From NCBI RefSeq assembly GCF_900114915.1, contig NZ_FOUS01000001.1:434001-498000 (forward strand): DNA of 64,000 nt, given 5' to 3'. Origin of the DNA: Bradyrhizobium sp. Rc3b. Lineage in GTDB: Bacteria > Pseudomonadota > Alphaproteobacteria > Rhizobiales > Xanthobacteraceae. This document shows, piece by piece, positions 1 to 64,000 of this stretch (within the stretch, counting starts at the first letter, position 1; each line of letters starts with the position of its first letter). Position numbers and translations under genes: made by a program. The notes under the pieces are model-generated. The model had not been told where the DNA came from, did no database searches, and worked only from the letters and a program-made list of their open reading frames with translations.

Positions 1-1
1 C

Positions 2-166
2 GATCCCGCCGCGATTGCCGCCGACGGGACGCTGACCATCAGCCTGTCGCTATCCGATCCACGCTCGCCCGCGGATCTCGGACTGAGCCCCGACGCGCGA
101 CCTCTCGGCATCGGGCTCGAGCGGATCTGGCTCGATCACGATGACCATGCGGCACGAGGTGGGTGA
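2..166 (+). CDS. C-terminal end of a protein entering from the left (probable glycosyltransferase-associated tail)
   Basis: An open frame runs in from the window edge and stops at TGA 164-166, giving the last 54 residues of a protein whose start is outside. The tail carries LGLSPDARPLGIGLERIWL. This resembles the end of the glycosyltransferase at 5287-6777 (DDRRLGLPVAEIRM), so I infer the same small beta-rich accessory domain that often ends polysaccharide-biosynthesis proteins in this group. It converges on the next gene with 11 bases between the two stops. The catalytic part cannot be seen, so function is uncertain. Confidence 0.55.
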   Translation, partial: DPAAIAADGTLTISLSLSDPRSPADLGLSPDARPLGIGLERIWLDHDDHAARGG

Positions 167-177
167 TCGCCGCCCGC

Positions 178-1170
178 TCAGTATCCTAGCAGGCTCAGCT
201 TGTGGGCGTAGTGAAAGATGACCTGCCTCGCGAGATAGGGGGCGATGGCGCGGCGAATCTGAATCTGTGTCGGATCGAAGCCGAGAGCGCGGCGCCGCAG
301 TATGCCCATCTCCCGGACGCCGATCGCGTAGGTCGATGCCGTCTTCTGGGCATCATGGATTCGGAAGCAGGCGAGAAATCGCGGCAGGCGCACGAATTTG
401 AATCCCGCGGCCTGCGCCCGCAGGATGAAGTCCCAATCCATCGCGTAGTGGAAGCTCTCGTCGATCGGACCGACTCTGTCCCACACGCGCCTGCGCCAGA
501 ACATCGTCTCCTGCGGGATATAGTCGGCATATTGCAGCGCGCGCCCGTCATGGGGCGGCAGCACGGCACGGCCAACCTCGAGTCCCTCGCGATCGACGAA
601 GACGCGATGGCCATAGACGATGTCGACATGCGGATGCGACGTGAAGTAGTTGGCGACATAGGCCAGCGTCCCCGGCAGCAGCATGTCGTCGCTGTTGAGA
701 TAGGCCATGATCTCGCTGTCGACGCCGGCGAAGCCGAGATTGATGGCGTTCGATTGCCCGCTGTCAGGTTCGCTCTTCCAGCTGATGCTCTCGCCGCGGC
801 CCTTCAGGAGATCAGCCGTGCCGTCGATCGAGGCGCCGTCCTGCACGTGGTAATACAGGTTCGGATAGTTCTGGCTCACGATGCTGTCGATCGTGGCGTC
901 GAGATATTGCGCGTGGTTGTAGCTCGGCGTGACCATCGCGATCCGCGGTGCATTCTCATGGATCGAGGGGGCTGGCGGGAAAGCCCTCAGGTTGAGCAGG
1001 CGCGGTGGATATTGCTCGAAGGTCCACATCGGCGGACGCCGCCAGAGGCTCCGGAGCGAAGATCTTCTTTGTCCGGCGGCGATGAGATCCTGATTCCTTT
1101 CGAGCAGCGCGACGCGATTTTCGAGCTGCTCCAATCGCTGTTCGAGGCGCTGCCTGAACTCGTCGTCCAT
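178..1170 (-). CDS. Family 2 glycosyltransferase
   Basis: This 330-residue protein starts at ATG 1168-1170. Residues 1-35 are a charged heptad-like stretch (likely coiled coil: EQRLEQLENRVALLERNQ). A GT-A fold follows with the GT2 opening IAMVTPSYNHAQYLDATIDS, the DGxSxDGT-like segment DGASIDGT, and the sugar-nucleotide/metal motif as LNSDDMLLPG. It therefore probably transfers a sugar from an NDP-sugar in the cytoplasm for a surface polysaccharide or glycan. No transmembrane segment is seen. Donor and acceptor cannot be told from sequence. Neighbours with a related C-terminal domain suggest a surface glycan locus. Confidence 0.88.
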   Translation of the reverse strand: MDDEFRQRLEQRLEQLENRVALLERNQDLIAAGQRRSSLRSLWRRPPMWTFEQYPPRLLNLRAFPPAPSIHENAPRIAMVTPSYNHAQYLDATIDSIVSQNYPNLYYHVQDGASIDGTADLLKGRGESISWKSEPDSGQSNAINLGFAGVDSEIMAYLNSDDMLLPGTLAYVANYFTSHPHVDIVYGHRVFVDREGLEVGRAVLPPHDGRALQYADYIPQETMFWRRRVWDRVGPIDESFHYAMDWDFILRAQAAGFKFVRLPRFLACFRIHDAQKTASTYAIGVREMGILRRRALGFDPTQIQIRRAIAPYLARQVIFHYAHKLSLLGY

Positions 1171-1333
1171 CTATCGAGCTTTCGCAAATTACGACGTCCA
1201 AAAACAATGGAACCTTCTTACAGGTCTCTGGTCGGCGGCGCCAGTTCACGGTCGCGTCAAACGCGATGGACCCGGCGTGTCCGGCGCGGTTTGAGAAGGC
1301 TCGATCGTTCCCGGATGGGTCGATTGCGAACCG

Positions 1334-1903
1334 CTATTCACGCGTTTCGATCAAGGTGGCATGCAGGACGTAGCGCTCCGGGCCGGACGTAACGGCGTCG
1401 AACGGCCAGCAGGTCGCGAGCACGAGTTCCACGCCCTGCGTCGAGGGGGCGATGCCCGACGCGTCGAAACGGACAACGGCCGAAGAATCCGCCCGATAGC
1501 GAAAATGCTTGCCGTCGCGGCGGGTGACCTCAACGACGTCTCCGACGGCAACATTCCGCAAGAAGCGGAAATGGGTGTCACGATGCGCTGCGTATACGGC
1601 AACTCCACGCTCGCCGGCATCAACCGTTTGATGGATGTGGCCCGGCCCGAAGGCGAGCGCCTGGCCGCTCGTACCTTCCAGCACGATCGCGCTGGCGCCT
1701 ATCCGTTTCACCTCGATCCGCGCGACCGGCCAGGTATCGGCCCATGCCCATGGTTTGATCGCCTCGCCCGTCGCAAGGCTCTTGTCGAACGCGCGCTCCA
1801 GCAGCACCTGCGCCAGCCACGCCTTGGCATGGATGTAGGCGCCGTCGCCGAACAGGATGAGTCCGATCAGTGCCAGAACCAGGGGAGATAAGAGGCGGAG
1901 CAT
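1334..1903 (-). CDS. Class GN (proteobacterial) sortase
   Basis: The frame stays open up to 2023, but I choose ATG 1901-1903: a GAGAG ribosome site lies just upstream and the protein then starts with a membrane anchor (MLRLLSPLVLALIGLILFGD). The 189-residue product has the sortase catalytic set: His107 in AAHRDTHF, Cys165 in LATCWPF and Arg177 in GPERYV. Sortases cleave a C-terminal sorting signal and transfer the protein to an amine acceptor at the membrane. In Proteobacteria this class is typically paired with one dedicated VIT/VWA target, which is the next gene upstream (2020-4281) in the same direction. A terminator-like hairpin lies between the two. Confidence 0.9.
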   Translation of the reverse strand: MLRLLSPLVLALIGLILFGDGAYIHAKAWLAQVLLERAFDKSLATGEAIKPWAWADTWPVARIEVKRIGASAIVLEGTSGQALAFGPGHIHQTVDAGERGVAVYAAHRDTHFRFLRNVAVGDVVEVTRRDGKHFRYRADSSAVVRFDASGIAPSTQGVELVLATCWPFDAVTSGPERYVLHATLIETRE

Positions 1904-1943
1904 GACATCTACTCTCGTCACTTCGCTCGTCACAATGACAGAG

Positions 1944-1990
1944 AAAAAGGCGCGCGCGGCCGTTGGTATGGGACGGGCAGCCGCGCGCGC
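1944..1990 (-). terminator. Rho-independent terminator between sortase target and sortase
   Basis: Read on the minus strand, an 11-bp perfect GC-only stem (1980-1990 with 1950-1960, 19-base loop) is followed after two C residues by TTTTT (1948-1944). It lies downstream of the VIT/VWA gene and about 40 bases before the sortase start, so it should reduce or stop read-through into the sortase. Confidence 0.65.
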
Positions 1991-1994
1991 TAAC

Positions 1995-2018
1995 AGAGGA
2001 GCTCGGGGAGGCTCCTCT
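1995..2018 (-). other. Perfect 8-bp hairpin just after the VIT/VWA stop codon
   Basis: AGAGGAGC at 1995-2002 pairs exactly with GCTCCTCT at 2011-2018, leaving an 8-base loop. It begins two bases past the stop of the VIT/VWA gene and has no T-run of its own, so it may be a 3' stabilising hairpin that works with the terminator at 1944-1990. Confidence 0.45.
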
Positions 2019-2019
2019 C

Positions 2020-4281
2020 TCAAGCGGCGTCGGTGAGCAAGAGCCGACGCCGGTTGAACACGAACAGGATCAGGGCGAGCACGATCAGGACCAGGCCTGC
2101 GATCATCTTCAGCTCGGCCGAAGTTGCTGTCTTGGGCAGACGGATCGCGTCAGGTGCTGCGGGTGTCGGACGCCGCGCGGCGGGTGAGGTGCGCGCATCG
2201 GCGTGGCGTTCACGCAACTGCGAGGGGATCTGCGGCCGTTCGCCGAACATCTTCTCGAAATCCCAGCCGGCCGGCAGGTTGATCGGCAATTCGCTGAGCT
2301 TGAGCGGCGCGCCTTCGGGCCGGCTCGGCGTCTTGTCGACGGCGACAAGGCTGGTCAGGCGCGTGACGATCTGATGGTCGAGCGCCAGCGCCAGGATCGC
2401 CTTGTCGGCTTCCTCGGGCGCGAGCTCCCGCATGGCGCGCGCCACTTCGGCGTCACCGATCTTGCGCCTGGCCCAGAGTTTCGACAGGCCGTTGCCTTCG
2501 GCGGCATTTTGCAGCGGCAGGGTTACCGACCATGGACGATCGCCGACCCGCCCCTTGATCTCGAGCGAGCCCGCGAGCTTGTCGAGCTTTGCCGCCAGCA
2601 CCAGCGGCTCGTCGCGATAGACGTCGGGGATGATCGCCGGGGTGATGTCGGCGTTGGCCCCGGAGAATTTCGCGGTAAGGCCGGTTACGGCCGGGTTTTC
2701 CAGCTTGGCGAACAAGCCGCGCATGCGCTCCTCCACCTGCTCGACGGAACCGATATGGGTGAAGGCGCCACGGCCGAGCTCGGCGGCGCGCGTCATGAGA
2801 TAGGTGTTGGGCGCCGACCCGATGCCGACCATGAAGACGCGCGAGCGGCCGCGCATCGCCGTGATGGCTTCGAACAATTGCTGTTCGTTGCCAATTGCGC
2901 CGTCGGTCAGGAAGACGACCTGGCGAACCATGCCGGTGTCGCCGAGCTTGTCGGCCAGCGCGGCGCGCATCGCCGGCACCATCTCGGTGCCGCCGCGTGC
3001 CTGCAACGCGCTCACGAACGAGGTGGCATCACCGACATGGGCCGCGTCTGCCGGCACGGAGGCGGGAAACAGCACATCCATGGTATCGTCGAAGCGGATG
3101 ACGTTGAAACGGTCGGTCGGCTGGAGGCGAGACAGAGCGTAGGCGAGGCTCGCCTTGGCCTGGACGATCGACGTGCCGCCCATCGACCCCGAATTGTCGA
3201 TCACGAACACGACCTCACGCGGCAATGGCTTTTGTGTCGTCTGTTCTGCGCTGGGCGGAGTGACGAAGGCGAGCAGGTAGTCGGCATCACCGACATGTTC
3301 GCGGAACAGGCCGACCGACGGCGCCTTCTCGGCGGCGGGCTTCCAGGTCAGCTCGAAGTCGCGGTCGGCGGGGACCGCACCGTCGGCGAGCGTAATGACG
3401 CGATCCGTGTTGTCCGGACTTTCGATCTTGACCTTATGGTGGTGGCTCTTGACCTCGCCGAGCGCGAAGCCGGCCTTCAGGCGCACCGTGATGCTGGTCG
3501 GATTGACCGGTGCATTCCTGGCGGGATCCAGCACAGGCGGCGAGATGCGGTCACGGTCCGGGACCGGGTCCGAGGTCGTCGCGCCCCAGCCCGATCCGTC
3601 CTTGCGGAAGTCGACGCTCTGGACGATCGGTGCCGGATTGTAGCGCGGTCCGACCACCAGCGGCAGGCGCAGCGAATATTCGTTGCCGGATTGATGCACG
3701 GGTTCCTGATATTCGATCTGCACCAGCACGGTCTCGCCGGGGCCGATATTGGCAACCGAATTGGTGAAGATGTTCGGCCGCTCCTGCTCGGTGAGCGCGG
3801 CTCGCTGACCGGTGCGGCGCGCCTCTTCGTAGATCACGCGGGCCTGCTGCCGCTCCTTGATGTCTCCGACGATGACGCGGTCGCCGACCACCATCTTCAG
3901 CGTATCGACGGCGCCGCTGGTCGCGAGCGGATAGACATAGGTTGCTTCGACCCAGTCCTTGGTCGGGTTGCGGAAGATTTGGGTGACGCGCGCGCGCAGC
4001 GTCGGGCCCGAGACGGTGATGTCGATGTCGGTGCCGAGGCGGATCGCTTCGGTGGTGGCGCCATCCTCCTTGAGGAAGAGGGAGCCGGCCTTGGCGTCGC
4101 CTGGCTGGAGCAGGCTGGCCTGATCTGTCGTGGCCGACCAACTGGTCCCGAAGCTGACGAGCAGGGCCACGAAGGCCATCAGCATCACCGCGATGCCCTG
4201 CGCGAGAAGAAACAATCCGAGCTTGATCAGCCCCTTCAGCATGGGGTGCTCGTCGTTGTCGGCTGTGTCGTAGGTGTCCAT
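2020..4281 (-). CDS. VIT and VWA domain protein with LPxTG-like sorting signal (sortase target)
   Basis: The frame opens at 4362, but ATG 4279-4281 has a good GGGAG site seven bases upstream, giving 753 residues. An N-terminal membrane segment (about residues 14-40) precedes a vault/inter-alpha-trypsin (VIT) domain. A von Willebrand A domain follows with a complete metal site: DNSGS at 362-366, the Thr in ARGGTEM and the Asp in FLTDGAIG. The C terminus is a sorting signal: LPKTA at 715-719, a hydrophobic helix and an FNRRR tail. This matches the family known as proteobacterial sortase target proteins, surface proteins attached by the adjacent class GN sortase. Its ligand or adhesion role is unknown. 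Confidence 0.9.
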   Translation of the reverse strand: MDTYDTADNDEHPMLKGLIKLGLFLLAQGIAVMLMAFVALLVSFGTSWSATTDQASLLQPGDAKAGSLFLKEDGATTEAIRLGTDIDITVSGPTLRARVTQIFRNPTKDWVEATYVYPLATSGAVDTLKMVVGDRVIVGDIKERQQARVIYEEARRTGQRAALTEQERPNIFTNSVANIGPGETVLVQIEYQEPVHQSGNEYSLRLPLVVGPRYNPAPIVQSVDFRKDGSGWGATTSDPVPDRDRISPPVLDPARNAPVNPTSITVRLKAGFALGEVKSHHHKVKIESPDNTDRVITLADGAVPADRDFELTWKPAAEKAPSVGLFREHVGDADYLLAFVTPPSAEQTTQKPLPREVVFVIDNSGSMGGTSIVQAKASLAYALSRLQPTDRFNVIRFDDTMDVLFPASVPADAAHVGDATSFVSALQARGGTEMVPAMRAALADKLGDTGMVRQVVFLTDGAIGNEQQLFEAITAMRGRSRVFMVGIGSAPNTYLMTRAAELGRGAFTHIGSVEQVEERMRGLFAKLENPAVTGLTAKFSGANADITPAIIPDVYRDEPLVLAAKLDKLAGSLEIKGRVGDRPWSVTLPLQNAAEGNGLSKLWARRKIGDAEVARAMRELAPEEADKAILALALDHQIVTRLTSLVAVDKTPSRPEGAPLKLSELPINLPAGWDFEKMFGERPQIPSQLRERHADARTSPAARRPTPAAPDAIRLPKTATSAELKMIAGLVLIVLALILFVFNRRRLLLTDAA

Positions 4282-4414
4282 TGGCCTGCTCCCGAAAGGA
4301 CGTTTGCTGGCTCTGAGCATTCGCTGGGAGGGATCGATTTCGCGAGCAGAATGATCGGTCATGTTCCGCCGCGGCCGGCCCGCGCAGGCCGCCGTGGGGC
4401 GCCCATGTGCGGTT

Positions 4415-4443
4415 TTGTGCTGGTTTGTCCGCCCTGCTAGAAT
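4415..4443 (+). promoter_or_regulatory. Possible sigma70-type promoter for the XRE regulator
   Basis: TTGTGC (4415-4420) and TAGAAT (4438-4443) are separated by 17 bases and end 24 bases before the regulator start. The match is to the general housekeeping consensus only. The same 186-base gap should hold the divergent promoter for the sortase target. Confidence 0.35.
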
Positions 4444-4467
4444 GGCCGTGCTGGAGCAGGGTTAGCG

Positions 4468-5238
4468 ATGCAGATTCAGGACAAATCCGCCGACAAGCAG
4501 CTTTCGGACGAGCAGAGCCGCGAGATCGCCGAGACCATTCGCGAGGAGCTCGCCAGACGCCGGATCTCCCGGCAGGCGCTGGCCGAGCAGGCCAAGCTCA
4601 GCCTGTCGACGCTGGAGAAGGTGCTCGGCGGCCGACGGCCGTTTACGCTGGCGACGACGGTCCGGCTGGAGCAGGCGCTGGGCGTCTCCTTGCGCAAGAG
4701 TCCCGTCGTGGCGGCGCCTCAGGCCGCCAACGATGTCGCTCCCGACAGTCTTGGCTCCTATGCGCATCGCGCCGTGACCTGGCTCGAGGACGTCTACATC
4801 ACGCTGCGGCCGTCGTTCGGCGACAAGGACGCGATCTTCGCGTACCGCACCGAGATCGTCTGGGAGCCGAAGGTGTCTTCGCTGGTCTTTCGGGAGGGCG
4901 ATCGCACCGATACCGCCTACGAGCATACCGGCGAGGTCGCCGTCCCGCATCAGTCAGGCTTCATCTACCTCGTCATCATCAAGCACGGCCAGCATCGCGT
5001 GATCACGGTGTCGCGGCCGACGGTCGCCGGCGAGATGTACGGCATCATCTCGACGCTCCGCGCCGGGCCTGGTTCACAGCTCACGCCGATCGCAGCGCCG
5101 ATCGCCTACGTACCGCTCCGGAACGTCCCGAAGCCGTCGCTGGGGAGGGTCGGGCCCGGCGACGCCAACCATGCGTTGTACGGAAAGCATCTGCGCCGCA
5201 CGGTGGAAGAATCCTTCGCACTGTTTCTGTCGGTATAG
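4468..5238 (+). CDS. XRE-family transcriptional regulator with unknown C-terminal domain
   Basis: The 256-residue protein starts at ATG 4468. Residues about 15-75 form a Cro/C1-type helix-turn-helix (ISRQALAEQAKLSLSTLEKV, then LGVSL). The C-terminal part, residues about 95-250, is a predicted beta-rich domain around WLEDVYITLRPSF and VAGEMYGIISTLR that I do not recognise; it could bind an effector. It is divergent from the VIT/VWA sortase-target gene, with 186 bases between the starts, so it may control that gene and itself. No operator could be identified with confidence. Confidence 0.8.
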   Translation: MQIQDKSADKQLSDEQSREIAETIREELARRRISRQALAEQAKLSLSTLEKVLGGRRPFTLATTVRLEQALGVSLRKSPVVAAPQAANDVAPDSLGSYAHRAVTWLEDVYITLRPSFGDKDAIFAYRTEIVWEPKVSSLVFREGDRTDTAYEHTGEVAVPHQSGFIYLVIIKHGQHRVITVSRPTVAGEMYGIISTLRAGPGSQLTPIAAPIAYVPLRNVPKPSLGRVGPGDANHALYGKHLRRTVEESFALFLSV

Positions 5239-5286
5239 TCCGCAAGAAAGAATCCGGAATGGCGTTGCTTGCGTCTATAAGGGGGT

Positions 5287-6777
5287 ATGCAGAACGCGCG
5301 CGCCCCATGCCTCGGCGAATCTCCGCTGTTCTCCATCATCATCCCGCTCGAATATCATCGCGGGCAATGGGAGCAGTCCTGGCTCGGCTGGACATCGCAG
5401 ACCGCGGACAAGTCGCTTTACGAAATCATCCTGGTCGTGCCACCGGATTTCAAGACGCGCGAGGCGTTGAAGGCGCTGGCCGGCGACGAGGCTCGCCTCG
5501 AGTTCACTGATTCCGAACACGATATCGGGCTGTGCGCATTCGGCGCAACCAAAGCCCGCGGCAGCTATCTGTTCTTCACCGAATCGCACTGCTGGCCCGC
5601 GCCCGATGTGATCGAGCTGTGCATCCGCGCCATCGAGGCTCATCCCGAGTGGGCCGGCTTTTCCTGCCATTCGGTTCCGATCTGCCACAATCGATTGTCC
5701 GTGGCGGAGGCTGCGATGTACCAGGCCGACATCGAGTTCGGCATGAAGCGGCATCCCTGGCGCAAAGTGCTTGATCAGTGCTTCGTGACGCGGCGCGACG
5801 TTTATTGGGAATGCGGCGGCCTGCGCGAGGAGCTCGGCCATTTCGCAGAATGGGTGCTGGCTGCGGCATATCACGCGAGAGGCCATGCCATTGGTTATCT
5901 GCAAGAGGCGCGCTTCCATCACTATTACATAGGCAAGATCGGCGAGCTGAAGACGTTCACGCTCGATTTCGTTCGGGGCGAGATCCGCTATCTCGGCGAG
6001 GCGCACCGTGATCCCGGTAGCGAGCTGCTGGAAGTGCCCACCGAGTGGAGCAAGCGCGACGATTTCGACACCGCGCTTGCGCGGAGTGCCCTCGGCGCAC
6101 GGATGCGATCCGCTCGAGTGAACGGCGAAAGCGTGCAGGCGCTCGGGCGCTGGGGCGTGATCGCGTTGGTCGGCGGCCGCTCTGCGCGCAGTTCAGCGCG
6201 CCTCTCCGCAGTCTATGCCCGCTGTGTGCTGACCATGCTCACCATGGGCGGCTCTCCCGACAGCATCGCGCGTTGGCTGAAGCGCTATATCGCCTCACTG
6301 ATTCACTTTCAGCGCCTCGATTGCATTCAGGGCGGCAGCGAGCCCGCTGGCACGAAGCTGTCGCGTCTCGGGGATGAGGTGATGGCGCAAGCCGGCTTCC
6401 ACGCGTGCGAGGTCTGGCAGGGCCACAGCTTTCGCTGGAGTGAGCCGGAAGCTGCCTTGCGGATCAAGGTGTCGCCCGGACGCAGCATCATCCGCATCGT
6501 ATCGCCCGAGATTCGCGAGCCTTTGGATCGGATCGGGGTAAGATTTTATCTCGACGGCATGCGGGTCGCCGATGCAGCGATCGCGATCGACGCCGGTGCT
6601 TTCGTCCTGCAACTCGATCGACCGTCATCAGGCACGGCGATACTGGCATGGACATGTCCGCGCTTTGCGGCCGCCGGCGACGATCGCCGGCTGGGTCTGC
6701 CGGTGGCGGAGATCCGCATGGCGGCGGGCGAAGGCGCGAGCTGCGCGCCATCGCCCACGGCCATCATGTGCAACTAA
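5287..6777 (+). CDS. Family 2-like glycosyltransferase with degenerate metal motif and C-terminal beta domain
   Basis: The 496-residue protein begins with a GT-A-like domain (FSIIIPLEYHRGQWEQSWLG) and a donor-site region (DIGLCAFGATKARGSYLFF). Where most GT2 enzymes have DxD, this one has ESH (FFTESHCWPAPD, about residues 97-108). Residues about 390-490 form a separate beta-rich domain ending DDRRLGLPVAEIRM, like the tail of the partial gene at 2-166. It probably acts in a surface polysaccharide pathway. The unusual motif means it may use a different metal arrangement or be non-catalytic. Its stop overlaps the convergent binding-protein gene by four bases. Confidence 0.75.
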   Translation: MQNARAPCLGESPLFSIIIPLEYHRGQWEQSWLGWTSQTADKSLYEIILVVPPDFKTREALKALAGDEARLEFTDSEHDIGLCAFGATKARGSYLFFTESHCWPAPDVIELCIRAIEAHPEWAGFSCHSVPICHNRLSVAEAAMYQADIEFGMKRHPWRKVLDQCFVTRRDVYWECGGLREELGHFAEWVLAAAYHARGHAIGYLQEARFHHYYIGKIGELKTFTLDFVRGEIRYLGEAHRDPGSELLEVPTEWSKRDDFDTALARSALGARMRSARVNGESVQALGRWGVIALVGGRSARSSARLSAVYARCVLTMLTMGGSPDSIARWLKRYIASLIHFQRLDCIQGGSEPAGTKLSRLGDEVMAQAGFHACEVWQGHSFRWSEPEAALRIKVSPGRSIIRIVSPEIREPLDRIGVRFYLDGMRVADAAIAIDAGAFVLQLDRPSSGTAILAWTCPRFAAAGDDRRLGLPVAEIRMAAGEGASCAPSPTAIMCN

Positions 6778-7997
6778 CCGCCCGTTTCGGCGCTGATGAT
6801 ATCGCCGAACAGCTCCCACTGGCCGGCCTTGAAGCGGATCATCTTGAGCTGCTCGATCGGCGCGAAATCGTTGGCGCCGGTGTTGATCTTGATGCCGGGG
6901 ATCAGCGTATCGGGCGTAAAGTCCTTCAGGCTGGCGGCCTGCTTCATCACGTTCTCTCGCGTCAGATTGTCTCCGCACTGCTTCAGCGTCTGTGCCAGGG
7001 TCTGCGCGGCGGCATAGCCGTAGACGAGGTTGGTGTCGGAGACGTTGGCGCCCGGCATGTATTTGTCGATGAAGGCGAGAAACTTCTTCATGCCTTCGTC
7101 GTCCTTCCATTGCGGATCCGACGCGTCCTTCAGATAGGTCGCCGACAGCACGCCTTCCGACGCGTCGAGGCCCGCGGGTTTCATCACGGCGCCGATCGAG
7201 ATCGAGACGTCGGTCATCACATGCATCGGCTTCCATTCGAGCTCGGCGATCTTCTTGATCGCCTGTGCCGCGAATTTCGGCGTCGAGATGTTGACGAAGA
7301 CGTTGGCGCCGGTTCCCTTCAGCTTGACGATGTGGGAATCGATCGACGGCTCGGTGGTCTCGTAGCTCTCCTCCGCGACGACCAGCGAGGAGGCCTTGTC
7401 GCCGAAGATCTCCTTGATGCCGGCGACGTAGTCCTTGCCGAAATCGTCATTGGCATAGAAGATCGCAACCTTGGCATCTGGCTTGGCCTGCAGGATGTAT
7501 TTGGCGAAGATCCGCGCCTCGACCCGGTAGCTGGGCTGGAAGCCCATGGTCCAGGGAAAATTCTTCGGGTCGTTCCACTTGCTGGCGCCGGTGGCGAGGA
7601 ACAGCTGCGGCACCTTCTTGGCATTGTGATATTTCTGCACGGCGGTCTGGGTCGGGGTGCCCAGCGCGTTGAAGATCAGGAATACTTCGTCGCTCTCGAT
7701 CAGCTTGCGGACCTGCTCCACGGTCTTGGGCGGCGAATAGCCGTCATCGTAGGAGATCCAGTTGATCTTGCGGCCGTTGATGCCGCCCTGGTCGTTGACC
7801 ATCTTGAAATAGGCTTCCTCGGTCTTGCCGATGATGCCGTAGGCGGAGGCCGGACCGGAATAGGCCTCGACGTTGCCGATCTTGATCTCGGTGTCGCTGG
7901 CGCCGGTGTCGTATTTCTTCTGCGCGAAAGCGCCCTGGGTGGAGAGTAGCGTCAGAGCAGTTGCCGCGGCGAGCAGGACGAGTTTCTTGTTCTTCAT
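6774..7997 (-). CDS. Branched-chain amino acid-type ABC transporter substrate-binding protein (LivK-like)
   Basis: I choose ATG 7995-7997, preceded by AAGGAA six bases upstream, which gives 407 residues starting with a Sec signal peptide (MKNKKLVLLAAATALTLLST, then GAFA cleavage). The mature part is a type I periplasmic binding fold: IKIGNVEAYSGPASAYG, NDQGGINGRKI, and a second lobe around KVAIFYANDDFGKDY. This family feeds amino acids, aromatic acids or other small acids to LivHMGF-type permeases; none is in the window. It follows the acyl-CoA ligase at 8075-9625 in the same direction, which suggests a carboxylic acid ligand. A strong terminator stands between them. Confidence 0.9.
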   Translation of the reverse strand: MKNKKLVLLAAATALTLLSTQGAFAQKKYDTGASDTEIKIGNVEAYSGPASAYGIIGKTEEAYFKMVNDQGGINGRKINWISYDDGYSPPKTVEQVRKLIESDEVFLIFNALGTPTQTAVQKYHNAKKVPQLFLATGASKWNDPKNFPWTMGFQPSYRVEARIFAKYILQAKPDAKVAIFYANDDFGKDYVAGIKEIFGDKASSLVVAEESYETTEPSIDSHIVKLKGTGANVFVNISTPKFAAQAIKKIAELEWKPMHVMTDVSISIGAVMKPAGLDASEGVLSATYLKDASDPQWKDDEGMKKFLAFIDKYMPGANVSDTNLVYGYAAAQTLAQTLKQCGDNLTRENVMKQAASLKDFTPDTLIPGIKINTGANDFAPIEQLKMIRFKAGQWELFGDIISAETGG

Positions 7998-8039
7998 GGA
8001 AATTCCTTGGGGTTTCTTGTTGAGTCGAGCAGGCACTTC

Positions 8040-8069
8040 AAAAAAGAAAAAAGCGCCCGCGAGGGGCGC
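8040..8069 (-). terminator. Strong Rho-independent terminator between ligase and binding-protein genes
   Basis: On the minus strand GCGCCC and GGGCGC (8064-8069 with 8053-8058, five-base loop) are followed by TTTTTT, a C, and another TTTTTT (8052-8040). It begins six bases after the ligase stop. The binding-protein start is only 43 bases further on, so that gene needs read-through or its own promoter within this short stretch. Confidence 0.8.
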
Positions 8070-8074
8070 CTGGA

Positions 8075-9625
8075 TCAGGCGTTGGCGACTTTCTTGTCGA
8101 CTTCGGAGGCCACCGAGAACTCCTTGCGCAAGGTCGGCTTGTGGATCTTGCCCGTGGCGTTGCGCGGCAGGGCCTCGACGAAGCGGATCTGGCGCGGACA
8201 TTTGAAGCGCGCCAGATTGGCCGCGCAATGCGCGAGGACATCGACCTCGGTCAGCTTTTGGCCCGGCTTGACCGCGACGATAGCAAGGCCCACTTCGCCC
8301 CATTGGGGATCGGAAATGCCGATCACGGCAGCTTCGGCAACGGCCGCGAGCTGATGCAGGACGTTCTCGACCTCGGCCGGATAGACGTTCTCGCCGCCGG
8401 AGATGTACATGTCCTTCCAGCGGTCGACGATGTAGTAGAAGCCCTCCTCGTCGACGCGCGTCGCGTCACCGGTGTGCAGCCAGCCGTCGGTGAAGGAGGT
8501 CTTGTTCGCCTCCGGCCTGTTCCAGTAGCCCGGCGTGATGTTCGGCCCCTTGACCCAGAGCTCACCGAGCTCGCCGACATCGGCATCGCTGCCGTCAGGG
8601 CGCACGATGCGCACTTCGGTGTGCAGCACGGGCTTGCCGGCGGAGCCGGCCTTTCGCGCCGCATCCTCGCGGTCGAGCACCAGCACGGCCGGCGAGGTCT
8701 CGGTCATGCCGTAGCCCTGCTGGAGCGCGACTCCGCGCGCCTCCCACACTTTCAACAGCGGCACCGGCATCGGCGCGCCGCCGACGCCGCCGACGATCAG
8801 CCGGCCGAGATCGGTCGTCGCGAAGGCGGGGTGCTGCGCCATGAACTGGTAGATCGCGGGCACGCCGAAGAACACGTTGATGCCCTGCGCGGGATCGTTG
8901 ATCAGGCCGAGCGCGGTGCCGGGATCGAACGCGCGCATGATCATCACGGTGCCGCCGGCATGCAGCACCGGATTGGTGTAGCAATTCAGCCCGCCGGTGT
9001 GGAACAGCGGCAGCACGGTGAGCAGCACCGAGGACGGCCCGATACAGGCGGGGCCGCCGAGATTGACGCAATTCCAGAAGGTCATGCCATGGGTGATGGT
9101 CGCGCCCTTCGGATGTCCCGTCGTGCCCGACGTGTACATGATGGTCGAGACGTCATCGAGCGTGACCTGCTCGATCGCCTCGAGCGGCTTTGCGCCGGCG
9201 ATGCCGGCCTCATAGGCCCCGCGGGGCCCGAGCAGCAGGCTGGTCGCAATGCCGCACAGCTTTGCGACGCTGAGCGCGGTCTCGGTGAGATCGGCGTCGT
9301 GGATCATCACCTTCGGCGCGCAATCGCCGGTGATGAACTGAAGCTCGGGAACGGTGAGCCGGGTGTTCAGCGGCACGAAGATCGCGCCCAGGCGGCCGCA
9401 GGCGAACTGCACCTCCAGCGTATCGGTCGTGTTCAGGGCCAGCACCGCGACGCGGTCGCCGCGTGAGACGTTCAGCGTATGGCGCAGGAATGAGGCGAGG
9501 CGCGAGACGCGGGCATCCAGCTGCGAATAGGTGAAGCGGCGCTCGCTCGCAAGATCGACCAGCGCGACCTTGTCAGGCGTGCGGCGGCCATGGTGAACGA
9601 TCCAGTCGTAGTAACGAACGGCCAA
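8075..9625 (-). CDS. Acyl-CoA synthetase (AMP-forming fatty acid/carboxylate-CoA ligase)
   Basis: The start is TTG 9623-9625, supported by a strong GGGAGGA site five bases upstream; product 516 residues. It is an ANL-superfamily adenylating enzyme: P-loop TIMYTSGTTGHPKG, acid motif GYGMTETSP, hinge-region DRWKDMYISGGENVYP and the C-terminal catalytic lysine in NATGKIHK. It converts a carboxylic acid plus ATP and CoA to the acyl-CoA through an acyl-AMP. It is divergent from the acyl-CoA dehydrogenase gene at 9890, consistent with activation followed by dehydrogenation in one pathway. The acyl chain is not known. Confidence 0.92.
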   Translation of the reverse strand: MAVRYYDWIVHHGRRTPDKVALVDLASERRFTYSQLDARVSRLASFLRHTLNVSRGDRVAVLALNTTDTLEVQFACGRLGAIFVPLNTRLTVPELQFITGDCAPKVMIHDADLTETALSVAKLCGIATSLLLGPRGAYEAGIAGAKPLEAIEQVTLDDVSTIMYTSGTTGHPKGATITHGMTFWNCVNLGGPACIGPSSVLLTVLPLFHTGGLNCYTNPVLHAGGTVMIMRAFDPGTALGLINDPAQGINVFFGVPAIYQFMAQHPAFATTDLGRLIVGGVGGAPMPVPLLKVWEARGVALQQGYGMTETSPAVLVLDREDAARKAGSAGKPVLHTEVRIVRPDGSDADVGELGELWVKGPNITPGYWNRPEANKTSFTDGWLHTGDATRVDEEGFYYIVDRWKDMYISGGENVYPAEVENVLHQLAAVAEAAVIGISDPQWGEVGLAIVAVKPGQKLTEVDVLAHCAANLARFKCPRQIRFVEALPRNATGKIHKPTLRKEFSVASEVDKKVANA

Positions 9626-9844
9626 GAATTCCTCCCTCGGCGGCCTTTGCCGCCAGCATCCCTATTGCCGTGCACCATGCCCGGCGTGGCCCTGGGGACC
9701 AGCCGGAGTTGGTGCATCGACGTTTTTTGACTTGGAGTTGGCGCGCGAGGGGTCAAAATCGTCTTGCGTTGAGTTGCTAGGCCATGGCCTGCGCCGCAGT
9801 GGTTCTTTGGTCAGCCACTCTGCGCAAGTGAGCAGCCGATGTTC

Positions 9845-9860
9845 CGGCCATGGTGAACGA
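9845..9860 (+). repeat. 16-bp direct repeat in the ligase/dehydrogenase divergent region
   Basis: CGGCCATGGTGAACGA occurs here, 30 bases before the dehydrogenase start, and again at 9585-9600 inside the 5' end of the divergent ligase gene. The core CCATGG is palindromic. A regulator site at both genes is possible, but there is no further support. Confidence 0.35.
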
Positions 9861-9889
9861 GACGAATCCGTCCGCGAGGCGAGACTGCG

Positions 9890-11026
9890 ATGAAGAGCCC
9901 GTTCTATACCGCCGAGCACGATGCCTTCCGCGAAATGATGCGCCGCTTCGTCGAGAAGGAGATCTCCCCGTTCGCCCATGAGTGGGACGAGGCTGGCGAA
10001 TTCCCGCGCGCGCTCTATCGCAAGGCGGCCGAGATCGGCCTGTTGGGGCTGGGATTCCCCGAGGAATATGGCGGGATTGCTGCCGACCAGTTCATGAAGA
10101 TCGTGGCCAGTCAGGAACTGGCGCGCGCGGGCGCCGGCGGCGTCAGTGCCAGCCTGATGAGTCACACCATCGGCTCGCCACCGATTGCGCGGGCGGCACG
10201 GCCGGAGGTAAAGGCACGCGTGTTGCCGCAGGTGCTGTCAGGCGACAAGATCTCCGCGCTCGCGATCACCGAGCCGGGCGGCGGCTCCGATGTCGCGAAC
10301 CTCGCCACAAGGGCGCGGCGCGACGGCGATCACTACGTCGTGAGCGGTGAGAAGACCTTCATCACCTCAGGCGTCCGCGCCGATTATCTGACCGTTGCGG
10401 TGCGCACGGGCGGCGAAGGTGCCGGCGGGGTCAGCCTGCTCCTGATCGAGGGCGACACGCCCGGCCTGTCCAGGACCAAGCTGAAGAAGATGGGCTGGTG
10501 GGCCTCCGACACCGCGACGCTGCATTTCGACCAATGCCGCGTCCCGGCCGAAAACCTGATCGGCGAGGAAGGCCAGGGCTTCAAGATCATCATGCAGAAT
10601 TTCAACAGCGAGCGCATGGGCATGGCGGCCGGCTGCACCGCCTTCGCGCGGGTTTGCCTGGACGAGGCGATCGCTTACGCCAGGGAGCGCAAGACTTTTG
10701 GAAAGCCGCTGGCGCAGCACCAGGTCATCAGGCACAAGATCGTCGACATGGCGCAGAAGGTGGCGGCGTCACAGGCGATGCTGGAGATGCTGGCCTGGCG
10801 GCTCGAGCAGGGCGAGAGCCCGGTCGCCGAAATCTGCATGATGAAGAACCAGGCGACGCAGACCATGGCGTTCTGCGCCTCGGAAGCCGTGCAGATCTTC
10901 GGCGGCGCCGGCTTCATGCGCGGCATCAAGGCCGAGCGCATCTACCGCGAGGTCAAGGTCAACGCCATCGGCGGCGGCACCGAGGAGATCATGAAGGATC
11001 TGGCCAGCCGGCAGATGGGGTTGTGA
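9890..11026 (+). CDS. Acyl-CoA dehydrogenase (isovaleryl-type active site)
   Basis: This 378-residue FAD enzyme has the usual three ACAD domains: an N-terminal helical part, a beta domain with the FAD/substrate signature ALAITEPGGGSD, and a C-terminal helical part with QIFGGAGFMRG. The C-terminal position that carries the catalytic Glu in medium-chain enzymes reads AIGGGTEEI. A Glu is instead present at residue 241 (FNSERMGMAA), the position used by isovaleryl-CoA and long-chain dehydrogenases. It should oxidise an acyl-CoA to the 2-enoyl-CoA and pass electrons to ETF. The following ACAD is separated by 122 bases that contain a palindromic repeat. Confidence 0.92.
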   Translation: MKSPFYTAEHDAFREMMRRFVEKEISPFAHEWDEAGEFPRALYRKAAEIGLLGLGFPEEYGGIAADQFMKIVASQELARAGAGGVSASLMSHTIGSPPIARAARPEVKARVLPQVLSGDKISALAITEPGGGSDVANLATRARRDGDHYVVSGEKTFITSGVRADYLTVAVRTGGEGAGGVSLLLIEGDTPGLSRTKLKKMGWWASDTATLHFDQCRVPAENLIGEEGQGFKIIMQNFNSERMGMAAGCTAFARVCLDEAIAYARERKTFGKPLAQHQVIRHKIVDMAQKVAASQAMLEMLAWRLEQGESPVAEICMMKNQATQTMAFCASEAVQIFGGAGFMRGIKAERIYREVKVNAIGGGTEEIMKDLASRQMGL

Positions 11027-11032
11027 CCCTCT

Positions 11033-11137
11033 GTCATTCCGGGGCGTGCGCAACGCGCACGAGCCCGGAATCCATCGGGCTCCAGACTCTGCAGAGGAAT
11101 GGATTCCGGGTTCGCGCTGCGCGCGCCCCGGAATGAC
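11033..11137 (+). repeat. Intergenic palindrome, family B
   Basis: GTCATTCCGGGGCG at 11033-11046 is perfectly inverted at 11124-11137 (CGCCCCGGAATGAC), with inner arms built around CCCGGAATCCAT. It fills most of the gap between the two acyl-CoA dehydrogenase genes. Related copies lie at 12979-13099 and 62695-62789. Confidence 0.85.
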
Positions 11138-11148
11138 GAGAGGACAAA

Positions 11149-12311
<1,163 letters not shown>

Positions 12312-12312
<1 letters not shown>

Positions 12313-12968
12313 TGATCACGCTCTATCACTGCGACGCCGCGCGCTCGTTCCGCCCGCTCTGGATGCTGGAGGAGATGGGGCTGCCGTATGAGCTGAAGAT
12401 GCTGCCATTCCCGCCGCGGGTCTTCGCCAAGGAATATCTCGCGCTCAATCCGCTCGGCACGATTCCCTTCATGGTCGACGGCGAGACGAAGATGACCGAA
12501 TCCTCCGGCATCTGCCACTATCTCGGCATCGAGCATGGCCCGACGCCGCTGATGGTCGGGCCGGAAGATCCCGCCTATGGCGCGTTCCTGAACTGGATGT
12601 ATTTCAGCGACGCCACGTTAACCTTCCCGCAGACGCTGGTGCTCCGATACACCCAGCTCGAGCCGGAGGAGCGGCGCAATCCGCAGGTCGCCGGCGACTA
12701 TGCAAAATGGTTCCTGGGCCGGTTGCGCGCCGTCGAGGCCGCGACGGCCAATGCCGAAACATTGTGCGCCGGCCGCTTCACCGCCGCTGACATTGTCATC
12801 GGTTATGCGCTTCGGCTGGCCGACAACATCGGGCTTGCCAAGGATTTTGGGCCAAATGTCGCAGCCTATTGGGCCCGCCTGCAGCAGCGGGACGGTTTCA
12901 AGCGTGCGGTTGCTGCGGAACAGAAGGCTGGCGCCGAGCAGAATGTTGCACCGCGCGTGAGGGCGTAA
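12312..12968 (+). CDS. Glutathione S-transferase family protein
   Basis: The start is the ATG that overlaps the upstream stop by one base, giving 218 residues. The N-terminal thioredoxin-like domain (MITLYHCDAARSFRPLWMLE) includes the glutathione gamma-glutamyl motif ES in MTESSGICHYL and the cis-proline in LNPLGTIPFMV. A helical C-terminal domain has the usual FTAADIVIGYAL. It could conjugate glutathione to a reactive pathway intermediate or detoxify by-products. Coupling to an acyl-CoA dehydrogenase gene suggests a role in that catabolic pathway. The substrate is unknown. Confidence 0.88.
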
Positions 12969-12978
12969 GTTTTAGGTC

Positions 12979-13099
12979 GTCATTCCGGGGCGATGCGCAG
13001 CATCGACTATGGTGCGCCCTTGCGCAGCTGGGAATCTCGAGGTTCCCGGTGCCCAATTGCGCACCTGAGGTTCGGTCCTACGGACCGCCCCGGAACGAC
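12979..13099 (+). repeat. Intergenic palindrome, family B (divergent copy)
   Basis: The outer arms GTCATTCCGGGGCG and GCCCCGGAACGAC are inverted with one mismatch. The interior carries GCGCAATTGCGCA-like pieces (CCCAATTGCGCAC). It occupies the gap between the glutathione transferase and AraC-regulator genes and may form the transcript end. Confidence 0.75.
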
Positions 13100-13203
13100 G
13101 GCGCGTGTCTTTTGACAGCGCTATCCCGTCGTGACAGCGCCCAAATTTCCGCTAAGGTGACCTCCGTCCGCAGCGGCCAGAGAGCCGCGCGAGGAGGATC
13201 CCA

Positions 13204-14004
13204 ATGGAAGATAAAGGTCGCGAATCCGACCATCTGATGCTGATCACGCCGGAGCGGGTCTTCTATGCCGGCCTGCTCGGCCGCCCTCGCAAGCGGACCC
13301 CCGGCTGCTGCCATATCTACGTCGCGGTGAAGGGCAGCTTGCATCTGACGATCGACGACGTCCACACGTCGGACGAATTGATCGTGACCCTGCCGAACCA
13401 GCGGCATTCCATCGCCAGCGACTACCGCACTGCAATCAGCGTGACCCTCGAGCCGGAAAGCATGCCGGATGGCGTGATCGAGGCCTTGGCCGAGCGGCTG
13501 CGCGGGCCGGACAAGGCTCTCTATGCCCGCAAGATCCTCGCCGCCTACGCGCTGCTCCGCCAGCGCCGCTACGGCGACATCACCACCGCCGAGTTTGACG
13601 AGATGTGCTTTGGCGAGGCGCTCGCCCGCCGCGAGCTCGATCCGCGCGTGACCCGCGCCGTCGCCCGCATCGAGCGTTTCTCGGGCGAGCCGGTGACGGC
13701 CGACACCTGTGCGGCGGAAGCAGGGCTCTCGGCTTCGCGCTTCCTGCATCTGTTCAAGGAGGAGACCGGCATCTCGTTCCGCTCCTTCCGCGCCTGGAAG
13801 CGCGCACGGCATCTGCTGCACTTCGCCAACCAGGACCTCAACCTCGCCCATCTCGCGCAGGACATCGGCTATCCCGACTCCACGCATTTCAGCCATTCGA
13901 TCCGCCGCTTCTACGGATTGAAGCCGCGCGCGATCTTCGTCGGCTCGCGCGACCTTGCGATCTATCGCAGCACCGAGACGGTGAGGCTCGCGGAGGCGAG
14001 TTAG
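13204..14004 (+). CDS. AraC-family transcriptional regulator
   Basis: The 266-residue protein starts at ATG 13204 behind a strong GAGGAGGA site. The N-terminal half is a small cupin-like sensor region (HIYVAVKGSLHLTIDDVHTS). The C-terminal half has the two helix-turn-helix motifs of AraC/XylS proteins: AAEAGLSASRFLHLFKEE and LAQDIGYPDSTHFSHSIRRF. It probably controls the neighbouring acyl-CoA genes, being placed between the dehydrogenase/transferase set and the BKACE/carboxylase set. Its inducer is unknown. Confidence 0.9.
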   Translation: MEDKGRESDHLMLITPERVFYAGLLGRPRKRTPGCCHIYVAVKGSLHLTIDDVHTSDELIVTLPNQRHSIASDYRTAISVTLEPESMPDGVIEALAERLRGPDKALYARKILAAYALLRQRRYGDITTAEFDEMCFGEALARRELDPRVTRAVARIERFSGEPVTADTCAAEAGLSASRFLHLFKEETGISFRSFRAWKRARHLLHFANQDLNLAHLAQDIGYPDSTHFSHSIRRFYGLKPRAIFVGSRDLAIYRSTETVRLAEAS

Positions 14005-14013
14005 GCTCGCTCT

Positions 14014-14106
14014 CGTAGGGTGGGCAAAGGCGCTCTTGCGCCGTGCCCACCACCTCTCGGCAACTGGCAAAGATGGTGGGGCACGCTTCGCTTTGCCCAC
14101 CCTACG
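14014..14106 (+). repeat. Intergenic palindrome, family A
   Basis: CGTAGGGTGGGCAAA (14014-14028) is repeated as a perfect 15-bp inverted copy at 14092-14106. Inside lie GTGCCCACC and GGGGCACG arms, so the transcript can form a long branched hairpin. Other copies are at 18792-18883 and 60077-60169. Confidence 0.9.
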
Positions 14107-14204
14107 AATTCGTCGTGTTTTCCAGCTTCTCCGCGCAAGAAGCCGCATGCCACCCATCCCATGATCGCAAGCGTTGAATTCTCAACGTGCGAGATATCCA
14201 AGGC

Positions 14205-15071
14205 ATGAGCGACAAGGCCGTCATCACCTGCGCGCTGAACGGCGTGCTCACCGACCCCAAGCAGCACAATGTGCCCGTGACGCCCGAGCAGATGGCGCGC
14301 GAGGCCAAGGCTGCGTTCGACGCCGGTGCGTCCGTCATGCACATCCACCTGCGCCAGCAGGCGCCGGGCAAGGGACATCTGCCGTCCTGGGAGGTCGCCG
14401 TCAGCAAGGAGATCCAGCAGGCGATCCGTGAAGCCTGTCCCGGCGTGATCATCAATCACACCTCGGGAGTGTCAGGGCCGAACTACTCCGGCGCGCTCGA
14501 CTGCATCCGTGAGACCAGGCCGGAGATCGCCGCCTGCAACGCTGGCTCGCTGAATTATCTGAAGGTGAAGGCCGACAACACTTGGGCCTGGCCACCGATG
14601 ATGTTCGACAACGCGGTCGAGAAGGTGAAGGACTATCTCGACGTCATGAACGCGGTTGGCACCATCCCCGAGTTCGAATGTTTCGACGTCGGCATCGTCC
14701 GCTGCGTCGGTATGTACACCCAGGTCGGCATGTACAAGGGACCGCTCGAGTATAATTTTGTGATGGGCGTCGCTTCTGGAATGCCTTCGGATCCGGAGCT
14801 GCTGCCGATCCTGATCAAGCTGAAACGTCCCGAGGCGCATTTTCAGGTCACCGCGATCGGCCGCGAGGAGATCTGGCCGCTGCACCAGCGCTGCGCCGAG
14901 CTCGGTGGCCACCTGCGCACCGGTCTCGAGGACACCTTCTATCTCGCCGACGGCAAGAAGGTGACGTCGAACGGCCAGCTGATCGAGGCCGTCGCCGCCT
15001 GTGCCCGCCGTGCCGGCCGCGAGATCGCAAGCCCCGCCGAGGCGCGGAAGATCTTTGGGACGAATCGCTGA
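14205..15071 (+). CDS. Beta-keto acid cleavage enzyme (BKACE, DUF849 / Kce family)
   Basis: I choose ATG 14205, because family members begin KAVITCAxNG; a GTG at 14187 would add six residues and lacks a ribosome site. The 288-residue product is a TIM-barrel Zn enzyme with metal-site signatures MHIHLR and the Glu in RTGLEDTFY, plus IINHTSG. BKACE enzymes condense a beta-keto acid with acetyl-CoA and split it to acetoacetate and a new CoA thioester. Substrates in the family range from 3-keto-5-aminohexanoate to dehydrocarnitine and others. The next genes encode an acyl-CoA carboxylase, so the product may feed there. Confidence 0.88.
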   Translation: MSDKAVITCALNGVLTDPKQHNVPVTPEQMAREAKAAFDAGASVMHIHLRQQAPGKGHLPSWEVAVSKEIQQAIREACPGVIINHTSGVSGPNYSGALDCIRETRPEIAACNAGSLNYLKVKADNTWAWPPMMFDNAVEKVKDYLDVMNAVGTIPEFECFDVGIVRCVGMYTQVGMYKGPLEYNFVMGVASGMPSDPELLPILIKLKRPEAHFQVTAIGREEIWPLHQRCAELGGHLRTGLEDTFYLADGKKVTSNGQLIEAVAACARRAGREIASPAEARKIFGTNR

Positions 15072-15084
15072 ATGTAGCCCCAGC

Positions 15085-15170
15085 CGTCATTGCCAGCGAA
15101 GCGAAGCAATCCAGAGTGCATCCGCGGAAACAGACTGGATTGCTTCGTCGCTTCGCTCCTCGCAATGACG
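15085..15170 (+). repeat. Intergenic palindrome, family C
   Basis: CGTCATTGCCAGCGAAGCGA at the left end is mirrored by CGCTTCGCTCCTCGCAATGACG at the right with a small offset, and AATCCAG pairs with CTGGATT further in. It separates the BKACE and carboxyltransferase genes. It is the only copy of this family seen in the window. Confidence 0.75.
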
Positions 15171-15184
15171 GGTAGGATAGAGTC

Positions 15185-16801
15185 ATGTCCATTCTCGAAA
15201 ACACCATCTCCCCCGGCGGCGCCGCCTACCACGCCAACCGCGACGGCATGCTCGGCCTCATCGACCGCATGCGCGCGCTGGAAGAGCGCACCCGCGCGGC
15301 GTCGGCGGCGGCGAAGGATCGCTTTCACAAGCGCGGCCAACTGCTGCCGCGCGAGCGCGTCGCGCTGGTGCTAGATCCCGGTGCGCCTTTCATCGAGCTG
15401 TCGACGCTCGCCGGCTACATGTTCGATGTACCGGACGCGACCAAGAGCGTGCCCGGCGGCGGCGTCATCGCGGGCATCGGCTTCGTCTCGGGCATCCGCT
15501 GCATGGTCAGCGCCAGCGATTCCGGTATCGATGCCGGCGCGCTGCAGCCTTACGGCCTCGACAAGACGCTGCGGGTGCAGGAGCTCGCGTTGGAGAACAA
15601 GCTGCCCTATGTGCAACTGGTCGAAAGCGCCGGCGCCAACCTGTTGCGCTACCGCGTCGAGGACTTTGTCCGCGGCGGCAACATTTTTCGCAATCTGGCG
15701 CGGCTCTCTGCGGCAGGCCTGCCCGTCGTCACCGTCACGCACGGCTCCTCGACTGCCGGCGGCGCCTATCAGACGGGCCTCTCCGACTACATCGTCATGG
15801 TGCGCGGCCGCACGCGCGCCTTCCTCGCGGGGCCGCCGCTGCTGAAGGCCGCGACCGGCGAGATCGCTACGGAAGAAGAGCTCGGTGGCGCCGAGATGCA
15901 CACGCAAGTGTCCGGTCTCGGCGACTACCTCGCCGAGGACGACCGCGATGCCCTTCGCATCGCGCGCGAGATCATGGCGGCGCTGCAATGGGAACGGCCG
16001 GGCAGGACGGCGTCGGAATTCAAGCCGCCGCGCTATGACCAGGACGAGCTGCTCGGCATCATGCCGATGGACCACAAGCGCTCCGTCGACATGAAGCAGG
16101 TGATCGCACGTATCGTCGACGATTCCGATTTCACCGAGATGGCGCCGAATTACGGCCCCGCCACCGTCTGCGGCCACGCCCGCATCGAAGGACAGGCGAT
16201 CGGCATCATCACCAACAACGGGCCGCTCGATCCCGCCGGCGCCAACAAGGCGACGCATTTCATCCAGGCCTGCTGCCAGACCCGCACGCCAATCCTCTAT
16301 CTCAACAACACCACCGGCTACATGGTCGGCAAGGCCTATGAAGAAGCTGGCATGATCAAGCACGGCTCGAAGATGATCCAGGCGGTGACCTCGGCGACGG
16401 TGCCGCAGATCACCATCTATTGCGGCGCCTCGTTCGGCGCCGGCAATTACGGCATGTGCGGCCGCGGCTTCCATCCGCGCTTCTGCTTCTCCTGGCCGAA
16501 CGCCAAGACCGCGGTGATGGGCGGCGAGCAGGCCGCCGAGACCATGGCTATCGTGACGGAAGCGGCCGCCGCGAGGCGCGGGAAGCCGGTCGAAAAGGAC
16601 AAGCTCGATGCCATGAAGGCGCAGATCATCGGCGTGTTCGAGGGCCAGATGGATGTATTCTCGACCAGCGCGCGCGTGCTCGACGACGGGGTGATCGATC
16701 CGCGCGACACCCGCGCGGTGCTGTCCGAAGTGCTCGCGATCTGCCGCGAAGGCGACGCACGGACGCCGCAGCGCATGCAGTTCTCGGTGGCCCGCCCATG
16801 A
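15185..16801 (+). CDS. Acyl-CoA carboxylase, carboxyltransferase (beta) subunit
   Basis: The 538-residue protein has the two crotonase-like halves of biotin-dependent carboxyltransferases. The N half includes GVIAGIGFVSG. The C half includes YLNNTTGYMVGKAYEEAG, GASFGAGNYGMCGRGF and AVMGGEQAAETMA. The GAGNYGMCGR signature and length fit the methylcrotonyl-/geranyl-CoA carboxylase branch better than propionyl-CoA carboxylase, though I cannot assign the substrate. It transfers CO2 from biotin carried by the alpha subunit to an acyl-CoA. Its stop overlaps the alpha-subunit start by four bases (ATGA), so the two are coupled. Confidence 0.9.
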   Translation: MSILENTISPGGAAYHANRDGMLGLIDRMRALEERTRAASAAAKDRFHKRGQLLPRERVALVLDPGAPFIELSTLAGYMFDVPDATKSVPGGGVIAGIGFVSGIRCMVSASDSGIDAGALQPYGLDKTLRVQELALENKLPYVQLVESAGANLLRYRVEDFVRGGNIFRNLARLSAAGLPVVTVTHGSSTAGGAYQTGLSDYIVMVRGRTRAFLAGPPLLKAATGEIATEEELGGAEMHTQVSGLGDYLAEDDRDALRIAREIMAALQWERPGRTASEFKPPRYDQDELLGIMPMDHKRSVDMKQVIARIVDDSDFTEMAPNYGPATVCGHARIEGQAIGIITNNGPLDPAGANKATHFIQACCQTRTPILYLNNTTGYMVGKAYEEAGMIKHGSKMIQAVTSATVPQITIYCGASFGAGNYGMCGRGFHPRFCFSWPNAKTAVMGGEQAAETMAIVTEAAAARRGKPVEKDKLDAMKAQIIGVFEGQMDVFSTSARVLDDGVIDPRDTRAVLSEVLAICREGDARTPQRMQFSVARP

Positions 16802-18774
16802 GGAACGGATCAGTGCAGCACCGGCCGTTCTTCAAGGTCCTGGTCGCCAATCGCGGCGAGATCGCATTGCGCGTGATGCGCAGCGCCCGGCAGCTCGGCC
16901 TTGGCGTCGTCGCGGTCTATTCGGATGCGGATCGCGATGCGCTCCACGTGCAGCGGGCGGATCAGGCCGTGCGCATCGGCGAAGCCTTGCCGGCGCAATC
17001 CTATCTCAACATCCCCGCGATCATCGCCGCAGCGAAAGCGAGCGGCGCAGATGCGGTTCATCCCGGCTACGGCTTCCTCGCCGAGAACGAGGATTTTGCG
17101 CGCGCCTGCAAGGATGCGGGCCTGGTCTTCATCGGCCCGTCGCCACAGGCGATCGAGGCGATGGGCAACAAGGCCGGGGCCAAGGAGATCATGAGGAAGG
17201 CCGGCGTGCCCTGCGTGCCCGGCTATCAGGGTGCCGATCAAGGCGATGAAGTCATGCTGGCGGAGGCCAGGAAGATCGGCTTTCCCGTGATGATCAAGGC
17301 GGTCGCCGGCGGCGGCGGTCGTGGCATGCGGCTCGTGACGGACGCGGCGTCCTTCCCGGATGCGCTGCGCAGTGCGCGGTCGGAGGCGAAGGCGGCGTTC
17401 GGCGACCCCACCGTCATTCTCGAACGCGCCATTCAGAACCCGCGCCATATCGAGATCCAGGTGTTCGGCGACAGCCATGGCAACGCCATCCATCTCGGCG
17501 AGCGTGACTGCTCGGTGCAGCGGCGGCACCAGAAGCTGATTGAGGAGGCGCCGTCGCCTGCGGTGACGCCGGTGTTGCGCGCGAAGATGGGCGAAGTCGC
17601 GGTCGCCGCGGTGAAGGCGCTGCGTTACGAAGGCGCCGGCACGCTGGAATTCCTGCTCGATGCCGGCGGCGAATTCTACTTCATGGAGATGAACACGCGT
17701 CTCCAGGTCGAGCATCCCGTGACCGAGGCGATCACCGGGCTCGATCTGGTCGAGTTGCAGCTGCGTGTCGCGCGCGGCGAGCCGCTGCCGGTGAAGCAGC
17801 AGGACGTGAAGTTCTCCGGCCATGCCATCGAGGTGCGGCTGTGCTCGGAAGATGCCGCGCACGACTTCATGCCGCAGTCGGGCCGCATGGCGCGCTGGCA
17901 GGTGCCTGACGGCATCCGCGTCGAGCACGCGCTGCGATCGGGCTCTGAGATTCCGCCATTCTACGATTCCATGATCGCCAAGGTGATCAGCCATGGCGCC
18001 ACGCGCGAGGAGGCAAGGGGGCGGCTGATCGTCGGCCTCGAGCAGCTCACCGCGTTCGGCGTGACCACCAACCAGTCGTTCCTGATGTCCTGCCTGCGTC
18101 ATCCCGGCTTTGCCAGGGGCGAGGCGACGACGGCCTTCATCGGCGCACACCGCGACGAACTGCTGGCACCGCGCGCGAACGCGGCATTTGACTTGGCGCT
18201 GGCGGGCCTGCTGCTCTATATCACCAACCCGCGCACACCGTCATGGCAGGGCGGGCGGAGCCTCGCTGCCACCTTTCCCCTGCCAGCGAAGATCGAGATC
18301 GCCGGTCAGACATACGAACTCGAAGTCACGCGCGAGCGCGATGGTAGCTACACCGTTGCCATCGACGGCCGGCGAAACACATTCGAAATTGATCAACTCG
18401 ACGTCGACGCCGTCCGCTTCCGCCACGATGGCTTGATGGATAGTGCAAAATTCCTCCGCGACGGTGATCGGCTCTACCTTCAACACCGCGGCATCCCGCT
18501 CGCGGTCGGCGATCTCACGCTCGCAGCGCCGAAGGCCACTGCTGCCAATGGCGGCGACGGCAAGGTGCGCGCCGCCATGAACGGCCGCGTCGTCGCTGTC
18601 CTGGTCAAGCCGGGTGACCGCGTCACCGCTGGCCAACCGGTTCTGACGCTTGAAGCGATGAAGATGGAGCACGTCCACAAGGCCGGCGTCGACGGCGTGG
18701 TGGCGGCTATCGACGTCGCCGAAGGCGAGCAGGTGACGACGGGCAGGATCGTTGCGGAGATCGGGGCAGGTTAG
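16798..18774 (+). CDS. Acyl-CoA carboxylase, biotin carboxylase/biotin carrier (alpha) subunit
   Basis: The start is ATG 16798, overlapping the beta-subunit stop, giving 658 residues. The order is a biotin carboxylase N-domain (FKVLVANRGEIALRVMRSA), an ATP-grasp domain with the glycine-rich loop AVAGGGGRGMRLV and FMEMNTRLQVEHPVTE, a linker domain, and a C-terminal biotinyl domain with the biotinylated Lys622 in EAMKM. This is the usual single-chain alpha subunit of methylcrotonyl-, geranyl- or propionyl-type carboxylases. With the beta subunit it carboxylates an (enoyl-)CoA in the same pathway as the upstream dehydrogenases. Confidence 0.93.
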   Translation: MRNGSVQHRPFFKVLVANRGEIALRVMRSARQLGLGVVAVYSDADRDALHVQRADQAVRIGEALPAQSYLNIPAIIAAAKASGADAVHPGYGFLAENEDFARACKDAGLVFIGPSPQAIEAMGNKAGAKEIMRKAGVPCVPGYQGADQGDEVMLAEARKIGFPVMIKAVAGGGGRGMRLVTDAASFPDALRSARSEAKAAFGDPTVILERAIQNPRHIEIQVFGDSHGNAIHLGERDCSVQRRHQKLIEEAPSPAVTPVLRAKMGEVAVAAVKALRYEGAGTLEFLLDAGGEFYFMEMNTRLQVEHPVTEAITGLDLVELQLRVARGEPLPVKQQDVKFSGHAIEVRLCSEDAAHDFMPQSGRMARWQVPDGIRVEHALRSGSEIPPFYDSMIAKVISHGATREEARGRLIVGLEQLTAFGVTTNQSFLMSCLRHPGFARGEATTAFIGAHRDELLAPRANAAFDLALAGLLLYITNPRTPSWQGGRSLAATFPLPAKIEIAGQTYELEVTRERDGSYTVAIDGRRNTFEIDQLDVDAVRFRHDGLMDSAKFLRDGDRLYLQHRGIPLAVGDLTLAAPKATAANGGDGKVRAAMNGRVVAVLVKPGDRVTAGQPVLTLEAMKMEHVHKAGVDGVVAAIDVAEGEQVTTGRIVAEIGAG

Positions 18775-18791
18775 CGCAACGAACGCGATAT

Positions 18792-18883
18792 CGTAGGGTG
18801 GGCAAAGGCGCAAAGCGCCGTGCCCACCATCTCGCGCTAATCGCAGAAAAGTCGTGGGCACGCTCCGCTTTGCCCACCCTACG
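18792..18883 (+). repeat. Intergenic palindrome, family A
   Basis: The outer arms CGTAGGGTGGGCAAA and TTTGCCCACCCTACG are again a perfect 15-bp inverted pair, starting 18 bases after the carboxylase stop. A role as a transcript 3' end or stability structure is inferred from the position. Confidence 0.9.
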
Positions 18884-19031
18884 GCATCTCGCGTGCGATA
18901 AAAATTCCCTTATTAATTCAGTTGCTTAATTGCGTATTGGCGCAAGGGGGAAATTCAATTTGAACGTCGTTCATTTTCCAGCTACAAATAATGAACCTTG
19001 TTCAATTTTGGAGCCGGCATGTTGCGCGTCA

Positions 19032-19817
19032 ATGATCCCGCCCAAGCGACCAATCCGACGCTCCCGTCGGTATCCCGCCGCCCCACAACTCCGCGAGAGA
19101 TACCTGATTGGGGCCCTCTGCGTTCTGACGCTGTCGGCGCTCCTCGCCCCCGCGCTGCCCGCCGCCGCTTGGCACATCCCGCACTTCGTCGACAGTCGCA
19201 CCTGGCTCGGCGTGCCCAACGCAGGCGATGTGCTGAGCAATCTCGCCTTTCTCGCGATGGGCGTCTGGGGCTCGGAGCGGATCCGCGCCCGCCATGATGC
19301 GCCCGTGGGTGCAAGCTGGTTTTTCGTCGGCTTGATCCTCACCTGCCTGGGCTCAGGGTTCTATCATCTGGACCCCGACATGCCGCAACGGCTCGTGGCT
19401 GATCGTCTCGGCATGGCCGTGGCATTCGCGGGCTTTCTGGGCATCGCGGCCAGTGAGCGCATTAGCGTGCGTGCCGGCGAGGCGGTGTTGGTGCTGATGA
19501 TGGTTGCGGGCTTGCTTGCTGCCTGGGTGGCACGCGAGAATCTCACGCCATGGGTGGTTGTGCAGTTCGGCGGCATGGCACTTGCCGTGGGACTGGCGTT
19601 GACGCGGCCGCGGCCTGGCGCGCTCGGCGTGCAGCTGGGCGGCGTGATCTTCTTTTATGTGCTGGCGAAGCTTTTCGAACTCGGTGACGCGCTCATTTTC
19701 GAAGCGACAGGGCATATCGTCTCGGGCCACACGCTCAAGCATGTCGCTGCTGCCTTGGCGGCGTGGCCGGTGATCAGGTCGTTGGCGCCAGCTGGCTCCG
19801 CCCCGTGCCCTCATTGA
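19032..19817 (+). CDS. Ceramidase-like (CREST superfamily) integral membrane protein
   Basis: ATG 19032 gives 261 residues with a basic N terminus (RPIRRSRRYP) before the first of about seven membrane segments. Conserved-looking polar motifs sit at membrane edges: NAGDVLSNLAFL, GSGFYHLDPD, LVADRLGM and GHTLKHVAAALAAW. This S/H/D pattern matches alkaline-ceramidase-like hydrolases, so a lipid amidase or related activity is possible but not shown. The start is uncertain: a good GGAG site (19009-19012) leads to an out-of-frame ATG at 19019, while the frame itself is open from a TTG at 18930. The 3' end overlaps the convergent ABC ATPase gene by 44 bases. Confidence 0.7.
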   Translation: MIPPKRPIRRSRRYPAAPQLRERYLIGALCVLTLSALLAPALPAAAWHIPHFVDSRTWLGVPNAGDVLSNLAFLAMGVWGSERIRARHDAPVGASWFFVGLILTCLGSGFYHLDPDMPQRLVADRLGMAVAFAGFLGIAASERISVRAGEAVLVLMMVAGLLAAWVARENLTPWVVVQFGGMALAVGLALTRPRPGALGVQLGGVIFFYVLAKLFELGDALIFEATGHIVSGHTLKHVAAALAAWPVIRSLAPAGSAPCPH

Positions 19818-20771
19818 GCAGACACGCCACCTGATGCCCGTCGCCCGCGTCCAGCAGCGCCGGCCGCTCCGCCTTGCAACGCTCCATCGCAAATCGGCAG
19901 CGGGTGTGAAACGCGCAGCCTGAGGGTGGATTGACCGGGCTCGGCACATCGCCGTCGACCAGCGGCGCGAGCTTCTTCGCGAGCGGATTTGCGACCGGAA
20001 CTGAGGCGAGCAGGGCCTGCGTGTAGGGATGGCGCGGATTGCGGAACAGATCGTCCTTGCCCGCGATCTCGACGATGCGGCCGAGATACATCACGGCGAC
20101 GCGGTGGCTGATGTGCGCGACCACGGCGAGGTCGTGCGCGATGAACAGATAGGAGAAGCCGTGCTGGCGCTGCAGGTCGATCAGCAGGTTGATCACCTGC
20201 GCCTGGATCGAGACGTCGAGCGCGGAGACCGGCTCGTCGCAGACGATCAGGCGCGGCTCCAGCGCCAGTGCGCGCGCGATGCAGATGCGCTGGCGCTGGC
20301 CGCCGGAGAATTGATGCGGGAAGTTGTCCATCTGGTCGGCTCGCAAGCCCACCTGCTCGAACAGCGTTGCGACCCGCGCCTCCAGTTCCTTGCCGCTGGC
20401 GAGCCCGTGCACCGCAAGCGGCTCGCCAACGATGTCGCCGGCGGTCATGCGCGGATTGAGCGAGGCGAACGGGTCCTGGAAGACGATCTGCATCGAGCGC
20501 CGGTGCGGGCGCAGTGCTGCCTTAGACAGATGGGTGATATCCTCGCCGTCGAGGTGAATCTGGCCCGAGGTCGGCTCGACCAGCCGCAACACGCTGCGCG
20601 CCACCGTCGACTTGCCGCAACCGGACTCGCCGACGAGCCCGAGTGTCTCGCCGGCATGCAGCGAGAACGAGACGCCGTCGACCGAGTGCACGGTGCCGAC
20701 CTGCCGGCGCAGCACGCCGGCGCGCACAGGATAGTGCTTCTTGAGGTTGGTGACTTCGAGCAGAACGTCGC

Positions 20772-20775
<4 letters not shown>
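19774..20775 (-). CDS. Oligopeptide/dipeptide ABC transporter ATP-binding protein (DppF/OppF-like)
   Basis: This 333-residue ATPase has Walker [10 protein letters not shown], signature [15 protein letters not shown] and Walker [16 protein letters not shown]-terminal Opp/Dpp region with three cysteines ([14 protein letters not shown]) is typical of the OppF/DppF group, where it can bind an iron-sulfur cluster. It powers uptake with the DppD-like ATPase. The start overlaps the stop of the upstream ATPase by four bases. It is the last gene of the operon that reads 25334 down to 19774. Confidence 0.93.
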
Positions 20776-21778
<1,003 letters not shown>

Positions 21779-21779
<1 letters not shown>

Positions 21780-22672
21780 CAGCCGCGTTGCCTCGGATCA
21801 AGAATGTCGCGCAAGGCGTCGCCGAACAAATTGGCGCCGAACACGGCGAGGCTGATCGCGATGCCCGGGAAGATCACCAGCCACGGCGCGGTGCGGACAT
21901 ATTCGGCGGCCGACTCCGAGAGCATGCGGCCCCAGGATGGATAAGGCTCGGGAATGCCGAGGCCGAGGAAGGAGAGCGAGGCCTCGGTGAGGATGGTCGA
22001 GCCGAGCTGGGCGGTCGCGAGTACGATCAGCGGCGCCAGCGTGTTCGGCAGCACGTGGCGGAGCGCGATGCGCACTTCGCTCATGCCGATCGACTTGGCG
22101 GCTTCGATAAAGGGGAGTTCGCGCAGCGCCAGCGTGTTGGCGCGGATGACACGCGCGACCGTCGGGATCAGCGGAATGGCAATCGCAATGATCACGTTCG
22201 GCAGCGATGGGCCCAGTGCCGCCGTCATCACCAGCGCCAGGACCAGCAGCGGCAGCGCCTGGAGGACGTCGGAGACGCGCTGGAACACGAGATCGACCCA
22301 GCCGGAGAGATAGCCGGAGGTGAGGCCGACGATGACGCCGATCGTGCCGCCAAGCGCGGTCGAGCCGATCCCAACCGCCAGCGAGATCCGCGCGCCGTGG
22401 ATGATGCGGCTGAACACGTCACGGCCGAAGGAGTCCGTTCCCATCCAGTGCGCCAGGCTCGGGCGGGCGAGAGCGCGGGCCGAATCAATCGACAGGGGAT
22501 CGTAGCGCGCGATGAAATCGGCGAAGACGGCCGTGAATACGAACACGGTCATGATGACGAGGCCCGCGGCGCCCAGCACATGCCGCTGTGCCAAAAACAG
22601 TACGCGGCGCCAGCCCCCGGTCGCATGCGCGCCGGCCCGCCTCAGTTCAACGTCGAAGTCGATCGTGGCCAA
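21779..22672 (-). CDS. Peptide-type ABC transporter permease (DppC-like)
   Basis: The start is TTG 22670-22672, supported by AGGAG six bases upstream; product 297 residues. The N-terminal OppC_N segment ([20 protein letters not shown]) is followed by about five further membrane helices. The cytoplasmic EAA-type loop around [20 protein letters not shown] contacts the ATPases. With the DppB-like partner it forms the inner-membrane channel of the importer. Confidence 0.92.
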
Positions 22673-22681
22673 ATTGATCTC

Positions 22682-23629
22682 CTAATCCGTGTACCTGATG
22701 CGCGGATCGAACACGGCGTAGAGCATGTCGACGATGAAATTCGCGCTCACCACCACGACGGCGATCAGCATCACGAGGTTCTGCACGATCGGATAGTCGC
22801 GCCAGCGGATCGCCTCGACCAGGAAGCGGGCGACGCCGGGGATGTTGAACACCGTCTCGGTGACGATGAGGCCGCCGATCAGGAACGCAGCCTCGATGCC
22901 GATCACGGTGATCACCGGAAGGATCGCGTTCTTCAGCGCGTGGTGATAGTTCACGGCGGCATCGGAGGCGCCCTTGGCGCGCGCGGTGCGGATGTAGTCC
23001 TGCCGCAGCACCTCCAGCATCGAGGATCGCGTGATGCGCATGGTCAGCGCGGCGCTGCGGAAACCGACCGCGGCGGCCGGCACGGCGTAGGTGGCGAACG
23101 CCTCAAGCCAGGTCTTCGGGTTTGGATTGAAGATCGGCATCTGGCCGAACATCGCCACCGACGCAGTCAGGATGAGCAGGCCGAGCCAGAACGAGGGCAG
23201 CGACAAGCCGCTCAAGCTGACGACACGCAATGCGTAATCCAGCCGTGTGCCCTGCTTCACCGCGCTGATGACGCCGAGCGGAATACCGATCGAGGCCGAG
23301 AATAGCAGCGCGAGGCCGGCTAGCTTTGCCGTGATCGGAATCCGCGGCAATATCTCCTGCAGCGCGGGCTTTTCGGAGACGTAGGAGTAGCCGAAGTCGC
23401 CGTGCAGAAAACCGCTGATCCAATGCCAATATTGCACGATCAGCGGCTGGTCGATGCCGAGCTCCTTCTCCAGATTGGCCTTGTCGGCGGGATCGACATA
23501 GCCGGCGGCTGCGAACAGGATGTCGACGATGTTACCGGGCACGATGCGCAGCAGGACGAAGATGACGACCGAGATCCCAAACAGGGTCACGAGCATCAGG
23601 AACAGGCGTCGCACCAGATAGGCAAACAT
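22682..23629 (-). CDS. Peptide-type ABC transporter permease (DppB-like)
   Basis: This 315-residue membrane protein begins MFAYLVRRLFLMLVTLFGIS, the usual start of DppB/OppB permeases. It has six helices and the EAA loop RAKGASDAAVNYHHALKNAI. It pairs with the DppC-like permease encoded nine bases downstream. The binding-protein gene lies upstream across a 106-base gap that contains a palindromic element. Confidence 0.92.
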   Translation of the reverse strand: MFAYLVRRLFLMLVTLFGISVVIFVLLRIVPGNIVDILFAAAGYVDPADKANLEKELGIDQPLIVQYWHWISGFLHGDFGYSYVSEKPALQEILPRIPITAKLAGLALLFSASIGIPLGVISAVKQGTRLDYALRVVSLSGLSLPSFWLGLLILTASVAMFGQMPIFNPNPKTWLEAFATYAVPAAAVGFRSAALTMRITRSSMLEVLRQDYIRTARAKGASDAAVNYHHALKNAILPVITVIGIEAAFLIGGLIVTETVFNIPGVARFLVEAIRWRDYPIVQNLVMLIAVVVVSANFIVDMLYAVFDPRIRYTD

Positions 23630-23651
23630 CCTTCGCCCTCCGCGAGCCGCT

Positions 23652-23701
23652 AGAGCATGATCCGGAAAGGTGCGCAGCGGTTTTCCGACAAGATCATGCT
23701 C
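23652..23701 (-). repeat. Palindromic element between binding-protein and permease genes, family G
   Basis: GAGCATGATC and GATCATGCTC form a perfect inverted pair (23653-23662 and 23692-23701), with the inner segment CCGGAAAGG opposed by TTTTCCG. This GAGCATGATCCGGAAA element is common in Rhizobiales intergenic DNA. It could protect the upstream binding-protein message and lower expression of the permease genes. Confidence 0.8.
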
Positions 23702-23735
23702 AAAACCAAAATCCCGAAGCCTTCAGCCTGCCGCG

Positions 23736-25334
23736 CTACTTGTCGAGCCACGCGTCCTCGTAGCGAAAGCCGTTATAGGAGCTGTTCGACATGATCGTGA
23801 TGCCCTTGACGTAGGGCTGCCAGCAGGTGCCGGCCCGTGCGTGGAAGATGATCGGACGGGCAACGTCCTCCTGCAGCTTCTTGTCGATGTCCCACACCAG
23901 CGGCTTGCGCTTGCTGGCGTCGGTCTCCTGCGACTGCACGTCGAACAGCTTCTCGATCTCCTTGTTGCAGTAATTGGTGTAGTTCCGCTCCGACCCGCAG
24001 GAATAGTTTTCGTAAAAGGACTGATCGGGGTCGTCGACGGAGTTGCCGGTCAGGTTGAGGCCCAGCATGTAATCCTTGCGCGCGACTTTCGGGAACCAGT
24101 TCGCGGTTTCCACGACGTCGAGCTCGCCGTCGATATAGATGCTCTTGAGCTGGTCGATCAGGATGACGGCGGGGTCGCGATATTCCGCCAGATTGCGCGT
24201 CGAGACCTTCACCGCGAGATGCTTGTCAGGACCGTAGCCCGCCTTCTGCATCAGCTTCTTTGCCTCTTCCCGATTCGCGTTCACGTCCCGGCCGTAGCCC
24301 GGAATGGTCTCGAGCTTGTCCTTGGGCATGCCCCAGATGCCCTGAGGCGGTGGCAGCATGGTGCCGCCGATATCGGCCTGGCCTTCGAACAGGATGTCGA
24401 CGAAGGCCTTGCGATCGAGCGCAAGTGCCACCGCCCGGCGAATATCGATGTTGTCGAACGGCGCGGACGTCGAATTGACGATGATGTTGGTCGAAACGTT
24501 GGTCGGCTCGACGACGCAGGTCGCGTTCGGCGCCTGCGACTTGATGTCCTTCAGGAGCGGGATCGTGATGTGCGTCGGGAAGGTCATGTCGAACTTGCCG
24601 GCGACGAAAGCGAGAATCGCGGTCGAGCGGTTCGTGATGATCGTGTATTCGATGCCGTCGAGATAGGGCAGGCCCTTTTTCCAATAGTCCGGATTTCGCG
24701 TCAGCTTGATCGATTCATTGGCCTTGAACTCGACGAACTTGAACGGTCCGGTTCCGACCGGATGGGTGCGCATGTCCGCGGGCGAGACGTGGCAGGGATA
24801 GATCGGCGTATAGCCGGACGCCAGCATCGCGAGCAGCGAGGGTTGCGGCCGCTTCAGGTCGAAGGAGACCTCGAAATCGCCGCTCGTCGTGATCTCGTTG
24901 ACTTCGTTGTACCAGGCTTTGCGCGGATTCTGCCGAAGCTTCTGCTGCGATTTGCCCATCAGGAGATCGAATGTGCATTTGACGTCGGCCGATGTGAAAG
25001 GCTTGCCGTCATGCCATTTGACACCCTGGCGCAGCTTGAACGTCAGCTTCTTGTTGTCGTTGCCCCAGGACCAGCTTTCAGCCAGTTCGGGCCGGAGGGT
25101 CTCAGGACTGTTCTGCGCGATGTGCTGGTCATAAATGACGAGGTTATTGAAGACGCCCATGAACGGCACGTTGACCGAATAGGTCGCGCCCTCGAGGATC
25201 GACGCGTTTGCCGGACTGTCGCGGTGATACATCCGCAAGGTCCCGCCCTGCTTGGGCTCGCCGGCGAGCGTGGTGGTTGAGGCCGTCAGCACAGATAGCG
25301 CCGCCATTGCGGCGAGCGCCCACACGCTCCGCAT
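23736..25334 (-). CDS. Peptide-type ABC transporter substrate-binding protein (SBP family 5)
   Basis: Two in-frame ATGs lie at 25340 and 25334. The GGGAGG site touches the first but is six bases from the second, so I choose 25334 (532 residues). A Sec signal (MRSVWALAAMAALSVLTAST, cleavage near LAGEP) precedes a family 5 extracellular binding protein: KLTFKLRQGVKWHDGKPF, VGTGPFKFVEF and RNPDYWKKGLPYLDGIEY. It captures a peptide or other ligand in the periplasm for the DppBCDF-like system encoded downstream. The ligand is not predictable from sequence. Confidence 0.93.
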   Translation of the reverse strand: MRSVWALAAMAALSVLTASTTTLAGEPKQGGTLRMYHRDSPANASILEGATYSVNVPFMGVFNNLVIYDQHIAQNSPETLRPELAESWSWGNDNKKLTFKLRQGVKWHDGKPFTSADVKCTFDLLMGKSQQKLRQNPRKAWYNEVNEITTSGDFEVSFDLKRPQPSLLAMLASGYTPIYPCHVSPADMRTHPVGTGPFKFVEFKANESIKLTRNPDYWKKGLPYLDGIEYTIITNRSTAILAFVAGKFDMTFPTHITIPLLKDIKSQAPNATCVVEPTNVSTNIIVNSTSAPFDNIDIRRAVALALDRKAFVDILFEGQADIGGTMLPPPQGIWGMPKDKLETIPGYGRDVNANREEAKKLMQKAGYGPDKHLAVKVSTRNLAEYRDPAVILIDQLKSIYIDGELDVVETANWFPKVARKDYMLGLNLTGNSVDDPDQSFYENYSCGSERNYTNYCNKEIEKLFDVQSQETDASKRKPLVWDIDKKLQEDVARPIIFHARAGTCWQPYVKGITIMSNSSYNGFRYEDAWLDK

Positions 25335-25560
25335 GCTCATCCTCCCTGGACATCAGTCTTTTTGGCCTTTGCGGCCTGTTTGTCGCGACGATAGCACGCG
25401 AGTCGAGGGAGGCAACCGGTAAGGCCGCATGCCGCCTCGACAATTCGGATGACCGAAGGCCGCAGGTCTTCATGCTCACGATATGAGAGTGCAGGTGCGA
25501 AGAGATGGTTCCGGTGCTGGCGTTGCGCGCAATCGTATCAACAAGCTCGCCGCCGCGCCC

Positions 25561-27111
25561 TCACACGATCCGCGACGCCTTGTTCCCCCAATACCGGTCC
25601 CGCAGCAGCCGCTTGTACAACTTCCCGGTCGGCAGCCGCGGCAATTCCTTCTCGAAATCGACCGAGCGCGGCACCTTCTGCCGTGACAGCGATTTTGCGC
25701 AGAATGCGATCAGCTCTTCGGCGAGGGCCTCGTCCGGCACGACATCAGGCATCGGCTGCACCACCGCCTTCACTTCTTCGCCGAGATCGGGATTGGGGAC
25801 GCCGAACACCGCGGCATCGGCGACCTTGGGATGGGTGATCAGCAAATTCTCGCATTCCTGCGGGTAGATGTTCACGCCACCGGAGATGATCATGAAGGTG
25901 GCGCGATCGGTGAGGTAGAGAAACCGGTCGGCGTCGACATAGCCGACATCGCCGACCGTGCTCATGCTGCCGTCGGCCGAACGCGCCTCCTTGGTCTTCT
26001 CCGGATCGTTGAAATATTCGAACGGCGAGGCGGTCTTGAACCAGACCTGGCCCGGGGTTCCGGTCGGGCATTCCCGCATGTTCTCGTCGAGGATGTGGAG
26101 GTCGCCGAGCAGCACCTTGCCGACGGTGCCGCGATGGCTAAGCCATTCCTCGCTGTTGCAGGCGGTAAAGCCGAGGCCTTCGGTGGCGCCGTAATATTCG
26201 TGGATGATCGGGCCCCACCATTTGATGATGTCGTCCTTGACCAGAGCGGGGCAGGGCGCGGCGGCGTGGATCGCGATCTCCAGCGAGGACAGGTCGTAGC
26301 GCTTGCGCACCTTCTCCGGCAACTTCAGCATGCGCGAGAACATGGTCGGCACCAGCTGGGTGTGGGTGATACCCCACCGCTGGACGAGCTCGAGGTAACG
26401 CTCGGGATCGAAGCTCTCCATGATGATCACGGTGCCGCCCATGCGGATCGTGAGGTTCACGGCCGCCTGCGGCGCCGAGTGATAGAGCGGGGCCGGCGAG
26501 AGGTAAACCATGCCCTCGCGGTAGTGCCAGAGCTTGGTCAGGAAATCGAACAGCGGCAGATTATGCTTCGGCGGCTCCTCCGGCAGCGGCCGCAGAATGC
26601 CTTTCGGCCGTCCCGTCGTGCCGGACGAATAGAGCATGGCCGTGCCGAGCCACTCGTCCGCGATCGGTGTCGCCGGCATATCCGCGGTCACGTCCGCAAG
26701 TCCGACGATGCGCTCGCTCTCGCCCGGGCCGTCGGCGACGATGCAGAGCTTGATATCGGGGCAGGCCTTGATCGCCTCGCGGGCGATGTCGAGCTTCGCC
26801 ACCGAGGTGATCAGGATCTTCGACTGGCTGTTGACGAGCAAATAAGCGAGCTCGCCTGGCGTCAGGAAGGAGTTGATGCAGGTGTAGTACAGCCCGGAGC
26901 GTTCGCCGGCGCCGCAGGCCTCCAGATAGCGCGAATTGTTCTCCATGAAGATCGAGTAATGGTCGAGCCGCTTCAAGCCGTGCTGGCGGAACAGATGGGC
27001 CAGCCGGTTGCTGCGCGCATCGAGCTCGCGATAGGTGACGGCCTCGCCTGTGGCCGCCATGATGAAGGCGGGCTGCAGCGGGCGTAGGCGGGCATGCTGA
27101 CCTGGGTACAT
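25561..27111 (-). CDS. Acyl-CoA synthetase (AMP-forming)
   Basis: A 516-residue ANL-superfamily ligase starting at ATG 27109-27111 after GGAGG. It shows P-loop TAMLYSSGTTGRPKG, acid motif YYGATEGLGF, hinge-region DRATFMIISGGVNIYP and the C-terminal lysine in LPTGKLYKRLL. It activates a carboxylic acid to its CoA thioester. It lies 18 bases downstream of the iron-type alcohol dehydrogenase gene and is probably co-transcribed, so an alcohol or keto intermediate may connect the two reactions. The substrate is unknown. Confidence 0.92.
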   Translation of the reverse strand: MYPGQHARLRPLQPAFIMAATGEAVTYRELDARSNRLAHLFRQHGLKRLDHYSIFMENNSRYLEACGAGERSGLYYTCINSFLTPGELAYLLVNSQSKILITSVAKLDIAREAIKACPDIKLCIVADGPGESERIVGLADVTADMPATPIADEWLGTAMLYSSGTTGRPKGILRPLPEEPPKHNLPLFDFLTKLWHYREGMVYLSPAPLYHSAPQAAVNLTIRMGGTVIIMESFDPERYLELVQRWGITHTQLVPTMFSRMLKLPEKVRKRYDLSSLEIAIHAAAPCPALVKDDIIKWWGPIIHEYYGATEGLGFTACNSEEWLSHRGTVGKVLLGDLHILDENMRECPTGTPGQVWFKTASPFEYFNDPEKTKEARSADGSMSTVGDVGYVDADRFLYLTDRATFMIISGGVNIYPQECENLLITHPKVADAAVFGVPNPDLGEEVKAVVQPMPDVVPDEALAEELIAFCAKSLSRQKVPRSVDFEKELPRLPTGKLYKRLLRDRYWGNKASRIV

Positions 27112-27129
27112 CTATCCTCCGGCTTTGGA

Positions 27130-28284
27130 TTATGCGGCGAGAAGCAGGATTTCGCGCACCTGCGCCGGGCCTTCGATCTTGCGCGGGTTGCGCGGGATCC
27201 AGTTGGTGCGCATCGCCTGCTCGGCGATTGTCTCGAAATGCTCGGGCGATACACGCACCTCCGCGAGGCTGCGCGGCATGCCGAGCGAGCGGATGAAGGC
27301 ATCGAGCACGTCGGCGGCGTTGTGGCCGGGATAGCCCATGGCAGCGGCGACAATCATCTGGCGCTCGGCGTTGTCCCTCGCGTTCCAGCGCATCACCGCC
27401 GGCAGCATGATGCAGGACGTGTAGCCGTGCGGCACGTCGAAGGCCGCGCCCAGCACGTAGCCGATGCCGTGGCTCGCGCCCATGGGAACGCCGGCCGCGA
27501 GCGCGCCCATCGACAGCCAGGTGCCGATCTGCGCATCCATCCGCGCGTCGAGATCGGCGGGGTCGGCTTTCACCCGCGGCAGCGCGTCGGCGAGCATGGC
27601 GAGGCCCTTCACCGCTTGCGCGTCGGCATAGGGATGCGTCTCGCGCGAGCAGATCGCTTCGACGCAATGGTCGATGGCGCGGATGCCGGTCGACAGAAAC
27701 AGCCATTCCGGCGTGTGCACGGTGATGGCGGGGTCGAGAATGGTCGCACGCGGAACGCTGAGCGGATGCCGCAGCATCTGCTTCACATGGGTGCTGAGGT
27801 CGGTAACCCCCGCGATTGAGCTGAACTCGCCGCCGGCGATCGTGGTGGGCACGCTGACCTGGCGCACCGTCGGCGCCGTCATCTCCGGTGCGACGCCCTT
27901 GTGCACGCGGATGCGATCGATGTCGGCGATGTCGTTGATGCCATTGGCGAGACAAAGCTGCACCGCCTTGGCGCCGTCGGTGATCGAGCCGCCGCCGACG
28001 GTGACGATCAAATCGGCGCCGGCCTCGCGCGCCGCGTTGGTTGCCGCGATCACCGCCTCGCGCGGCGTGTGCGCCGGCATGGCATCGAACAGGCCGGCGC
28101 AGCGTGGTCCCAGAGCTTCCTTGATCTTGCTGATTTCGTCGGTCTGCCGGTTCAGCGTGCCCGAAACCATCAGGAAGGCGCGGCGCGTTCCCAGCCGGTC
28201 CATCTGCGCGACGATGGCCTCAGTTGCAGCATGGCCGAACACGACCTCCTCGATCGCGCCGAAAACGACACGTCCCTGGTGCAC
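27130..28284 (-). CDS. Iron-containing (group III) alcohol dehydrogenase / maleylacetate reductase-like
   Basis: I choose GTG 28282-28284: GGGAGG sits six bases upstream and overlaps a less likely TTG at 28302. The 384-residue protein has the NAD-binding GGGSITDGAK and a metal-binding helical domain with RAIDHCVEA, ASHGIGYVLG and FDVPHG, giving the Asp/three-His iron site of group III dehydrogenases. The ASHGIGYVLGAAFDVPHG spacing resembles maleylacetate reductases. It would reduce a carbonyl or oxidise an alcohol with NAD(P). It heads the two-gene unit with the acyl-CoA ligase. Confidence 0.88.
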   Translation of the reverse strand: MHQGRVVFGAIEEVVFGHAATEAIVAQMDRLGTRRAFLMVSGTLNRQTDEISKIKEALGPRCAGLFDAMPAHTPREAVIAATNAAREAGADLIVTVGGGSITDGAKAVQLCLANGINDIADIDRIRVHKGVAPEMTAPTVRQVSVPTTIAGGEFSSIAGVTDLSTHVKQMLRHPLSVPRATILDPAITVHTPEWLFLSTGIRAIDHCVEAICSRETHPYADAQAVKGLAMLADALPRVKADPADLDARMDAQIGTWLSMGALAAGVPMGASHGIGYVLGAAFDVPHGYTSCIMLPAVMRWNARDNAERQMIVAAAMGYPGHNAADVLDAFIRSLGMPRSLAEVRVSPEHFETIAEQAMRTNWIPRNPRKIEGPAQVREILLLAA

Positions 28285-28380
28285 GCCTGTCCTCCCGGAC
28301 AATTCGTCTTGTTTTGTAAGGGCAATCTAGCCGAGCGGATGGCGTTCGTCATGTGCGAAGGCGCTGGCTCTCTCTCTCTC

Positions 28381-28661
28381 TTACCCTCCCTCCAGGAGAG
28401 TAGGGCGATCGCATATGGTGTGCACGATGCGGCGGCATTGGCAGTCGGCTCCCTCTCCCGCTTGCGGGGGAGGGCTGGGGTGGGGGCTGTCTCCGCATTG
28501 GGATTGTTGAGAATTGCGGACGATGTCCCCGAGTGGTGACAACCCTCACCCGCCGCGCTCTGCGAGCGCGTCGGCCTCTCCCGCAAGCGGGAGAGGCGGA
28601 GCAAGCCCGCGGCCCTCACGAAATCCATACGCGATAGCCCTACCCAGGGGAGGGTGGCGTC
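28381..28661 (+). repeat. Compound intergenic repeat region, family E, in the 584-base gap 28285-28868
   Basis: The gap between the divergent dehydrogenase and RND adaptor genes holds no gene I can support. It contains nested hairpins: CCCTCTCCCGCTTGCGGGGG near 28451 followed by AGGG, a CTCTCCCGC/GCGGGAGAG pair at about 28575-28598, and CCCTCACCC blocks opposed by GGGTGGGGG-type ones. An outer pair TACCCTCCC...GGGGAGGGT spans the region. Short open frames here are by-products of the repeat. Confidence 0.75.
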
Positions 28662-28868
28662 GTGCCTTCGTCACCGGTCTCGTATCGCGCGAGAGAGCTC
28701 CACTCACCCCCTGTCAACCCGCCATCCGGTCAGGGCGCGCTCGGAAGCCCTGCACGCGCTTTGGTCTTGAAGTGGTCATCAACTCCACCCATCTTGGGAC
28801 GCCCGCGGGTAAATGCCTACCCTGCTTTTTCCGCGGCTTTTGACATGCGGACGATGCGAGGACCTGGG

Positions 28869-30074
28869 ATGGCTGGACCGGATGGAAGCGAGCGACTTGT
28901 CAAAAAGCACGAATTCGTCCAGCCGCGGCATTGCGCACTAGCGGGTCTCCTCGTCGCTTCATTCGCGCTCACTGGTTGCGGGCAGCCCGCCTCGCAAGGC
29001 GCTGCCCCGCCGCCGGCGCCCGTGACGGTCGCCCAGCCGGTCAAGCGCACCGTTACCGATTGGGACGAGTTCACCGGCCGCTTTGAGGCGGTGGAGGAAG
29101 TGCAGGTGCGCCCGCGCGTCGGCGGCTTCGTCAACTCGGTCGAATTCCAGGACGGCGCCATCGTGCGTCAGGGCGACCTGCTCTACGTGATCGACCCGCG
29201 TCCGTTCGAGGCGGTGGCCACGCAGGCGGAAGGGCAGCTGTCGGATGCCCGCGCCAAGGTGGAGCTTGCCAAGCGCGAGCTCGACCGCGGCCTCAGCCTG
29301 GTGCAGACCAGCGCCGTCTCCGAGCAGGTCGTCGACCAGCGCCGCCAGGCCCTGCAAGCTGCGCATGCGGCGGAGGTGCAGGCTGAAGGCGCGCTGAAAG
29401 CCGCCAGATTGAACATCGAATTCACCCATGTGGCGGCGCCGTTGACCGGCCGCGTTAGCCGCCATCTCGTCAGCCCCGGCAATCTCGTGCAGGGCAGCGA
29501 CAATGGCTCTTCGACCCTCCTGACCTCGATCGTCACGCTCGACCCGATCTACGTCTATTTCGACATGGATGAGGCGACTTTCATCAAATACAGCAAGCTG
29601 TGGTTCGAGGGGCGGCGTCCGAGCTCGCGCGATACGGCGAACCCGGTGCAGGTGACGCTGGCCGGCGAAACCAAGCCGTCGCATGAAGGCACCATCAACT
29701 TCCTCGACAACCGGCTCGACGTCTCGACCGGCACGCTACGCAGCCGCGCCGTGGTCAAGAATACCGATCTGTCGATCCTGCCGGGCCAGTTCGGGCGTGT
29801 CAGGCTGATCGGCAGCGCGCCCTATGAGGCGTTGCTTATTCCGGATGCTGCCGTCGCGACCGACCAGTCCCGCAAGATCGTGTTCGTGGTGAAACCCGAC
29901 GACACCGTCGAGGCGCGTCCCGTGGTGCTCGGGCCGCTCGATGACGGCCTGCGTGTGATCCGCGAAGGATTGAAGGCCGAGGACCGCGTCATCGTCAACG
30001 GCATCCAGCGTGCCCGAGTCGGCGCCAAGGTTGCCCCGCAGACTGCGCAAGCCCCGGCCGGTGGCAAGTCATGA
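28869..30074 (+). CDS. RND efflux pump periplasmic adaptor (membrane fusion) lipoprotein
   Basis: The frame opens earlier, but ATG 28869 has GAGGA six bases upstream, giving 401 residues. The N terminus is a lipoprotein signal with lipobox LTGC (LLVASFALTGCGQP). Then come a barrel-sandwich lipoyl-like domain (VRPRVGGFVNSVEFQDGAIV), an alpha-helical hairpin (about residues 125-175) and beta-barrel domains including LPGQFGRVRLIG. It bridges the inner-membrane pump to an outer-membrane channel in a MexE/AcrA-type tripartite exporter. Its stop overlaps the pump start by four bases. No outer-membrane TolC gene is in the window. Confidence 0.92.
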   Translation: MAGPDGSERLVKKHEFVQPRHCALAGLLVASFALTGCGQPASQGAAPPPAPVTVAQPVKRTVTDWDEFTGRFEAVEEVQVRPRVGGFVNSVEFQDGAIVRQGDLLYVIDPRPFEAVATQAEGQLSDARAKVELAKRELDRGLSLVQTSAVSEQVVDQRRQALQAAHAAEVQAEGALKAARLNIEFTHVAAPLTGRVSRHLVSPGNLVQGSDNGSSTLLTSIVTLDPIYVYFDMDEATFIKYSKLWFEGRRPSSRDTANPVQVTLAGETKPSHEGTINFLDNRLDVSTGTLRSRAVVKNTDLSILPGQFGRVRLIGSAPYEALLIPDAAVATDQSRKIVFVVKPDDTVEARPVVLGPLDDGLRVIREGLKAEDRVIVNGIQRARVGAKVAPQTAQAPAGGKS

Positions 30075-33000
30075 ATCTCGGCCGTCTCTCCATCAACCAG
30101 CCCATCCTGGCGATGGTGCTGTCGATCGTTCTCCTGATCGTCGGCGCGATCGCCTACACCACGCTGCCGGTCTCCGAATATCCGCAAGTGGTGCCGCCGA
30201 CCGTCGTCGTCACCACGCAATATCCCGGCGCTTCCGCGCAGACCGTTTCCGACACGGTCGCAGCTCCGATCGAGCAGGAGATCAACGGCGTCGAGGACAT
30301 GCTGTATCTCTACAGCCAGGCAACCTCGAACGGCCAGCTCACCATCACCGTCACCTTCAAGCTCGGCACCGATCTCGACAAGGCCCAGGTGCTGGTGCAG
30401 AACCGCGTCGCGATCGCGCAGCCACGCCTGCCCGAGGAGGTCCAGCGCAACGGCGTCACCACCCGCAAGAACTCGCCCGACATCCTGATGGTCGTGTTCA
30501 TGCTGTCGCCGGACGACACCTTCGACCAGCTCTACATCTCCAACTACGCGCTGCTCCAGGTCCGCGACCAGCTCTTGCGCCTCGACGGCGTCGGCGACAT
30601 CCAGATCTTCGGCGCGCGCGACTATTCGATGCGGCTGTGGCTCGACCCCGATAGAATTGCCAATCTCGGCCTGACCTCGGCCGAGGTTCTGGCCGCGATC
30701 CGCGCCCAGAATGTGCAGATTGCGGGCGGCCAGATCGCCGAGCCGCCGATCGCCGATCGCGCCTTCCAGCCGAACCTCACCTTCACCGGGCGCCTGAAGG
30801 ACCAGAAGCAGTTCGAGGACATCCTGATCAAGGCCGGCTCCGACGGCCGCGTGGTGCGGTTGCGTGACGTCGCCCGCATCGAGCTCGGTGCGCTCGCCTA
30901 CAGCACCAACAGCTTCCTGCTGCGCAAATCCGCGGTCGCCATGCTGGTGACGCAGCGACCGGGATCGAACGCGCTCGCGACGGCAAAGAACATCTCCGAT
31001 ACCATGACGAGGCTCAAGGAGAGCTTCCCGAAAGGCCTCGACTACAATATCGGCTATAACCCGACCGAGTTCATCGCCCAGTCCGTCCACGAGCTGATCA
31101 AGACCATCTACGAGGCGATGCTGCTCGTGGTCATCGTCGTGCTGGTGTTCCTGCAGGGCTGGCGGCCCGCGATCATTCCGATCATCGCGATCCCGGTGTC
31201 GCTGGTCGGCACCTTCGCGGTGATGGCGGCGCTGGGCTTCTCGATCAACAATCTCACTTTGTTCGGTCTCGTCCTCGCGGTCGGCATCGTGGTCGACGAT
31301 GCCATCGTGGTGGTCGAGAACGTCGAGCGCCATCTCGAGCACGGCATGAGCCGGCGCGACGCCGCGCTCAAGACCATGGAGGAGGTCGGCGGCGCGCTGG
31401 TCTCGATCGCGCTGGTGCTCTGCGCGGTGTTCGTCCCGACCGCGTTTCTGGGCGGTATTTCCGGGCAGTTCTTCCAGCAATTCGCCGTCACCATTGCGGT
31501 CGCGACGGCGATCTCCTGCTTCTGCTCGCTGACGCTGTCGCCGGCGCTGGCCTCGCAGATCCTGGTGCCGCACGAGGAGAAGCGGCCGCCGGCAAGCTGG
31601 AATGTCATCGCGCGGGCGTGGGGCGCCTTCACCGCGGTCTTCAACCGTGTGTTCGACCGGCTGGCGCATGGCTATGCCGGCCTCGCCGATTTCGTCATCC
31701 GCCATGCGGTGGTGATGATCCTGATCTACGTCGCGCTGATCGGCAGCGCCGGCTGGCTGATCGTGACGACCCCGCAGGGCTTCATCCCCGCGCAGGACCG
31801 CGGTTATGTCATCGTCTCCGTGCAATTGCCCGGAGCGGCATCGCTGGCCCGCACCACCGAGGTCGTGCGCGAGATCGAGCGGATCGCGCTGGACACGCCT
31901 GGCATCGTCCGCGTCGCGGCCTTTGCCGGCTTTTCCGGCGCGACGCGCACGCAGGCGGGTAATGCCGCGGCGCTGTTCCCGGTGTTCGATGAACCGGAGG
32001 CGCGGATCAAGAAAGGATTGACGGCCAACGCCATCACCGGCGAGCTGCGCAAGCGGCTGCAGGCGATCCAGGGCGCCTTCATCATCGTGATTCCGCCGCC
32101 GGCCGTGCCTGGCATCGGCACCGGCGGCGGCTTTACCATCCGCATCCAGGACCGTCAGGGCCGCGGGCCTGAGTTGCTCGCCGCGGCCACCGACGAGCTG
32201 GTCGCCGCGGCGCGCAAATCGCCGTCGCTGCTCGGCCCCACGGTGTTCTCGCCGTTCTCGGCCAACACGCCGCAGCTCTTCGTCGACATCGACCGCACCA
32301 AGGCGCAGAAGCTCGGCGTTCCCATCTCCAATATCAACGACACGATCCAGAGCTATTTCGGATCGACCTATGTCAACGACTTCAACCTGTTCGGCCGCAC
32401 CTATCACGTCACCGCGCAGGCCGACTTCCCGTTCCGGAAAGAGCCCAGCGACCTCGCACGCCTGCGCACGCGCAACGCCGCCGGCGACATGGTGATGCTC
32501 GGCAGCGTGGTCGAGTTCAGGGACGTCTCGGGTCCCGACCGCGTCGCGCGCTACAATCTCTATGCGGCGTCCGAGCTCCAAGGCGAGCCGGCACCGGGCA
32601 CCAGCTCGACCACGGCGCTCAACACCATCAAGAAGCTGGCGGACGACACCTTGCCGAGCGGTTTCACCTTCGAATGGACCGATCTGTCCTATCAGCAGAT
32701 CACCGGCGGCAATGCCGGCCTCTACGTGTTCCCGATCTGCGTGCTGTTCGTCTACCTCGTGCTCGCTGCGCAATATGGCAGCTGGACCCTGCCGTTCGCG
32801 GTGATTTTGATCGTGCCGATGTGCCTGCTCGCTGCCACCATCGGCGTGCGCATCATGGGCCAGGACGTCAACATCCTCACCCAGATCGGCTTCGTCGTGC
32901 TGGTGGGGCTGGCGGCCAAGAACGCGATTCTGATCGTCGAGTTCGCGCGCGACATCGAGAACGAGGGCAAGCCGCGGCTGGAGGCGGTGATCGACGCCTG

Positions 33001-33241
33001 CCGCTTGCGCCTGCGACCGATCCTGATGACGTCCTTCGCCTTCATCCTCGGCGTGCTGCCATTGGTGATATCGAGCGGCTCCGGCTCGGAGATGCGGCAG
33101 GCCGTCGGCGTCGCCGTGTTCTTCGGCATGATCGGCGTCACCCTGTTCGGCCTGTTGTTCACGCCGATCTTCTACGTGGTGGTGCGGAACCTGGCGGAAG
33201 GGCGGAATGAGGGGAAGAAGCCGCAGGTGGCGGGCCCCTAG
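30071..33241 (+). CDS. RND multidrug efflux pump, HAE1 family (AcrB/MexF-like)
   Basis: The 1056-residue inner-membrane pump starts with the typical SINQPILAMVLSIVLLIVGA and has 12 helices with two large periplasmic loops. The proton-relay pair in helix 4 is intact (AVGIVVDDAIVVVENVERHL). The second half mirrors this with GLAAKNAILIVEFARD. Length and the start of the protein fit the MexF/AcrB group that exports drugs and hydrophobic compounds. It is co-translated with the adaptor, and regulation is not evident because no TetR or LysR gene is next to it. Confidence 0.93.
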   Translation: MNLGRLSINQPILAMVLSIVLLIVGAIAYTTLPVSEYPQVVPPTVVVTTQYPGASAQTVSDTVAAPIEQEINGVEDMLYLYSQATSNGQLTITVTFKLGTDLDKAQVLVQNRVAIAQPRLPEEVQRNGVTTRKNSPDILMVVFMLSPDDTFDQLYISNYALLQVRDQLLRLDGVGDIQIFGARDYSMRLWLDPDRIANLGLTSAEVLAAIRAQNVQIAGGQIAEPPIADRAFQPNLTFTGRLKDQKQFEDILIKAGSDGRVVRLRDVARIELGALAYSTNSFLLRKSAVAMLVTQRPGSNALATAKNISDTMTRLKESFPKGLDYNIGYNPTEFIAQSVHELIKTIYEAMLLVVIVVLVFLQGWRPAIIPIIAIPVSLVGTFAVMAALGFSINNLTLFGLVLAVGIVVDDAIVVVENVERHLEHGMSRRDAALKTMEEVGGALVSIALVLCAVFVPTAFLGGISGQFFQQFAVTIAVATAISCFCSLTLSPALASQILVPHEEKRPPASWNVIARAWGAFTAVFNRVFDRLAHGYAGLADFVIRHAVVMILIYVALIGSAGWLIVTTPQGFIPAQDRGYVIVSVQLPGAASLARTTEVVREIERIALDTPGIVRVAAFAGFSGATRTQAGNAAALFPVFDEPEARIKKGLTANAITGELRKRLQAIQGAFIIVIPPPAVPGIGTGGGFTIRIQDRQGRGPELLAAATDELVAAARKSPSLLGPTVFSPFSANTPQLFVDIDRTKAQKLGVPISNINDTIQSYFGSTYVNDFNLFGRTYHVTAQADFPFRKEPSDLARLRTRNAAGDMVMLGSVVEFRDVSGPDRVARYNLYAASELQGEPAPGTSSTTALNTIKKLADDTLPSGFTFEWTDLSYQQITGGNAGLYVFPICVLFVYLVLAAQYGSWTLPFAVILIVPMCLLAATIGVRIMGQDVNILTQIGFVVLVGLAAKNAILIVEFARDIENEGKPRLEAVIDACRLRLRPILMTSFAFILGVLPLVISSGSGSEMRQAVGVAVFFGMIGVTLFGLLFTPIFYVVVRNLAEGRNEGKKPQVAGP

Positions 33242-33279
33242 TTGTCGGTGGCGGCCACTTGCGTCCCCTCACTCCCAGT

Positions 33280-33439
33280 GTCGTCCCCGCGAAAGCGGGG
33301 ATCCATAGCCACAGGGAGCAGTTTGGCGAAGACTCGGAGCTGCGAGGTTCGCCCCAAACCTCTCCCTGTGGTTATGGCGACGAGCGCAAGCGCTCGCGCC
33401 GGGATCCCGGATCTTCGCTTCGCTCGTCCGGGACGACAG
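33280..33439 (+). repeat. Intergenic palindrome, family D, in the gap 33242-33576
   Basis: GTCGTCCCCGCGAAAGCGGG at the left contains its own hairpin, CCCCGC-GAAA-GCGGGG. The right end CGTCCGGGACGAC closes the outer stem, with inner CCACAGGGAG opposed by CTCCCTGTGG. The remaining 130 bases to the binding-protein start hold a GGGAG ribosome site but no gene. The 5' leader likely contains the promoter for 33577, which I could not place. Confidence 0.8.
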
Positions 33440-33576
33440 CTCATTTTGTCGCGCCACCCGCGATGCCAATTGGCACACGCCCATACTAACGACCAACTTG
33501 AAATGGATGGGCAGGCGCGGGGTTCTTCACTAGTATCCGCGCGATTTCAAAACAGAAAACTGCTGGGAGCTAACAG

Positions 33577-34770
33577 ATGAAATCAGGACTTTTGGCCGCC
33601 GTCGCAACCTCTGCTCTGGTGCTGGCGGCGCCGGCCTCCGCGCAAGGCGTCAAGATCGGCATCCTCAACGACCAATCCGGCGTCTATGCCGATTACGGCG
33701 GCAAATGGTCGGTCGAGGCGGCCAGGATGGCGATCGAGGATTTTGGCGGCGAGGTGCTCGGCCAGAAGATCGAGCTCGTCACCGCCGACCACCAGAACAA
33801 GCCTGACCTCGCGAGCTCGATCGCGCGGCGCTGGTACGACGTCGAGAACGTCGACATGATCACGGAGCTGACGACCTCCTCGGTCGCGCTCGCGATCCAC
33901 GAGCTCTCCAAGGAAAAGAAGAAGATCGACATCGTCGTCGGCGCGGCGACCTCGCGACTCACCGGCGATGCGTGCCAGCCCTACGGCTTCCACTGGGCTT
34001 ACGACACCCGCGCGCTCGGCGTCGGCACCGGTGGTGCGCTGACCAAGGCCGGCGGCGACACCTGGTTCTTCCTCACCGCGGACTACGCCTTCGGCTACGC
34101 GCTGGAGAAGGACACCAGCGAGATTGTCACCGCCAATGGCGGCAAGGTGGTCGGCTCGGTGCGCGTGCCGCTCAACTCGTCGGACTTCTCCTCCTTCCTG
34201 CTGCAGGCGCAGAGCTCGAAGGCGAAGATCGTCGGTCTCGCCAATGCCGGCCTCGACACCACCAACTCGATCAAGCAGGCGTCCGAGTTCGGCATCGTCG
34301 CCAGCGGGCAGAAGCTTGCCGGCCTCTTGATGACGCTTGCCGAAGTGAACGGCCTCGGCCTGCAGGCCGCGCAAGGCCTGGTGCTGACCGAGGGCTATTA
34401 CTGGGATCTCAATGACAAGACCCGCAATCTCGGCGAACGCTTCCTCAAGCGCACCGGCCGGATGCCGAGCATGATCCACGCCGGCACCTACTCCGCGACG
34501 CTGAGCTATCTCAAGGCGGTCAAGGCCGCCGGCACCAAGGATCCGGAAGCCGTCGCCAAGAAGCTGAAGGAACTCCCGGTCAACGATGACTTCGCGCAGG
34601 GCGGCAAGGTGCTCGAGAACGGCCGCATGGTCCACGACATGTATCTGTTCGAGGTCAAGAAACCCTCGGAATCGAAGAAGCCCTGGGACTATTACAAGCT
34701 GCTCGCCACCGTCCCCGGCGACAAGGCCTTCTTCACCGCCAAGGAAAGCGGCTGCCCGCTGACGAAGTGA
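33577..34770 (+). CDS. ABC transporter substrate-binding protein (LivK/HAAT family)
   Basis: ATG 33577 follows GGGAG by seven bases; 397 residues. A Sec signal peptide (MKSGLLAAVATSALVLAAPA, then SAQG) leads into a type I periplasmic binding fold with KIGILNDQSGVYADYGGKW and a second lobe at WFFLTADYAFGYALEKD. It probably binds an amino acid-like or small organic acid ligand for a Liv-type permease that is not in this window. It is flanked by family D palindromes on both sides and so looks like a monocistronic unit. Confidence 0.9.
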   Translation: MKSGLLAAVATSALVLAAPASAQGVKIGILNDQSGVYADYGGKWSVEAARMAIEDFGGEVLGQKIELVTADHQNKPDLASSIARRWYDVENVDMITELTTSSVALAIHELSKEKKKIDIVVGAATSRLTGDACQPYGFHWAYDTRALGVGTGGALTKAGGDTWFFLTADYAFGYALEKDTSEIVTANGGKVVGSVRVPLNSSDFSSFLLQAQSSKAKIVGLANAGLDTTNSIKQASEFGIVASGQKLAGLLMTLAEVNGLGLQAAQGLVLTEGYYWDLNDKTRNLGERFLKRTGRMPSMIHAGTYSATLSYLKAVKAAGTKDPEAVAKKLKELPVNDDFAQGGKVLENGRMVHDMYLFEVKKPSESKKPWDYYKLLATVPGDKAFFTAKESGCPLTK

Positions 34771-34847
34771 CGGCTCTCGTGTCCCGGACGCGCTGCAGCG
34801 TGAAACGCTGCTGCGCAGAGCCGGGACCCACGCTCGTGCCACACTCT

Positions 34848-34991
34848 GTCGTCCCCGCGAAGGCGGGGACCCATAACCCCAGGGGGAAGTTGTCGCGCGG
34901 GCTGATAACTTCGAGTCTTCGCCAAACCTCTCCCTGTGAGTATGGGTCCCGGATCAGCGCTCCGCTTCGCTACGCTTGTCCGGGACGACAG
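34848..34991 (+). repeat. Intergenic palindrome, family D
   Basis: GTCGTCCCCGCGAAGGCGGG with its internal hairpin, ACCCATA arms and a closing CCGGGACGACAGC form the family D pattern. A partial related element (CCCGGACGCGCTGCAGCGTG) precedes it at about 34782. It lies between convergent genes and probably folds in both transcripts. Confidence 0.75.
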
Positions 34992-35017
34992 CGAAACGTG
35001 GGGCTGCAGATCATCCC

Positions 35018-35404
35018 TCACACCATCCGCAACACCACCGCTCCAAGCGCCCCCGCCCACAGCGCCATGGCGGCGAGCGCCTGGATCGCAAAGCCGGTGC
35101 CGCGCTTGGCTGCCGCCTTCGTATAGCCGATGAAGTAGACGATGCGGCCGATGATCCAGACCGCGCCGATCGCTGCCGCGGTGCCGTCGCCGATATAGAT
35201 CGCGAACAGCCAGAGCGCCGGCAGGACAATCGGCATCCATTCCAGCGTGTTCATCTGGATGCGGAAGGCGCGTTCGAAATCCGGATGGCCGGACATCGCC
35301 GGCACCTTGACGCCGGTCTTGGTGCGCGAGCGCGACACGTTGATGGCGGTGAAGAAATAAAACGCGATCGCCAGCAGCGTGACGAGGGCGGTGAAATGAT
35401 ACAT
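35018..35404 (-). CDS. MAPEG-family membrane protein
   Basis: ATG 35402-35404 follows AAGGA by about seven bases; 128 residues. Four predicted membrane helices and the charged first loop (RSRTKTGVKVPAMSGHPDFE, then RAFRIQMNTLEWMP) match MAPEG proteins, glutathione-dependent membrane enzymes and their bacterial relatives. The ER-type N-x-x-E motif is present as QMNTLEW. It starts 27 bases after the stop of the lipocalin-like gene and so may be the last gene of the ABC operon upstream. Substrate unknown. Confidence 0.85.
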   Translation of the reverse strand: MYHFTALVTLLAIAFYFFTAINVSRSRTKTGVKVPAMSGHPDFERAFRIQMNTLEWMPIVLPALWLFAIYIGDGTAAAIGAVWIIGRIVYFIGYTKAAAKRGTGFAIQALAAMALWAGALGAVVLRMV

Positions 35405-35431
35405 CGCTGGTTCCTTCAAACAGACCGCGCT

Positions 35432-36514
35432 TCAATACCCGGTCAGCTCGAGATAGCCAACGCCATCATGCGTCCCGGCAAAGCTGATCGGCCCCTCCCA
35501 ATAGGAGAAGCCGGTCCCCATCCAGGCCCTGGGATTGAGCGGCTTGCAGTGGATCGAGAACGATCGCGACGGGATCACGATCTGCCATTCCACGGGCAGC
35601 TTGCGTCCCGCAACCTCCGCCGTCGCCTTCGGGATCATCTGAATGTCGTCGCCCGCGATCATCTGCGTTTCGCCGGCAGCGTTGATCCAGTTGCCGAACG
35701 GATAGTCTTTGCCGTCCTTCTGTCGCAGCCGGTACAGCATCAGCTTGTCGCCTGACGACAGATGCAGCGACAGCCAGTCCCAGCCGGTCTGGTCGGCGTC
35801 GAGCGGCTGGCTGCTCCATTCGCGGTCCATCCAGGCCTGGCCCGTCACGTCCACCGGTTTGTCGTCGATGGTGAGCGTGCCGCGGGCGCGGTAGAACGGC
35901 TGGCTGTAATAATAGGACGCCTGCCCACGCTCCGACTTGCGGCTGTAGCCGCGATCGCCCTGTAAGACGACCGGCCGGTCGGCCTCCAGCGTCAGCGCGT
36001 AGCTGAAATCGGTGCTGGACGCCTTCAGCGCCACCGGCGCCAAAGTGCGATCGTCGGTGCGCTCAAAACCCTTCATCTCCCAATCATCGATCCAGGCATC
36101 GAACGGCTTTGCCGTGACGCCGGCCTGCCCCACGCCGCCGCGTGAAAAGACTTCGTTGAAGCGGTGGGTGTCGGCGCGCGTCACCGCGGCGTGCGCCATC
36201 CACACCTGCTGATTGGCCCAGCCTTCGCCTTGCGGGCCCGGCTGCGCCGCCTGACGGAACAGCGTCCATTGCAGGCCGCACGCCGCGCCGCTGCCGTCGA
36301 CGAGGTTTGCCGTCAGATACCACCATTCGATACGAAACTCCGGATGCGGCCCGTGATCGCCAGGAAAGGCAAACAGCTTTCCCGGCGTCACCTTCCCAAA
36401 GCCATCCGCTTTCTCACCGAGCCCGGCATAGCCCTGCGCGCTGGCGCGGCGTGCGAGGGCCAGCGCGGCGATGCCGCCGGCGAAGGCGCGGCGCGACATG
36501 CGATCAGCGCTCAT
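35432..36514 (-). CDS. AttH/CrtC-type lipocalin-like protein (putative ABC-operon hydrolase/carrier)
   Basis: ATG 36514 overlaps the permease gene by 11 bases; an in-frame ATG at 36499 is an alternative. The 360-residue product has a Tat-like export signal (SRRAFAGGIAALALARRASA). Two lipocalin-like halves follow, with the conserved EWWYLTANL and WMDREWSSQ motifs of the CrtC/AttH family. In other bacteria AttH-type proteins are encoded with an ABC transporter of the same make-up. The biochemical role is not established; lipid or pigment-like ligands are possible. Confidence 0.85.
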   Translation of the reverse strand: MSADRMSRRAFAGGIAALALARRASAQGYAGLGEKADGFGKVTPGKLFAFPGDHGPHPEFRIEWWYLTANLVDGSGAACGLQWTLFRQAAQPGPQGEGWANQQVWMAHAAVTRADTHRFNEVFSRGGVGQAGVTAKPFDAWIDDWEMKGFERTDDRTLAPVALKASSTDFSYALTLEADRPVVLQGDRGYSRKSERGQASYYYSQPFYRARGTLTIDDKPVDVTGQAWMDREWSSQPLDADQTGWDWLSLHLSSGDKLMLYRLRQKDGKDYPFGNWINAAGETQMIAGDDIQMIPKATAEVAGRKLPVEWQIVIPSRSFSIHCKPLNPRAWMGTGFSYWEGPISFAGTHDGVGYLELTGY

Positions 36515-38966
36515 TGGCAAACACCTTGACGAGATTTTCCGGCTGCATCCGCGCCAGCCGTGCCACCGGCAACAGCGCCGCAAGCAGCGACGCGAGCAGC
36601 GCGACCGCGACCAGCTCAACCAGCTGCAGCGGGAATACGTGGAAAGGCAGCCGCCAGCCGAACGCCTTCACGTTCACGATCGCGATCAGGCACCACGCCA
36701 CCAGGAGGCCGAGCGGCACGGCGAGCAGCGCCGTGAACAGCGCCACCGACAGCGTCTTGGTCAATTCGATCGCGGCAAGGCGCGGCCGGGTGATGCCGAT
36801 CGCCCACAGTGGCGCGAGGTGCGGCAGGCGGGAGTTCGCCAGCGTGAGCAGACTCGTGAACAGCGCGATCCCGGCGACACCGAGCGTGAACGCATTCAGC
36901 GCCGAGGTCACTGCAAAGGTGCGGTTGAAAATGCGGATCGATTCCGCCTTCACCGTCGCCTGGTCGGCCACACTGCGGTCGTCGAGCGCGAATTGCTTCT
37001 GCAAGGCCGCGATCAGGCCGGGAATGTTCTCCTTCGCGACGATCAGGCCGATCCGCGTCTGTGGCGTCTGCGGAAACTGCCGGATCAGCGCCGCGACGTT
37101 GACGGTGAGTTGCCCCCTGGGATTGCCGTAATCGGCATAGATACCGACGATGTCGAGTTCCCATGTCCCGCTAGGTGCCGGCACCTCGACGACGTCGCCG
37201 ATGCGGACGTTGAGGCGGCGGCTGAGCTGCTCGCTGATGAAGGCGGCATTGCCCGGCACGAGCCGGCTCCAGCCGCGCGGCGCAGTTTCCAGCAGCGGCC
37301 AGCGCTCGCGATAGAGCGCGTGGTCGGGCAGGCCGAGCAATTCCACCGGTTGGCCCTGAACCTGCGCCTCGGCGCGGCCGCCCGACAGGATCGCCTGCAC
37401 GTCGCTGCGCTCGCGCAGCCAGTTGCGGATGTCAACGCCTTGCGCATTGTCGGAGGCGCTGATGTAGACGTCGGCTGCGAGCCGTCCGTTCAGCCAGCCG
37501 AGGAAGGTGCGGCTGAAGGTTTCCACCATGGTGGACACCCCGACATTGACGGCGAGCGCGAGCAGCAGCGCCATCAGCGCGAGCGACAATCCAGAAAGCT
37601 GCTGCCGGCTGTCCGCCCAGAACCACAGCGCAAGCGGCTTTCTCGCGGCGCGCTGACCCGCGAGCAGGATGATCTCGAGCAGCGCCGGCAGGATCAGCGC
37701 CGCGCCGAACATCAGCGCCGCCAGCACGCCAAAGCCCGCGATCAGCGATTGCCCGTATTGAAGCAACAGCAGCGCGACCGCGAACACGGCGCAGGCCGCG
37801 CAGCTCTGCAGGACCAGCCAGCGGCGCTGCCTCTGCTGCCAGGCGTGCGGCTGCGCGGTCGCCAGCACAGGCATCCTGATCGCCTTGATCAGGCTGGTCG
37901 CCGCCGCAACAAGCGCGCCCGCAATGCTGATGCCGATGCCGGCGAGCCACCATTCAGGCTGTAAGGTCAGTTGCCCCGGGATCTGTGCGCCATAGAGCCC
38001 GCGTAGTGACGCCGCGACGTCGGGCAGCAGCACTGCCGCGATGAAATAGCCGCAGACGAGCCCGATCAGGCCGGCGATCAGCGCCAGCGCCACGAGCTCG
38101 ACCACCAGCACGGCGTTGACCAGCCGCGCCGAGGCGCCGCAGGCGCGCAGCGTTCGCAACATCGGCAGCCGCTGCTCGAAGGCGAGGCCGACAGCCGAGT
38201 TGACGATGAACAGGCCGACGAAGAACGACAACAAGCCGAACGCCGTGAGATTGAGGTGAAAGCTGTCGGTGAGGCGTTCCAGCTCGGTCTCCGCGTTCGG
38301 CTCGACCAGCTGCAACCGGTCGCCGACCACGCTGGCCAGCGGCGCAGGCTTGCTCTTCGGCTTGCCGATCAGAAGCCGCGACAACTGATCCGGCTTGTTC
38401 AGCAGACGCTGCGCCACGCCGATATCGACCACCAGCACCCCGGGCGCGAGCTGCGGCAGCACGCGTAGCGGCGGCAATCTTGTGCCGTTGCTGATCGGGG
38501 GCGCCGCGCCTTCTGCTTCCTGCAAGTCGCTCAACGTCTCCCGTGCCACCAATGTCTGGCCCGGCGGTGCAACAAAGCTGCCTAAATCCGCAGCACCGAG
38601 ACGCGGTGCGTTGCCGATTTCGAGCGGCAGCGTCACCGGCTCGATCCCGAGCAGCCGCACCGAGCGTCCGTTGATCTGGACCCGGCCCTCCAGCGCCGGC
38701 GACACCGGCCAGCCGGCGCGGCGGAGCTTGATGAACAATTCCTGCGGAAAGGTCGCTGCCTGGGGCGCCACCAGCATCGCGGTGCGCACGCCGCCGAACG
38801 TCGCCGCCGCGCGGTCATAGGCGTTGCGGGCCTGCTGGTTGATGGCCTGCACGCCGCTCCACAGCGCGGTCGCCGCGATCAGCCCGACCAGCAGCGTCGC
38901 GAACTGCATCTTGTGACGCCGCCAATGGCTGAGCAGCACCGCGAGGACCCAGAGCGCGCGTCTCAT
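36504..38966 (-). CDS. ABC transporter permease with two FtsX-like domains (AttF/G-type fusion)
   Basis: This 820-residue inner-membrane protein has a first helix (about residues 20-40), a long periplasmic domain, then helices near 265-360. A second block repeats the plan: helices near 400-490, a periplasmic domain, and three C-terminal helices near 690-800. The final arm FPLQLVELVAVALLASLLAA is typical FtsX/MacB. Two FtsX permease units in one chain suggest it works as a monomeric pair with the ATPase encoded just upstream, whose stop it overlaps by four bases. Such transporters usually extract or move lipids or lipoproteins rather than import solutes. Confidence 0.88.
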   Translation of the reverse strand: MRRALWVLAVLLSHWRRHKMQFATLLVGLIAATALWSGVQAINQQARNAYDRAAATFGGVRTAMLVAPQAATFPQELFIKLRRAGWPVSPALEGRVQINGRSVRLLGIEPVTLPLEIGNAPRLGAADLGSFVAPPGQTLVARETLSDLQEAEGAAPPISNGTRLPPLRVLPQLAPGVLVVDIGVAQRLLNKPDQLSRLLIGKPKSKPAPLASVVGDRLQLVEPNAETELERLTDSFHLNLTAFGLLSFFVGLFIVNSAVGLAFEQRLPMLRTLRACGASARLVNAVLVVELVALALIAGLIGLVCGYFIAAVLLPDVAASLRGLYGAQIPGQLTLQPEWWLAGIGISIAGALVAAATSLIKAIRMPVLATAQPHAWQQRQRRWLVLQSCAACAVFAVALLLLQYGQSLIAGFGVLAALMFGAALILPALLEIILLAGQRAARKPLALWFWADSRQQLSGLSLALMALLLALAVNVGVSTMVETFSRTFLGWLNGRLAADVYISASDNAQGVDIRNWLRERSDVQAILSGGRAEAQVQGQPVELLGLPDHALYRERWPLLETAPRGWSRLVPGNAAFISEQLSRRLNVRIGDVVEVPAPSGTWELDIVGIYADYGNPRGQLTVNVAALIRQFPQTPQTRIGLIVAKENIPGLIAALQKQFALDDRSVADQATVKAESIRIFNRTFAVTSALNAFTLGVAGIALFTSLLTLANSRLPHLAPLWAIGITRPRLAAIELTKTLSVALFTALLAVPLGLLVAWCLIAIVNVKAFGWRLPFHVFPLQLVELVAVALLASLLAALLPVARLARMQPENLVKVFANER

Positions 38967-39616
38967 GCGATCCGCCCCGCATGCAGGGTGAGATGGCGGT
39001 CGAGCGTGCCGGCCAGATGCAGGCTATGGGTCACCATCAGGAAGCCGCAGCCGGTGCGCGCGACCAGGTCGCGCGTCAGCGCCAGCACGTTCTCGGCGGT
39101 GGCCTCATCGAGATTGCCGGTCGGCTCATCCGCCAGCAGTAGCGACGGCCTTGTCGCCAGCGCCCGGCCGATCGCGACCCGTTGCTGCTGGCCGCCGGAC
39201 AATTGCTCGGGATAGCGCTTCAGGAGAGCGCCGAGCCCGAGCCGTTCGACCAGCTCCTTGGTCCAGGCTGCATCGTGACGGTCGGCGATCCGCGCCTGAA
39301 AGGCCAGATTGTCCGCGACCGACAGGCTCGGGATCAGGTTGAATTGCTGAAAAACCAGACCGATCCGGTCGCGCCGCAAGCTGGCGCGCCCTGCGTCGGA
39401 CAGCGCGGTGACCTCTTTGTCCTCCAGCCGGATCGTGCCGCCATCGGCGGCGTCGAGTCCCGCGATCAGGTGCAACAATGTGCTCTTGCCGCTGCCGGAC
39501 TCACCCGTCAGCGCGACGCGTTCGCCGGCCCTGAGGTCGAGATCGACGCCGCGCAGCACATGGACCGGCTCGCCGGCCGAGGAGAAGGTCTTGGAGAGAT
39601 TCTTGATGCTCAACAC
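38963..39616 (-). CDS. ABC transporter ATP-binding protein (LolD/MacB-like)
   Basis: The frame is open to 39724, but family members begin at LSIKNLSKTF, which points to GTG 39614-39616; no strong ribosome site is seen, so the start is uncertain. The 217-residue ATPase has Walker A GESGSGKST, signature LSGGQQQRVAIGRAL and Walker B LLLADEPTGNLD. It couples ATP hydrolysis to the double-FtsX permease encoded next. It is divergent from an MFS gene at 39763. Confidence 0.9.
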   Translation of the reverse strand: MLSIKNLSKTFSSAGEPVHVLRGVDLDLRAGERVALTGESGSGKSTLLHLIAGLDAADGGTIRLEDKEVTALSDAGRASLRRDRIGLVFQQFNLIPSLSVADNLAFQARIADRHDAAWTKELVERLGLGALLKRYPEQLSGGQQQRVAIGRALATRPSLLLADEPTGNLDEATAENVLALTRDLVARTGCGFLMVTHSLHLAGTLDRHLTLHAGRIA

Positions 39617-39762
39617 GATGAATGGCGCCGGGCGGAATGAGCGGAATCGCTGCGTAGCACACTTGCTGCGGAAATGCCGGGTTGCGTTGGTCTCGAAGCC
39701 GTTGTTAGCTCCCAAGACAGCCAAATCAAAAAAGTGCCAAAAGACATCGACGGGGGAGAATC

Positions 39763-41097
39763 ATGAGCGTTGAGGGAACGACGGAGGTAGCCGGCAAGGC
39801 GATCGGGACCAAGGGAACGCCAAAGGGCGCCTGGACCGTCACGTTTCTCCTCTTCCTCTTCATGGTCGTGAACTTCGCCGACAAGATCGTCGTCGGTCTC
39901 GCCGGCGTGCCGATCATGACCGATCTGAAGCTCACCCCGGAGCAGTTCGGCCTGCTCGGCTCCTCGTTCTTCTTCCTGTTCTCGATCGCCGCCATCGTGG
40001 TCGGCTTCATCGTCAACAAGGTGCCGACGCGCTGGGTGCTGCTCGTGCTCGCAGTGATCTGGGCGCTGGCGCAGTTTCCGATGGTTGGCACCGTCTCCTT
40101 CACCACGCTACTGATCTGCCGCATCGTGCTGGGTGCCGGCGAAGGCCCGGCCTTCTCGGTCGCCGCGCACGCCATCTACAAATGGTTCCCCGACGAGAAG
40201 CGCACGCTGCCGACCGCGATCCTGTCGCAGGGCTCGGCCTTCGGCGTGATCCTCGCGGTGCCGGCGCTGAACTGGATCATCGTCAACCATTCCTGGCACT
40301 ACGCCTTCGGCGCGCTCGGCGTCGTCGGCCTGATCTGGGTGTGTGCCTGGCTTGCGCTCGGCAAGGAAGGCCCGCTGGAGGACACGCAGGTCCTGGCCGC
40401 GACCGAGCAGAAGATCCCTTACTTGCAGCTTCTCACCTCTCGCACCTTCATCGGCTGCGTCGCCGCGACCTTCGGGGCTTATTGGGCGCTCTCGCTCGGC
40501 CTGACCTGGTTCACGCCGTTCATCGTCAAGGGGCTCGGCTTCTCGCAGAGCCAGGCCGGCTTCATCTCGATCCTGCCCTGGGTGTTCGGCGCCACCATCG
40601 TCATTCTCACCGGGTGGATCTCGCAGGTGATGATGGCGCGCGGCTACAACACCCGCGTGGCGCGCGGCGTGCTCGGTTCGGTGCCGCTGGTGATCGGCGG
40701 GTTGATTCTGGCGACGATGCCGCACGTTCAGGGCGCGGGCCTCCAGATCGCACTGCTCGTGGTCGGCTCTGGCCTGTGCGGGGCGATCTATGTGGTCTGC
40801 CCGCCGATGCTCGGCGAGTTCACGCCGACGTCGCAGCGCGGCGCGATCCTCGCGATCTACGGTGCGCTCTACACGCTGGCCGGCATCATCGCGCCGGCCG
40901 TGATGGGGGCGATGATCCAGCGTGCCGGCAGCACGGTCGATGGCTACATGGCCGGCTTCACCATCAACGCCGTGATCATGGTCGGCTCCGGCCTGCTCGG
41001 CCTGCTGCTGCTGTGGCCGAACTCGGAAAAGGCCAGGCTGACGCGCGGTGCCGCCCCGCAGCCAGCTGCGCTGAAGGGCGTGGTGTCGCCGACGTAA
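39763..41097 (+). CDS. MFS transporter (anion:cation symporter-like)
   Basis: ATG 39763 follows GGGGGAG; 444 residues with 12 predicted helices. After a hydrophilic N terminus comes FMVVNFADKIVVGLAGVPIM, a first-helix pattern of the ACS family of organic-anion transporters, then GAGEGPAFSVAAHAIYKWFP. It probably imports an organic acid. Its neighbours give no direct clue to substrate. A family E repeat lies between it and the convergent deacylase gene. Confidence 0.88.
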   Translation: MSVEGTTEVAGKAIGTKGTPKGAWTVTFLLFLFMVVNFADKIVVGLAGVPIMTDLKLTPEQFGLLGSSFFFLFSIAAIVVGFIVNKVPTRWVLLVLAVIWALAQFPMVGTVSFTTLLICRIVLGAGEGPAFSVAAHAIYKWFPDEKRTLPTAILSQGSAFGVILAVPALNWIIVNHSWHYAFGALGVVGLIWVCAWLALGKEGPLEDTQVLAATEQKIPYLQLLTSRTFIGCVAATFGAYWALSLGLTWFTPFIVKGLGFSQSQAGFISILPWVFGATIVILTGWISQVMMARGYNTRVARGVLGSVPLVIGGLILATMPHVQGAGLQIALLVVGSGLCGAIYVVCPPMLGEFTPTSQRGAILAIYGALYTLAGIIAPAVMGAMIQRAGSTVDGYMAGFTINAVIMVGSGLLGLLLLWPNSEKARLTRGAAPQPAALKGVVSPT

Positions 41098-41109
41098 GGG
41101 GCTGCTCTT

Positions 41110-41293
41110 TTACCCTCCCCTGGAGGGGGAGGGTCGATCGCGCGAAGCGCGAGCGGGGTGGGGTGATCTCTCCGCTCGGGCACCGTTGGTTGGGAAGAGA
41201 CTGTCACCCCACCCGTCTCACATTTCGCTGCGCTCCATGTGAGCCGACCTACGGGCGAGCTACGCTCGTCCCGGACCTTCCAGGGGAGGGTAA
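41110..41293 (+). repeat. Intergenic palindrome, family E, between convergent genes
   Basis: TTACCCTCCCCTGGAGGGGG at the left forms its own hairpin. The same bases pair with the right end CCAGGGGAGGGTAA, so two alternative folds exist. GATCGCGCGAAGCGCGAGC and CACCCCACCCG lie inside. It probably serves as a bidirectional 3' end for the MFS and deacylase transcripts. Confidence 0.8.
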
Positions 41294-41305
41294 GCAACAA
41301 CGCCG

Positions 41306-43024
41306 CTAGCTCGCGAGCCCCTGCGCCCCACGAATCAACTTCCCCGGCCGCCTGCCCGTGGCCTCGCCGTGTCGCCGCGTCACCACGCCTGAGACGATCG
41401 TCGCCTCATAGCCGTCGACGTCCTGCAACAGCCGCCGCCCGCCGACCGGCAGATCGTAGTGCACCTTCGGCGGATGCAGATGCAGGCGGTCATAGTCGAT
41501 CACGTTGACGTCGGCCTTGTAGCCGGGCGCAATCAGGCCGCGATCGGTGAGGCCGACCGAGAGTGCGGTCTTGCGCGACTGCGCCGCGACCACGAACGGG
41601 ATCGACAGTTTCTCGCCGCGCGTGCGGTCGCGCGTCCAGTGCGTCAGCAGATAGGTCGGGAAGCTCGCATCGCAGATGATGCCGCAATGCGCGCCGCCGT
41701 CGGACAGGCCCGGCACCGATTGCGGGTCGATCAGCATCTCGCGGGTCGCGTCGAGATTGCCGTCGGCATAGTTGAGGAACGGCACGTAGAGCATGCCGCG
41801 GCCCTCGTCCGACAGCATCGCATCATAGGCGAGCTCTTCCGGCTGACGGCCCTGCTTGCGCGCCTGCGGCCCCAGTGCGTTCTCCGGCGGCTGCTCGTAA
41901 TCGGGGGGATCGCCGAGCAGAAACATCTTGTCGTAGTTGGGCCGGAAGAACAGTGGATCGTCGGTGGCGGTTGCCGTCTCGCTCAGGATTGCCTTGCGCA
42001 CATCGCTCTGATGCAGCCGTGCCAGCCGCTCCTTCAAGGGAAGATGCGCGATCGCCCTGTAGCTCGGATGGGTCTGGAACGGATTGCGCGACAGCTCGAG
42101 CCCGAGCAGCAGGCCGACCGGGCGCGCCGCGATCTGGGCGGTGATGGAGAGACCGCGCTTCGCCGCCGCATTGATCTCGTCCAGCGTCTGGCGCCAGCGG
42201 TTTGGCGATCTGTCGTTCTGCGTGATCGAGAACGAGATCGGGCACTTTGTGGCATCGGCCACCCGCAGCATCATCGGCAAATCTTCGTGGATGGTGGAGA
42301 GATCGAGCACGAATTGCAGCACGCTACGGCCCTGGCTGTGCATCGCCCCGGCGATCGCGGTGAGCTCGTCCTCGCCGGCCTTCAAGGTCGGCGTGAAGTC
42401 GCCGGTCGAGGTGCGGTGGTTGAGTGTGCGCGAGGTCGAGAAGCCGAGCGCGCCGGAACGCACCGCTTCGCCCGCGAGCTTGGCCATTGCGGCATTGTCT
42501 TCGGCGGTCGAGGGATCGCGGCGTGCGCCGCGCTCGCCCATGACATAGACCCGTAGCGCCGCATGCGGCAGCTGCGCGCCGACATCGATGTCGAAATCGC
42601 GCTTGGAGAGCCAGTTCATGTAGTCCGGAAAGCTCTCCCACGCCCAGGGAATGCCGGCGCTCAGGACAGGCTCGGGAATGTCCTCGACGCCTTCCATCAG
42701 CTGGATCAGGCGGGTGTGGTCGGCGGGCTTGCACGGCGCGAAGCCGACGCCGCAATTGCCCATGATCGCGGTGGTGACGCCGTTCTGCGAGGACGGCGTG
42801 ATGTCCTGGCTCCAGGTGACCTGGCCGTCGTAATGGGTGTGCACGTCGACGAAACCCGGCGTCACCAGCTTTCCGCGTGCGTCGATTTCCTCGGCACCTT
42901 TGCCAGAGACCTTGCCGACCTCGCTGACCTTCCCGCCGGTGATGGCGACATCAGCCTCGAACAGCTCGCCGCCGCGACCGTCCGCGACGGTGCCGCCGCG
43001 GATCACCAGATCAGGATTGTTCAT
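41306..43024 (-). CDS. N-acyl-D-amino-acid deacylase / amidohydrolase 3 family
   Basis: ATG 43022-43024 follows GGGAAG; 572 residues. A small beta domain (DLVIRGGTVADGRGGELFEA) leads to a TIM-barrel amidohydrolase with the metal motif VDVHTHYDGQ. SDGGAHCG near the C terminus carries the catalytic Asp, and FSTSRTLNH is also typical of D-aminoacylases. It likely hydrolyses an N-acyl or amide bond in the cytoplasm. An MFS gene follows upstream in the same direction, suggesting uptake and hydrolysis of one substrate. A family D repeat lies between them. Confidence 0.88.
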   Translation of the reverse strand: MNNPDLVIRGGTVADGRGGELFEADVAITGGKVSEVGKVSGKGAEEIDARGKLVTPGFVDVHTHYDGQVTWSQDITPSSQNGVTTAIMGNCGVGFAPCKPADHTRLIQLMEGVEDIPEPVLSAGIPWAWESFPDYMNWLSKRDFDIDVGAQLPHAALRVYVMGERGARRDPSTAEDNAAMAKLAGEAVRSGALGFSTSRTLNHRTSTGDFTPTLKAGEDELTAIAGAMHSQGRSVLQFVLDLSTIHEDLPMMLRVADATKCPISFSITQNDRSPNRWRQTLDEINAAAKRGLSITAQIAARPVGLLLGLELSRNPFQTHPSYRAIAHLPLKERLARLHQSDVRKAILSETATATDDPLFFRPNYDKMFLLGDPPDYEQPPENALGPQARKQGRQPEELAYDAMLSDEGRGMLYVPFLNYADGNLDATREMLIDPQSVPGLSDGGAHCGIICDASFPTYLLTHWTRDRTRGEKLSIPFVVAAQSRKTALSVGLTDRGLIAPGYKADVNVIDYDRLHLHPPKVHYDLPVGGRRLLQDVDGYEATIVSGVVTRRHGEATGRRPGKLIRGAQGLAS

Positions 43025-43055
43025 GTGTTTCTTCCCGTTTTGTTTCTTGTTTCTT

Positions 43056-43202
43056 GTCGTCGTCCCGGACAAGCGCGCCCTAAGCGCGCGCAGATCCGGG
43101 CCCCATAACCACGGGGAGATGTTTTGCGACGACTCGGAGTGACCACCTCCTGCCGCAAATTCTCCCTGTGGTTATGGGTCCCCGCGTTCGCGGGGACGAC
43201 AG
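43056..43202 (+). repeat. Intergenic palindrome, family D
   Basis: Left arm GTCGTCCCGGACAAGCGCGC, inner CATAACCACGGGGAG opposed by CTCCCTGTGGTTATG, and right arm CCCCGCGTTCGCGGGGACGA. It separates the MFS gene from the deacylase gene downstream of it. Confidence 0.8.
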
Positions 43203-43227
43203 CTCAATTTGTGGCGATACCGGCGAC

Positions 43228-44436
43228 TCAATTTGCCTTGGCCCGCTTCCGCTCCGTGAACGGCGACAGCGCCACCGTCGCGACCATGAAGATCACCGAC
43301 GCGCCGAACACCCAGTGCGGTGCGCTCTGATCCATGATCCAGCCGAACAGTAGCGGGCTGATAATGCCGCCGAGATTGAAGCCGGTGGAGACGATGCCGA
43401 AGGCGCGCCCCGCGGCGCCGGGAGGTGCTGCGTTGCGCACCAGCATGTCGCGCGAGGGGGCGATCACGCCGGAGAGGAAGCCTGCGAGCGTCATCGCGGC
43501 AGTCAGCGCCCAACCCGGCAGCGTCACGAGCGCGATCAGCAGCACGATTGCCGCGTTCACGGCAAAGCAGGCCGCGGCGACATAGCCGTGGCGTTCGGTG
43601 TGGTCGGCGAGAAAACCGCCGGCCAGCACGCCGGCGGCGCTGGCGCCAAGGAATGCCGTCAGCATGACGTTGGCGGCCGAATAGGACGTGCCATAGCCGC
43701 TCATCAGCGCGACAACGCCGAAATTGTTGATACCGGCGACCGAGAGGCTGAGCAGCATGAACAGCGCCGTCAGCACGATCAGCGCCGGCGTGATGACAGC
43801 CTGCTTCGGTGCGTTCTCCGTGCCCGGTTTCTTCTTGCTGGCGCCGGCGTCGGGAATGTTCATGACGAGCAGCAGCATCGCCACCGCAATGCCGATCGCA
43901 CCCGAGGCGATCAGCGCGCCGACGCCGCCGGACAGGGTGACGAGTGCAGCCACGATCGCGGGCGCCACCGCGCCGCCGAGAAACCCGGCAAAGGTGTGGA
44001 TCGAGAAGGCGCGGCCCATCCGTGCCTCGTCCATGTGCTCGGCCAGGATCGCGTAGTCGGCGGGGTGGTAGACGCTGTTGGCGAGGCCCAGCAGCACGGC
44101 GCAGGCGATCAGTGAGGCGTAGCTGAGGTGCAGACCAAGCAGGATCAGCGCGAAGCCGCCGAGCGTGAGGCCGGCCAGCAGGATTCGCCGCGCGCCAAAA
44201 TGGTCGACGAGATAGCCGGTCGGCGCCTGCGTCAGTCCGGACACCACCGCGAACACGGTGAGCGCGAAGCCGAGCTCGATATAGCCGACGCCGAGCTGCG
44301 CCTTGAGGAAAGGGAACAGCATCGGCAGGACCAGCAGATGGAAATGGCTGACCCAATGCGCGATCGAGATTCCGGTCAGCGTGCGTAGCGCGCTGTCCGC
44401 CTTGCCTTGCTGCGGTGCGGCGAGAACGTCGACCAT
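43228..44436 (-). CDS. MFS transporter
   Basis: A 402-residue, 12-helix major facilitator. The segment SIAHWVSHFHLLVLPMLFPF and the loop LGLANSVYHPADYAIL resemble the fosmidomycin-resistance (Fsr-like) MFS branch, with the motif-A-type loop DHFGARRIL. It ends PFTERKRAKAN. Direction and position before the D-aminoacylase gene suggest co-transcription with read-through across a family D repeat. The substrate is unknown; export of a small inhibitor or import of an acylated amino acid are both possible. Confidence 0.87.
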   Translation of the reverse strand: MVDVLAAPQQGKADSALRTLTGISIAHWVSHFHLLVLPMLFPFLKAQLGVGYIELGFALTVFAVVSGLTQAPTGYLVDHFGARRILLAGLTLGGFALILLGLHLSYASLIACAVLLGLANSVYHPADYAILAEHMDEARMGRAFSIHTFAGFLGGAVAPAIVAALVTLSGGVGALIASGAIGIAVAMLLLVMNIPDAGASKKKPGTENAPKQAVITPALIVLTALFMLLSLSVAGINNFGVVALMSGYGTSYSAANVMLTAFLGASAAGVLAGGFLADHTERHGYVAAACFAVNAAIVLLIALVTLPGWALTAAMTLAGFLSGVIAPSRDMLVRNAAPPGAAGRAFGIVSTGFNLGGIISPLLFGWIMDQSAPHWVFGASVIFMVATVALSPFTERKRAKAN

Positions 44437-44562
44437 TGCAATTCCGGTTTCACTCCCTGGAAGGCGCGCAAACTATCGGGGAGAGCGGTTATTTGTCCAT
44501 GAACGCAGGCGCATGGCAGGTAGTGCGGGTGGTAGAAGAGCGCGTTGAGGTGCCTCCACGCC

Positions 44563-44713
44563 GTCGTCCCTGCGAAAGCAGGGACCCCCATACCGCGTGA
44601 TGTCTCGATTGTGATCGGTTGAAGTGCCGAACGACGATCTCCGCAAAACTCCTCCTTGTGGCTACGGGTCCCTGCGCCCCGTGCGCAATTGCGCACTAGG
44701 CAGGGACGACAGC
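44563..44713 (+). repeat. Intergenic palindrome, family D, in the gap 44437-44730
   Basis: GTCGTCCCTGCGAAAGCAGG with its own hairpin starts the element and CAGGGACGACAGC closes it. The right half includes the perfect 16-base palindrome GTGCGCAATTGCGCAC (44681-44696). The rest of the 294-base gap shows no gene. Confidence 0.8.
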
Positions 44714-44730
44714 GGAGTTTGGGGCCGCCC

Positions 44731-44898
44731 TCACAACGGGTCGTCATCCGGACCGTAGCGGTCGCGTTTGGGCGTCGCGATGTCGCCGTCCTCGTAGTCG
44801 TCGTCATCGAGAGGAGGCGGCGGTATCTTCACCTTGTCTTCCGCCCGCTTTTTGTCAGCGATTTTGGGCGGCTCGCTTGGCTTGCCGATCTTGGCCAT
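44731..44898 (-). CDS. Small acidic, proline-rich hypothetical protein
   Basis: ATG 44896-44898 follows GGGAA by about seven bases and gives 55 residues (MAKIGKPSEPPKIADKK at the start). A basic first third is followed by PPPPLDDDDYEDGD and a DRYGPDDDPL tail. It has no signal peptide or membrane segment and looks disordered. The good ribosome site, the charge pattern and a start that avoids a weaker upstream ATG support it being real. I do not recognise a family and assign no function. Confidence 0.6.
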   Translation of the reverse strand: MAKIGKPSEPPKIADKKRAEDKVKIPPPPLDDDDYEDGDIATPKRDRYGPDDDPL

Positions 44899-44977
44899 GG
44901 CTGTTCCCGGATGGTGATGCTGCATCCGATCCTATACGGAACATATGTGTAGTTTCTGACCTATCGCAAGCGGGCCG

Positions 44978-46015
44978 TCAGTGCACCAGCGGCCCGCCCG
45001 CCTTCTTCCAGGCATCCACGCCGCCGGCGATATGGGCGGTGTTGGAAAGGCCGGCCGCCTTGGCGGCGGCCACCGCCATCGCCGAGCGCTCGCCGAAGGC
45101 GCAGAAGAACACGATGCGGCGGCCGGTGGCGGCGGCGACCTCGCGCAGCATGCCGCCGGGCTTGAGGCTCTCCTCGACGGACGGATAGGGCGTATGCAGC
45201 GCGCCTTCGAGCATGCCGTGCTTCATCCGCTCGTTGGTCTCGCGCAGATCGACCAGCAGCATGTCGGGCCGGCCGAGAATGCGGATCGCCTCGACCGCGC
45301 TGAGCGCGCGGCCTTCCTTCTCCAGCTCCTCCTGATGCAGGCCGACATGCATGTTGGCGGGCACCGCCACGTCCATCATCTTCGGATTGGGCAGCTTCAG
45401 ATTGGCCATCAGCTCGATATATTCGTCGACCGAGCGCACCTGGAGCCGCGGGTTGTAGCGCTTCTCCTCGCCGATGGTGGAGACGGTGTCGCCCTTGTAG
45501 TCGTGCGCCGGGAATACCATCGTCTCGTCCGGCAGCTTGAGCAGGCGGTTGAAGATCGATTCGTATTGCGCGCGCGATGAGCCGTTCTGGAAATCGGTGC
45601 GGCCGGTGCCGCGGATCAGCAGCGTATCGCCGGTGAAGACGCGATCGCCCATCAAATAGGAATAGGAATCGTCGGTGTGGCCGGGCGTGTACATCACGTC
45701 GAGCGACAGGCCCTCGATCGTCACCTTGTCGCCGTCGGCGACCCGCATCGCCACCACGTCGGCCTTGGTCTGGTCGCCCATCACGGTCATGCAATGGGTG
45801 CGGTCGCGCAGCTCGCCGAGGCCGGTGACGTGGTCGGCATGCAGATGAGTGTCGACCGCCTTGACCAGCTTGAGGTCGAGCTCGCGCAGCAATTGGCAGT
45901 AGCGGTCGACTTTCTCAAGCACGGGATCGAGGATCAGCGCCTCGCCGCCGGGGCGGCTGGCGAGGACGTAGCTATAAGTGCCTGAAACGCTGTCGAAGAG
46001 CTGGCGGAAGATCAT
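44978..46015 (-). CDS. Persulfide dioxygenase (ETHE1-like) - rhodanese fusion
   Basis: ATG 46013-46015 gives 345 residues. Residues 1-230 are a metallo-beta-lactamase fold with the ETHE1-type iron/metal motif THLHADHVTG (56-65), His113 in TPGHTDDS and Asp130 in FTGDTLL. Residues about 255-345 are a rhodanese domain with catalytic Cys305 in the loop CAFGERS. Such fusions oxidise glutathione persulfide to sulfite and move sulfane sulfur between thiols, linking sulfide oxidation to thiosulfate. It lies near the Sox cluster in the same direction, separated by a family D repeat and a dsrE copy. Confidence 0.92.
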   Translation of the reverse strand: MIFRQLFDSVSGTYSYVLASRPGGEALILDPVLEKVDRYCQLLRELDLKLVKAVDTHLHADHVTGLGELRDRTHCMTVMGDQTKADVVAMRVADGDKVTIEGLSLDVMYTPGHTDDSYSYLMGDRVFTGDTLLIRGTGRTDFQNGSSRAQYESIFNRLLKLPDETMVFPAHDYKGDTVSTIGEEKRYNPRLQVRSVDEYIELMANLKLPNPKMMDVAVPANMHVGLHQEELEKEGRALSAVEAIRILGRPDMLLVDLRETNERMKHGMLEGALHTPYPSVEESLKPGGMLREVAAATGRRIVFFCAFGERSAMAVAAAKAAGLSNTAHIAGGVDAWKKAGGPLVH

Positions 46016-46172
46016 GGCGGGAAAGTCCGGCGGTGGAACTGGCTTCGAGGATTCTACTACGTTTCGGGCCGGAAAGAGAAGTAATTCACTGGGCGGATCG
46101 CAAGTTTTGGAAGATTTTGCTTTGCAAGATCGAATCTCCGATTGGACGCGATGGCCGTCCCACAAGTTCAGT

Positions 46173-46302
46173 GTCGTCCCTGCGAATGCAGGGACCCATA
46201 ACCCTAGGGTGGAGTTTGGCGAAGACCAGCCGTTCGGTGCGCCTGCCGCCGCGATCGAGAGATCACGCGGTATGGGTCCCTGCGTTCGCAGGGACGAGAG
46301 CT
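46173..46302 (+). repeat. Intergenic palindrome, family D, overlapping the end of dsrE copy 1
   Basis: GTCGTCCCTGCGAATGCAGG and CCTGCGTTCGCAGGGACGAG are the outer arms, with ACCCATA and TATGGGT inside. Its right arm is translated as the last residues of the 46263-46790 protein. Confidence 0.85.
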
Positions 46303-46790
46303 GAGTGCGACGCGGGAGCGCAGCGCCCCCTCAGGGGCCTCACCACCGTATATCCATTCTCCGCCAGGAACAGGATCTGCCCGACGCCCACCTGCACCGG
46401 GGTCGCGGCCTGGATGAACTCCGGCCGCTTGCCGGTCTCGCGCTCGATCGTATCCACCGTGTTGAGGCAGATGTCGAAGCGCACGCCTTGCGCGATCAGG
46501 CTTTCGACCTGCTTGCGACGCTCGCTGCTGGACAACAGGAGATCGATGCCGGGGCCGAACGCCACCACTTCGATCGCGATCTTGTCGGGGTCGTACGCCT
46601 TCAGGAGATTATTGGCGACGCTGAGCACCAGCGCCTGCTTCCTGGCGTCGCCGTCGGAGAGTTGCAGCACGATCTTGTGCTCGGCGAACGGCTTGTCCTG
46701 CAGCGGTACCTGCTGCGCTGAGGCCGTTGGGATCGCGACCCGGACCAGCAGCGCCAGCATCAGCGCGCAAAAGATCGGACCCCGAATCAT
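46263..46790 (-). CDS. DsrE-family periplasmic protein, copy 1 (with repeat-derived C-terminal extension)
   Basis: The 175-residue protein has a Sec signal (MIRGPIFCALMLALLVRVAI, cleavage at ASAQQ) and a DsrE-like domain containing HKIVLQLSDGD and a single Cys in RFDICLNTVD. DsrE-type proteins carry sulfur during sulfur oxidation or reduction; the export signal puts this one in the periplasm with Sox proteins. The mature domain differs from the copy at 49456-49914 at about five positions, while the signal peptides have diverged. After GYTVVRP the stop used by the other copy is lost. The chain continues 23 residues into a family D repeat (ending LVPANAGTHTA). Confidence 0.85.
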   Translation of the reverse strand: MIRGPIFCALMLALLVRVAIPTASAQQVPLQDKPFAEHKIVLQLSDGDARKQALVLSVANNLLKAYDPDKIAIEVVAFGPGIDLLLSSSERRKQVESLIAQGVRFDICLNTVDTIERETGKRPEFIQAATPVQVGVGQILFLAENGYTVVRPLRGRCAPASHSALVPANAGTHTA

Positions 46791-46857
46791 CCCTGTCCCG
46801 CAATGCCTGGATTGTCCTCGACGCCCTTCAGCGTGACACCGGGGCCAAGCCGCTTCT
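46787..46857 (-). pseudogene. soxB: Remnant of the soxB 3' end
   Basis: Read on the minus strand, these bases encode KRLGPGVTLKGVEDNPGIA then GQG and a TGA that overlaps the dsrE copy 1 start. The intact SoxB at 49911-51662 ends ERLGSGVTLKGVEDNPGIA, GQG, in the same overlap. Upstream of about 46857 the similarity stops. The piece therefore shows that the soxB end and the dsrE gene were copied together as one block. Confidence 0.85.
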
Positions 46858-47007
46858 CGTCGGCTTATCAGGGTGGACCGGACGTGAGCGGACGGCCGGT
46901 GGCGATGGGGCGGGCTTGAAAAACGCTGTTAGCGGCGGCAATCTCGGCCTGATTGAGGCTTCGATCTGACGAATCTCGGCTTATGCCGACCGATGCGAGG
47001 ATCGACG

Positions 47008-49257
47008 ATGAAGCAGCGGCCGATAGTGTGGCTTGCCGTTGTTGCAGGCGTGGTCCTGGTGCTTGCTGTCGCCTGGGCCGCCATCCTCTGGACGCGCCCA
47101 GAGCCTATTCGCATCGCGTTCGCCAATTCGCTCTCTGGCCCGTCCGCCCCGATCGGGGCGGAAAGCCTGGTCGCTACGCAGCTTGCAATCGACGAGGTGA
47201 ACGCCAAGGGGGGTGTCAACGGACGGCTGATTGAGCTCGTTCTGTTCGACGACGCAAGCAATCCAGCTGTGGCGCGCGCGAATGCGCAGGCGATTGCCGA
47301 CAGCCCGTGCGTCGCTGTGCTCGGACATTATCTTAGCTCCGCGTCGCTCGCGGCGGCGCCGATATACAAGGATGCGCGGATACCGGCACTCACGGGAAGC
47401 TCGGCTGCCGACGATCTGACAAACAACAGTGAATATTATTTTCGTGCGCTGTCGCCGGTCTCCGTACAGGCGCGCTCGATCGCGGAACATCTGCGCGCCG
47501 TGATGAGGGAGCCAAAAGTCCGTCTCGTTCACACGCGCGATTCCTACGGCAAGAGTTTTGAGCATGGATTTGCGACGGCCTATCCGGCGGAGCAGTTGCG
47601 TGTGTTCGGACTGGACGTCGCAGCCGGTGAGATCGGATCGACGGATGAGGCGCTGGACGCTGCCGCGCAGGAGCCCGGGCCCGGTGTTATTGTCGTCGGC
47701 GCGGCAACCGATTTTAGCGCAGACATCGTCAAGGCGCTCCGCCGCCGCGGTATCAAGGGAATGATCATTGCATCCCAAGCCGCAGCCCGCGAAAGCTATT
47801 TGCAGAATTTCGCCAATGAGCCCGAGGAAAAAGCGCAGCCGGGTTTCTTCAGCGAGAATCTGTATGCTGCTTCCTCGCTGATGTTCGACAGTGCCGGCGT
47901 GGCAGCGCAGGTCTTTGCCGCCGACTACAAAGCGAAAGCGGGAACCTTGCCAAGCTGGGTTGCCGGCGGCTCGTATGACGCTGCGCGCCTGATGATCGAT
48001 GCGCTAAAACGAGCTGCCGTACATCCCCGGTTTATGGGGCAGGGAATTCAGAAACGATCCGACAGCAAGGTCGCAGATCGCGACCGTGTGCGCGTCGCGC
48101 TCGCCGCGATCAACGATCCGAAATCGGCGGTCGTCGGGCTGACTGGGCGGCTCTATTTCAACGCGAACCGCGACATTCCGCGCCCGATTCGACTGGGTTT
48201 CTTCCGTTACGGTTTGTTCGTCACTGCGCCGCTGCAACTCGTGCGCATCGATCAGCCCAAAGGAATCGATCTCGCCGCGGAACGAGAGAAGGGCCATGTC
48301 GTCACGTTCGGCGACCGACACTACTGGATTCAGCGCGTCGTTTATACCGGCATCGACATCATTCGCGTCAGCCGGGTCGACGTGAAGCAAAATTCGTTCA
48401 ACGTCGACTTCTATCTCTGGATGCGGTTCGCCGGAGACGATGAGGCGCAGACGCACGTCGAATTCCCGGCCCTGTTGGATCGCGGGGCGTTCGATCCGGC
48501 TCGGCCGATTCAGATTGGACAGGAAGACGGCCTGAGCTATCGGCTCTATCGAATCAACGGCGATTTCAAAGCCCGTTTCGATCTCCATGATTATCCGTTC
48601 GACACGCAGGAATTGCGTCTACGTTTCCAGAACACGGAGCAGCGGCGGGAACTCATCACCTATGTCATCGATCGGTTCGGCTTGCGCCTCGCCGGCGACG
48701 GAAGCTCGCGGGCCGAGGATGGGGCCTATTCCGGACTTCAGCTCTGGCGATTTCTCGGACTGAACTATTTCGTCGAATCTCAGTCCAGCGGATCGACGCT
48801 CGGAAAGGCGTCCTCGTTTGGTGCCGAGGCAATGACGGAATTCGCAGGCTTCGATGCGACCATCATGCTGCGCCGCAGCTCCGCCATCTACATGCTGAAG
48901 AACCTATTGCCGCTGTTTCTGCTCGTGCTCGTCGTGTTCGCGACCCTGTTCTTTCCCGAAACCATGTTTCGTGAACGCGTGACGATTCCAGTGACCTCGA
49001 TCCTGGCGAGCGCGGTGCTGCTCGTGACGGTCGCCAGCCAGGTCGGCGATGTCGGATACACGGTGGTCGTCGAAGAGATGTTCTACATTTTCTTCATACT
49101 ATGCCTGATGACGATATTGGCGGGCTACAAACATGAAAAACTTCGAGACGCCGGCCGAAAGCGCGCCGCTATTGTTTTGGATCACGCAGCGCGGATCATT
49201 TATGCCGGGACGGTACTCGCTGTAATCGTTGTGCTCTACCGGCGTTATGCCGTGTGA
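47008..49257 (+). CDS. Periplasmic-binding domain fused to a pentameric ligand-gated ion channel
   Basis: ATG 47008 follows GAGGA by six bases; 749 residues. Order: membrane anchor or signal (about 6-28); type I periplasmic-binding domain (about 33-400: IRIAFANSLSGPSAPIGAES, NAKGGVNGRLIEL); Cys-loop-type extracellular beta domain (about 430-620) with DLHDYPFDTQ at 525-534, the counterpart of the Cys-loop YPFD motif without the cysteines; then M1 (624-650), M2 (656-676), M3 (685-706) and M4 (728-748). M2 reads ERVTIPVTSILASAVLL, with Glu656 at -1', Thr at 2' and 6' and Leu666 at 9', a pattern linked to cation selectivity. The gene lies opposite to the flanking sox genes and seems richer in A/T-ending codons. 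Confidence 0.9.
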   Translation: MKQRPIVWLAVVAGVVLVLAVAWAAILWTRPEPIRIAFANSLSGPSAPIGAESLVATQLAIDEVNAKGGVNGRLIELVLFDDASNPAVARANAQAIADSPCVAVLGHYLSSASLAAAPIYKDARIPALTGSSAADDLTNNSEYYFRALSPVSVQARSIAEHLRAVMREPKVRLVHTRDSYGKSFEHGFATAYPAEQLRVFGLDVAAGEIGSTDEALDAAAQEPGPGVIVVGAATDFSADIVKALRRRGIKGMIIASQAAARESYLQNFANEPEEKAQPGFFSENLYAASSLMFDSAGVAAQVFAADYKAKAGTLPSWVAGGSYDAARLMIDALKRAAVHPRFMGQGIQKRSDSKVADRDRVRVALAAINDPKSAVVGLTGRLYFNANRDIPRPIRLGFFRYGLFVTAPLQLVRIDQPKGIDLAAEREKGHVVTFGDRHYWIQRVVYTGIDIIRVSRVDVKQNSFNVDFYLWMRFAGDDEAQTHVEFPALLDRGAFDPARPIQIGQEDGLSYRLYRINGDFKARFDLHDYPFDTQELRLRFQNTEQRRELITYVIDRFGLRLAGDGSSRAEDGAYSGLQLWRFLGLNYFVESQSSGSTLGKASSFGAEAMTEFAGFDATIMLRRSSAIYMLKNLLPLFLLVLVVFATLFFPETMFRERVTIPVTSILASAVLLVTVASQVGDVGYTVVVEEMFYIFFILCLMTILAGYKHEKLRDAGRKRAAIVLDHAARIIYAGTVLAVIVVLYRRYAV

Positions 49258-49455
49258 GGCAAGCGTGGATACCTCGCCGGGTCCGCCACACCTTCTTGAA
49301 ATTCGCAGCATGAGTCCGGATCTGGTCCTTGGCCGACATGACCAAGCGCGCCTCCTTTGTCTGTTTCCGACGGTCATGCGGACGTCGTCCGCCGGGCGGA
49401 TTGGGTACACGCCCTAGACAGGGACGACAGGGGAGTGTTCGGCGGGACGCCCCCC

Positions 49456-49914
49456 CTACGGCCGCACCAGCGTGTAGCCATTCTCCGCCAGGAAGAGGAT
49501 CTGCCCGACGCCCACCTGCACCGGCGTCGCCGCCTGGATGAACTCCGGCCGCTTGCCGGTCTCGCGCTCGATCGTATCCACCGTGTTGAGGCAGATGTCG
49601 AAGCGCACGCCTTGCGCGATCAGGCTTTCGACCTGCTTGCGGCGCTCGCTGCCGGACAGCAGGAGATCGACGCCGGGACCGAACGCGACGACCTCGATCG
49701 CGATCTTGTCGGGGTCGTAGGCCTTCAGGAGATTATTGGCGACGCTGAGCACCAGCGCCTGCTTCTTCGCATCACCGTCGGAAAGCTGCAGCACGATCTT
49801 GTGCTCGGCGAACGGCTTGTCCTGAAGCTGCACCTGCTGCGCCAAGGCTGGCAGGATCGCGGCCTGGACCAGCAGCGTCAGTAGCATCGCGCGAAACATT
49901 TGCGCCCGCATCAT
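49456..49914 (-). CDS. DsrE-family periplasmic protein, copy 2 (end of the sox operon)
   Basis: ATG 49912-49914 overlaps the soxB stop; 152 residues. A signal peptide (MMRAQMFRAMLLTLLVQAAI, then LPALAQQ) precedes the DsrE-like domain with HKIVLQLSDGD, FGPGVDLLL and the single Cys in RFDICLNTVD, ending GYTLVRP. It is probably a periplasmic sulfur carrier or Sox accessory protein, co-translated with SoxB. A near-identical mature domain is encoded again at 46263-46790. Only one cysteine is conserved, so it lacks the multi-Cys centre of cytoplasmic DsrEFH. Confidence 0.88.
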   Translation of the reverse strand: MMRAQMFRAMLLTLLVQAAILPALAQQVQLQDKPFAEHKIVLQLSDGDAKKQALVLSVANNLLKAYDPDKIAIEVVAFGPGVDLLLSGSERRKQVESLIAQGVRFDICLNTVDTIERETGKRPEFIQAATPVQVGVGQILFLAENGYTLVRP

Positions 49915-51662
49915 CCTTGTCCCGCAATGCCCGGATTGTCCTCGACGCCCTTCAGCGTCACGCCGGAGCCGAGCCGCTCCTGGAACATCCGGCCCGAGCG
50001 CAGATATTTGCCGACGACGTCCCACACCGGCGCGCCTTGCTGGCCGTTGACCGAAGCCCAGCCTGCGACCTTGTAGCGGTGGCTGGCGCTGAGCGCCTTG
50101 CCGCCATGGAGCTTCACTTCCGAGATGCGGCCGCCGATCGCGGCGGTCGGCGTGCAGGTGTAGCTGAGCCCGCCGGCACGCACCATGTCGCCGCCCTGCT
50201 GATAATAGGGATCGGCGTTGAAGAGATTGTCGCAGACGTCTTCCAGCACGTCCTTGATCTGGGCGCCTGTCATCTCCTGCACATAGGTCTCGGGATAGGT
50301 GATCGCCGTCTCCGTGAGCAGATCCTCCATGGTCAGCGCCTGGCCCGACAGCGCGGTGACGCCCCAGCGGAACCCCGGCGACAGCGCGATCTCGGCATCG
50401 AGCTCGGTGCGCAGCGCCGTGCAGATCAGCTCGTCGACGGGCCCGGAGAAATTGCCGCGCCGATAGAGCAGGCGGTCAGGCGTTGCGATCTTTGCCGACC
50501 AGTCGGTCACGTGCGGCGCGCGCAGCCGGCCGATCAGCTCGGCCATTCCGGGGTCGGGCTTCAGCAGCTCGGAATAAACAGGAAGCAGATGATAATGAAT
50601 GTCGCTGACCTTGCCCTTGTCGATCGCAAGATCGAGCACGGCCAGGAATTTTCCGTTGGAGCCGGCATTGGTGACGAGCGTGGTCCCGCCGGCGTTCTTC
50701 ACGGCAATCGGCTGCGGTACGGCGTCATGGGTATGGCCGCCGAGAATGACGTCGATGCCCGTGACGCGGCTTGCGAGCTTGAGGTCGACATCCATGCCGT
50801 TGTGCGACAGCAGGATGACGGCGTCGACCTTGTCGGTGCCGCGCAAGGCATCGACATGCTTCTGCAACTCCTCCTCGCGGATGCCGAAGGTCCAGTCCGG
50901 CGTGAACCGCTTGGGGTGCGCGATCGGCACGTAGGGGAAGGCCTGGCCGACGATCGCGACCCGGTGACCGCCGATCTCCTTGATCATCGAAGGCTTGAAC
51001 ACGCGTCCCGTGGCCTTGTCGAAGGCGGGAGCGTCGTTGAACGCGGCTTCCTCGGTCAGGAACACGTTCTGCGCCAGGAACTCGCCCTTGAAGCGCTCGA
51101 GATTGTCGCGCAGCGTCTGCTCGCCATAGGTGAATTCCCAATGCCCGGTCATCGCTTCGATGCCGAGCAGATTGGCGACCTCGACCATGTCGCGGCCCTG
51201 CATGACGTTGGCAAGCCCGGTGCCCTGCCAGAGATCGCCGCCGTCGACCAGCAGCGAACGCTTCTCGCCGACATCGCCACGCAAGCGATCGACCAGCGTC
51301 TTCAGATGGGCAAAGCCGCCGAGCTTGCCGAAGCGGCCTGCCGACTTCTCGAACTCGACGCAGGTGAAGGCATAGGCATCGGCGCTGTCGGGACGGATGC
51401 CGAAACGATCGAGAAAGGCGCGGCCGACCAGATGCGGTGGCCGCCCGGCCATCTCGCCGACGCCGATATTGATGCTGGGCTCGCGGAAATAAACCGGGTT
51501 GAGCTGCGCATGCGTGTCGGTGATGTGCAGGATGCGCGCGTTGCCGAAGCGCTCAAGGTCGTAAATGCTCGCGGACTCAGTGCCCCGCGCAAGCCGCGGC
51601 AGACTGAGCGATGCAGCGGCAAGGCCTGCGCTCTTCAGGAAATCGCGGCGGCGGATCGCCAT
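49911..51662 (-). CDS. soxB: SoxB, thiosulfohydrolase of the Sox system
   Basis: ATG 51660-51662 follows GGAG by eight bases; 583 residues. A Tat signal (RRRDFLKSAGLAAASLSLPR) exports a folded protein. The catalytic domain is a binuclear-metal 5'-nucleotidase-like phosphoesterase fold: ILHITDTHAQLNP, VDGGDLWQGTG, SHNGMDVD and ILGGHTHDAVP. It has the SoxB-type length and a C-terminal domain with DPYYQQGGDMVR. SoxB hydrolyses the sulfone group from SoxYZ-bound thiosulfate, releasing sulfate, and uses Mn2+. It follows soxK and its stop overlaps the dsrE start. Confidence 0.95.
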   Translation of the reverse strand: MAIRRRDFLKSAGLAAASLSLPRLARGTESASIYDLERFGNARILHITDTHAQLNPVYFREPSINIGVGEMAGRPPHLVGRAFLDRFGIRPDSADAYAFTCVEFEKSAGRFGKLGGFAHLKTLVDRLRGDVGEKRSLLVDGGDLWQGTGLANVMQGRDMVEVANLLGIEAMTGHWEFTYGEQTLRDNLERFKGEFLAQNVFLTEEAAFNDAPAFDKATGRVFKPSMIKEIGGHRVAIVGQAFPYVPIAHPKRFTPDWTFGIREEELQKHVDALRGTDKVDAVILLSHNGMDVDLKLASRVTGIDVILGGHTHDAVPQPIAVKNAGGTTLVTNAGSNGKFLAVLDLAIDKGKVSDIHYHLLPVYSELLKPDPGMAELIGRLRAPHVTDWSAKIATPDRLLYRRGNFSGPVDELICTALRTELDAEIALSPGFRWGVTALSGQALTMEDLLTETAITYPETYVQEMTGAQIKDVLEDVCDNLFNADPYYQQGGDMVRAGGLSYTCTPTAAIGGRISEVKLHGGKALSASHRYKVAGWASVNGQQGAPVWDVVGKYLRSGRMFQERLGSGVTLKGVEDNPGIAGQG

Positions 51663-51715
51663 ACCAAAATTCTCCGCGCCCTCAATGTCGCAAGACTGTT
51701 TCAGTTCAGGCCAGT

Positions 51716-52021
51716 CTAGCGGATTTCCATCGCCTTCCAGGCTTCTTTTTCGGACGCCGCCTGGAAGATCGACGCCTTTGCCAGCGCCTCGGCCTCCCTG
51801 GCCGCGGCGGTGGCGCGGTCGAAATCGCCGCCATCCGCCGCTTTCTTGGCCGCGGCCAGGGTCGAGACGGTCACGGTCCACTGGTTGCGCAAGCCGGCAG
51901 CCTCCTTCGATGCGGCTTCCGCGGTGGCATAGGCCGCCTTGTAGTCCGCTTCATTTGCCGCGCGCGCCGCGGTCGCGAGGCCGAACGCCAGCAGCATGGC
52001 GAGGGGAAGTGACCGCTTCAT
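51716..52021 (-). CDS. soxK: SoxK-like, SoxXA-binding small periplasmic protein
   Basis: ATG 52019-52021 overlaps the soxA stop by four bases. The 101-residue product has a Sec signal (MKRSLPLAMLLAFGLATAAR, cleavage near ARAAN). A short mature part rich in Ala, Lys and Glu with helical heptads (NEADYKAAYATAEAASKEAA) follows. Size, export signal and place between soxA and soxB match SoxK, a small subunit that binds the SoxXA cytochrome. The assignment rests mostly on position and composition. Confidence 0.75.
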   Translation of the reverse strand: MKRSLPLAMLLAFGLATAARAANEADYKAAYATAEAASKEAAGLRNQWTVTVSTLAAAKKAADGGDFDRATAAAREAEALAKASIFQAASEKEAWKAMEIR

Positions 52022-52881
52022 GGCCGCGCTCCCGGTCCTGATATCGGCAGGCCGTTGGCGACATAGGACAGGAAATATTCGACGTCGCGATATTCGTCCG
52101 ATTGCGGCTCCAGCGGAACCGCGCGGGTCTGGCTGTTGCAGGTGACGAAGCGGCGGCTGGTGGTGCCCATGCCGCTCCATTCGGAGCGGTAGATCGGCAT
52201 CGCGTTCAAAATGCCGAGCGCCGGCGCCAGGACCTCGGCGCGGATGCGCTCGCCCGGGCTCTGCACATGGCAGCTGGCGCAGGAGAAATTCATCTGGCCG
52301 CGCCGCGTATAGAAGTAGCGCTTGCCGTTCTCGAATGCCGCGAGCGCACGGGGATCGTCGGGAATCTTGATGTCCATCGGCTTGCCGCGCGAGGTGAAGG
52401 CCATGTAGGCGGTGAGCGAGGCCATCTCGTCCTTGACGTAGGAGTAGGGCGCCTCGCCATTGGCCTCGCGGCAGCGGTTGAGCGCGAGCTCCAGCGTGAC
52501 GACCTTGCCTTCCTTCTCGTCGAAGTAGGGATAGTTCTGGCGGATGCCGACGCCCCCATTGGGGAAGCAATCGGCATAGGTCTTGCCGTTCTTGAACGGG
52601 GTGGCGAACATCTCCTTGCCGGCGTCGAGCGCGAACTCGTAAGGCGGGAATTCTTCCTTCTCCTGCCACTGCCGCTTCATGTCCGCGTTCATGGAATACG
52701 GACCGTTGACGAAGTCCTCGTGCTTTACGTCGGGAAACTTCTGGAAGAAGAAGTTCTGGAACGCCTTGGCGTCGGCAACGGGATCGACCTTGTCGGCCGC
52801 GACGACGCGCGGAGAGGTGAGGGCGAACGCAACGAGTGCGGCGCTGAGCGAGCCAAGCAGCAATGCAGACCGGGTCTTCAT
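52018..52881 (-). CDS. soxA: SoxA, mono-haem c-type cytochrome subunit of SoxXA
   Basis: ATG 52879-52881 shares one base with the soxZ stop; 287 residues. A Sec signal (cleavage near VVAAD) precedes a protein with one haem-binding motif, CASCH at 201-205. The likely axial Cys248 lies in FVTCNSQTRAVP; in SoxA this Cys becomes a persulfide ligand. Cys105 and Cys137 stand where di-haem SoxA proteins carry the first haem, so a disulfide is likely there. SoxXA couples thiosulfate oxidatively to the SoxY cysteine. Confidence 0.95.
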   Translation of the reverse strand: MKTRSALLLGSLSAALVAFALTSPRVVAADKVDPVADAKAFQNFFFQKFPDVKHEDFVNGPYSMNADMKRQWQEKEEFPPYEFALDAGKEMFATPFKNGKTYADCFPNGGVGIRQNYPYFDEKEGKVVTLELALNRCREANGEAPYSYVKDEMASLTAYMAFTSRGKPMDIKIPDDPRALAAFENGKRYFYTRRGQMNFSCASCHVQSPGERIRAEVLAPALGILNAMPIYRSEWSGMGTTSRRFVTCNSQTRAVPLEPQSDEYRDVEYFLSYVANGLPISGPGARP

Positions 52882-53192
52882 CACGCGATCTTCGCGGTGG
52901 TCGTATCCGACGCACCCTTGTTGTCGGTCCAGGAGATCTTGAGGTCGTCGCCCTTCTTGGCGCCCTTGAAGCTGAACTTCACATAGGGGTCCTTGGAGAC
53001 CGCAGTGCCCCAATCGGCGACGAAGACGTCCTTGCCGTTACATTCGAATTTCAGCTGCTGGATGTAGTGCGCGGGGATCAGCTCCCCCTTGGGATCCTTG
53101 ACCAGGCCGGTATCCATGGGGTGCTGGATCAGCGCCTGCACCTCGGTGATGTCGCCGTTGGATGTTGCGCGCACGCGAATGCTTGATGCCAT
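52881..53192 (-). CDS. soxZ: SoxZ, sulfur carrier subunit
   Basis: The 103-residue protein (MASSIRVRATSNGDITEVQA, then LIQHPMDTGL) is an immunoglobulin-like beta sandwich with no signal peptide. SoxZ pairs with SoxY and is exported with it through SoxY's Tat signal. Motif HPMDTGL and the length are typical. It lies 13 bases downstream of soxY and shares one base with soxA. Confidence 0.95.
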   Translation of the reverse strand: MASSIRVRATSNGDITEVQALIQHPMDTGLVKDPKGELIPAHYIQQLKFECNGKDVFVADWGTAVSKDPYVKFSFKGAKKGDDLKISWTDNKGASDTTTAKIA

Positions 53193-53205
53193 CGGACCGA
53201 TCCTC

Positions 53206-53697
53206 CTAGCCGCCGCAGCCGCCGACGGTGACCTTCACTTCCTTGGTCGCGCTGTAGAGCTTGCCGTCAGCCTCGACGATGGCGACCAGTTTGGTGGTCT
53301 TGGCCATTTTCAGCCGGTTGGCGACGCCCGGAACGGTGCCGTCGGCGACCTTGTAGGACGCTGCGAGCGCGTACGGGTTCTCGGTCACGAGGAACGAGAT
53401 CGAGCTCACCTTGTCGAGCGTCGTCGTCACCGAGACCGGCACGACGCCGCCGTTCTCGGCGATCTCGGGCGCATCCAGCTTGACCTTGTCGGAGGGCTCT
53501 GCGGTCTTGCCATAGAGCGCCTTGATCGCGTCGGCCTCGTTCTTCTGCTTGAAGGCCTCTTCCGGATATTTGTCGTTGGCCGCGGCGCGCGCGGGCGTGG
53601 CCGCGAACGGCAGATTGCCAAGGCCGAGCAGGGCGACAGAGGCCGCGCCCTGAAGGATCAGGCGCCTTGTCGCAAGCGGGCCGGTGGTCGTGGTCAT
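53206..53697 (-). CDS. soxY: SoxY, sulfur-substrate-binding carrier protein
   Basis: The 163-residue protein starts with a Tat-type signal (ATRRLILQGAASVALLGLGN) and ends in the hallmark KVTVGGCGG. The Cys on this flexible arm carries the sulfur substrate through all Sox steps in the periplasm. The body is a beta sandwich that binds SoxZ. It lies 24 bases downstream of soxX. Confidence 0.95.
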   Translation of the reverse strand: MTTTTGPLATRRLILQGAASVALLGLGNLPFAATPARAAANDKYPEEAFKQKNEADAIKALYGKTAEPSDKVKLDAPEIAENGGVVPVSVTTTLDKVSSISFLVTENPYALAASYKVADGTVPGVANRLKMAKTTKLVAIVEADGKLYSATKEVKVTVGGCGG

Positions 53698-53721
53698 CTC
53701 AAATCTCCTGGCAGCCGGCCG

Positions 53722-54078
53722 TTACAGCGTCTGCAGGAAATCAACGATCGCGCTGATCTCCTGTTCGGTCAAAATCCGGTTCCGGCCGAACGGCGGCATC
53801 ATGGTCTGCGGATTGCGCTTGGTCTCGTCGAAGATGATCGCGGTGAGCTCGTTGCGATCAGGGTATTTGGCCTTGAGGTCCTTCAGTTCCGGCCCGATTG
53901 TTCCCGGCAGGTCGCCGCCTTTGATGACGTGGCAGGTCAGGCAATTGCCCTTGCCGCGATCGAAGGCGAGCTTCTGGCCGTCGGCGACAGCGGATTGTGC
54001 CCGCGCTGGAGCCACAGCCGCGCCGGTGGAGAGGACCAGCGCCACCAGGACGGCAAGCTTGCAAGGAAAGGCGGTCAA
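53722..54078 (-). CDS. soxX: SoxX, mono-haem c-type cytochrome subunit of SoxXA
   Basis: The frame is open to an ATG at 54159, but that adds 27 Arg/His-rich residues before the signal peptide. TTG 54076-54078 gives a normal Sec signal (MTAFPCKLAVLVALVLSTGA, cleavage at ARAQS) and 118 residues; the start remains uncertain. Haem motif CLTCH at 46-50 and the axial Met in PQTMMPPFGRN fit SoxX. It is the first gene of the soxXYZAKB-dsrE unit, so the operon promoter should lie in the 237-base divergent gap 54079-54315; I found no clear -35/-10 pair for it. Confidence 0.88.
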   Translation of the reverse strand: MTAFPCKLAVLVALVLSTGAAVAPARAQSAVADGQKLAFDRGKGNCLTCHVIKGGDLPGTIGPELKDLKAKYPDRNELTAIIFDETKRNPQTMMPPFGRNRILTEQEISAIVDFLQTL

Positions 54079-54268
54079 GGCATCGTCCCAAGCGTTATGT
54101 CGATGATCTCGTTTGCGGAAATGTAAGCGTTCCAAAGCACAAAGGGCATCGCCTGACAATCAAGACTATGCACGCGGCAAAATGGAGTTAATATCCCGCG
54201 CATTGCAACCGATGAGATAGTTTGTTCATCCTAACAGGTTGACACTAGCAAATTATTCTAGGGCGTTT

Positions 54269-54289
54269 GGCCCTTACGGGCCGTCTTTT
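54269..54289 (+). terminator. Terminator-like hairpin upstream of the DUF938 gene
   Basis: GGCCC and GGGCC around the loop TTAC (54269-54282) are followed by GTCTTTT. It stands 27 bases before the methyltransferase start, so on the + strand it could end an untranslated transcript or attenuate this gene. A TTGACA at 54239-54244 precedes it without a convincing -10. Confidence 0.35.
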
Positions 54290-54315
54290 CTGTTTCGCAT
54301 TCATTGGGGACTGAC

Positions 54316-54987
54316 TTGGCTGAATATGTCGTCGAATTTGGCAGGGATGGCGGGCGGGTCGAGCCGGATGGACGGCTCGATGCACCGGCGTTCCATCGCA
54401 ACCATGTGCCGATCTGGGCGGCGCTGGAAAAGCACCTCGCTGGCCTGACCGGCAACGTGGTCGAGCTCGGCAGCGGAACCGGCCAGCACGTGGTCTATTT
54501 CGCCCGCCACACGCCCGGCCTGATCTGGTGGCCGAGCGACCTCAACCAGCGCCACCTCAAGAGCATTGAGGCCTGGCGCGTCCATACAGGCCTCGCGAAC
54601 ATCCGCAGCCCCCTGCGGATCGATCTCACCGATCCCGACTGGTGCGAGGAGATGAAAAGCGGACGGGCGCCGACGAGCCTTGCGGCGGTGTTCTGCGCCA
54701 ATGTCATTCACATCGCGCCCTGGGCCGTGGCAGAGGGCCTGTTCGCCGGCGCCGGCCGCTACTTACGCCCCGACGGCAAGCTGTTCCTCTATGGCCCGTT
54801 CAAGCGCGACGGCAAGCACACCGCGCTCAGCAATGCGGTGTTCGACACCTCCTTGCGTGAAGGCAATCCCGAATGGGGCGTGCGCGACATCAGCGATGTC
54901 GAGCTCCTCGCGCGCGGCGCGGGCCTTCGCCTCGTCGATACGATCGACATGCCCGCGAACAATCTGACGCTGGTGTTCGAGCGGTAA
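54316..54987 (+). CDS. DUF938 family, class I SAM-dependent methyltransferase-like protein
   Basis: I choose TTG 54316 because GGGGA lies five bases upstream; a TTG at 54304 is less well placed. The 223-residue product has the Rossmann-type SAM motif NVVELGSGTGQHVVYFA and SDLNQRHL, then VFCANVIHIAPWAV, matching the DUF938 family. A small-molecule methyltransferase is the likely role, but no substrate is known for the family. It is divergent from the sox operon; no functional link is evident. Confidence 0.82.
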   Translation: MAEYVVEFGRDGGRVEPDGRLDAPAFHRNHVPIWAALEKHLAGLTGNVVELGSGTGQHVVYFARHTPGLIWWPSDLNQRHLKSIEAWRVHTGLANIRSPLRIDLTDPDWCEEMKSGRAPTSLAAVFCANVIHIAPWAVAEGLFAGAGRYLRPDGKLFLYGPFKRDGKHTALSNAVFDTSLREGNPEWGVRDISDVELLARGAGLRLVDTIDMPANNLTLVFER

Positions 54988-55003
54988 GCGACTCGGAAGG
55001 TGT

Positions 55004-55134
55004 GCTCCCTCCCCCGCCTGCGGGGGAGGGTTGGGGAGAGGGTGTCTCCGCAACGGGACATCCCCCAGAGGAGAAAACCCTCACCCGCCACGCTCTTCGA
55101 GCGCGTCGACCTCTCCCGCAAGCGGGAGAGGTAA
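55004..55134 (+). repeat. Intergenic palindrome, family E
   Basis: CTCCCTCCCCCGCCTGCGGG with GGGAGGG forms the left hairpin and CCTCTCCCGCAAGCGGGAGAGG the right. CGCTCTTCGAGCG forms a small central one. It lies between the convergent methyltransferase and oligopeptidase genes. Confidence 0.85.
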
Positions 55135-55171
55135 GAGCCGGCCTTGGTCTGCACCGACCAAACGAGTCCCA

Positions 55172-57238
55172 TCACCCTTCTTCCCTCCACCCGATCTTCT
55201 CCTTCAAGAACCGGAAGCCGAGCACCTCGAAGCCGGCGCGTTCCCTGTTGTCCTTGCCGTAGCCGTGGCCGCCGGCTTCCGGCTCGTAGAACCAGGCCTC
55301 ATAGCCCATGGCCTGCAGCTTGGCCGTCATCTTGCGGGCGTGGCCGGGATGAACGCGGTCATCGCGCCTTGTGGTGGCGATCAGGATCGGCGGATAGGTC
55401 TGGCCGGCTTTCACGTTGTGATAGGCCGAGTAGGTTTTCAGCCACTCCCATTCCTCGGACTTGTCGGGGTCGCCGTATTCCGCGATCCAGCTCGCGCCCG
55501 CGAGCAGTTTCGTGTAGCGGCGCATGTCGATCAGCGGGATGGTGCAGAACAGCGCGCCGAAGTGCTCGGGGTAGCGCACCAGCATGTTGGTGATGAGGAT
55601 GCCGCCGTTCGAGCCGCCCTGTGCCGCAATGCGCTTCGGCTGCGTCACGCCGCGGCGGACGAGATCGGCCGCAACCGCGGCGAAATCGTCGTGCGAGAGT
55701 TTCTTGCCGGCGAGGCGGCCGGCGTCGTGCCAGCGCGTGCCGAACTCGCCGCCGCCGCGCAAGTTCGCCTGCACAATGGTGCCGCCGCGCTCCAGCCACA
55801 GCTTGCCGAGCGAGGAATTGTAGTACGGCTTCACCGAATGGGCGAAGCCGCCATAGGCGCTCATATAGACCGGCGCCTCGCCGGTCTCGCCTGCCGGCCC
55901 GGTCTGGACATAGGGAATGCGCTCGCCGTCAACAGAGACCGCCTCGTGCTGCGTCACCACGAGCCCGTCGGCGGTGAACGTCTTCGGCGCCTGCTTCAGG
56001 ACGATCGGGCTGGCGACGTCGCGCTCGATCAACAGCAGTGACGGCGGGGTGAGTGGATCCTGCACATTGGCGAGCAGATCGCCGTTGCTCTCGCTGGGAT
56101 GACGATCGAGCGGCCAGACGTCGACGACGCCGATTTGCGGCAGGCCGGCAAGCGTCTCGCGGCTCCAGCCGGTGGCGGATGGCGTGCAGATCTCAAAGCG
56201 CGGACGCAGCTCGTCGAGGATCGACAGCACGAGCTTGCCCGCCGCCCAGAACAGGCCTTGCAAAGCGCGCCGCGGCGCCGGCTCGAACAGCACCGCAAAA
56301 TCGCGGCTGCCGTTCAGGAACGCCGACAGTGAGATGCCGAGCACGGTGTCGGTGGCGTAGGTCCGCCCGCCGGCCGTCCAGTCCTTGCGCAGCTTCATCG
56401 CGAACCAGTCGCCATGGGCCTGCAGCCAGATGCCGGTCGGCAGATCGAGCTTGGTCATGCGACCGGCAGCATCGCGCAGCCAGACCGCGTGATTGAAGAA
56501 GTCGATCTGCTCGACGATCCAGACCCGCGGCTCAGGTCCGGTGTCGTCGGCGCCGCCATAGATCATCATGTGATCGGCGGTGGTCTCGGCGATCATCTCG
56601 GCCTGATCGACCGGCTGGCCGCGCCGCCACAGGCGAACTGTCCGCGAGTATCCGGAGTCGGTCACCATACCCTCGCCATGGGCACTCGACAGCAGCAGCG
56701 TATCGGCATCGAGCCAGTCCGCGCCGCCCTTGGCTTCCGGCAGTGTAAAGCCGTCCGCCACGAAGCTCTTCGCAACGAGGTCGAATTCCCGCAAGGTCAC
56801 GGCGTCGCTGCCACCGCGCGACAGGCTCAAAATGGCGCGCGAGCTTCCCGGCGTCGTGGCGATCCCGCTCAGCAGCCAATCCTCGCCTTCGCGCGCTGCG
56901 AGCTGGTCAATATCCAGCATGGTCTCCCACGCAGGATTGCTCTTGCGAAACTCCGTCAGCGTGGTCCGCCGCCACAGGCCGCGCGGGTTGGCAGCGTCCT
57001 TCCAGAGATTGTGCAGGTCGCTGCCGCGCCGGCTGACATAGGGAATGTTGTCGGGGCGATCATAGATCGCTGCGAGGATGTCGCGGTCATGCCCGAAGGC
57101 TTTGCCGCCGAACGCCGCGAGCGTCAGCTGGTTCTGCCGCTCGACGAAATCGAGCGCTTGCGTGCCCTCGATCTCCTCCAGCCAGAGCCAGGGATCGTCG
57201 TCGGGAGCGCTGAGCGTGGGCCTGTCGTCGACGGTCAT
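55172..57238 (-). CDS. Prolyl oligopeptidase family (S9A) serine peptidase
   Basis: The frame stays open far upstream across the MFS gene, but ATG 57236-57238 follows GGAGA by seven bases and matches the family start (DDPWLWLEEIEG). The 688-residue product has an N-terminal beta-propeller. A C-terminal alpha/beta hydrolase domain carries catalytic Ser in AAQGGSNGGILI, Asp in RRDDRVHPGHARKM and His in AGGHGYGKDN. It would cleave short peptides after proline or related residues. No signal peptide is present, so it acts in the cytoplasm. It is divergent from the MFS gene at 57434. Confidence 0.92.
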   Translation of the reverse strand: MTVDDRPTLSAPDDDPWLWLEEIEGTQALDFVERQNQLTLAAFGGKAFGHDRDILAAIYDRPDNIPYVSRRGSDLHNLWKDAANPRGLWRRTTLTEFRKSNPAWETMLDIDQLAAREGEDWLLSGIATTPGSSRAILSLSRGGSDAVTLREFDLVAKSFVADGFTLPEAKGGADWLDADTLLLSSAHGEGMVTDSGYSRTVRLWRRGQPVDQAEMIAETTADHMMIYGGADDTGPEPRVWIVEQIDFFNHAVWLRDAAGRMTKLDLPTGIWLQAHGDWFAMKLRKDWTAGGRTYATDTVLGISLSAFLNGSRDFAVLFEPAPRRALQGLFWAAGKLVLSILDELRPRFEICTPSATGWSRETLAGLPQIGVVDVWPLDRHPSESNGDLLANVQDPLTPPSLLLIERDVASPIVLKQAPKTFTADGLVVTQHEAVSVDGERIPYVQTGPAGETGEAPVYMSAYGGFAHSVKPYYNSSLGKLWLERGGTIVQANLRGGGEFGTRWHDAGRLAGKKLSHDDFAAVAADLVRRGVTQPKRIAAQGGSNGGILITNMLVRYPEHFGALFCTIPLIDMRRYTKLLAGASWIAEYGDPDKSEEWEWLKTYSAYHNVKAGQTYPPILIATTRRDDRVHPGHARKMTAKLQAMGYEAWFYEPEAGGHGYGKDNRERAGFEVLGFRFLKEKIGWREEG

Positions 57239-57433
57239 GAACGAATCTCCGAAAAATCGCGGCGGATAGGATTTGATCGAGCGCAAGCCGTCAAGTGCGC
57301 GGCCTGCTATGATCGCACCGATTGCGTCAGAGGCATGGCCAGCGCCCGTTTGCGCCGGTTGTCCGGCCACTCGCGTCCCTCCATAGTGCCGGGAATCAAC
57401 AAGCCCTTGAGCCCGTTCGGGCAGAAAAAGCCG

Positions 57434-58681
57434 ATGCTTGACGTGACTTCTGCCCATGCAATCGCCGACGACGCCCGCGTGCGCGCCAATGTGGTGCGCC
57501 TGGCTGCAGCCCAGGCGCTGACCGGTGCCAATTCGGCGGTGATCTTCGCTACCGGCGCGATCGTCGGCTCCACGCTCGCGCCCGACATGTCGTTCGCGAC
57601 GGTGCCGATCTCGATGTATGTGGTCGGACTCGCCGCCGGAACGCTGCCGACCGGCGCGATCTCGCACCGCTTCGGCCGCCGCGCGGCCTTCGTCATCGGC
57701 ACCGCTCTCGGCACGCTCACCGGCGTGCTCGGCTCGTTCGCGATCCTGCACGGCTCGTTCGCGCTGTTCTGCATCGCGACCTTCCTCGGCGGCCTCTACG
57801 GCTCCGTGGCGCAATCCTATCGCTTCGCGGCCGCCGACGGCGCCAGCGCGGCCTACCGGCCGAAGGCTGTGTCCTGGGTGATGGCGGGCGGCGTGTTCGC
57901 CGGTGTGCTCGGTCCGCAGCTCGTGCAATGGACCATGGACGTCTGGCAGCCTTATCTGTTCGCCTTCAGCTTCCTGGTGCAGGCCGCCGTGGCGCTGATC
58001 GCGATGGGCATCGTCGCCGGCGTCGATATGCCCAAGCCCGCACCGGCCGATCTGCATGGTGGCCGGCCGCTGCTCACCATCGTGAGCCAGCCGCGCTTCA
58101 TCGCCGCGGCGCTGTGCGGCATCATCTCCTATCCCATGATGAACCTCGTCATGACTTCGGCGCCGCTCGCTATGAAGATGTGCGGCCTGTCCGTGTCCGA
58201 TTCCAATTTCGGCATTCAATGGCACATCGTCGCGATGTACGGGCCGAGCTTCTTCACGGGCGCGCTGATCGCCCGCTTCGGCGCACCGAAAGTCGTGGCC
58301 GCCGGCCTGCTGCTGGAGGCGGGCGCTGCCGGCATCGGCCTCTCCGGTCTCACCGCGATGCATTTCTGGGCCACGCTGATCGTGCTCGGCGTCGGCTGGA
58401 ATTTCTCCTTCATCGGCGCCTCCGCCCTGGTGCTGGAGACGCACCGCCCGCAGGAGCGCAACAAGGTGCAGGCCTTCAACGATTTCCTGGTGTTCGGCAT
58501 GATGGCGATCGGCTCGTTCTCCTCCGGGCAATTGCTCGCCAGCTACGGCTGGTCGGCGGTGAACCTGGTGGTGTTCCCGCCGGTGGTGCTGGGCCTTGCC
58601 GTGCTCTCGCTGGTCTCCTGGGCCCGCCGCCGCAAGGCTCGGCTGGAGGCGGCGATGGGCGAGTTCCCGGATGCGATCTGA
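57434..58681 (+). CDS. MFS transporter
   Basis: ATG 57434 gives 415 residues; ribosome-site support is weak, and the frame is open upstream only as antisense to the peptidase gene. Twelve helices are predicted, with motif A SHRFGRRAAFVIG between helices 2 and 3 and VLETHRPQERNKVQAFND in the later loop. This branch is common in alphaproteobacteria and is annotated only as MFS. It is divergent from the prolyl oligopeptidase, so peptide or amino acid movement is conceivable but unproven. Confidence 0.85.
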   Translation: MLDVTSAHAIADDARVRANVVRLAAAQALTGANSAVIFATGAIVGSTLAPDMSFATVPISMYVVGLAAGTLPTGAISHRFGRRAAFVIGTALGTLTGVLGSFAILHGSFALFCIATFLGGLYGSVAQSYRFAAADGASAAYRPKAVSWVMAGGVFAGVLGPQLVQWTMDVWQPYLFAFSFLVQAAVALIAMGIVAGVDMPKPAPADLHGGRPLLTIVSQPRFIAAALCGIISYPMMNLVMTSAPLAMKMCGLSVSDSNFGIQWHIVAMYGPSFFTGALIARFGAPKVVAAGLLLEAGAAGIGLSGLTAMHFWATLIVLGVGWNFSFIGASALVLETHRPQERNKVQAFNDFLVFGMMAIGSFSSGQLLASYGWSAVNLVVFPPVVLGLAVLSLVSWARRRKARLEAAMGEFPDAI

Positions 58682-58755
58682 CTGGCAGGAGGCTGTCAGC
58701 AACCTTGATACTTCGATCCAGGTCGAAGTGATTTTAAGGTAAGGGCCATTTAGAT

Positions 58756-58833
58756 GTCGTCATGGCCGGGCTTGTCCCGGCCATCCACGTCTTAGGTGCT
58801 CGGATCGAACAACGTGGATGCCCGGGCATGACG
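58756..58833 (+). repeat. Intergenic palindrome, family F
   Basis: GTCGTCATGGCCGGGCTTGT is answered by GCCCGGGCATGACGG at the right end, with CCGGGCTTGTCCCGG as an internal hairpin and ATCCACGT opposed by ACGTGGAT. It lies between two MFS genes read in the same direction. Confidence 0.8.
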
Positions 58834-58845
58834 GAGTAAGCGGCG

Positions 58846-60081
58846 ATGCTCGACAATCCTCAGACCCCAGCGCTGGACGAATCCTCCCTTCGCTACGAAG
58901 GCTGGCGCATCGTCGCGGTCTGCTTCCTGCTCGCGACCTTCGGCTGGGGGCTCGGCTTCTACGGCCAGAGCGTCTATGTCGCCGAGCTGCAGCGCGCGCG
59001 GGGCTGGCCGACCACGCTGATCTCGTCAGGCACCACGTTCTTCTATCTGTTCGGCGCGCTGCTCGTCGTGTTCGTCGGCGAAGCCGTCAGGAGATACGGC
59101 CCGCGCCTCTGCCTGATCGCCGGCACGCTGGCGATGGCGGCAGCTAGCGTCGCGATCGGCGCGGTGCGCGAGCCCTGGCAGCTTTATCTCGCCAACGCCG
59201 TGCTCGCCTTCGGCTGGGCCGGCACCAGTCTCGCCATGATCACCAACACGATCAGCCTGTGGTTCGACCACAAGCGCGGCATGGCGATCAGCCTGGCGCT
59301 CAATGGCGCCAGCTTCGGCGGCATCGTCGGCGTGCCGCTGCTGGTGACCCTGATCGGCCATGTCGGCTTCGCCAGCGCGATGTACGCTGCCGCCGGCGCC
59401 ATGCTGGTGCTGCTGCTGCCGGTGATCCTTGTTCTCGTCGGCCGGCCGCCCGATCACCATGGCTGGCACGCGGCGGCGAAGGCGAAGCCGCAATCATCGA
59501 CGCAGATTCGCGCATGGGCGCTGCGCGACGTCGGCTTCCTCACGGTGACGATTGCGTTTGCGCTGGTGCTGTTCGCGCAGGTCGGCTTCATCGTGCATCT
59601 GATCTCGTTCCTCGATCCCGTGATCGGCCGCGAGCGCGCCGCGGTCGCCGTCGCGGTGCTGACCGCGATGGCGGTGGTCGGCCGCGTGCTGTTCTCGCTG
59701 GTGATCGATCGTCTCAACCAGCGGCTGGCCTCCGCGCTGTCGTTCCTCAGCCAGGCCGCGGCGCTTCTGGTCGTCATCAATCTGCACAGCGATTACGTGC
59801 TGATCGCGGCCTGCGCGGTGTTCGGCTTCTCCGTCGGCAACCTCATCACCCTGCCGTCGCTGATCGTGCAGCGGGAGTTCGATTCGGCCTCGTTCGGCGT
59901 TCTGATCAGCCTCAACACCGCGATCAACCAGGTGACGTATGCTTTCGGCCCCGGTGTCGTCGGGGCCTTGCGCGATTGGTCCGGCGGATACGCGTTGCCG
60001 TTCTATCTCTGCATCGCGCTGGAAGTGGCGGCCGCCGCGCTGATCATGGTGCGCGGGACGCCGCGGACGAAGCTCCCGTAG
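58846..60081 (+). CDS. MFS transporter, monocarboxylate/oxalate-formate-like
   Basis: The 411-residue protein has 12 predicted helices and begins the transporter domain with YEGWRIVAVCFLLATFGWGL, the YxGWxIV pattern of the monocarboxylate/OFA-type MFS families. WFDHKRGMAISLALNGASFG follows in helix 4-5. It probably moves a carboxylate. Its TAG stop (60079-60081) is supplied by the left arm of a family A repeat, so the end of the protein may have been set by that element. Confidence 0.87.
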   Translation: MLDNPQTPALDESSLRYEGWRIVAVCFLLATFGWGLGFYGQSVYVAELQRARGWPTTLISSGTTFFYLFGALLVVFVGEAVRRYGPRLCLIAGTLAMAAASVAIGAVREPWQLYLANAVLAFGWAGTSLAMITNTISLWFDHKRGMAISLALNGASFGGIVGVPLLVTLIGHVGFASAMYAAAGAMLVLLLPVILVLVGRPPDHHGWHAAAKAKPQSSTQIRAWALRDVGFLTVTIAFALVLFAQVGFIVHLISFLDPVIGRERAAVAVAVLTAMAVVGRVLFSLVIDRLNQRLASALSFLSQAAALLVVINLHSDYVLIAACAVFGFSVGNLITLPSLIVQREFDSASFGVLISLNTAINQVTYAFGPGVVGALRDWSGGYALPFYLCIALEVAAAALIMVRGTPRTKLP

Positions 60082-60169
60082 GGTGGGCAAAGGCGCAAAG
60101 CGCCGTGCCCACGATTTTTCGATGAGTCAGCAGGGTTTCGTGGGCACGCTTCGCTTTGCCCACCCTACG
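60077..60169 (+). repeat. Intergenic palindrome, family A, supplying the stop of the upstream gene
   Basis: CGTAGGGTGGGCAAA and TTTGCCCACCCTACG are perfectly inverted ends (60077-60091 and 60155-60169). The TAG in the left arm is the MFS stop codon. The element lies between convergent genes and should fold in both transcripts. Confidence 0.9.
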
Positions 60170-60172
60170 AGA

Positions 60173-60667
60173 CTATCCTTGCCGGTCCCTCAGCAGTCCC
60201 TCCACATCCAGCCGTTTGGTGAACATCGCGAGCTTGCCATCCGGCTCGAACGGCCATTGCTCCCTCGGCTTGTCCCAGTACAGCTCGACACCATTCTCGT
60301 CGGGATCGCGCAAATACAGCGCCTCGCTGACGCCGTGGTCGCTGGCGCCATCCAGCGCAATGCCGGCCGAGCGCACGCGGTGCAGCGCATCGGCGAGAGC
60401 TGCGCGCGTCGGATAGAGGATCGCGGTGTGATAGAGCCCGGTGGTACCCGGCGGCGGCGGCGAGCCGCCCTTGCTTTCCCAGGTGTTGAGCCCGATGTGG
60501 TGATGATAGCCGCCGGCCGAGATGAAGGCGGCGCCCGAGCCCATCCGCTGCATCAGCTCGAAGCCGAGCACGCCGCAATAGAAGCCGAGCGCGCGATCGA
60601 GATCGGCGACCTTGAGGTGAACGTGGCCGATCCTGGTGCCGGCGGCGACGGCTGGGCTTTGCGACAT
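60173..60667 (-). CDS. VOC-family protein (glyoxalase/extradiol dioxygenase-like)
   Basis: ATG 60665-60667 follows CGGAG by seven bases; 164 residues. Vicinal-oxygen-chelate fold with probable metal ligands His in IGHVHLKVAD, His in GLYHTAI and Glu in ENGVELYWD. The second-module GGYHHHIGLNTWES resembles catechol-2,3-dioxygenase-like proteins of bacilli and rhizobia. It may be a lyase, isomerase or ring-cleavage enzyme; the reaction cannot be fixed. It lies downstream of the carboxymuconolactone-decarboxylase-family gene in the same direction. Confidence 0.82.
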   Translation of the reverse strand: MSQSPAVAAGTRIGHVHLKVADLDRALGFYCGVLGFELMQRMGSGAAFISAGGYHHHIGLNTWESKGGSPPPPGTTGLYHTAILYPTRAALADALHRVRSAGIALDGASDHGVSEALYLRDPDENGVELYWDKPREQWPFEPDGKLAMFTKRLDVEGLLRDRQG

Positions 60668-60747
60668 GGGAATGCTCCGTTGAAAGCATGCACATAGGGC
60701 GGGCTCCGGGGCTGTGCTACGGCCGATCCCGAAACCCAGCGTTTCCT

Positions 60748-60765
60748 GATGCGCAATTGCGCATC
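60748..60765 (+). repeat. Perfect 18-base palindrome
   Basis: GATGCGCAATTGCGCATC reads the same on both strands. It lies 11 bases past the stop of the 60777-61322 gene, before the VOC gene. The core GCGCAATTGCGC recurs within the family D repeat at 44681-44696 and partly in the family B copy near 13050. Confidence 0.7.
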
Positions 60766-60776
60766 GGAAGCAGAAA

Positions 60777-61322
60777 CTAAGCCAGTTCCGGCACCTCACC
60801 CTCGGGTAGCTCGAACTCGAACGTGTTCAGCGTCATCGACACCAGCGTGTAGTAGCCGCACAGTCCGATCACCTCGACCACGCCGCGCTCACCGAGAAGC
60901 TTCACCGCCTCATCATACAGACCCTTCTCGACGCCGTGGCCCTCGTGCAACGATTTCGCCACGTCGTAGATCATTTTGCCCTTGGGATCGTCGAACTCGG
61001 GCGTGCGGCGATCGCGGATCGCGTTGATGATCTCAGGCTTCATGCCGCCCGCCAGTGCCAGCCGCTTATGCGCGTACCATTCGTAATGCGCGGTCCAGTG
61101 CCGCGCCGTCACCAGGATCGCGATCTCCGAGAGCTTTGCCGGGAAGATGGTATCGTAACGCAGCACCTCGCCGAGCCGCGTGGCGTGACGGGCCATGTCG
61201 GGGCTGTTGAGCCAGGCCATCATCGGCGCCGGCGGCTTGCCGCGCTTGCCGGCGATCGACTCGTCGTAGGTCTGCCGCTGGCTCTCGTTCATTTCGCCAG
61301 GCGAAAGAAGTTTCAGGCGCAT
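60777..61322 (-). CDS. Carboxymuconolactone decarboxylase (CMD/AhpD-like) family protein
   Basis: ATG 61320-61322 follows GAGG; 181 residues, all helical. The core RHWTAHYEWYAHKRLALAGG has the conserved E-W-x-x-H of CMD proteins, but not the CxxC of AhpD peroxidase partners. It may be a decarboxylase or hydratase-like enzyme in aromatic or acyl degradation, or a redox-inactive member; function is open. It is divergent from the acyl-CoA dehydrogenase pair at 61460. Confidence 0.85.
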   Translation of the reverse strand: MRLKLLSPGEMNESQRQTYDESIAGKRGKPPAPMMAWLNSPDMARHATRLGEVLRYDTIFPAKLSEIAILVTARHWTAHYEWYAHKRLALAGGMKPEIINAIRDRRTPEFDDPKGKMIYDVAKSLHEGHGVEKGLYDEAVKLLGERGVVEVIGLCGYYTLVSMTLNTFEFELPEGEVPELA

Positions 61323-61459
61323 CGTCGTTTCCTCTTTGTTTTCAAGCACCGTCTTGGTCGCGACTATAGCGGAATGCGGGCTCGCGGAAGTGGTTGAATT
61401 CCGCGGGAGCTTGGCCCAGAGTCGCGCCCAACAAGTCGATTGATTGATGGAAACGACCA

Positions 61460-62674
61460 ATGACTGACTTCAAAACCAGCGAATCTGAGACCGCCGATCT
61501 CGAATCATTCCGCAACGAGACGCGCGCCTGGCTGGAAGCCAATTGCCCGCCGGAGATGCGCAGGCCCGCAACGTCGGATGCCGACGTGTTCTGGGGCGGA
61601 CGTAACGCAAAGTTCTCGTCCGAGCCGCAGCGCATCTGGTTCGAGCGCATGCGCGACAAGGGCTGGACCGTGCCGGATTGGCCTAGGGAATATGGCGGTG
61701 GTGGCCTCAGCGCTGCCGAGCACAAGGTGCTGCGCGCCGAGATGGCGCGGATCGGCGCGCGCCCGCCGCTGTCGAGCTTCGGCATCTGGATGCTCGGGCC
61801 GGCGCTGCTCAAATACGGCAATGAGGCCCAGAAGAAGGAGCATCTGCCCAAGATCGCCGCCGGCGAGATCCGCTGGTGTCAGGGCTATTCCGAGCCGAAC
61901 GCCGGCTCCGATCTTGCTTCACTGCAGACCCGCGCCGAGAGCGATGGCGACGATTTCGTCATCACGGGTTCGAAGATCTGGACCTCCTACGCCAATTACG
62001 CCGACTGGATCTTCTGCCTCGTCCGCACCGATCCCGCCGCGAAGAAACATGACGGCATCAGCTTCATCCTGTTCGACATGACCTCGAAGGGCGTGACGAC
62101 CAAGCCGATCCTCTTGATCTCCGGCTATTCGCCGTTCTGTGAGACCTTCTTCGATGGCGTCCGCGTGCCGAAATCGCATGTGGTCGGCACCGTCAACCGC
62201 GGCTGGGACGTTGCGAAATATCTGCTGCAGCACGAGCGCGCGATGATCTCCGGCATGGGCGAGCGCGGCGTCGGCCGTCCGCTCGGCCAGATCGCGGCCG
62301 ATTCCGTCGGCACCGATGCGCAGGGGCGGCTCGATGATTCCATGCTGCGCGGCAAGATCGCCAGCTTCGACGTCGATGAAGCCGCACTTGCGGCCTGCGC
62401 CGAGCGCGCGGTCGATCTCGCCAAGGCGGGACAGGCGCATCCGGCGTTCTCCTCGGCGATGAAATATTACGGCACCGAGCTCAACAAGCGCCGCTACGAG
62501 ATCCTGATGTCGGCCGGCGGCGTCGATGCGCTGGAATGGGAGAGCGAGCGCTCCAAGCAGGGCGCCCGCCCGCGCGCCTGGCTGCGCACCAAGGCCAACT
62601 CGATCGAGGGCGGCACCACCGAGGTGATGCTCGGCATCGTCGCCAAGCGCATCCTGGATTTGCCGGGGGCGTAG
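61460..62674 (+). CDS. Acyl-CoA dehydrogenase, probable catalytic partner of a heteromeric pair
   Basis: A 404-residue ACAD with the extended N terminus and WGGRNAKFSSEPQRIWFERM typical of heteromeric FadE partners. The FAD/substrate motif is CQGYSEPNAGSDLAS. The C-terminal loop IEGGTTEVMLGI keeps a Glu where medium-chain type enzymes have their catalytic base. It would oxidise a bulky acyl-CoA together with the product of the next gene, 147 bases downstream across a family B repeat. Confidence 0.9.
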   Translation: MTDFKTSESETADLESFRNETRAWLEANCPPEMRRPATSDADVFWGGRNAKFSSEPQRIWFERMRDKGWTVPDWPREYGGGGLSAAEHKVLRAEMARIGARPPLSSFGIWMLGPALLKYGNEAQKKEHLPKIAAGEIRWCQGYSEPNAGSDLASLQTRAESDGDDFVITGSKIWTSYANYADWIFCLVRTDPAAKKHDGISFILFDMTSKGVTTKPILLISGYSPFCETFFDGVRVPKSHVVGTVNRGWDVAKYLLQHERAMISGMGERGVGRPLGQIAADSVGTDAQGRLDDSMLRGKIASFDVDEAALAACAERAVDLAKAGQAHPAFSSAMKYYGTELNKRRYEILMSAGGVDALEWESERSKQGARPRAWLRTKANSIEGGTTEVMLGIVAKRILDLPGA

Positions 62675-62694
62675 GGCGCAAGTTCTCACCACCC

Positions 62695-62789
62695 GTCATC
62701 CCGGGCGCGCGCGGCGCGAGCCCGGAATCCATACTCCCGATCGTGGTTATGGATTCCGGGCCTGGCCCTTCGGGTCATCCCGGAATGAC
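62695..62789 (+). repeat. Intergenic palindrome, family B
   Basis: GTCATCCCGGGCGCGCGCGG with CCCGGAATCCAT is mirrored by ATGGATTCCGGG and CATCCCGGAATGAC. It separates the two acyl-CoA dehydrogenase genes. Confidence 0.8.
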
Positions 62790-62821
62790 GAACCAAATAG
62801 ATTTCGAATCGGAAACACACC

Positions 62822-63961
62822 ATGGCCCTCGTCCTCACCGAAGAACAATCAATGCTCCGCGATAGCGCGCGCGGGCTGATCAGCGACAAGGCGCCGGTGT
62901 CGCACCTGCGCCATTTGCGCGACAGCAAAGACCCCACCGGCTTCTCCAAGGAGTTTTGGCATTCCTTCGCCGAAATGGGCTTCGCCGGCCTTTTGGTGCC
63001 GGAAGAGTTCGGCGGCAGCGGGCTCGGCTATGTCGAGGCCGGTGTCGTGATGGAGGAGATCGGCCGCACCTTGATGCCGTCGCCGTTTCTCGCCACCTCA
63101 GTGGTCGCGGCCTCGGCGCTGAACCGCGGCGGCAATGCTGCGCAGAAGTCGGAATATCTGCCGAAGATCGCGAGCGGCTCGCTGCTTGCGACACTGGCGA
63201 TCGACGAAGGCCCCAAGCATCGCCCGCTGCAGACCAGTCTGCAGGCCGTGCGCGCCGGCAACGGCTTCAAACTCTCCGGCGCCAAGGCGCTGGTCGTCGA
63301 TGGCCATGTTGCTGATTTGCTTATCATGGCAGCGCGCACTGCCGGTTCCGCCGGCGAGCGCGAAGGCCTGACGCTGTTCCTGGTCAACCCCAAAGCCAAA
63401 GGCGTTGTGATCGAGCGCACCATCATGGTCGATTCGCACAACGCGGCGCGGATCGAGCTCACCAATGTCGAGGTCAATGCCGACAGCGTGCTCGGCGAGA
63501 TCGATCAGGGCGCCGCGCTGCTCGACGGCGTGCTCGACATCGGCCGTGGCGCGGTCGCCGCCGAAATGGTCGGCCTCAGCGAAGAAGTCTTCAACCGCAC
63601 TGTCGAGTACCTCAAAAACAGAAAGCAGTTCGGCAAGCTGATCGGCGAATTCCAGGCGCTGCAGCATCGCGCCGCCGAGCTCTATGTCGACATCGAGATC
63701 ACCCGCGCCGCCACCATGAAGGCACTGCAGGCGCTGGACGGCGATGTCGCGAAGGCCGCCTCAGCCGTCGCCGTGGCAAAGGCGCGCGCCGGCACCACCG
63801 CCACCCGCGCAGTGCAGGAAGGCGTGCAGATGCATGGCGGCATGGGCATGACCGACCAGTTCGACATCGGCTTCTTCATGAAGCGCGCGCGGGTGTGCGA
63901 GGAATTGTTCGGCGACGCCAATTACCACACCGAGCAGCTGGCGCGGGCGCGGGGGTATTGA
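62822..63961 (+). CDS. Acyl-CoA dehydrogenase, probable second subunit of the pair
   Basis: This 379-residue ACAD is shorter and less typical: the substrate-side motif reads LLATLAIDEGPKHRPL instead of the usual TEPxxGSD. The C terminus has VQMHGGMGMTDQFDIGFFMK but no YEG/IEG-type Glu (it reads RARVCEELFGD). In two-subunit FadE enzymes of actinobacteria and proteobacteria one chain lacks the base and the pair forms an alpha2beta2 dehydrogenase for bulky acyl chains. I infer the same here. No ribosome site is evident before ATG 62822. After the stop, 39 bases remain without a feature. Confidence 0.88.
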   Translation: MALVLTEEQSMLRDSARGLISDKAPVSHLRHLRDSKDPTGFSKEFWHSFAEMGFAGLLVPEEFGGSGLGYVEAGVVMEEIGRTLMPSPFLATSVVAASALNRGGNAAQKSEYLPKIASGSLLATLAIDEGPKHRPLQTSLQAVRAGNGFKLSGAKALVVDGHVADLLIMAARTAGSAGEREGLTLFLVNPKAKGVVIERTIMVDSHNAARIELTNVEVNADSVLGEIDQGAALLDGVLDIGRGAVAAEMVGLSEEVFNRTVEYLKNRKQFGKLIGEFQALQHRAAELYVDIEITRAATMKALQALDGDVAKAASAVAVAKARAGTTATRAVQEGVQMHGGMGMTDQFDIGFFMKRARVCEELFGDANYHTEQLARARGY

Positions 63962-64000
63962 GGCGATAGACGTGAGACGCGAGCGCGCGCCTCACCCCTC

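Follow-up and report, generated by a model that had tools for sequence, protein, structure and literature searches.

A stretch of 64,000 nucleotides from Bradyrhizobium sp. Rc3b, hereafter the window, encodes a protein that is likely, with a probability of about two in three (0.68), to be a ligand-gated cation channel, in which a type I periplasmic-binding (PBP-I) domain and a Cys-loop-type extracellular domain sit on a pore of the Cys-loop type. A channel type of synaptic signalling would here form, in soil bacteria, the lower half of a binding-protein sensor.

Binding domain and channel in one chain

The gene is open over 749 codons (47008-49257, + strand) in the window DNA and gives a single intact chain; an in-frame ATG 15 nt upstream of 47008 is an alternative start, which would yield 754 aa. 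From the N-terminus, the chain carries a helix, the PBP-I domain, the Cys-loop-type extracellular domain and four membrane helices:

47008..49257, + strand: complete channel-fusion gene (open frame of 749 aa, domain matches, purifying selection over 21 copies)
47017..47091, + strand: N-terminal hydrophobic helix, residues 4-28 (helix in the predicted model)
47104..48240, + strand: type I periplasmic-binding domain, residues 33-411
48241..48879, + strand: Cys-loop-type extracellular beta-sandwich, residues 412-624 (profile matches to solved Cys-loop receptors; hhalign)
48577..48609, + strand: Pro-loop FDLHDYPFDTQ, residues 524-534 (42-row alignment)
48880..49251, + strand: transmembrane helices M1-M4, residues 625-748 (profile matches and predicted model)
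48973..49005, + strand: pore-lining part of M2, residues 656-666, from E -1' to L 9' (42-row alignment)

The N-terminal helix of the model would serve as a signal or a membrane anchor. Behind it, a two-lobe fold and a PF13458 match are both present, as expected of the PBP-I family; Peripla_BP_6 covers residues 33-336 with an E-value of 7e-40, and a structure search with the predicted model finds the fold to be LivJ/LivK-like. The channel half is recognized by the NCBIfam models LIC (1.5e-8) and LGIC_1 (2e-6), both under their curated cut-offs. Pfam channel models gave no match to the window protein at E <= 0.01, and PF02931 gave none across the whole genome of the strain, the controls being silent as well. 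Since these models hardly see the pore half, such a protein is easily mistaken for the binding protein of an ABC transporter.

A profile built from a 42-row family alignment reached solved Cys-loop receptors in the PDB: GABA-A delta (7qn5_E, 6.4e-11 over profile positions 507-721), GluCl (3rhw, 1.7e-10) and an engineered delta construct (9sl1_E, 2.7e-12). The profile check on type I PBP and pLGIC families that a preliminary description of this DNA had proposed thus finds both, and the fusion in one 749-residue chain which it had read from the letters is borne out by the open frame, the profile matches and the predicted model. With hhalign, the Cys-loop-type domain aligned to the extracellular domains (ECDs) of six stand-alone bacterial channels with a probability of 97.8, and the fusion pore to their pores with a probability of 21. 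The predicted model displays a two-lobed binding domain, a beta-sandwich with strands up to residue 623, then four long helices (625-646, 651-678, 684-714 and 718-748). The fold of the pore half rests on the sequence profiles and on the secondary structure of this whole-chain model; among the matches listed, whole-chain structure searches returned only periplasmic-binding proteins and receptors with PBP-type domains. Three features of Cys-loop family membership are present: significant similarity to known members in the sequence of ECD and pore, the Pro-loop with its conserved Pro and Asp, and a beta-sandwich followed by four helices. Moreover, P635 in M1 is invariant in the family alignment.

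In the Pro-loop, Y529, P530, F531, D532 and Q534 are invariant in all 42 rows. The M2 residues listed in the preliminary description are found in this alignment as E656 (-1'), T659 (2'), T663 (6') and L666 (9'), under a primed numbering which we take from alignment to nicotinic and GLIC M2. E656, T663 and L666 are the same in 42 of 42 rows, position 659 is T in 36 and N in 6, and R657 (0') is R in 39 and Q in 3. The combination E(-1')..T(2')..T(6')..L(9') is a nicotinic-like M2 pattern, Glu -1' being the cation filter in nicotinic receptors and GLIC. A pore motif of the cation-selective kind is thereby supported by analogy; of the cation channel suggested earlier, the motif with its invariant glutamate stands, and the selectivity itself would follow from this reading of Glu -1'. 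The 42-row alignment (A4) and another of 49 rows (A7) are hand-picked subsets of the listed relatives, and A4 does not include P0098 and P0121, two proteins with an apparent frame disturbance of the C-terminal half in A3. In the search set YPFD is absent from 9 of 140 proteins, several of the 140 being fragments or frame-disturbed. Distant channel fusions break the motif (YPAD in L087, FPLD in L100); L097 and L098 keep YPFD together with a quite different M2.

As to the ligand, LivJ Glu226 holds the alpha-ammonium group of amino acids. The position aligned to it by hand, residue 257 of the window protein, is acidic in none of the 42 rows, which makes an ordinary alpha-amino acid less likely than another small solute; the Ser aligned to LivJ Ser79 is conserved (S in 37 rows, T in 3). 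The ligand would thus probably be a small molecule other than an ordinary alpha-amino acid. The missing acidic residue lowers the case for an amino-acid binder and leaves the PBP-I fold untouched, so that of the amino-acid-related solute considered earlier it is the LivJ/LivK-like fold that survives. From LivJ/LivK-type binding proteins of ABC importers, the window domain differs by this substitution and by its tethering to a channel.

The same outer domains on an MscS pore

A class-level search gave 6 of 385 genomes, our strain included, with one further channel fusion (L087) and four other loci that match the binding domain and the Cys-loop-type domain only. These four have frames of 1036-1179 residues with an MscS pore at the end (PF00924 in L089/L094, L090/L095, L092 and L093). 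At the order level, four more channel-type genomes were found (5 of 397, our strain included), and G851 among these matches from model position 201 on. A profile search at E <= 1e-3 then gave 325 relatives, and all 120 of those listed have PF13458 together with PF00924; the names given for a few of them are, among others, Azospirillum, Paramagnetospirillum, Magnetococcales, Gammaproteobacteria and one Actinomycetota assembly. In the genome of our strain, the MscS-family profile finds only the channel gene and stand-alone binding proteins at E <= 1e-20, so that an MscS version is absent at this threshold.

To our knowledge, known MscS proteins carry no Cys-loop-type extracellular domain. Among the matches listed, the titles and abstract beginnings of openly licensed papers report no such domain on an MscS pore. 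The YPFD coupling motif is absent from the MscS-type relatives, whereas it is kept with the Cys-loop-type pore; their middle domain aligns to the six stand-alone bacterial ECDs with an hhalign probability of only 80.8%, over 87 columns. This presence with one pore and absence with the other constitutes a natural experiment on the coupling of Cys-loop ECD to pore, and the role of the Pro-loop becomes testable by comparing two natural families.

Some MscS-type loci display further peculiarities. The L092 protein (2493-6032, - strand; 1179 residues) adds to PBP, Cys-loop-type domain and MscS pore a C-terminal cyclic-nucleotide-binding domain, and is predicted to be a channel with sensors on either side of the membrane. 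Large surface proteins are encoded directly beside the PBP/Cys-loop/MscS gene in L093 (21-7952, + strand; a putative one of 2643 aa) and L095 (11103-14363, - strand), the latter with cadherin-like, Ig-like and laminin-G domains.

Trees bear on the order of the exchange. The first ones comprised 21 of the 42 rows of A4 and 27 of the 49 of A7, with 16 proteins from one genome as outgroup of the PBP tree; later ECD trees comprised 15 rows of A4, 27 of A7 and three or four additional loci. Rooted on stand-alone bacterial ECDs, the ECD tree places the MscS-type domains next to L097/L098, inside the channel-type group (98/89). This suggests replacement of a channel pore by an MscS pore, a tree in which the channel-type ECDs form one clade of their own not being rejected (AU p 0.119). 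In the PBP tree L092 groups with channel-type rows (95 SH-aLRT), a grouping absent from the ECD tree. Binding domains of both pore families form one group against the 16 stand-alone proteins of our genome (96 SH-aLRT), so the outer pair was probably joined once. The odds appear somewhat better than even that PBP and Cys-loop domain are a portable sensing cassette placed on two unrelated pores, which would imply ligand-gated MscS channels and, if the symmetries are the usual ones, both five-fold and seven-fold assemblies. The MscS-pore relatives suggest ligand control of MscS-type pores; if true, evolution would here have set a domain of the neurotransmitter-receptor type on a mechanosensitive channel.

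A gene found at many sites

Within Bradyrhizobium, the channel is present in 23 of 265 genomes, our strain included: 20 carry it full-length, one (G039) with a frame change near the N-terminus, and two as remnants. The remnant of G051 (L079) has an internal deletion and occupies the same site as the full copy in L009, and that of G213 (L078) is a degraded 3' part with about 58-68% identity. Since most genomes of the genus are without it, the gene is dispensable. The surroundings in the window are as follows:

46895..49351, no strand assigned: stretch shared with copies at other sites, about 2.4 kb (blastn boundaries, ends ragged)
46263..46790, - strand: left copy of hypX, a small sox-cluster gene, within a segmental duplication of about 690 nt (46172-46857)
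49456..49914, - strand: right hypX copy, immediately following soxB, an order also seen in channel-free relatives
49911..51881, - strand: soxB, a neighbour outside the channel unit (TIGR04486, 815 bits, cut-off 550)

The shared stretch consists of about 113 nt upstream, the gene and about 95 nt downstream, with no second gene recognised. Of the 22 aligned full-length rows, two of which (L013 and L080) represent a single genome, 15 have 46895 as the left limit of similarity; the right limit lies between 49259 and 49351. In some groups of loci the shared sequence continues for up to 483 nt to the left of this, so that 46895 is not the end of an element. Directly beside the gene a common site is found for only five loci; in other pairs the common sequence does not exceed 483 nt on the upstream and 200 nt on the downstream side, which places the 22 copies, window included, at 18 positions. 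In wider flanks of up to 9 kb, L009 and L011 lie near the same AhpC/TSA-type gene, and L010 and L077 near the same LTXXQ-type gene, each time on opposite sides of the channel; on the strictest count, the 18 positions may therefore be 16 neighbourhoods.

A transposon or cassette with defined ends was considered and rejected, no terminal repeat being recognised at aligned ends read by eye. The 34 neighbouring ORFs scanned are of many kinds. Among the families listed, IS110-type transposase domains occur in at least 2 of the 34 and Y2/IS91-type domains in one or two, too few for a carrier to be named. Many copies (e.g. L009, L072) have more upstream sequence in common than the window has, reaching 130-480 nt from the start codon compared with 113 in the window; part of this left flank, read by hand, has no interruption on the opposite strand and may be the leftover of a former neighbour gene. 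Beside one copy, L076 encodes a SAM-domain, adenylate/guanylate-cyclase and AAA protein (12236-15739, + strand), relatives of which lie near the copies in L077 and L079.

Transfer, already suspected in the preliminary description, is substantiated for some of the copies by comparison with the neighbouring chromosomal gene FtsX. Channel identity exceeds that of FtsX in G263 (97 vs 91%), G064 (93 vs 75%) and G065 (about 84-85 vs 73%). The two values are alike elsewhere (91 and 92% in G251, 89 and 92% in G212), hence transfer is not established for each copy. The closest genome by FtsX among 23 others compared, G088 (98%), is devoid of the channel. The low GC3 and the many sites point the same way. 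The more AT-rich codons noticed earlier are indeed observed: GC3 is 0.70 in the channel gene and 0.81-0.91 in most neighbours, apart from soxX at 0.73 and the S9 peptidase at 0.76, and the frame 51716-52915 (GC3 0.54), which is not the soxA frame, was left out of this comparison. The gene thus appears, from these alignments, to travel alone and to pass between species without a recognised mobility gene of its own. It is under purifying selection where present: the 21 copies measured are all open, with a median dN/dS of 0.25 over 210 pairs and constraint in all domains.

In the window, SoxB, SoxA, SoxZ, SoxY and SoxX are all encoded beside the channel gene, which lies between soxB/hypX and a gene for an MBL-rhodanese protein. 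Its placement inside a sox locus, as first described, is correct as a position and fails as a conserved neighbourhood. The survey of other genomes proposed at that time found the fusion again, and no sox gene in the flanks of any of the 21 further Bradyrhizobium copies that are complete or almost so (14 loci and 7 further genomes; flanks of 8 to 10 kb, shorter at contig ends in L003, L004, L009, L010 and L012). Whether or not the channel is present, soxB scores above its cut-off in nearly every genome of the genus (255 of 265), and its co-occurrence with the channel is therefore no test of a link. The same sox locus (soxB, hypX, MBL-rhodanese gene) exists without the channel in G088, G008 and G031, genomes with no channel match. 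The channel as a sox-cluster gene was rejected on these grounds.

The channel gene is flanked by two hypX copies with 93% identity over 300 nt, indicating that the insertion came with a segmental duplication. The right copy, running on into soxB, is 92% identical to G088 and the left one 85%; hypX lies behind soxB in related genomes too. NCBIfam models do not match hypX at E <= 0.01, nor do Pfam models match the left copy at E <= 1. The end of soxB together with hypX is directly duplicated on either side (46172-46857 and 49396-49914), and short interspersed repeats (GTCGTCCCTGCG...CAGGGAC) lie around the insertion (46173-46313, 44563, 44692 and 49410 of the window), one pair forming an inverted repeat with 27-nt arms. 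The position beside the sox genes looks like that of an insertion and says nothing about the ligand.

Mechanism, alternatives and known systems

In the ligand-gated channel that we favour, five subunits would assemble, the predictions covering single chains. A periplasmic solute would bind and close the binding domain, and this closure would move the beta-sandwich, then the Pro-loop and finally the M2 pore. In the MscS-pore relatives, movement of the sensor would act on the MscS pore by another contact. The outer PBP/Cys-loop pair is best read as one portable sensor.

Alternatively, the PBP could have an accessory role, raising the local ligand concentration, presenting the ligand or only tuning the kinetics, the true agonist (a small molecule, a proton or calcium) acting in the Cys-loop domain. 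An accessory role is what PMC549065, in its available part, proposes for such fusions, and the calcium-sensitive channel DeCLIC is modulated by its own, unrelated N-terminal domain (available parts of PMC12664993 and PMC9897478). Yet the two outer domains remain joined on the MscS pore as well, a pattern that suits a single sensor better than two separate ones; modulation being still compatible with this, we regard the accessory role as unlikely, though a serious competitor.

A functionless passenger, drifting, carried by recombination and heading to decay, would account for the patchy occurrence (23 of 265 genomes, with two remnants and one frame change) of a gene found alone at many sites. 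The dN/dS of 0.25 over 21 copies, with every domain constrained, and the residues of pore and Pro-loop that stay invariant even at 41% identity argue against it and make it very improbable. Still less probable is a channel that senses a sulfur compound as a functional part of the sox cluster. It is suggested by the place of the gene between soxB/hypX and the MBL-rhodanese gene, and a sulfate-permease family protein occurs in at least 1 of the 34 flanking ORFs of other loci. Opposed to it are the 21 copies without a sox gene in their examined flanks, the three channel-free sox loci and the tie of the insertion to the duplicated hypX segment. As a conserved link, the relation to sulfur metabolism first proposed is largely refuted, which removes the sulfur-sensing story for the window gene.

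GLIC, ELIC, sTeLIC, nicotinic and GABA-A receptors share with the window protein a Cys-loop-type domain with its Pro-loop and four helices, but have no PBP-I domain. PBP-I domains do occur in ionotropic and metabotropic glutamate receptors, whose pores are of another kind or absent. DeCLIC (PDB 6v4a and others) is a bacterial pentameric channel with, like the window protein, an extra N-terminal part before the Cys-loop-type domain, and the two match in sequence in the pore (residues 613-747, 4.9e-5). This part consists in DeCLIC of two jelly-roll lobes and not of a PBP (available part of PMC9897478). The accessible text of PMC12664993 and PMC9897478 calls DeCLIC the only member with an N-terminal domain that has been studied or solved, and PMC4795631, as far as available, sets terminal domains aside. 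A literature search that joined Bradyrhizobium with pentameric ligand-gated channels gave a single paper, which by title and abstract is on fungal lipids.

The architecture of the window protein is already known since 2004, when PMC549065 (in its available part) described channels with an N-terminal PBP-I domain in Magnetospirillum magnetotacticum and Bradyrhizobium japonicum, the latter of the same genus as our strain, and proposed a role in chemotaxis. The preliminary statement that few such proteins have been studied agrees with this literature, where B. japonicum is among those reported. The three parts of these PBP-I/ART-LGIC fusions, PBP-I, ligand-binding domain and four-helix pore, are present in one chain and in the same order in the window protein. 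The wandering gene and the MscS-pore version, not mentioned in the available part of that paper, both come from the present analysis. Compared with MscS channels, the relatives L092-L095, unlike the window protein, carry the MscS beta-domain PF00924 behind the outer pair. The two-pore family is a variant of the known PBP-I/channel fusion.
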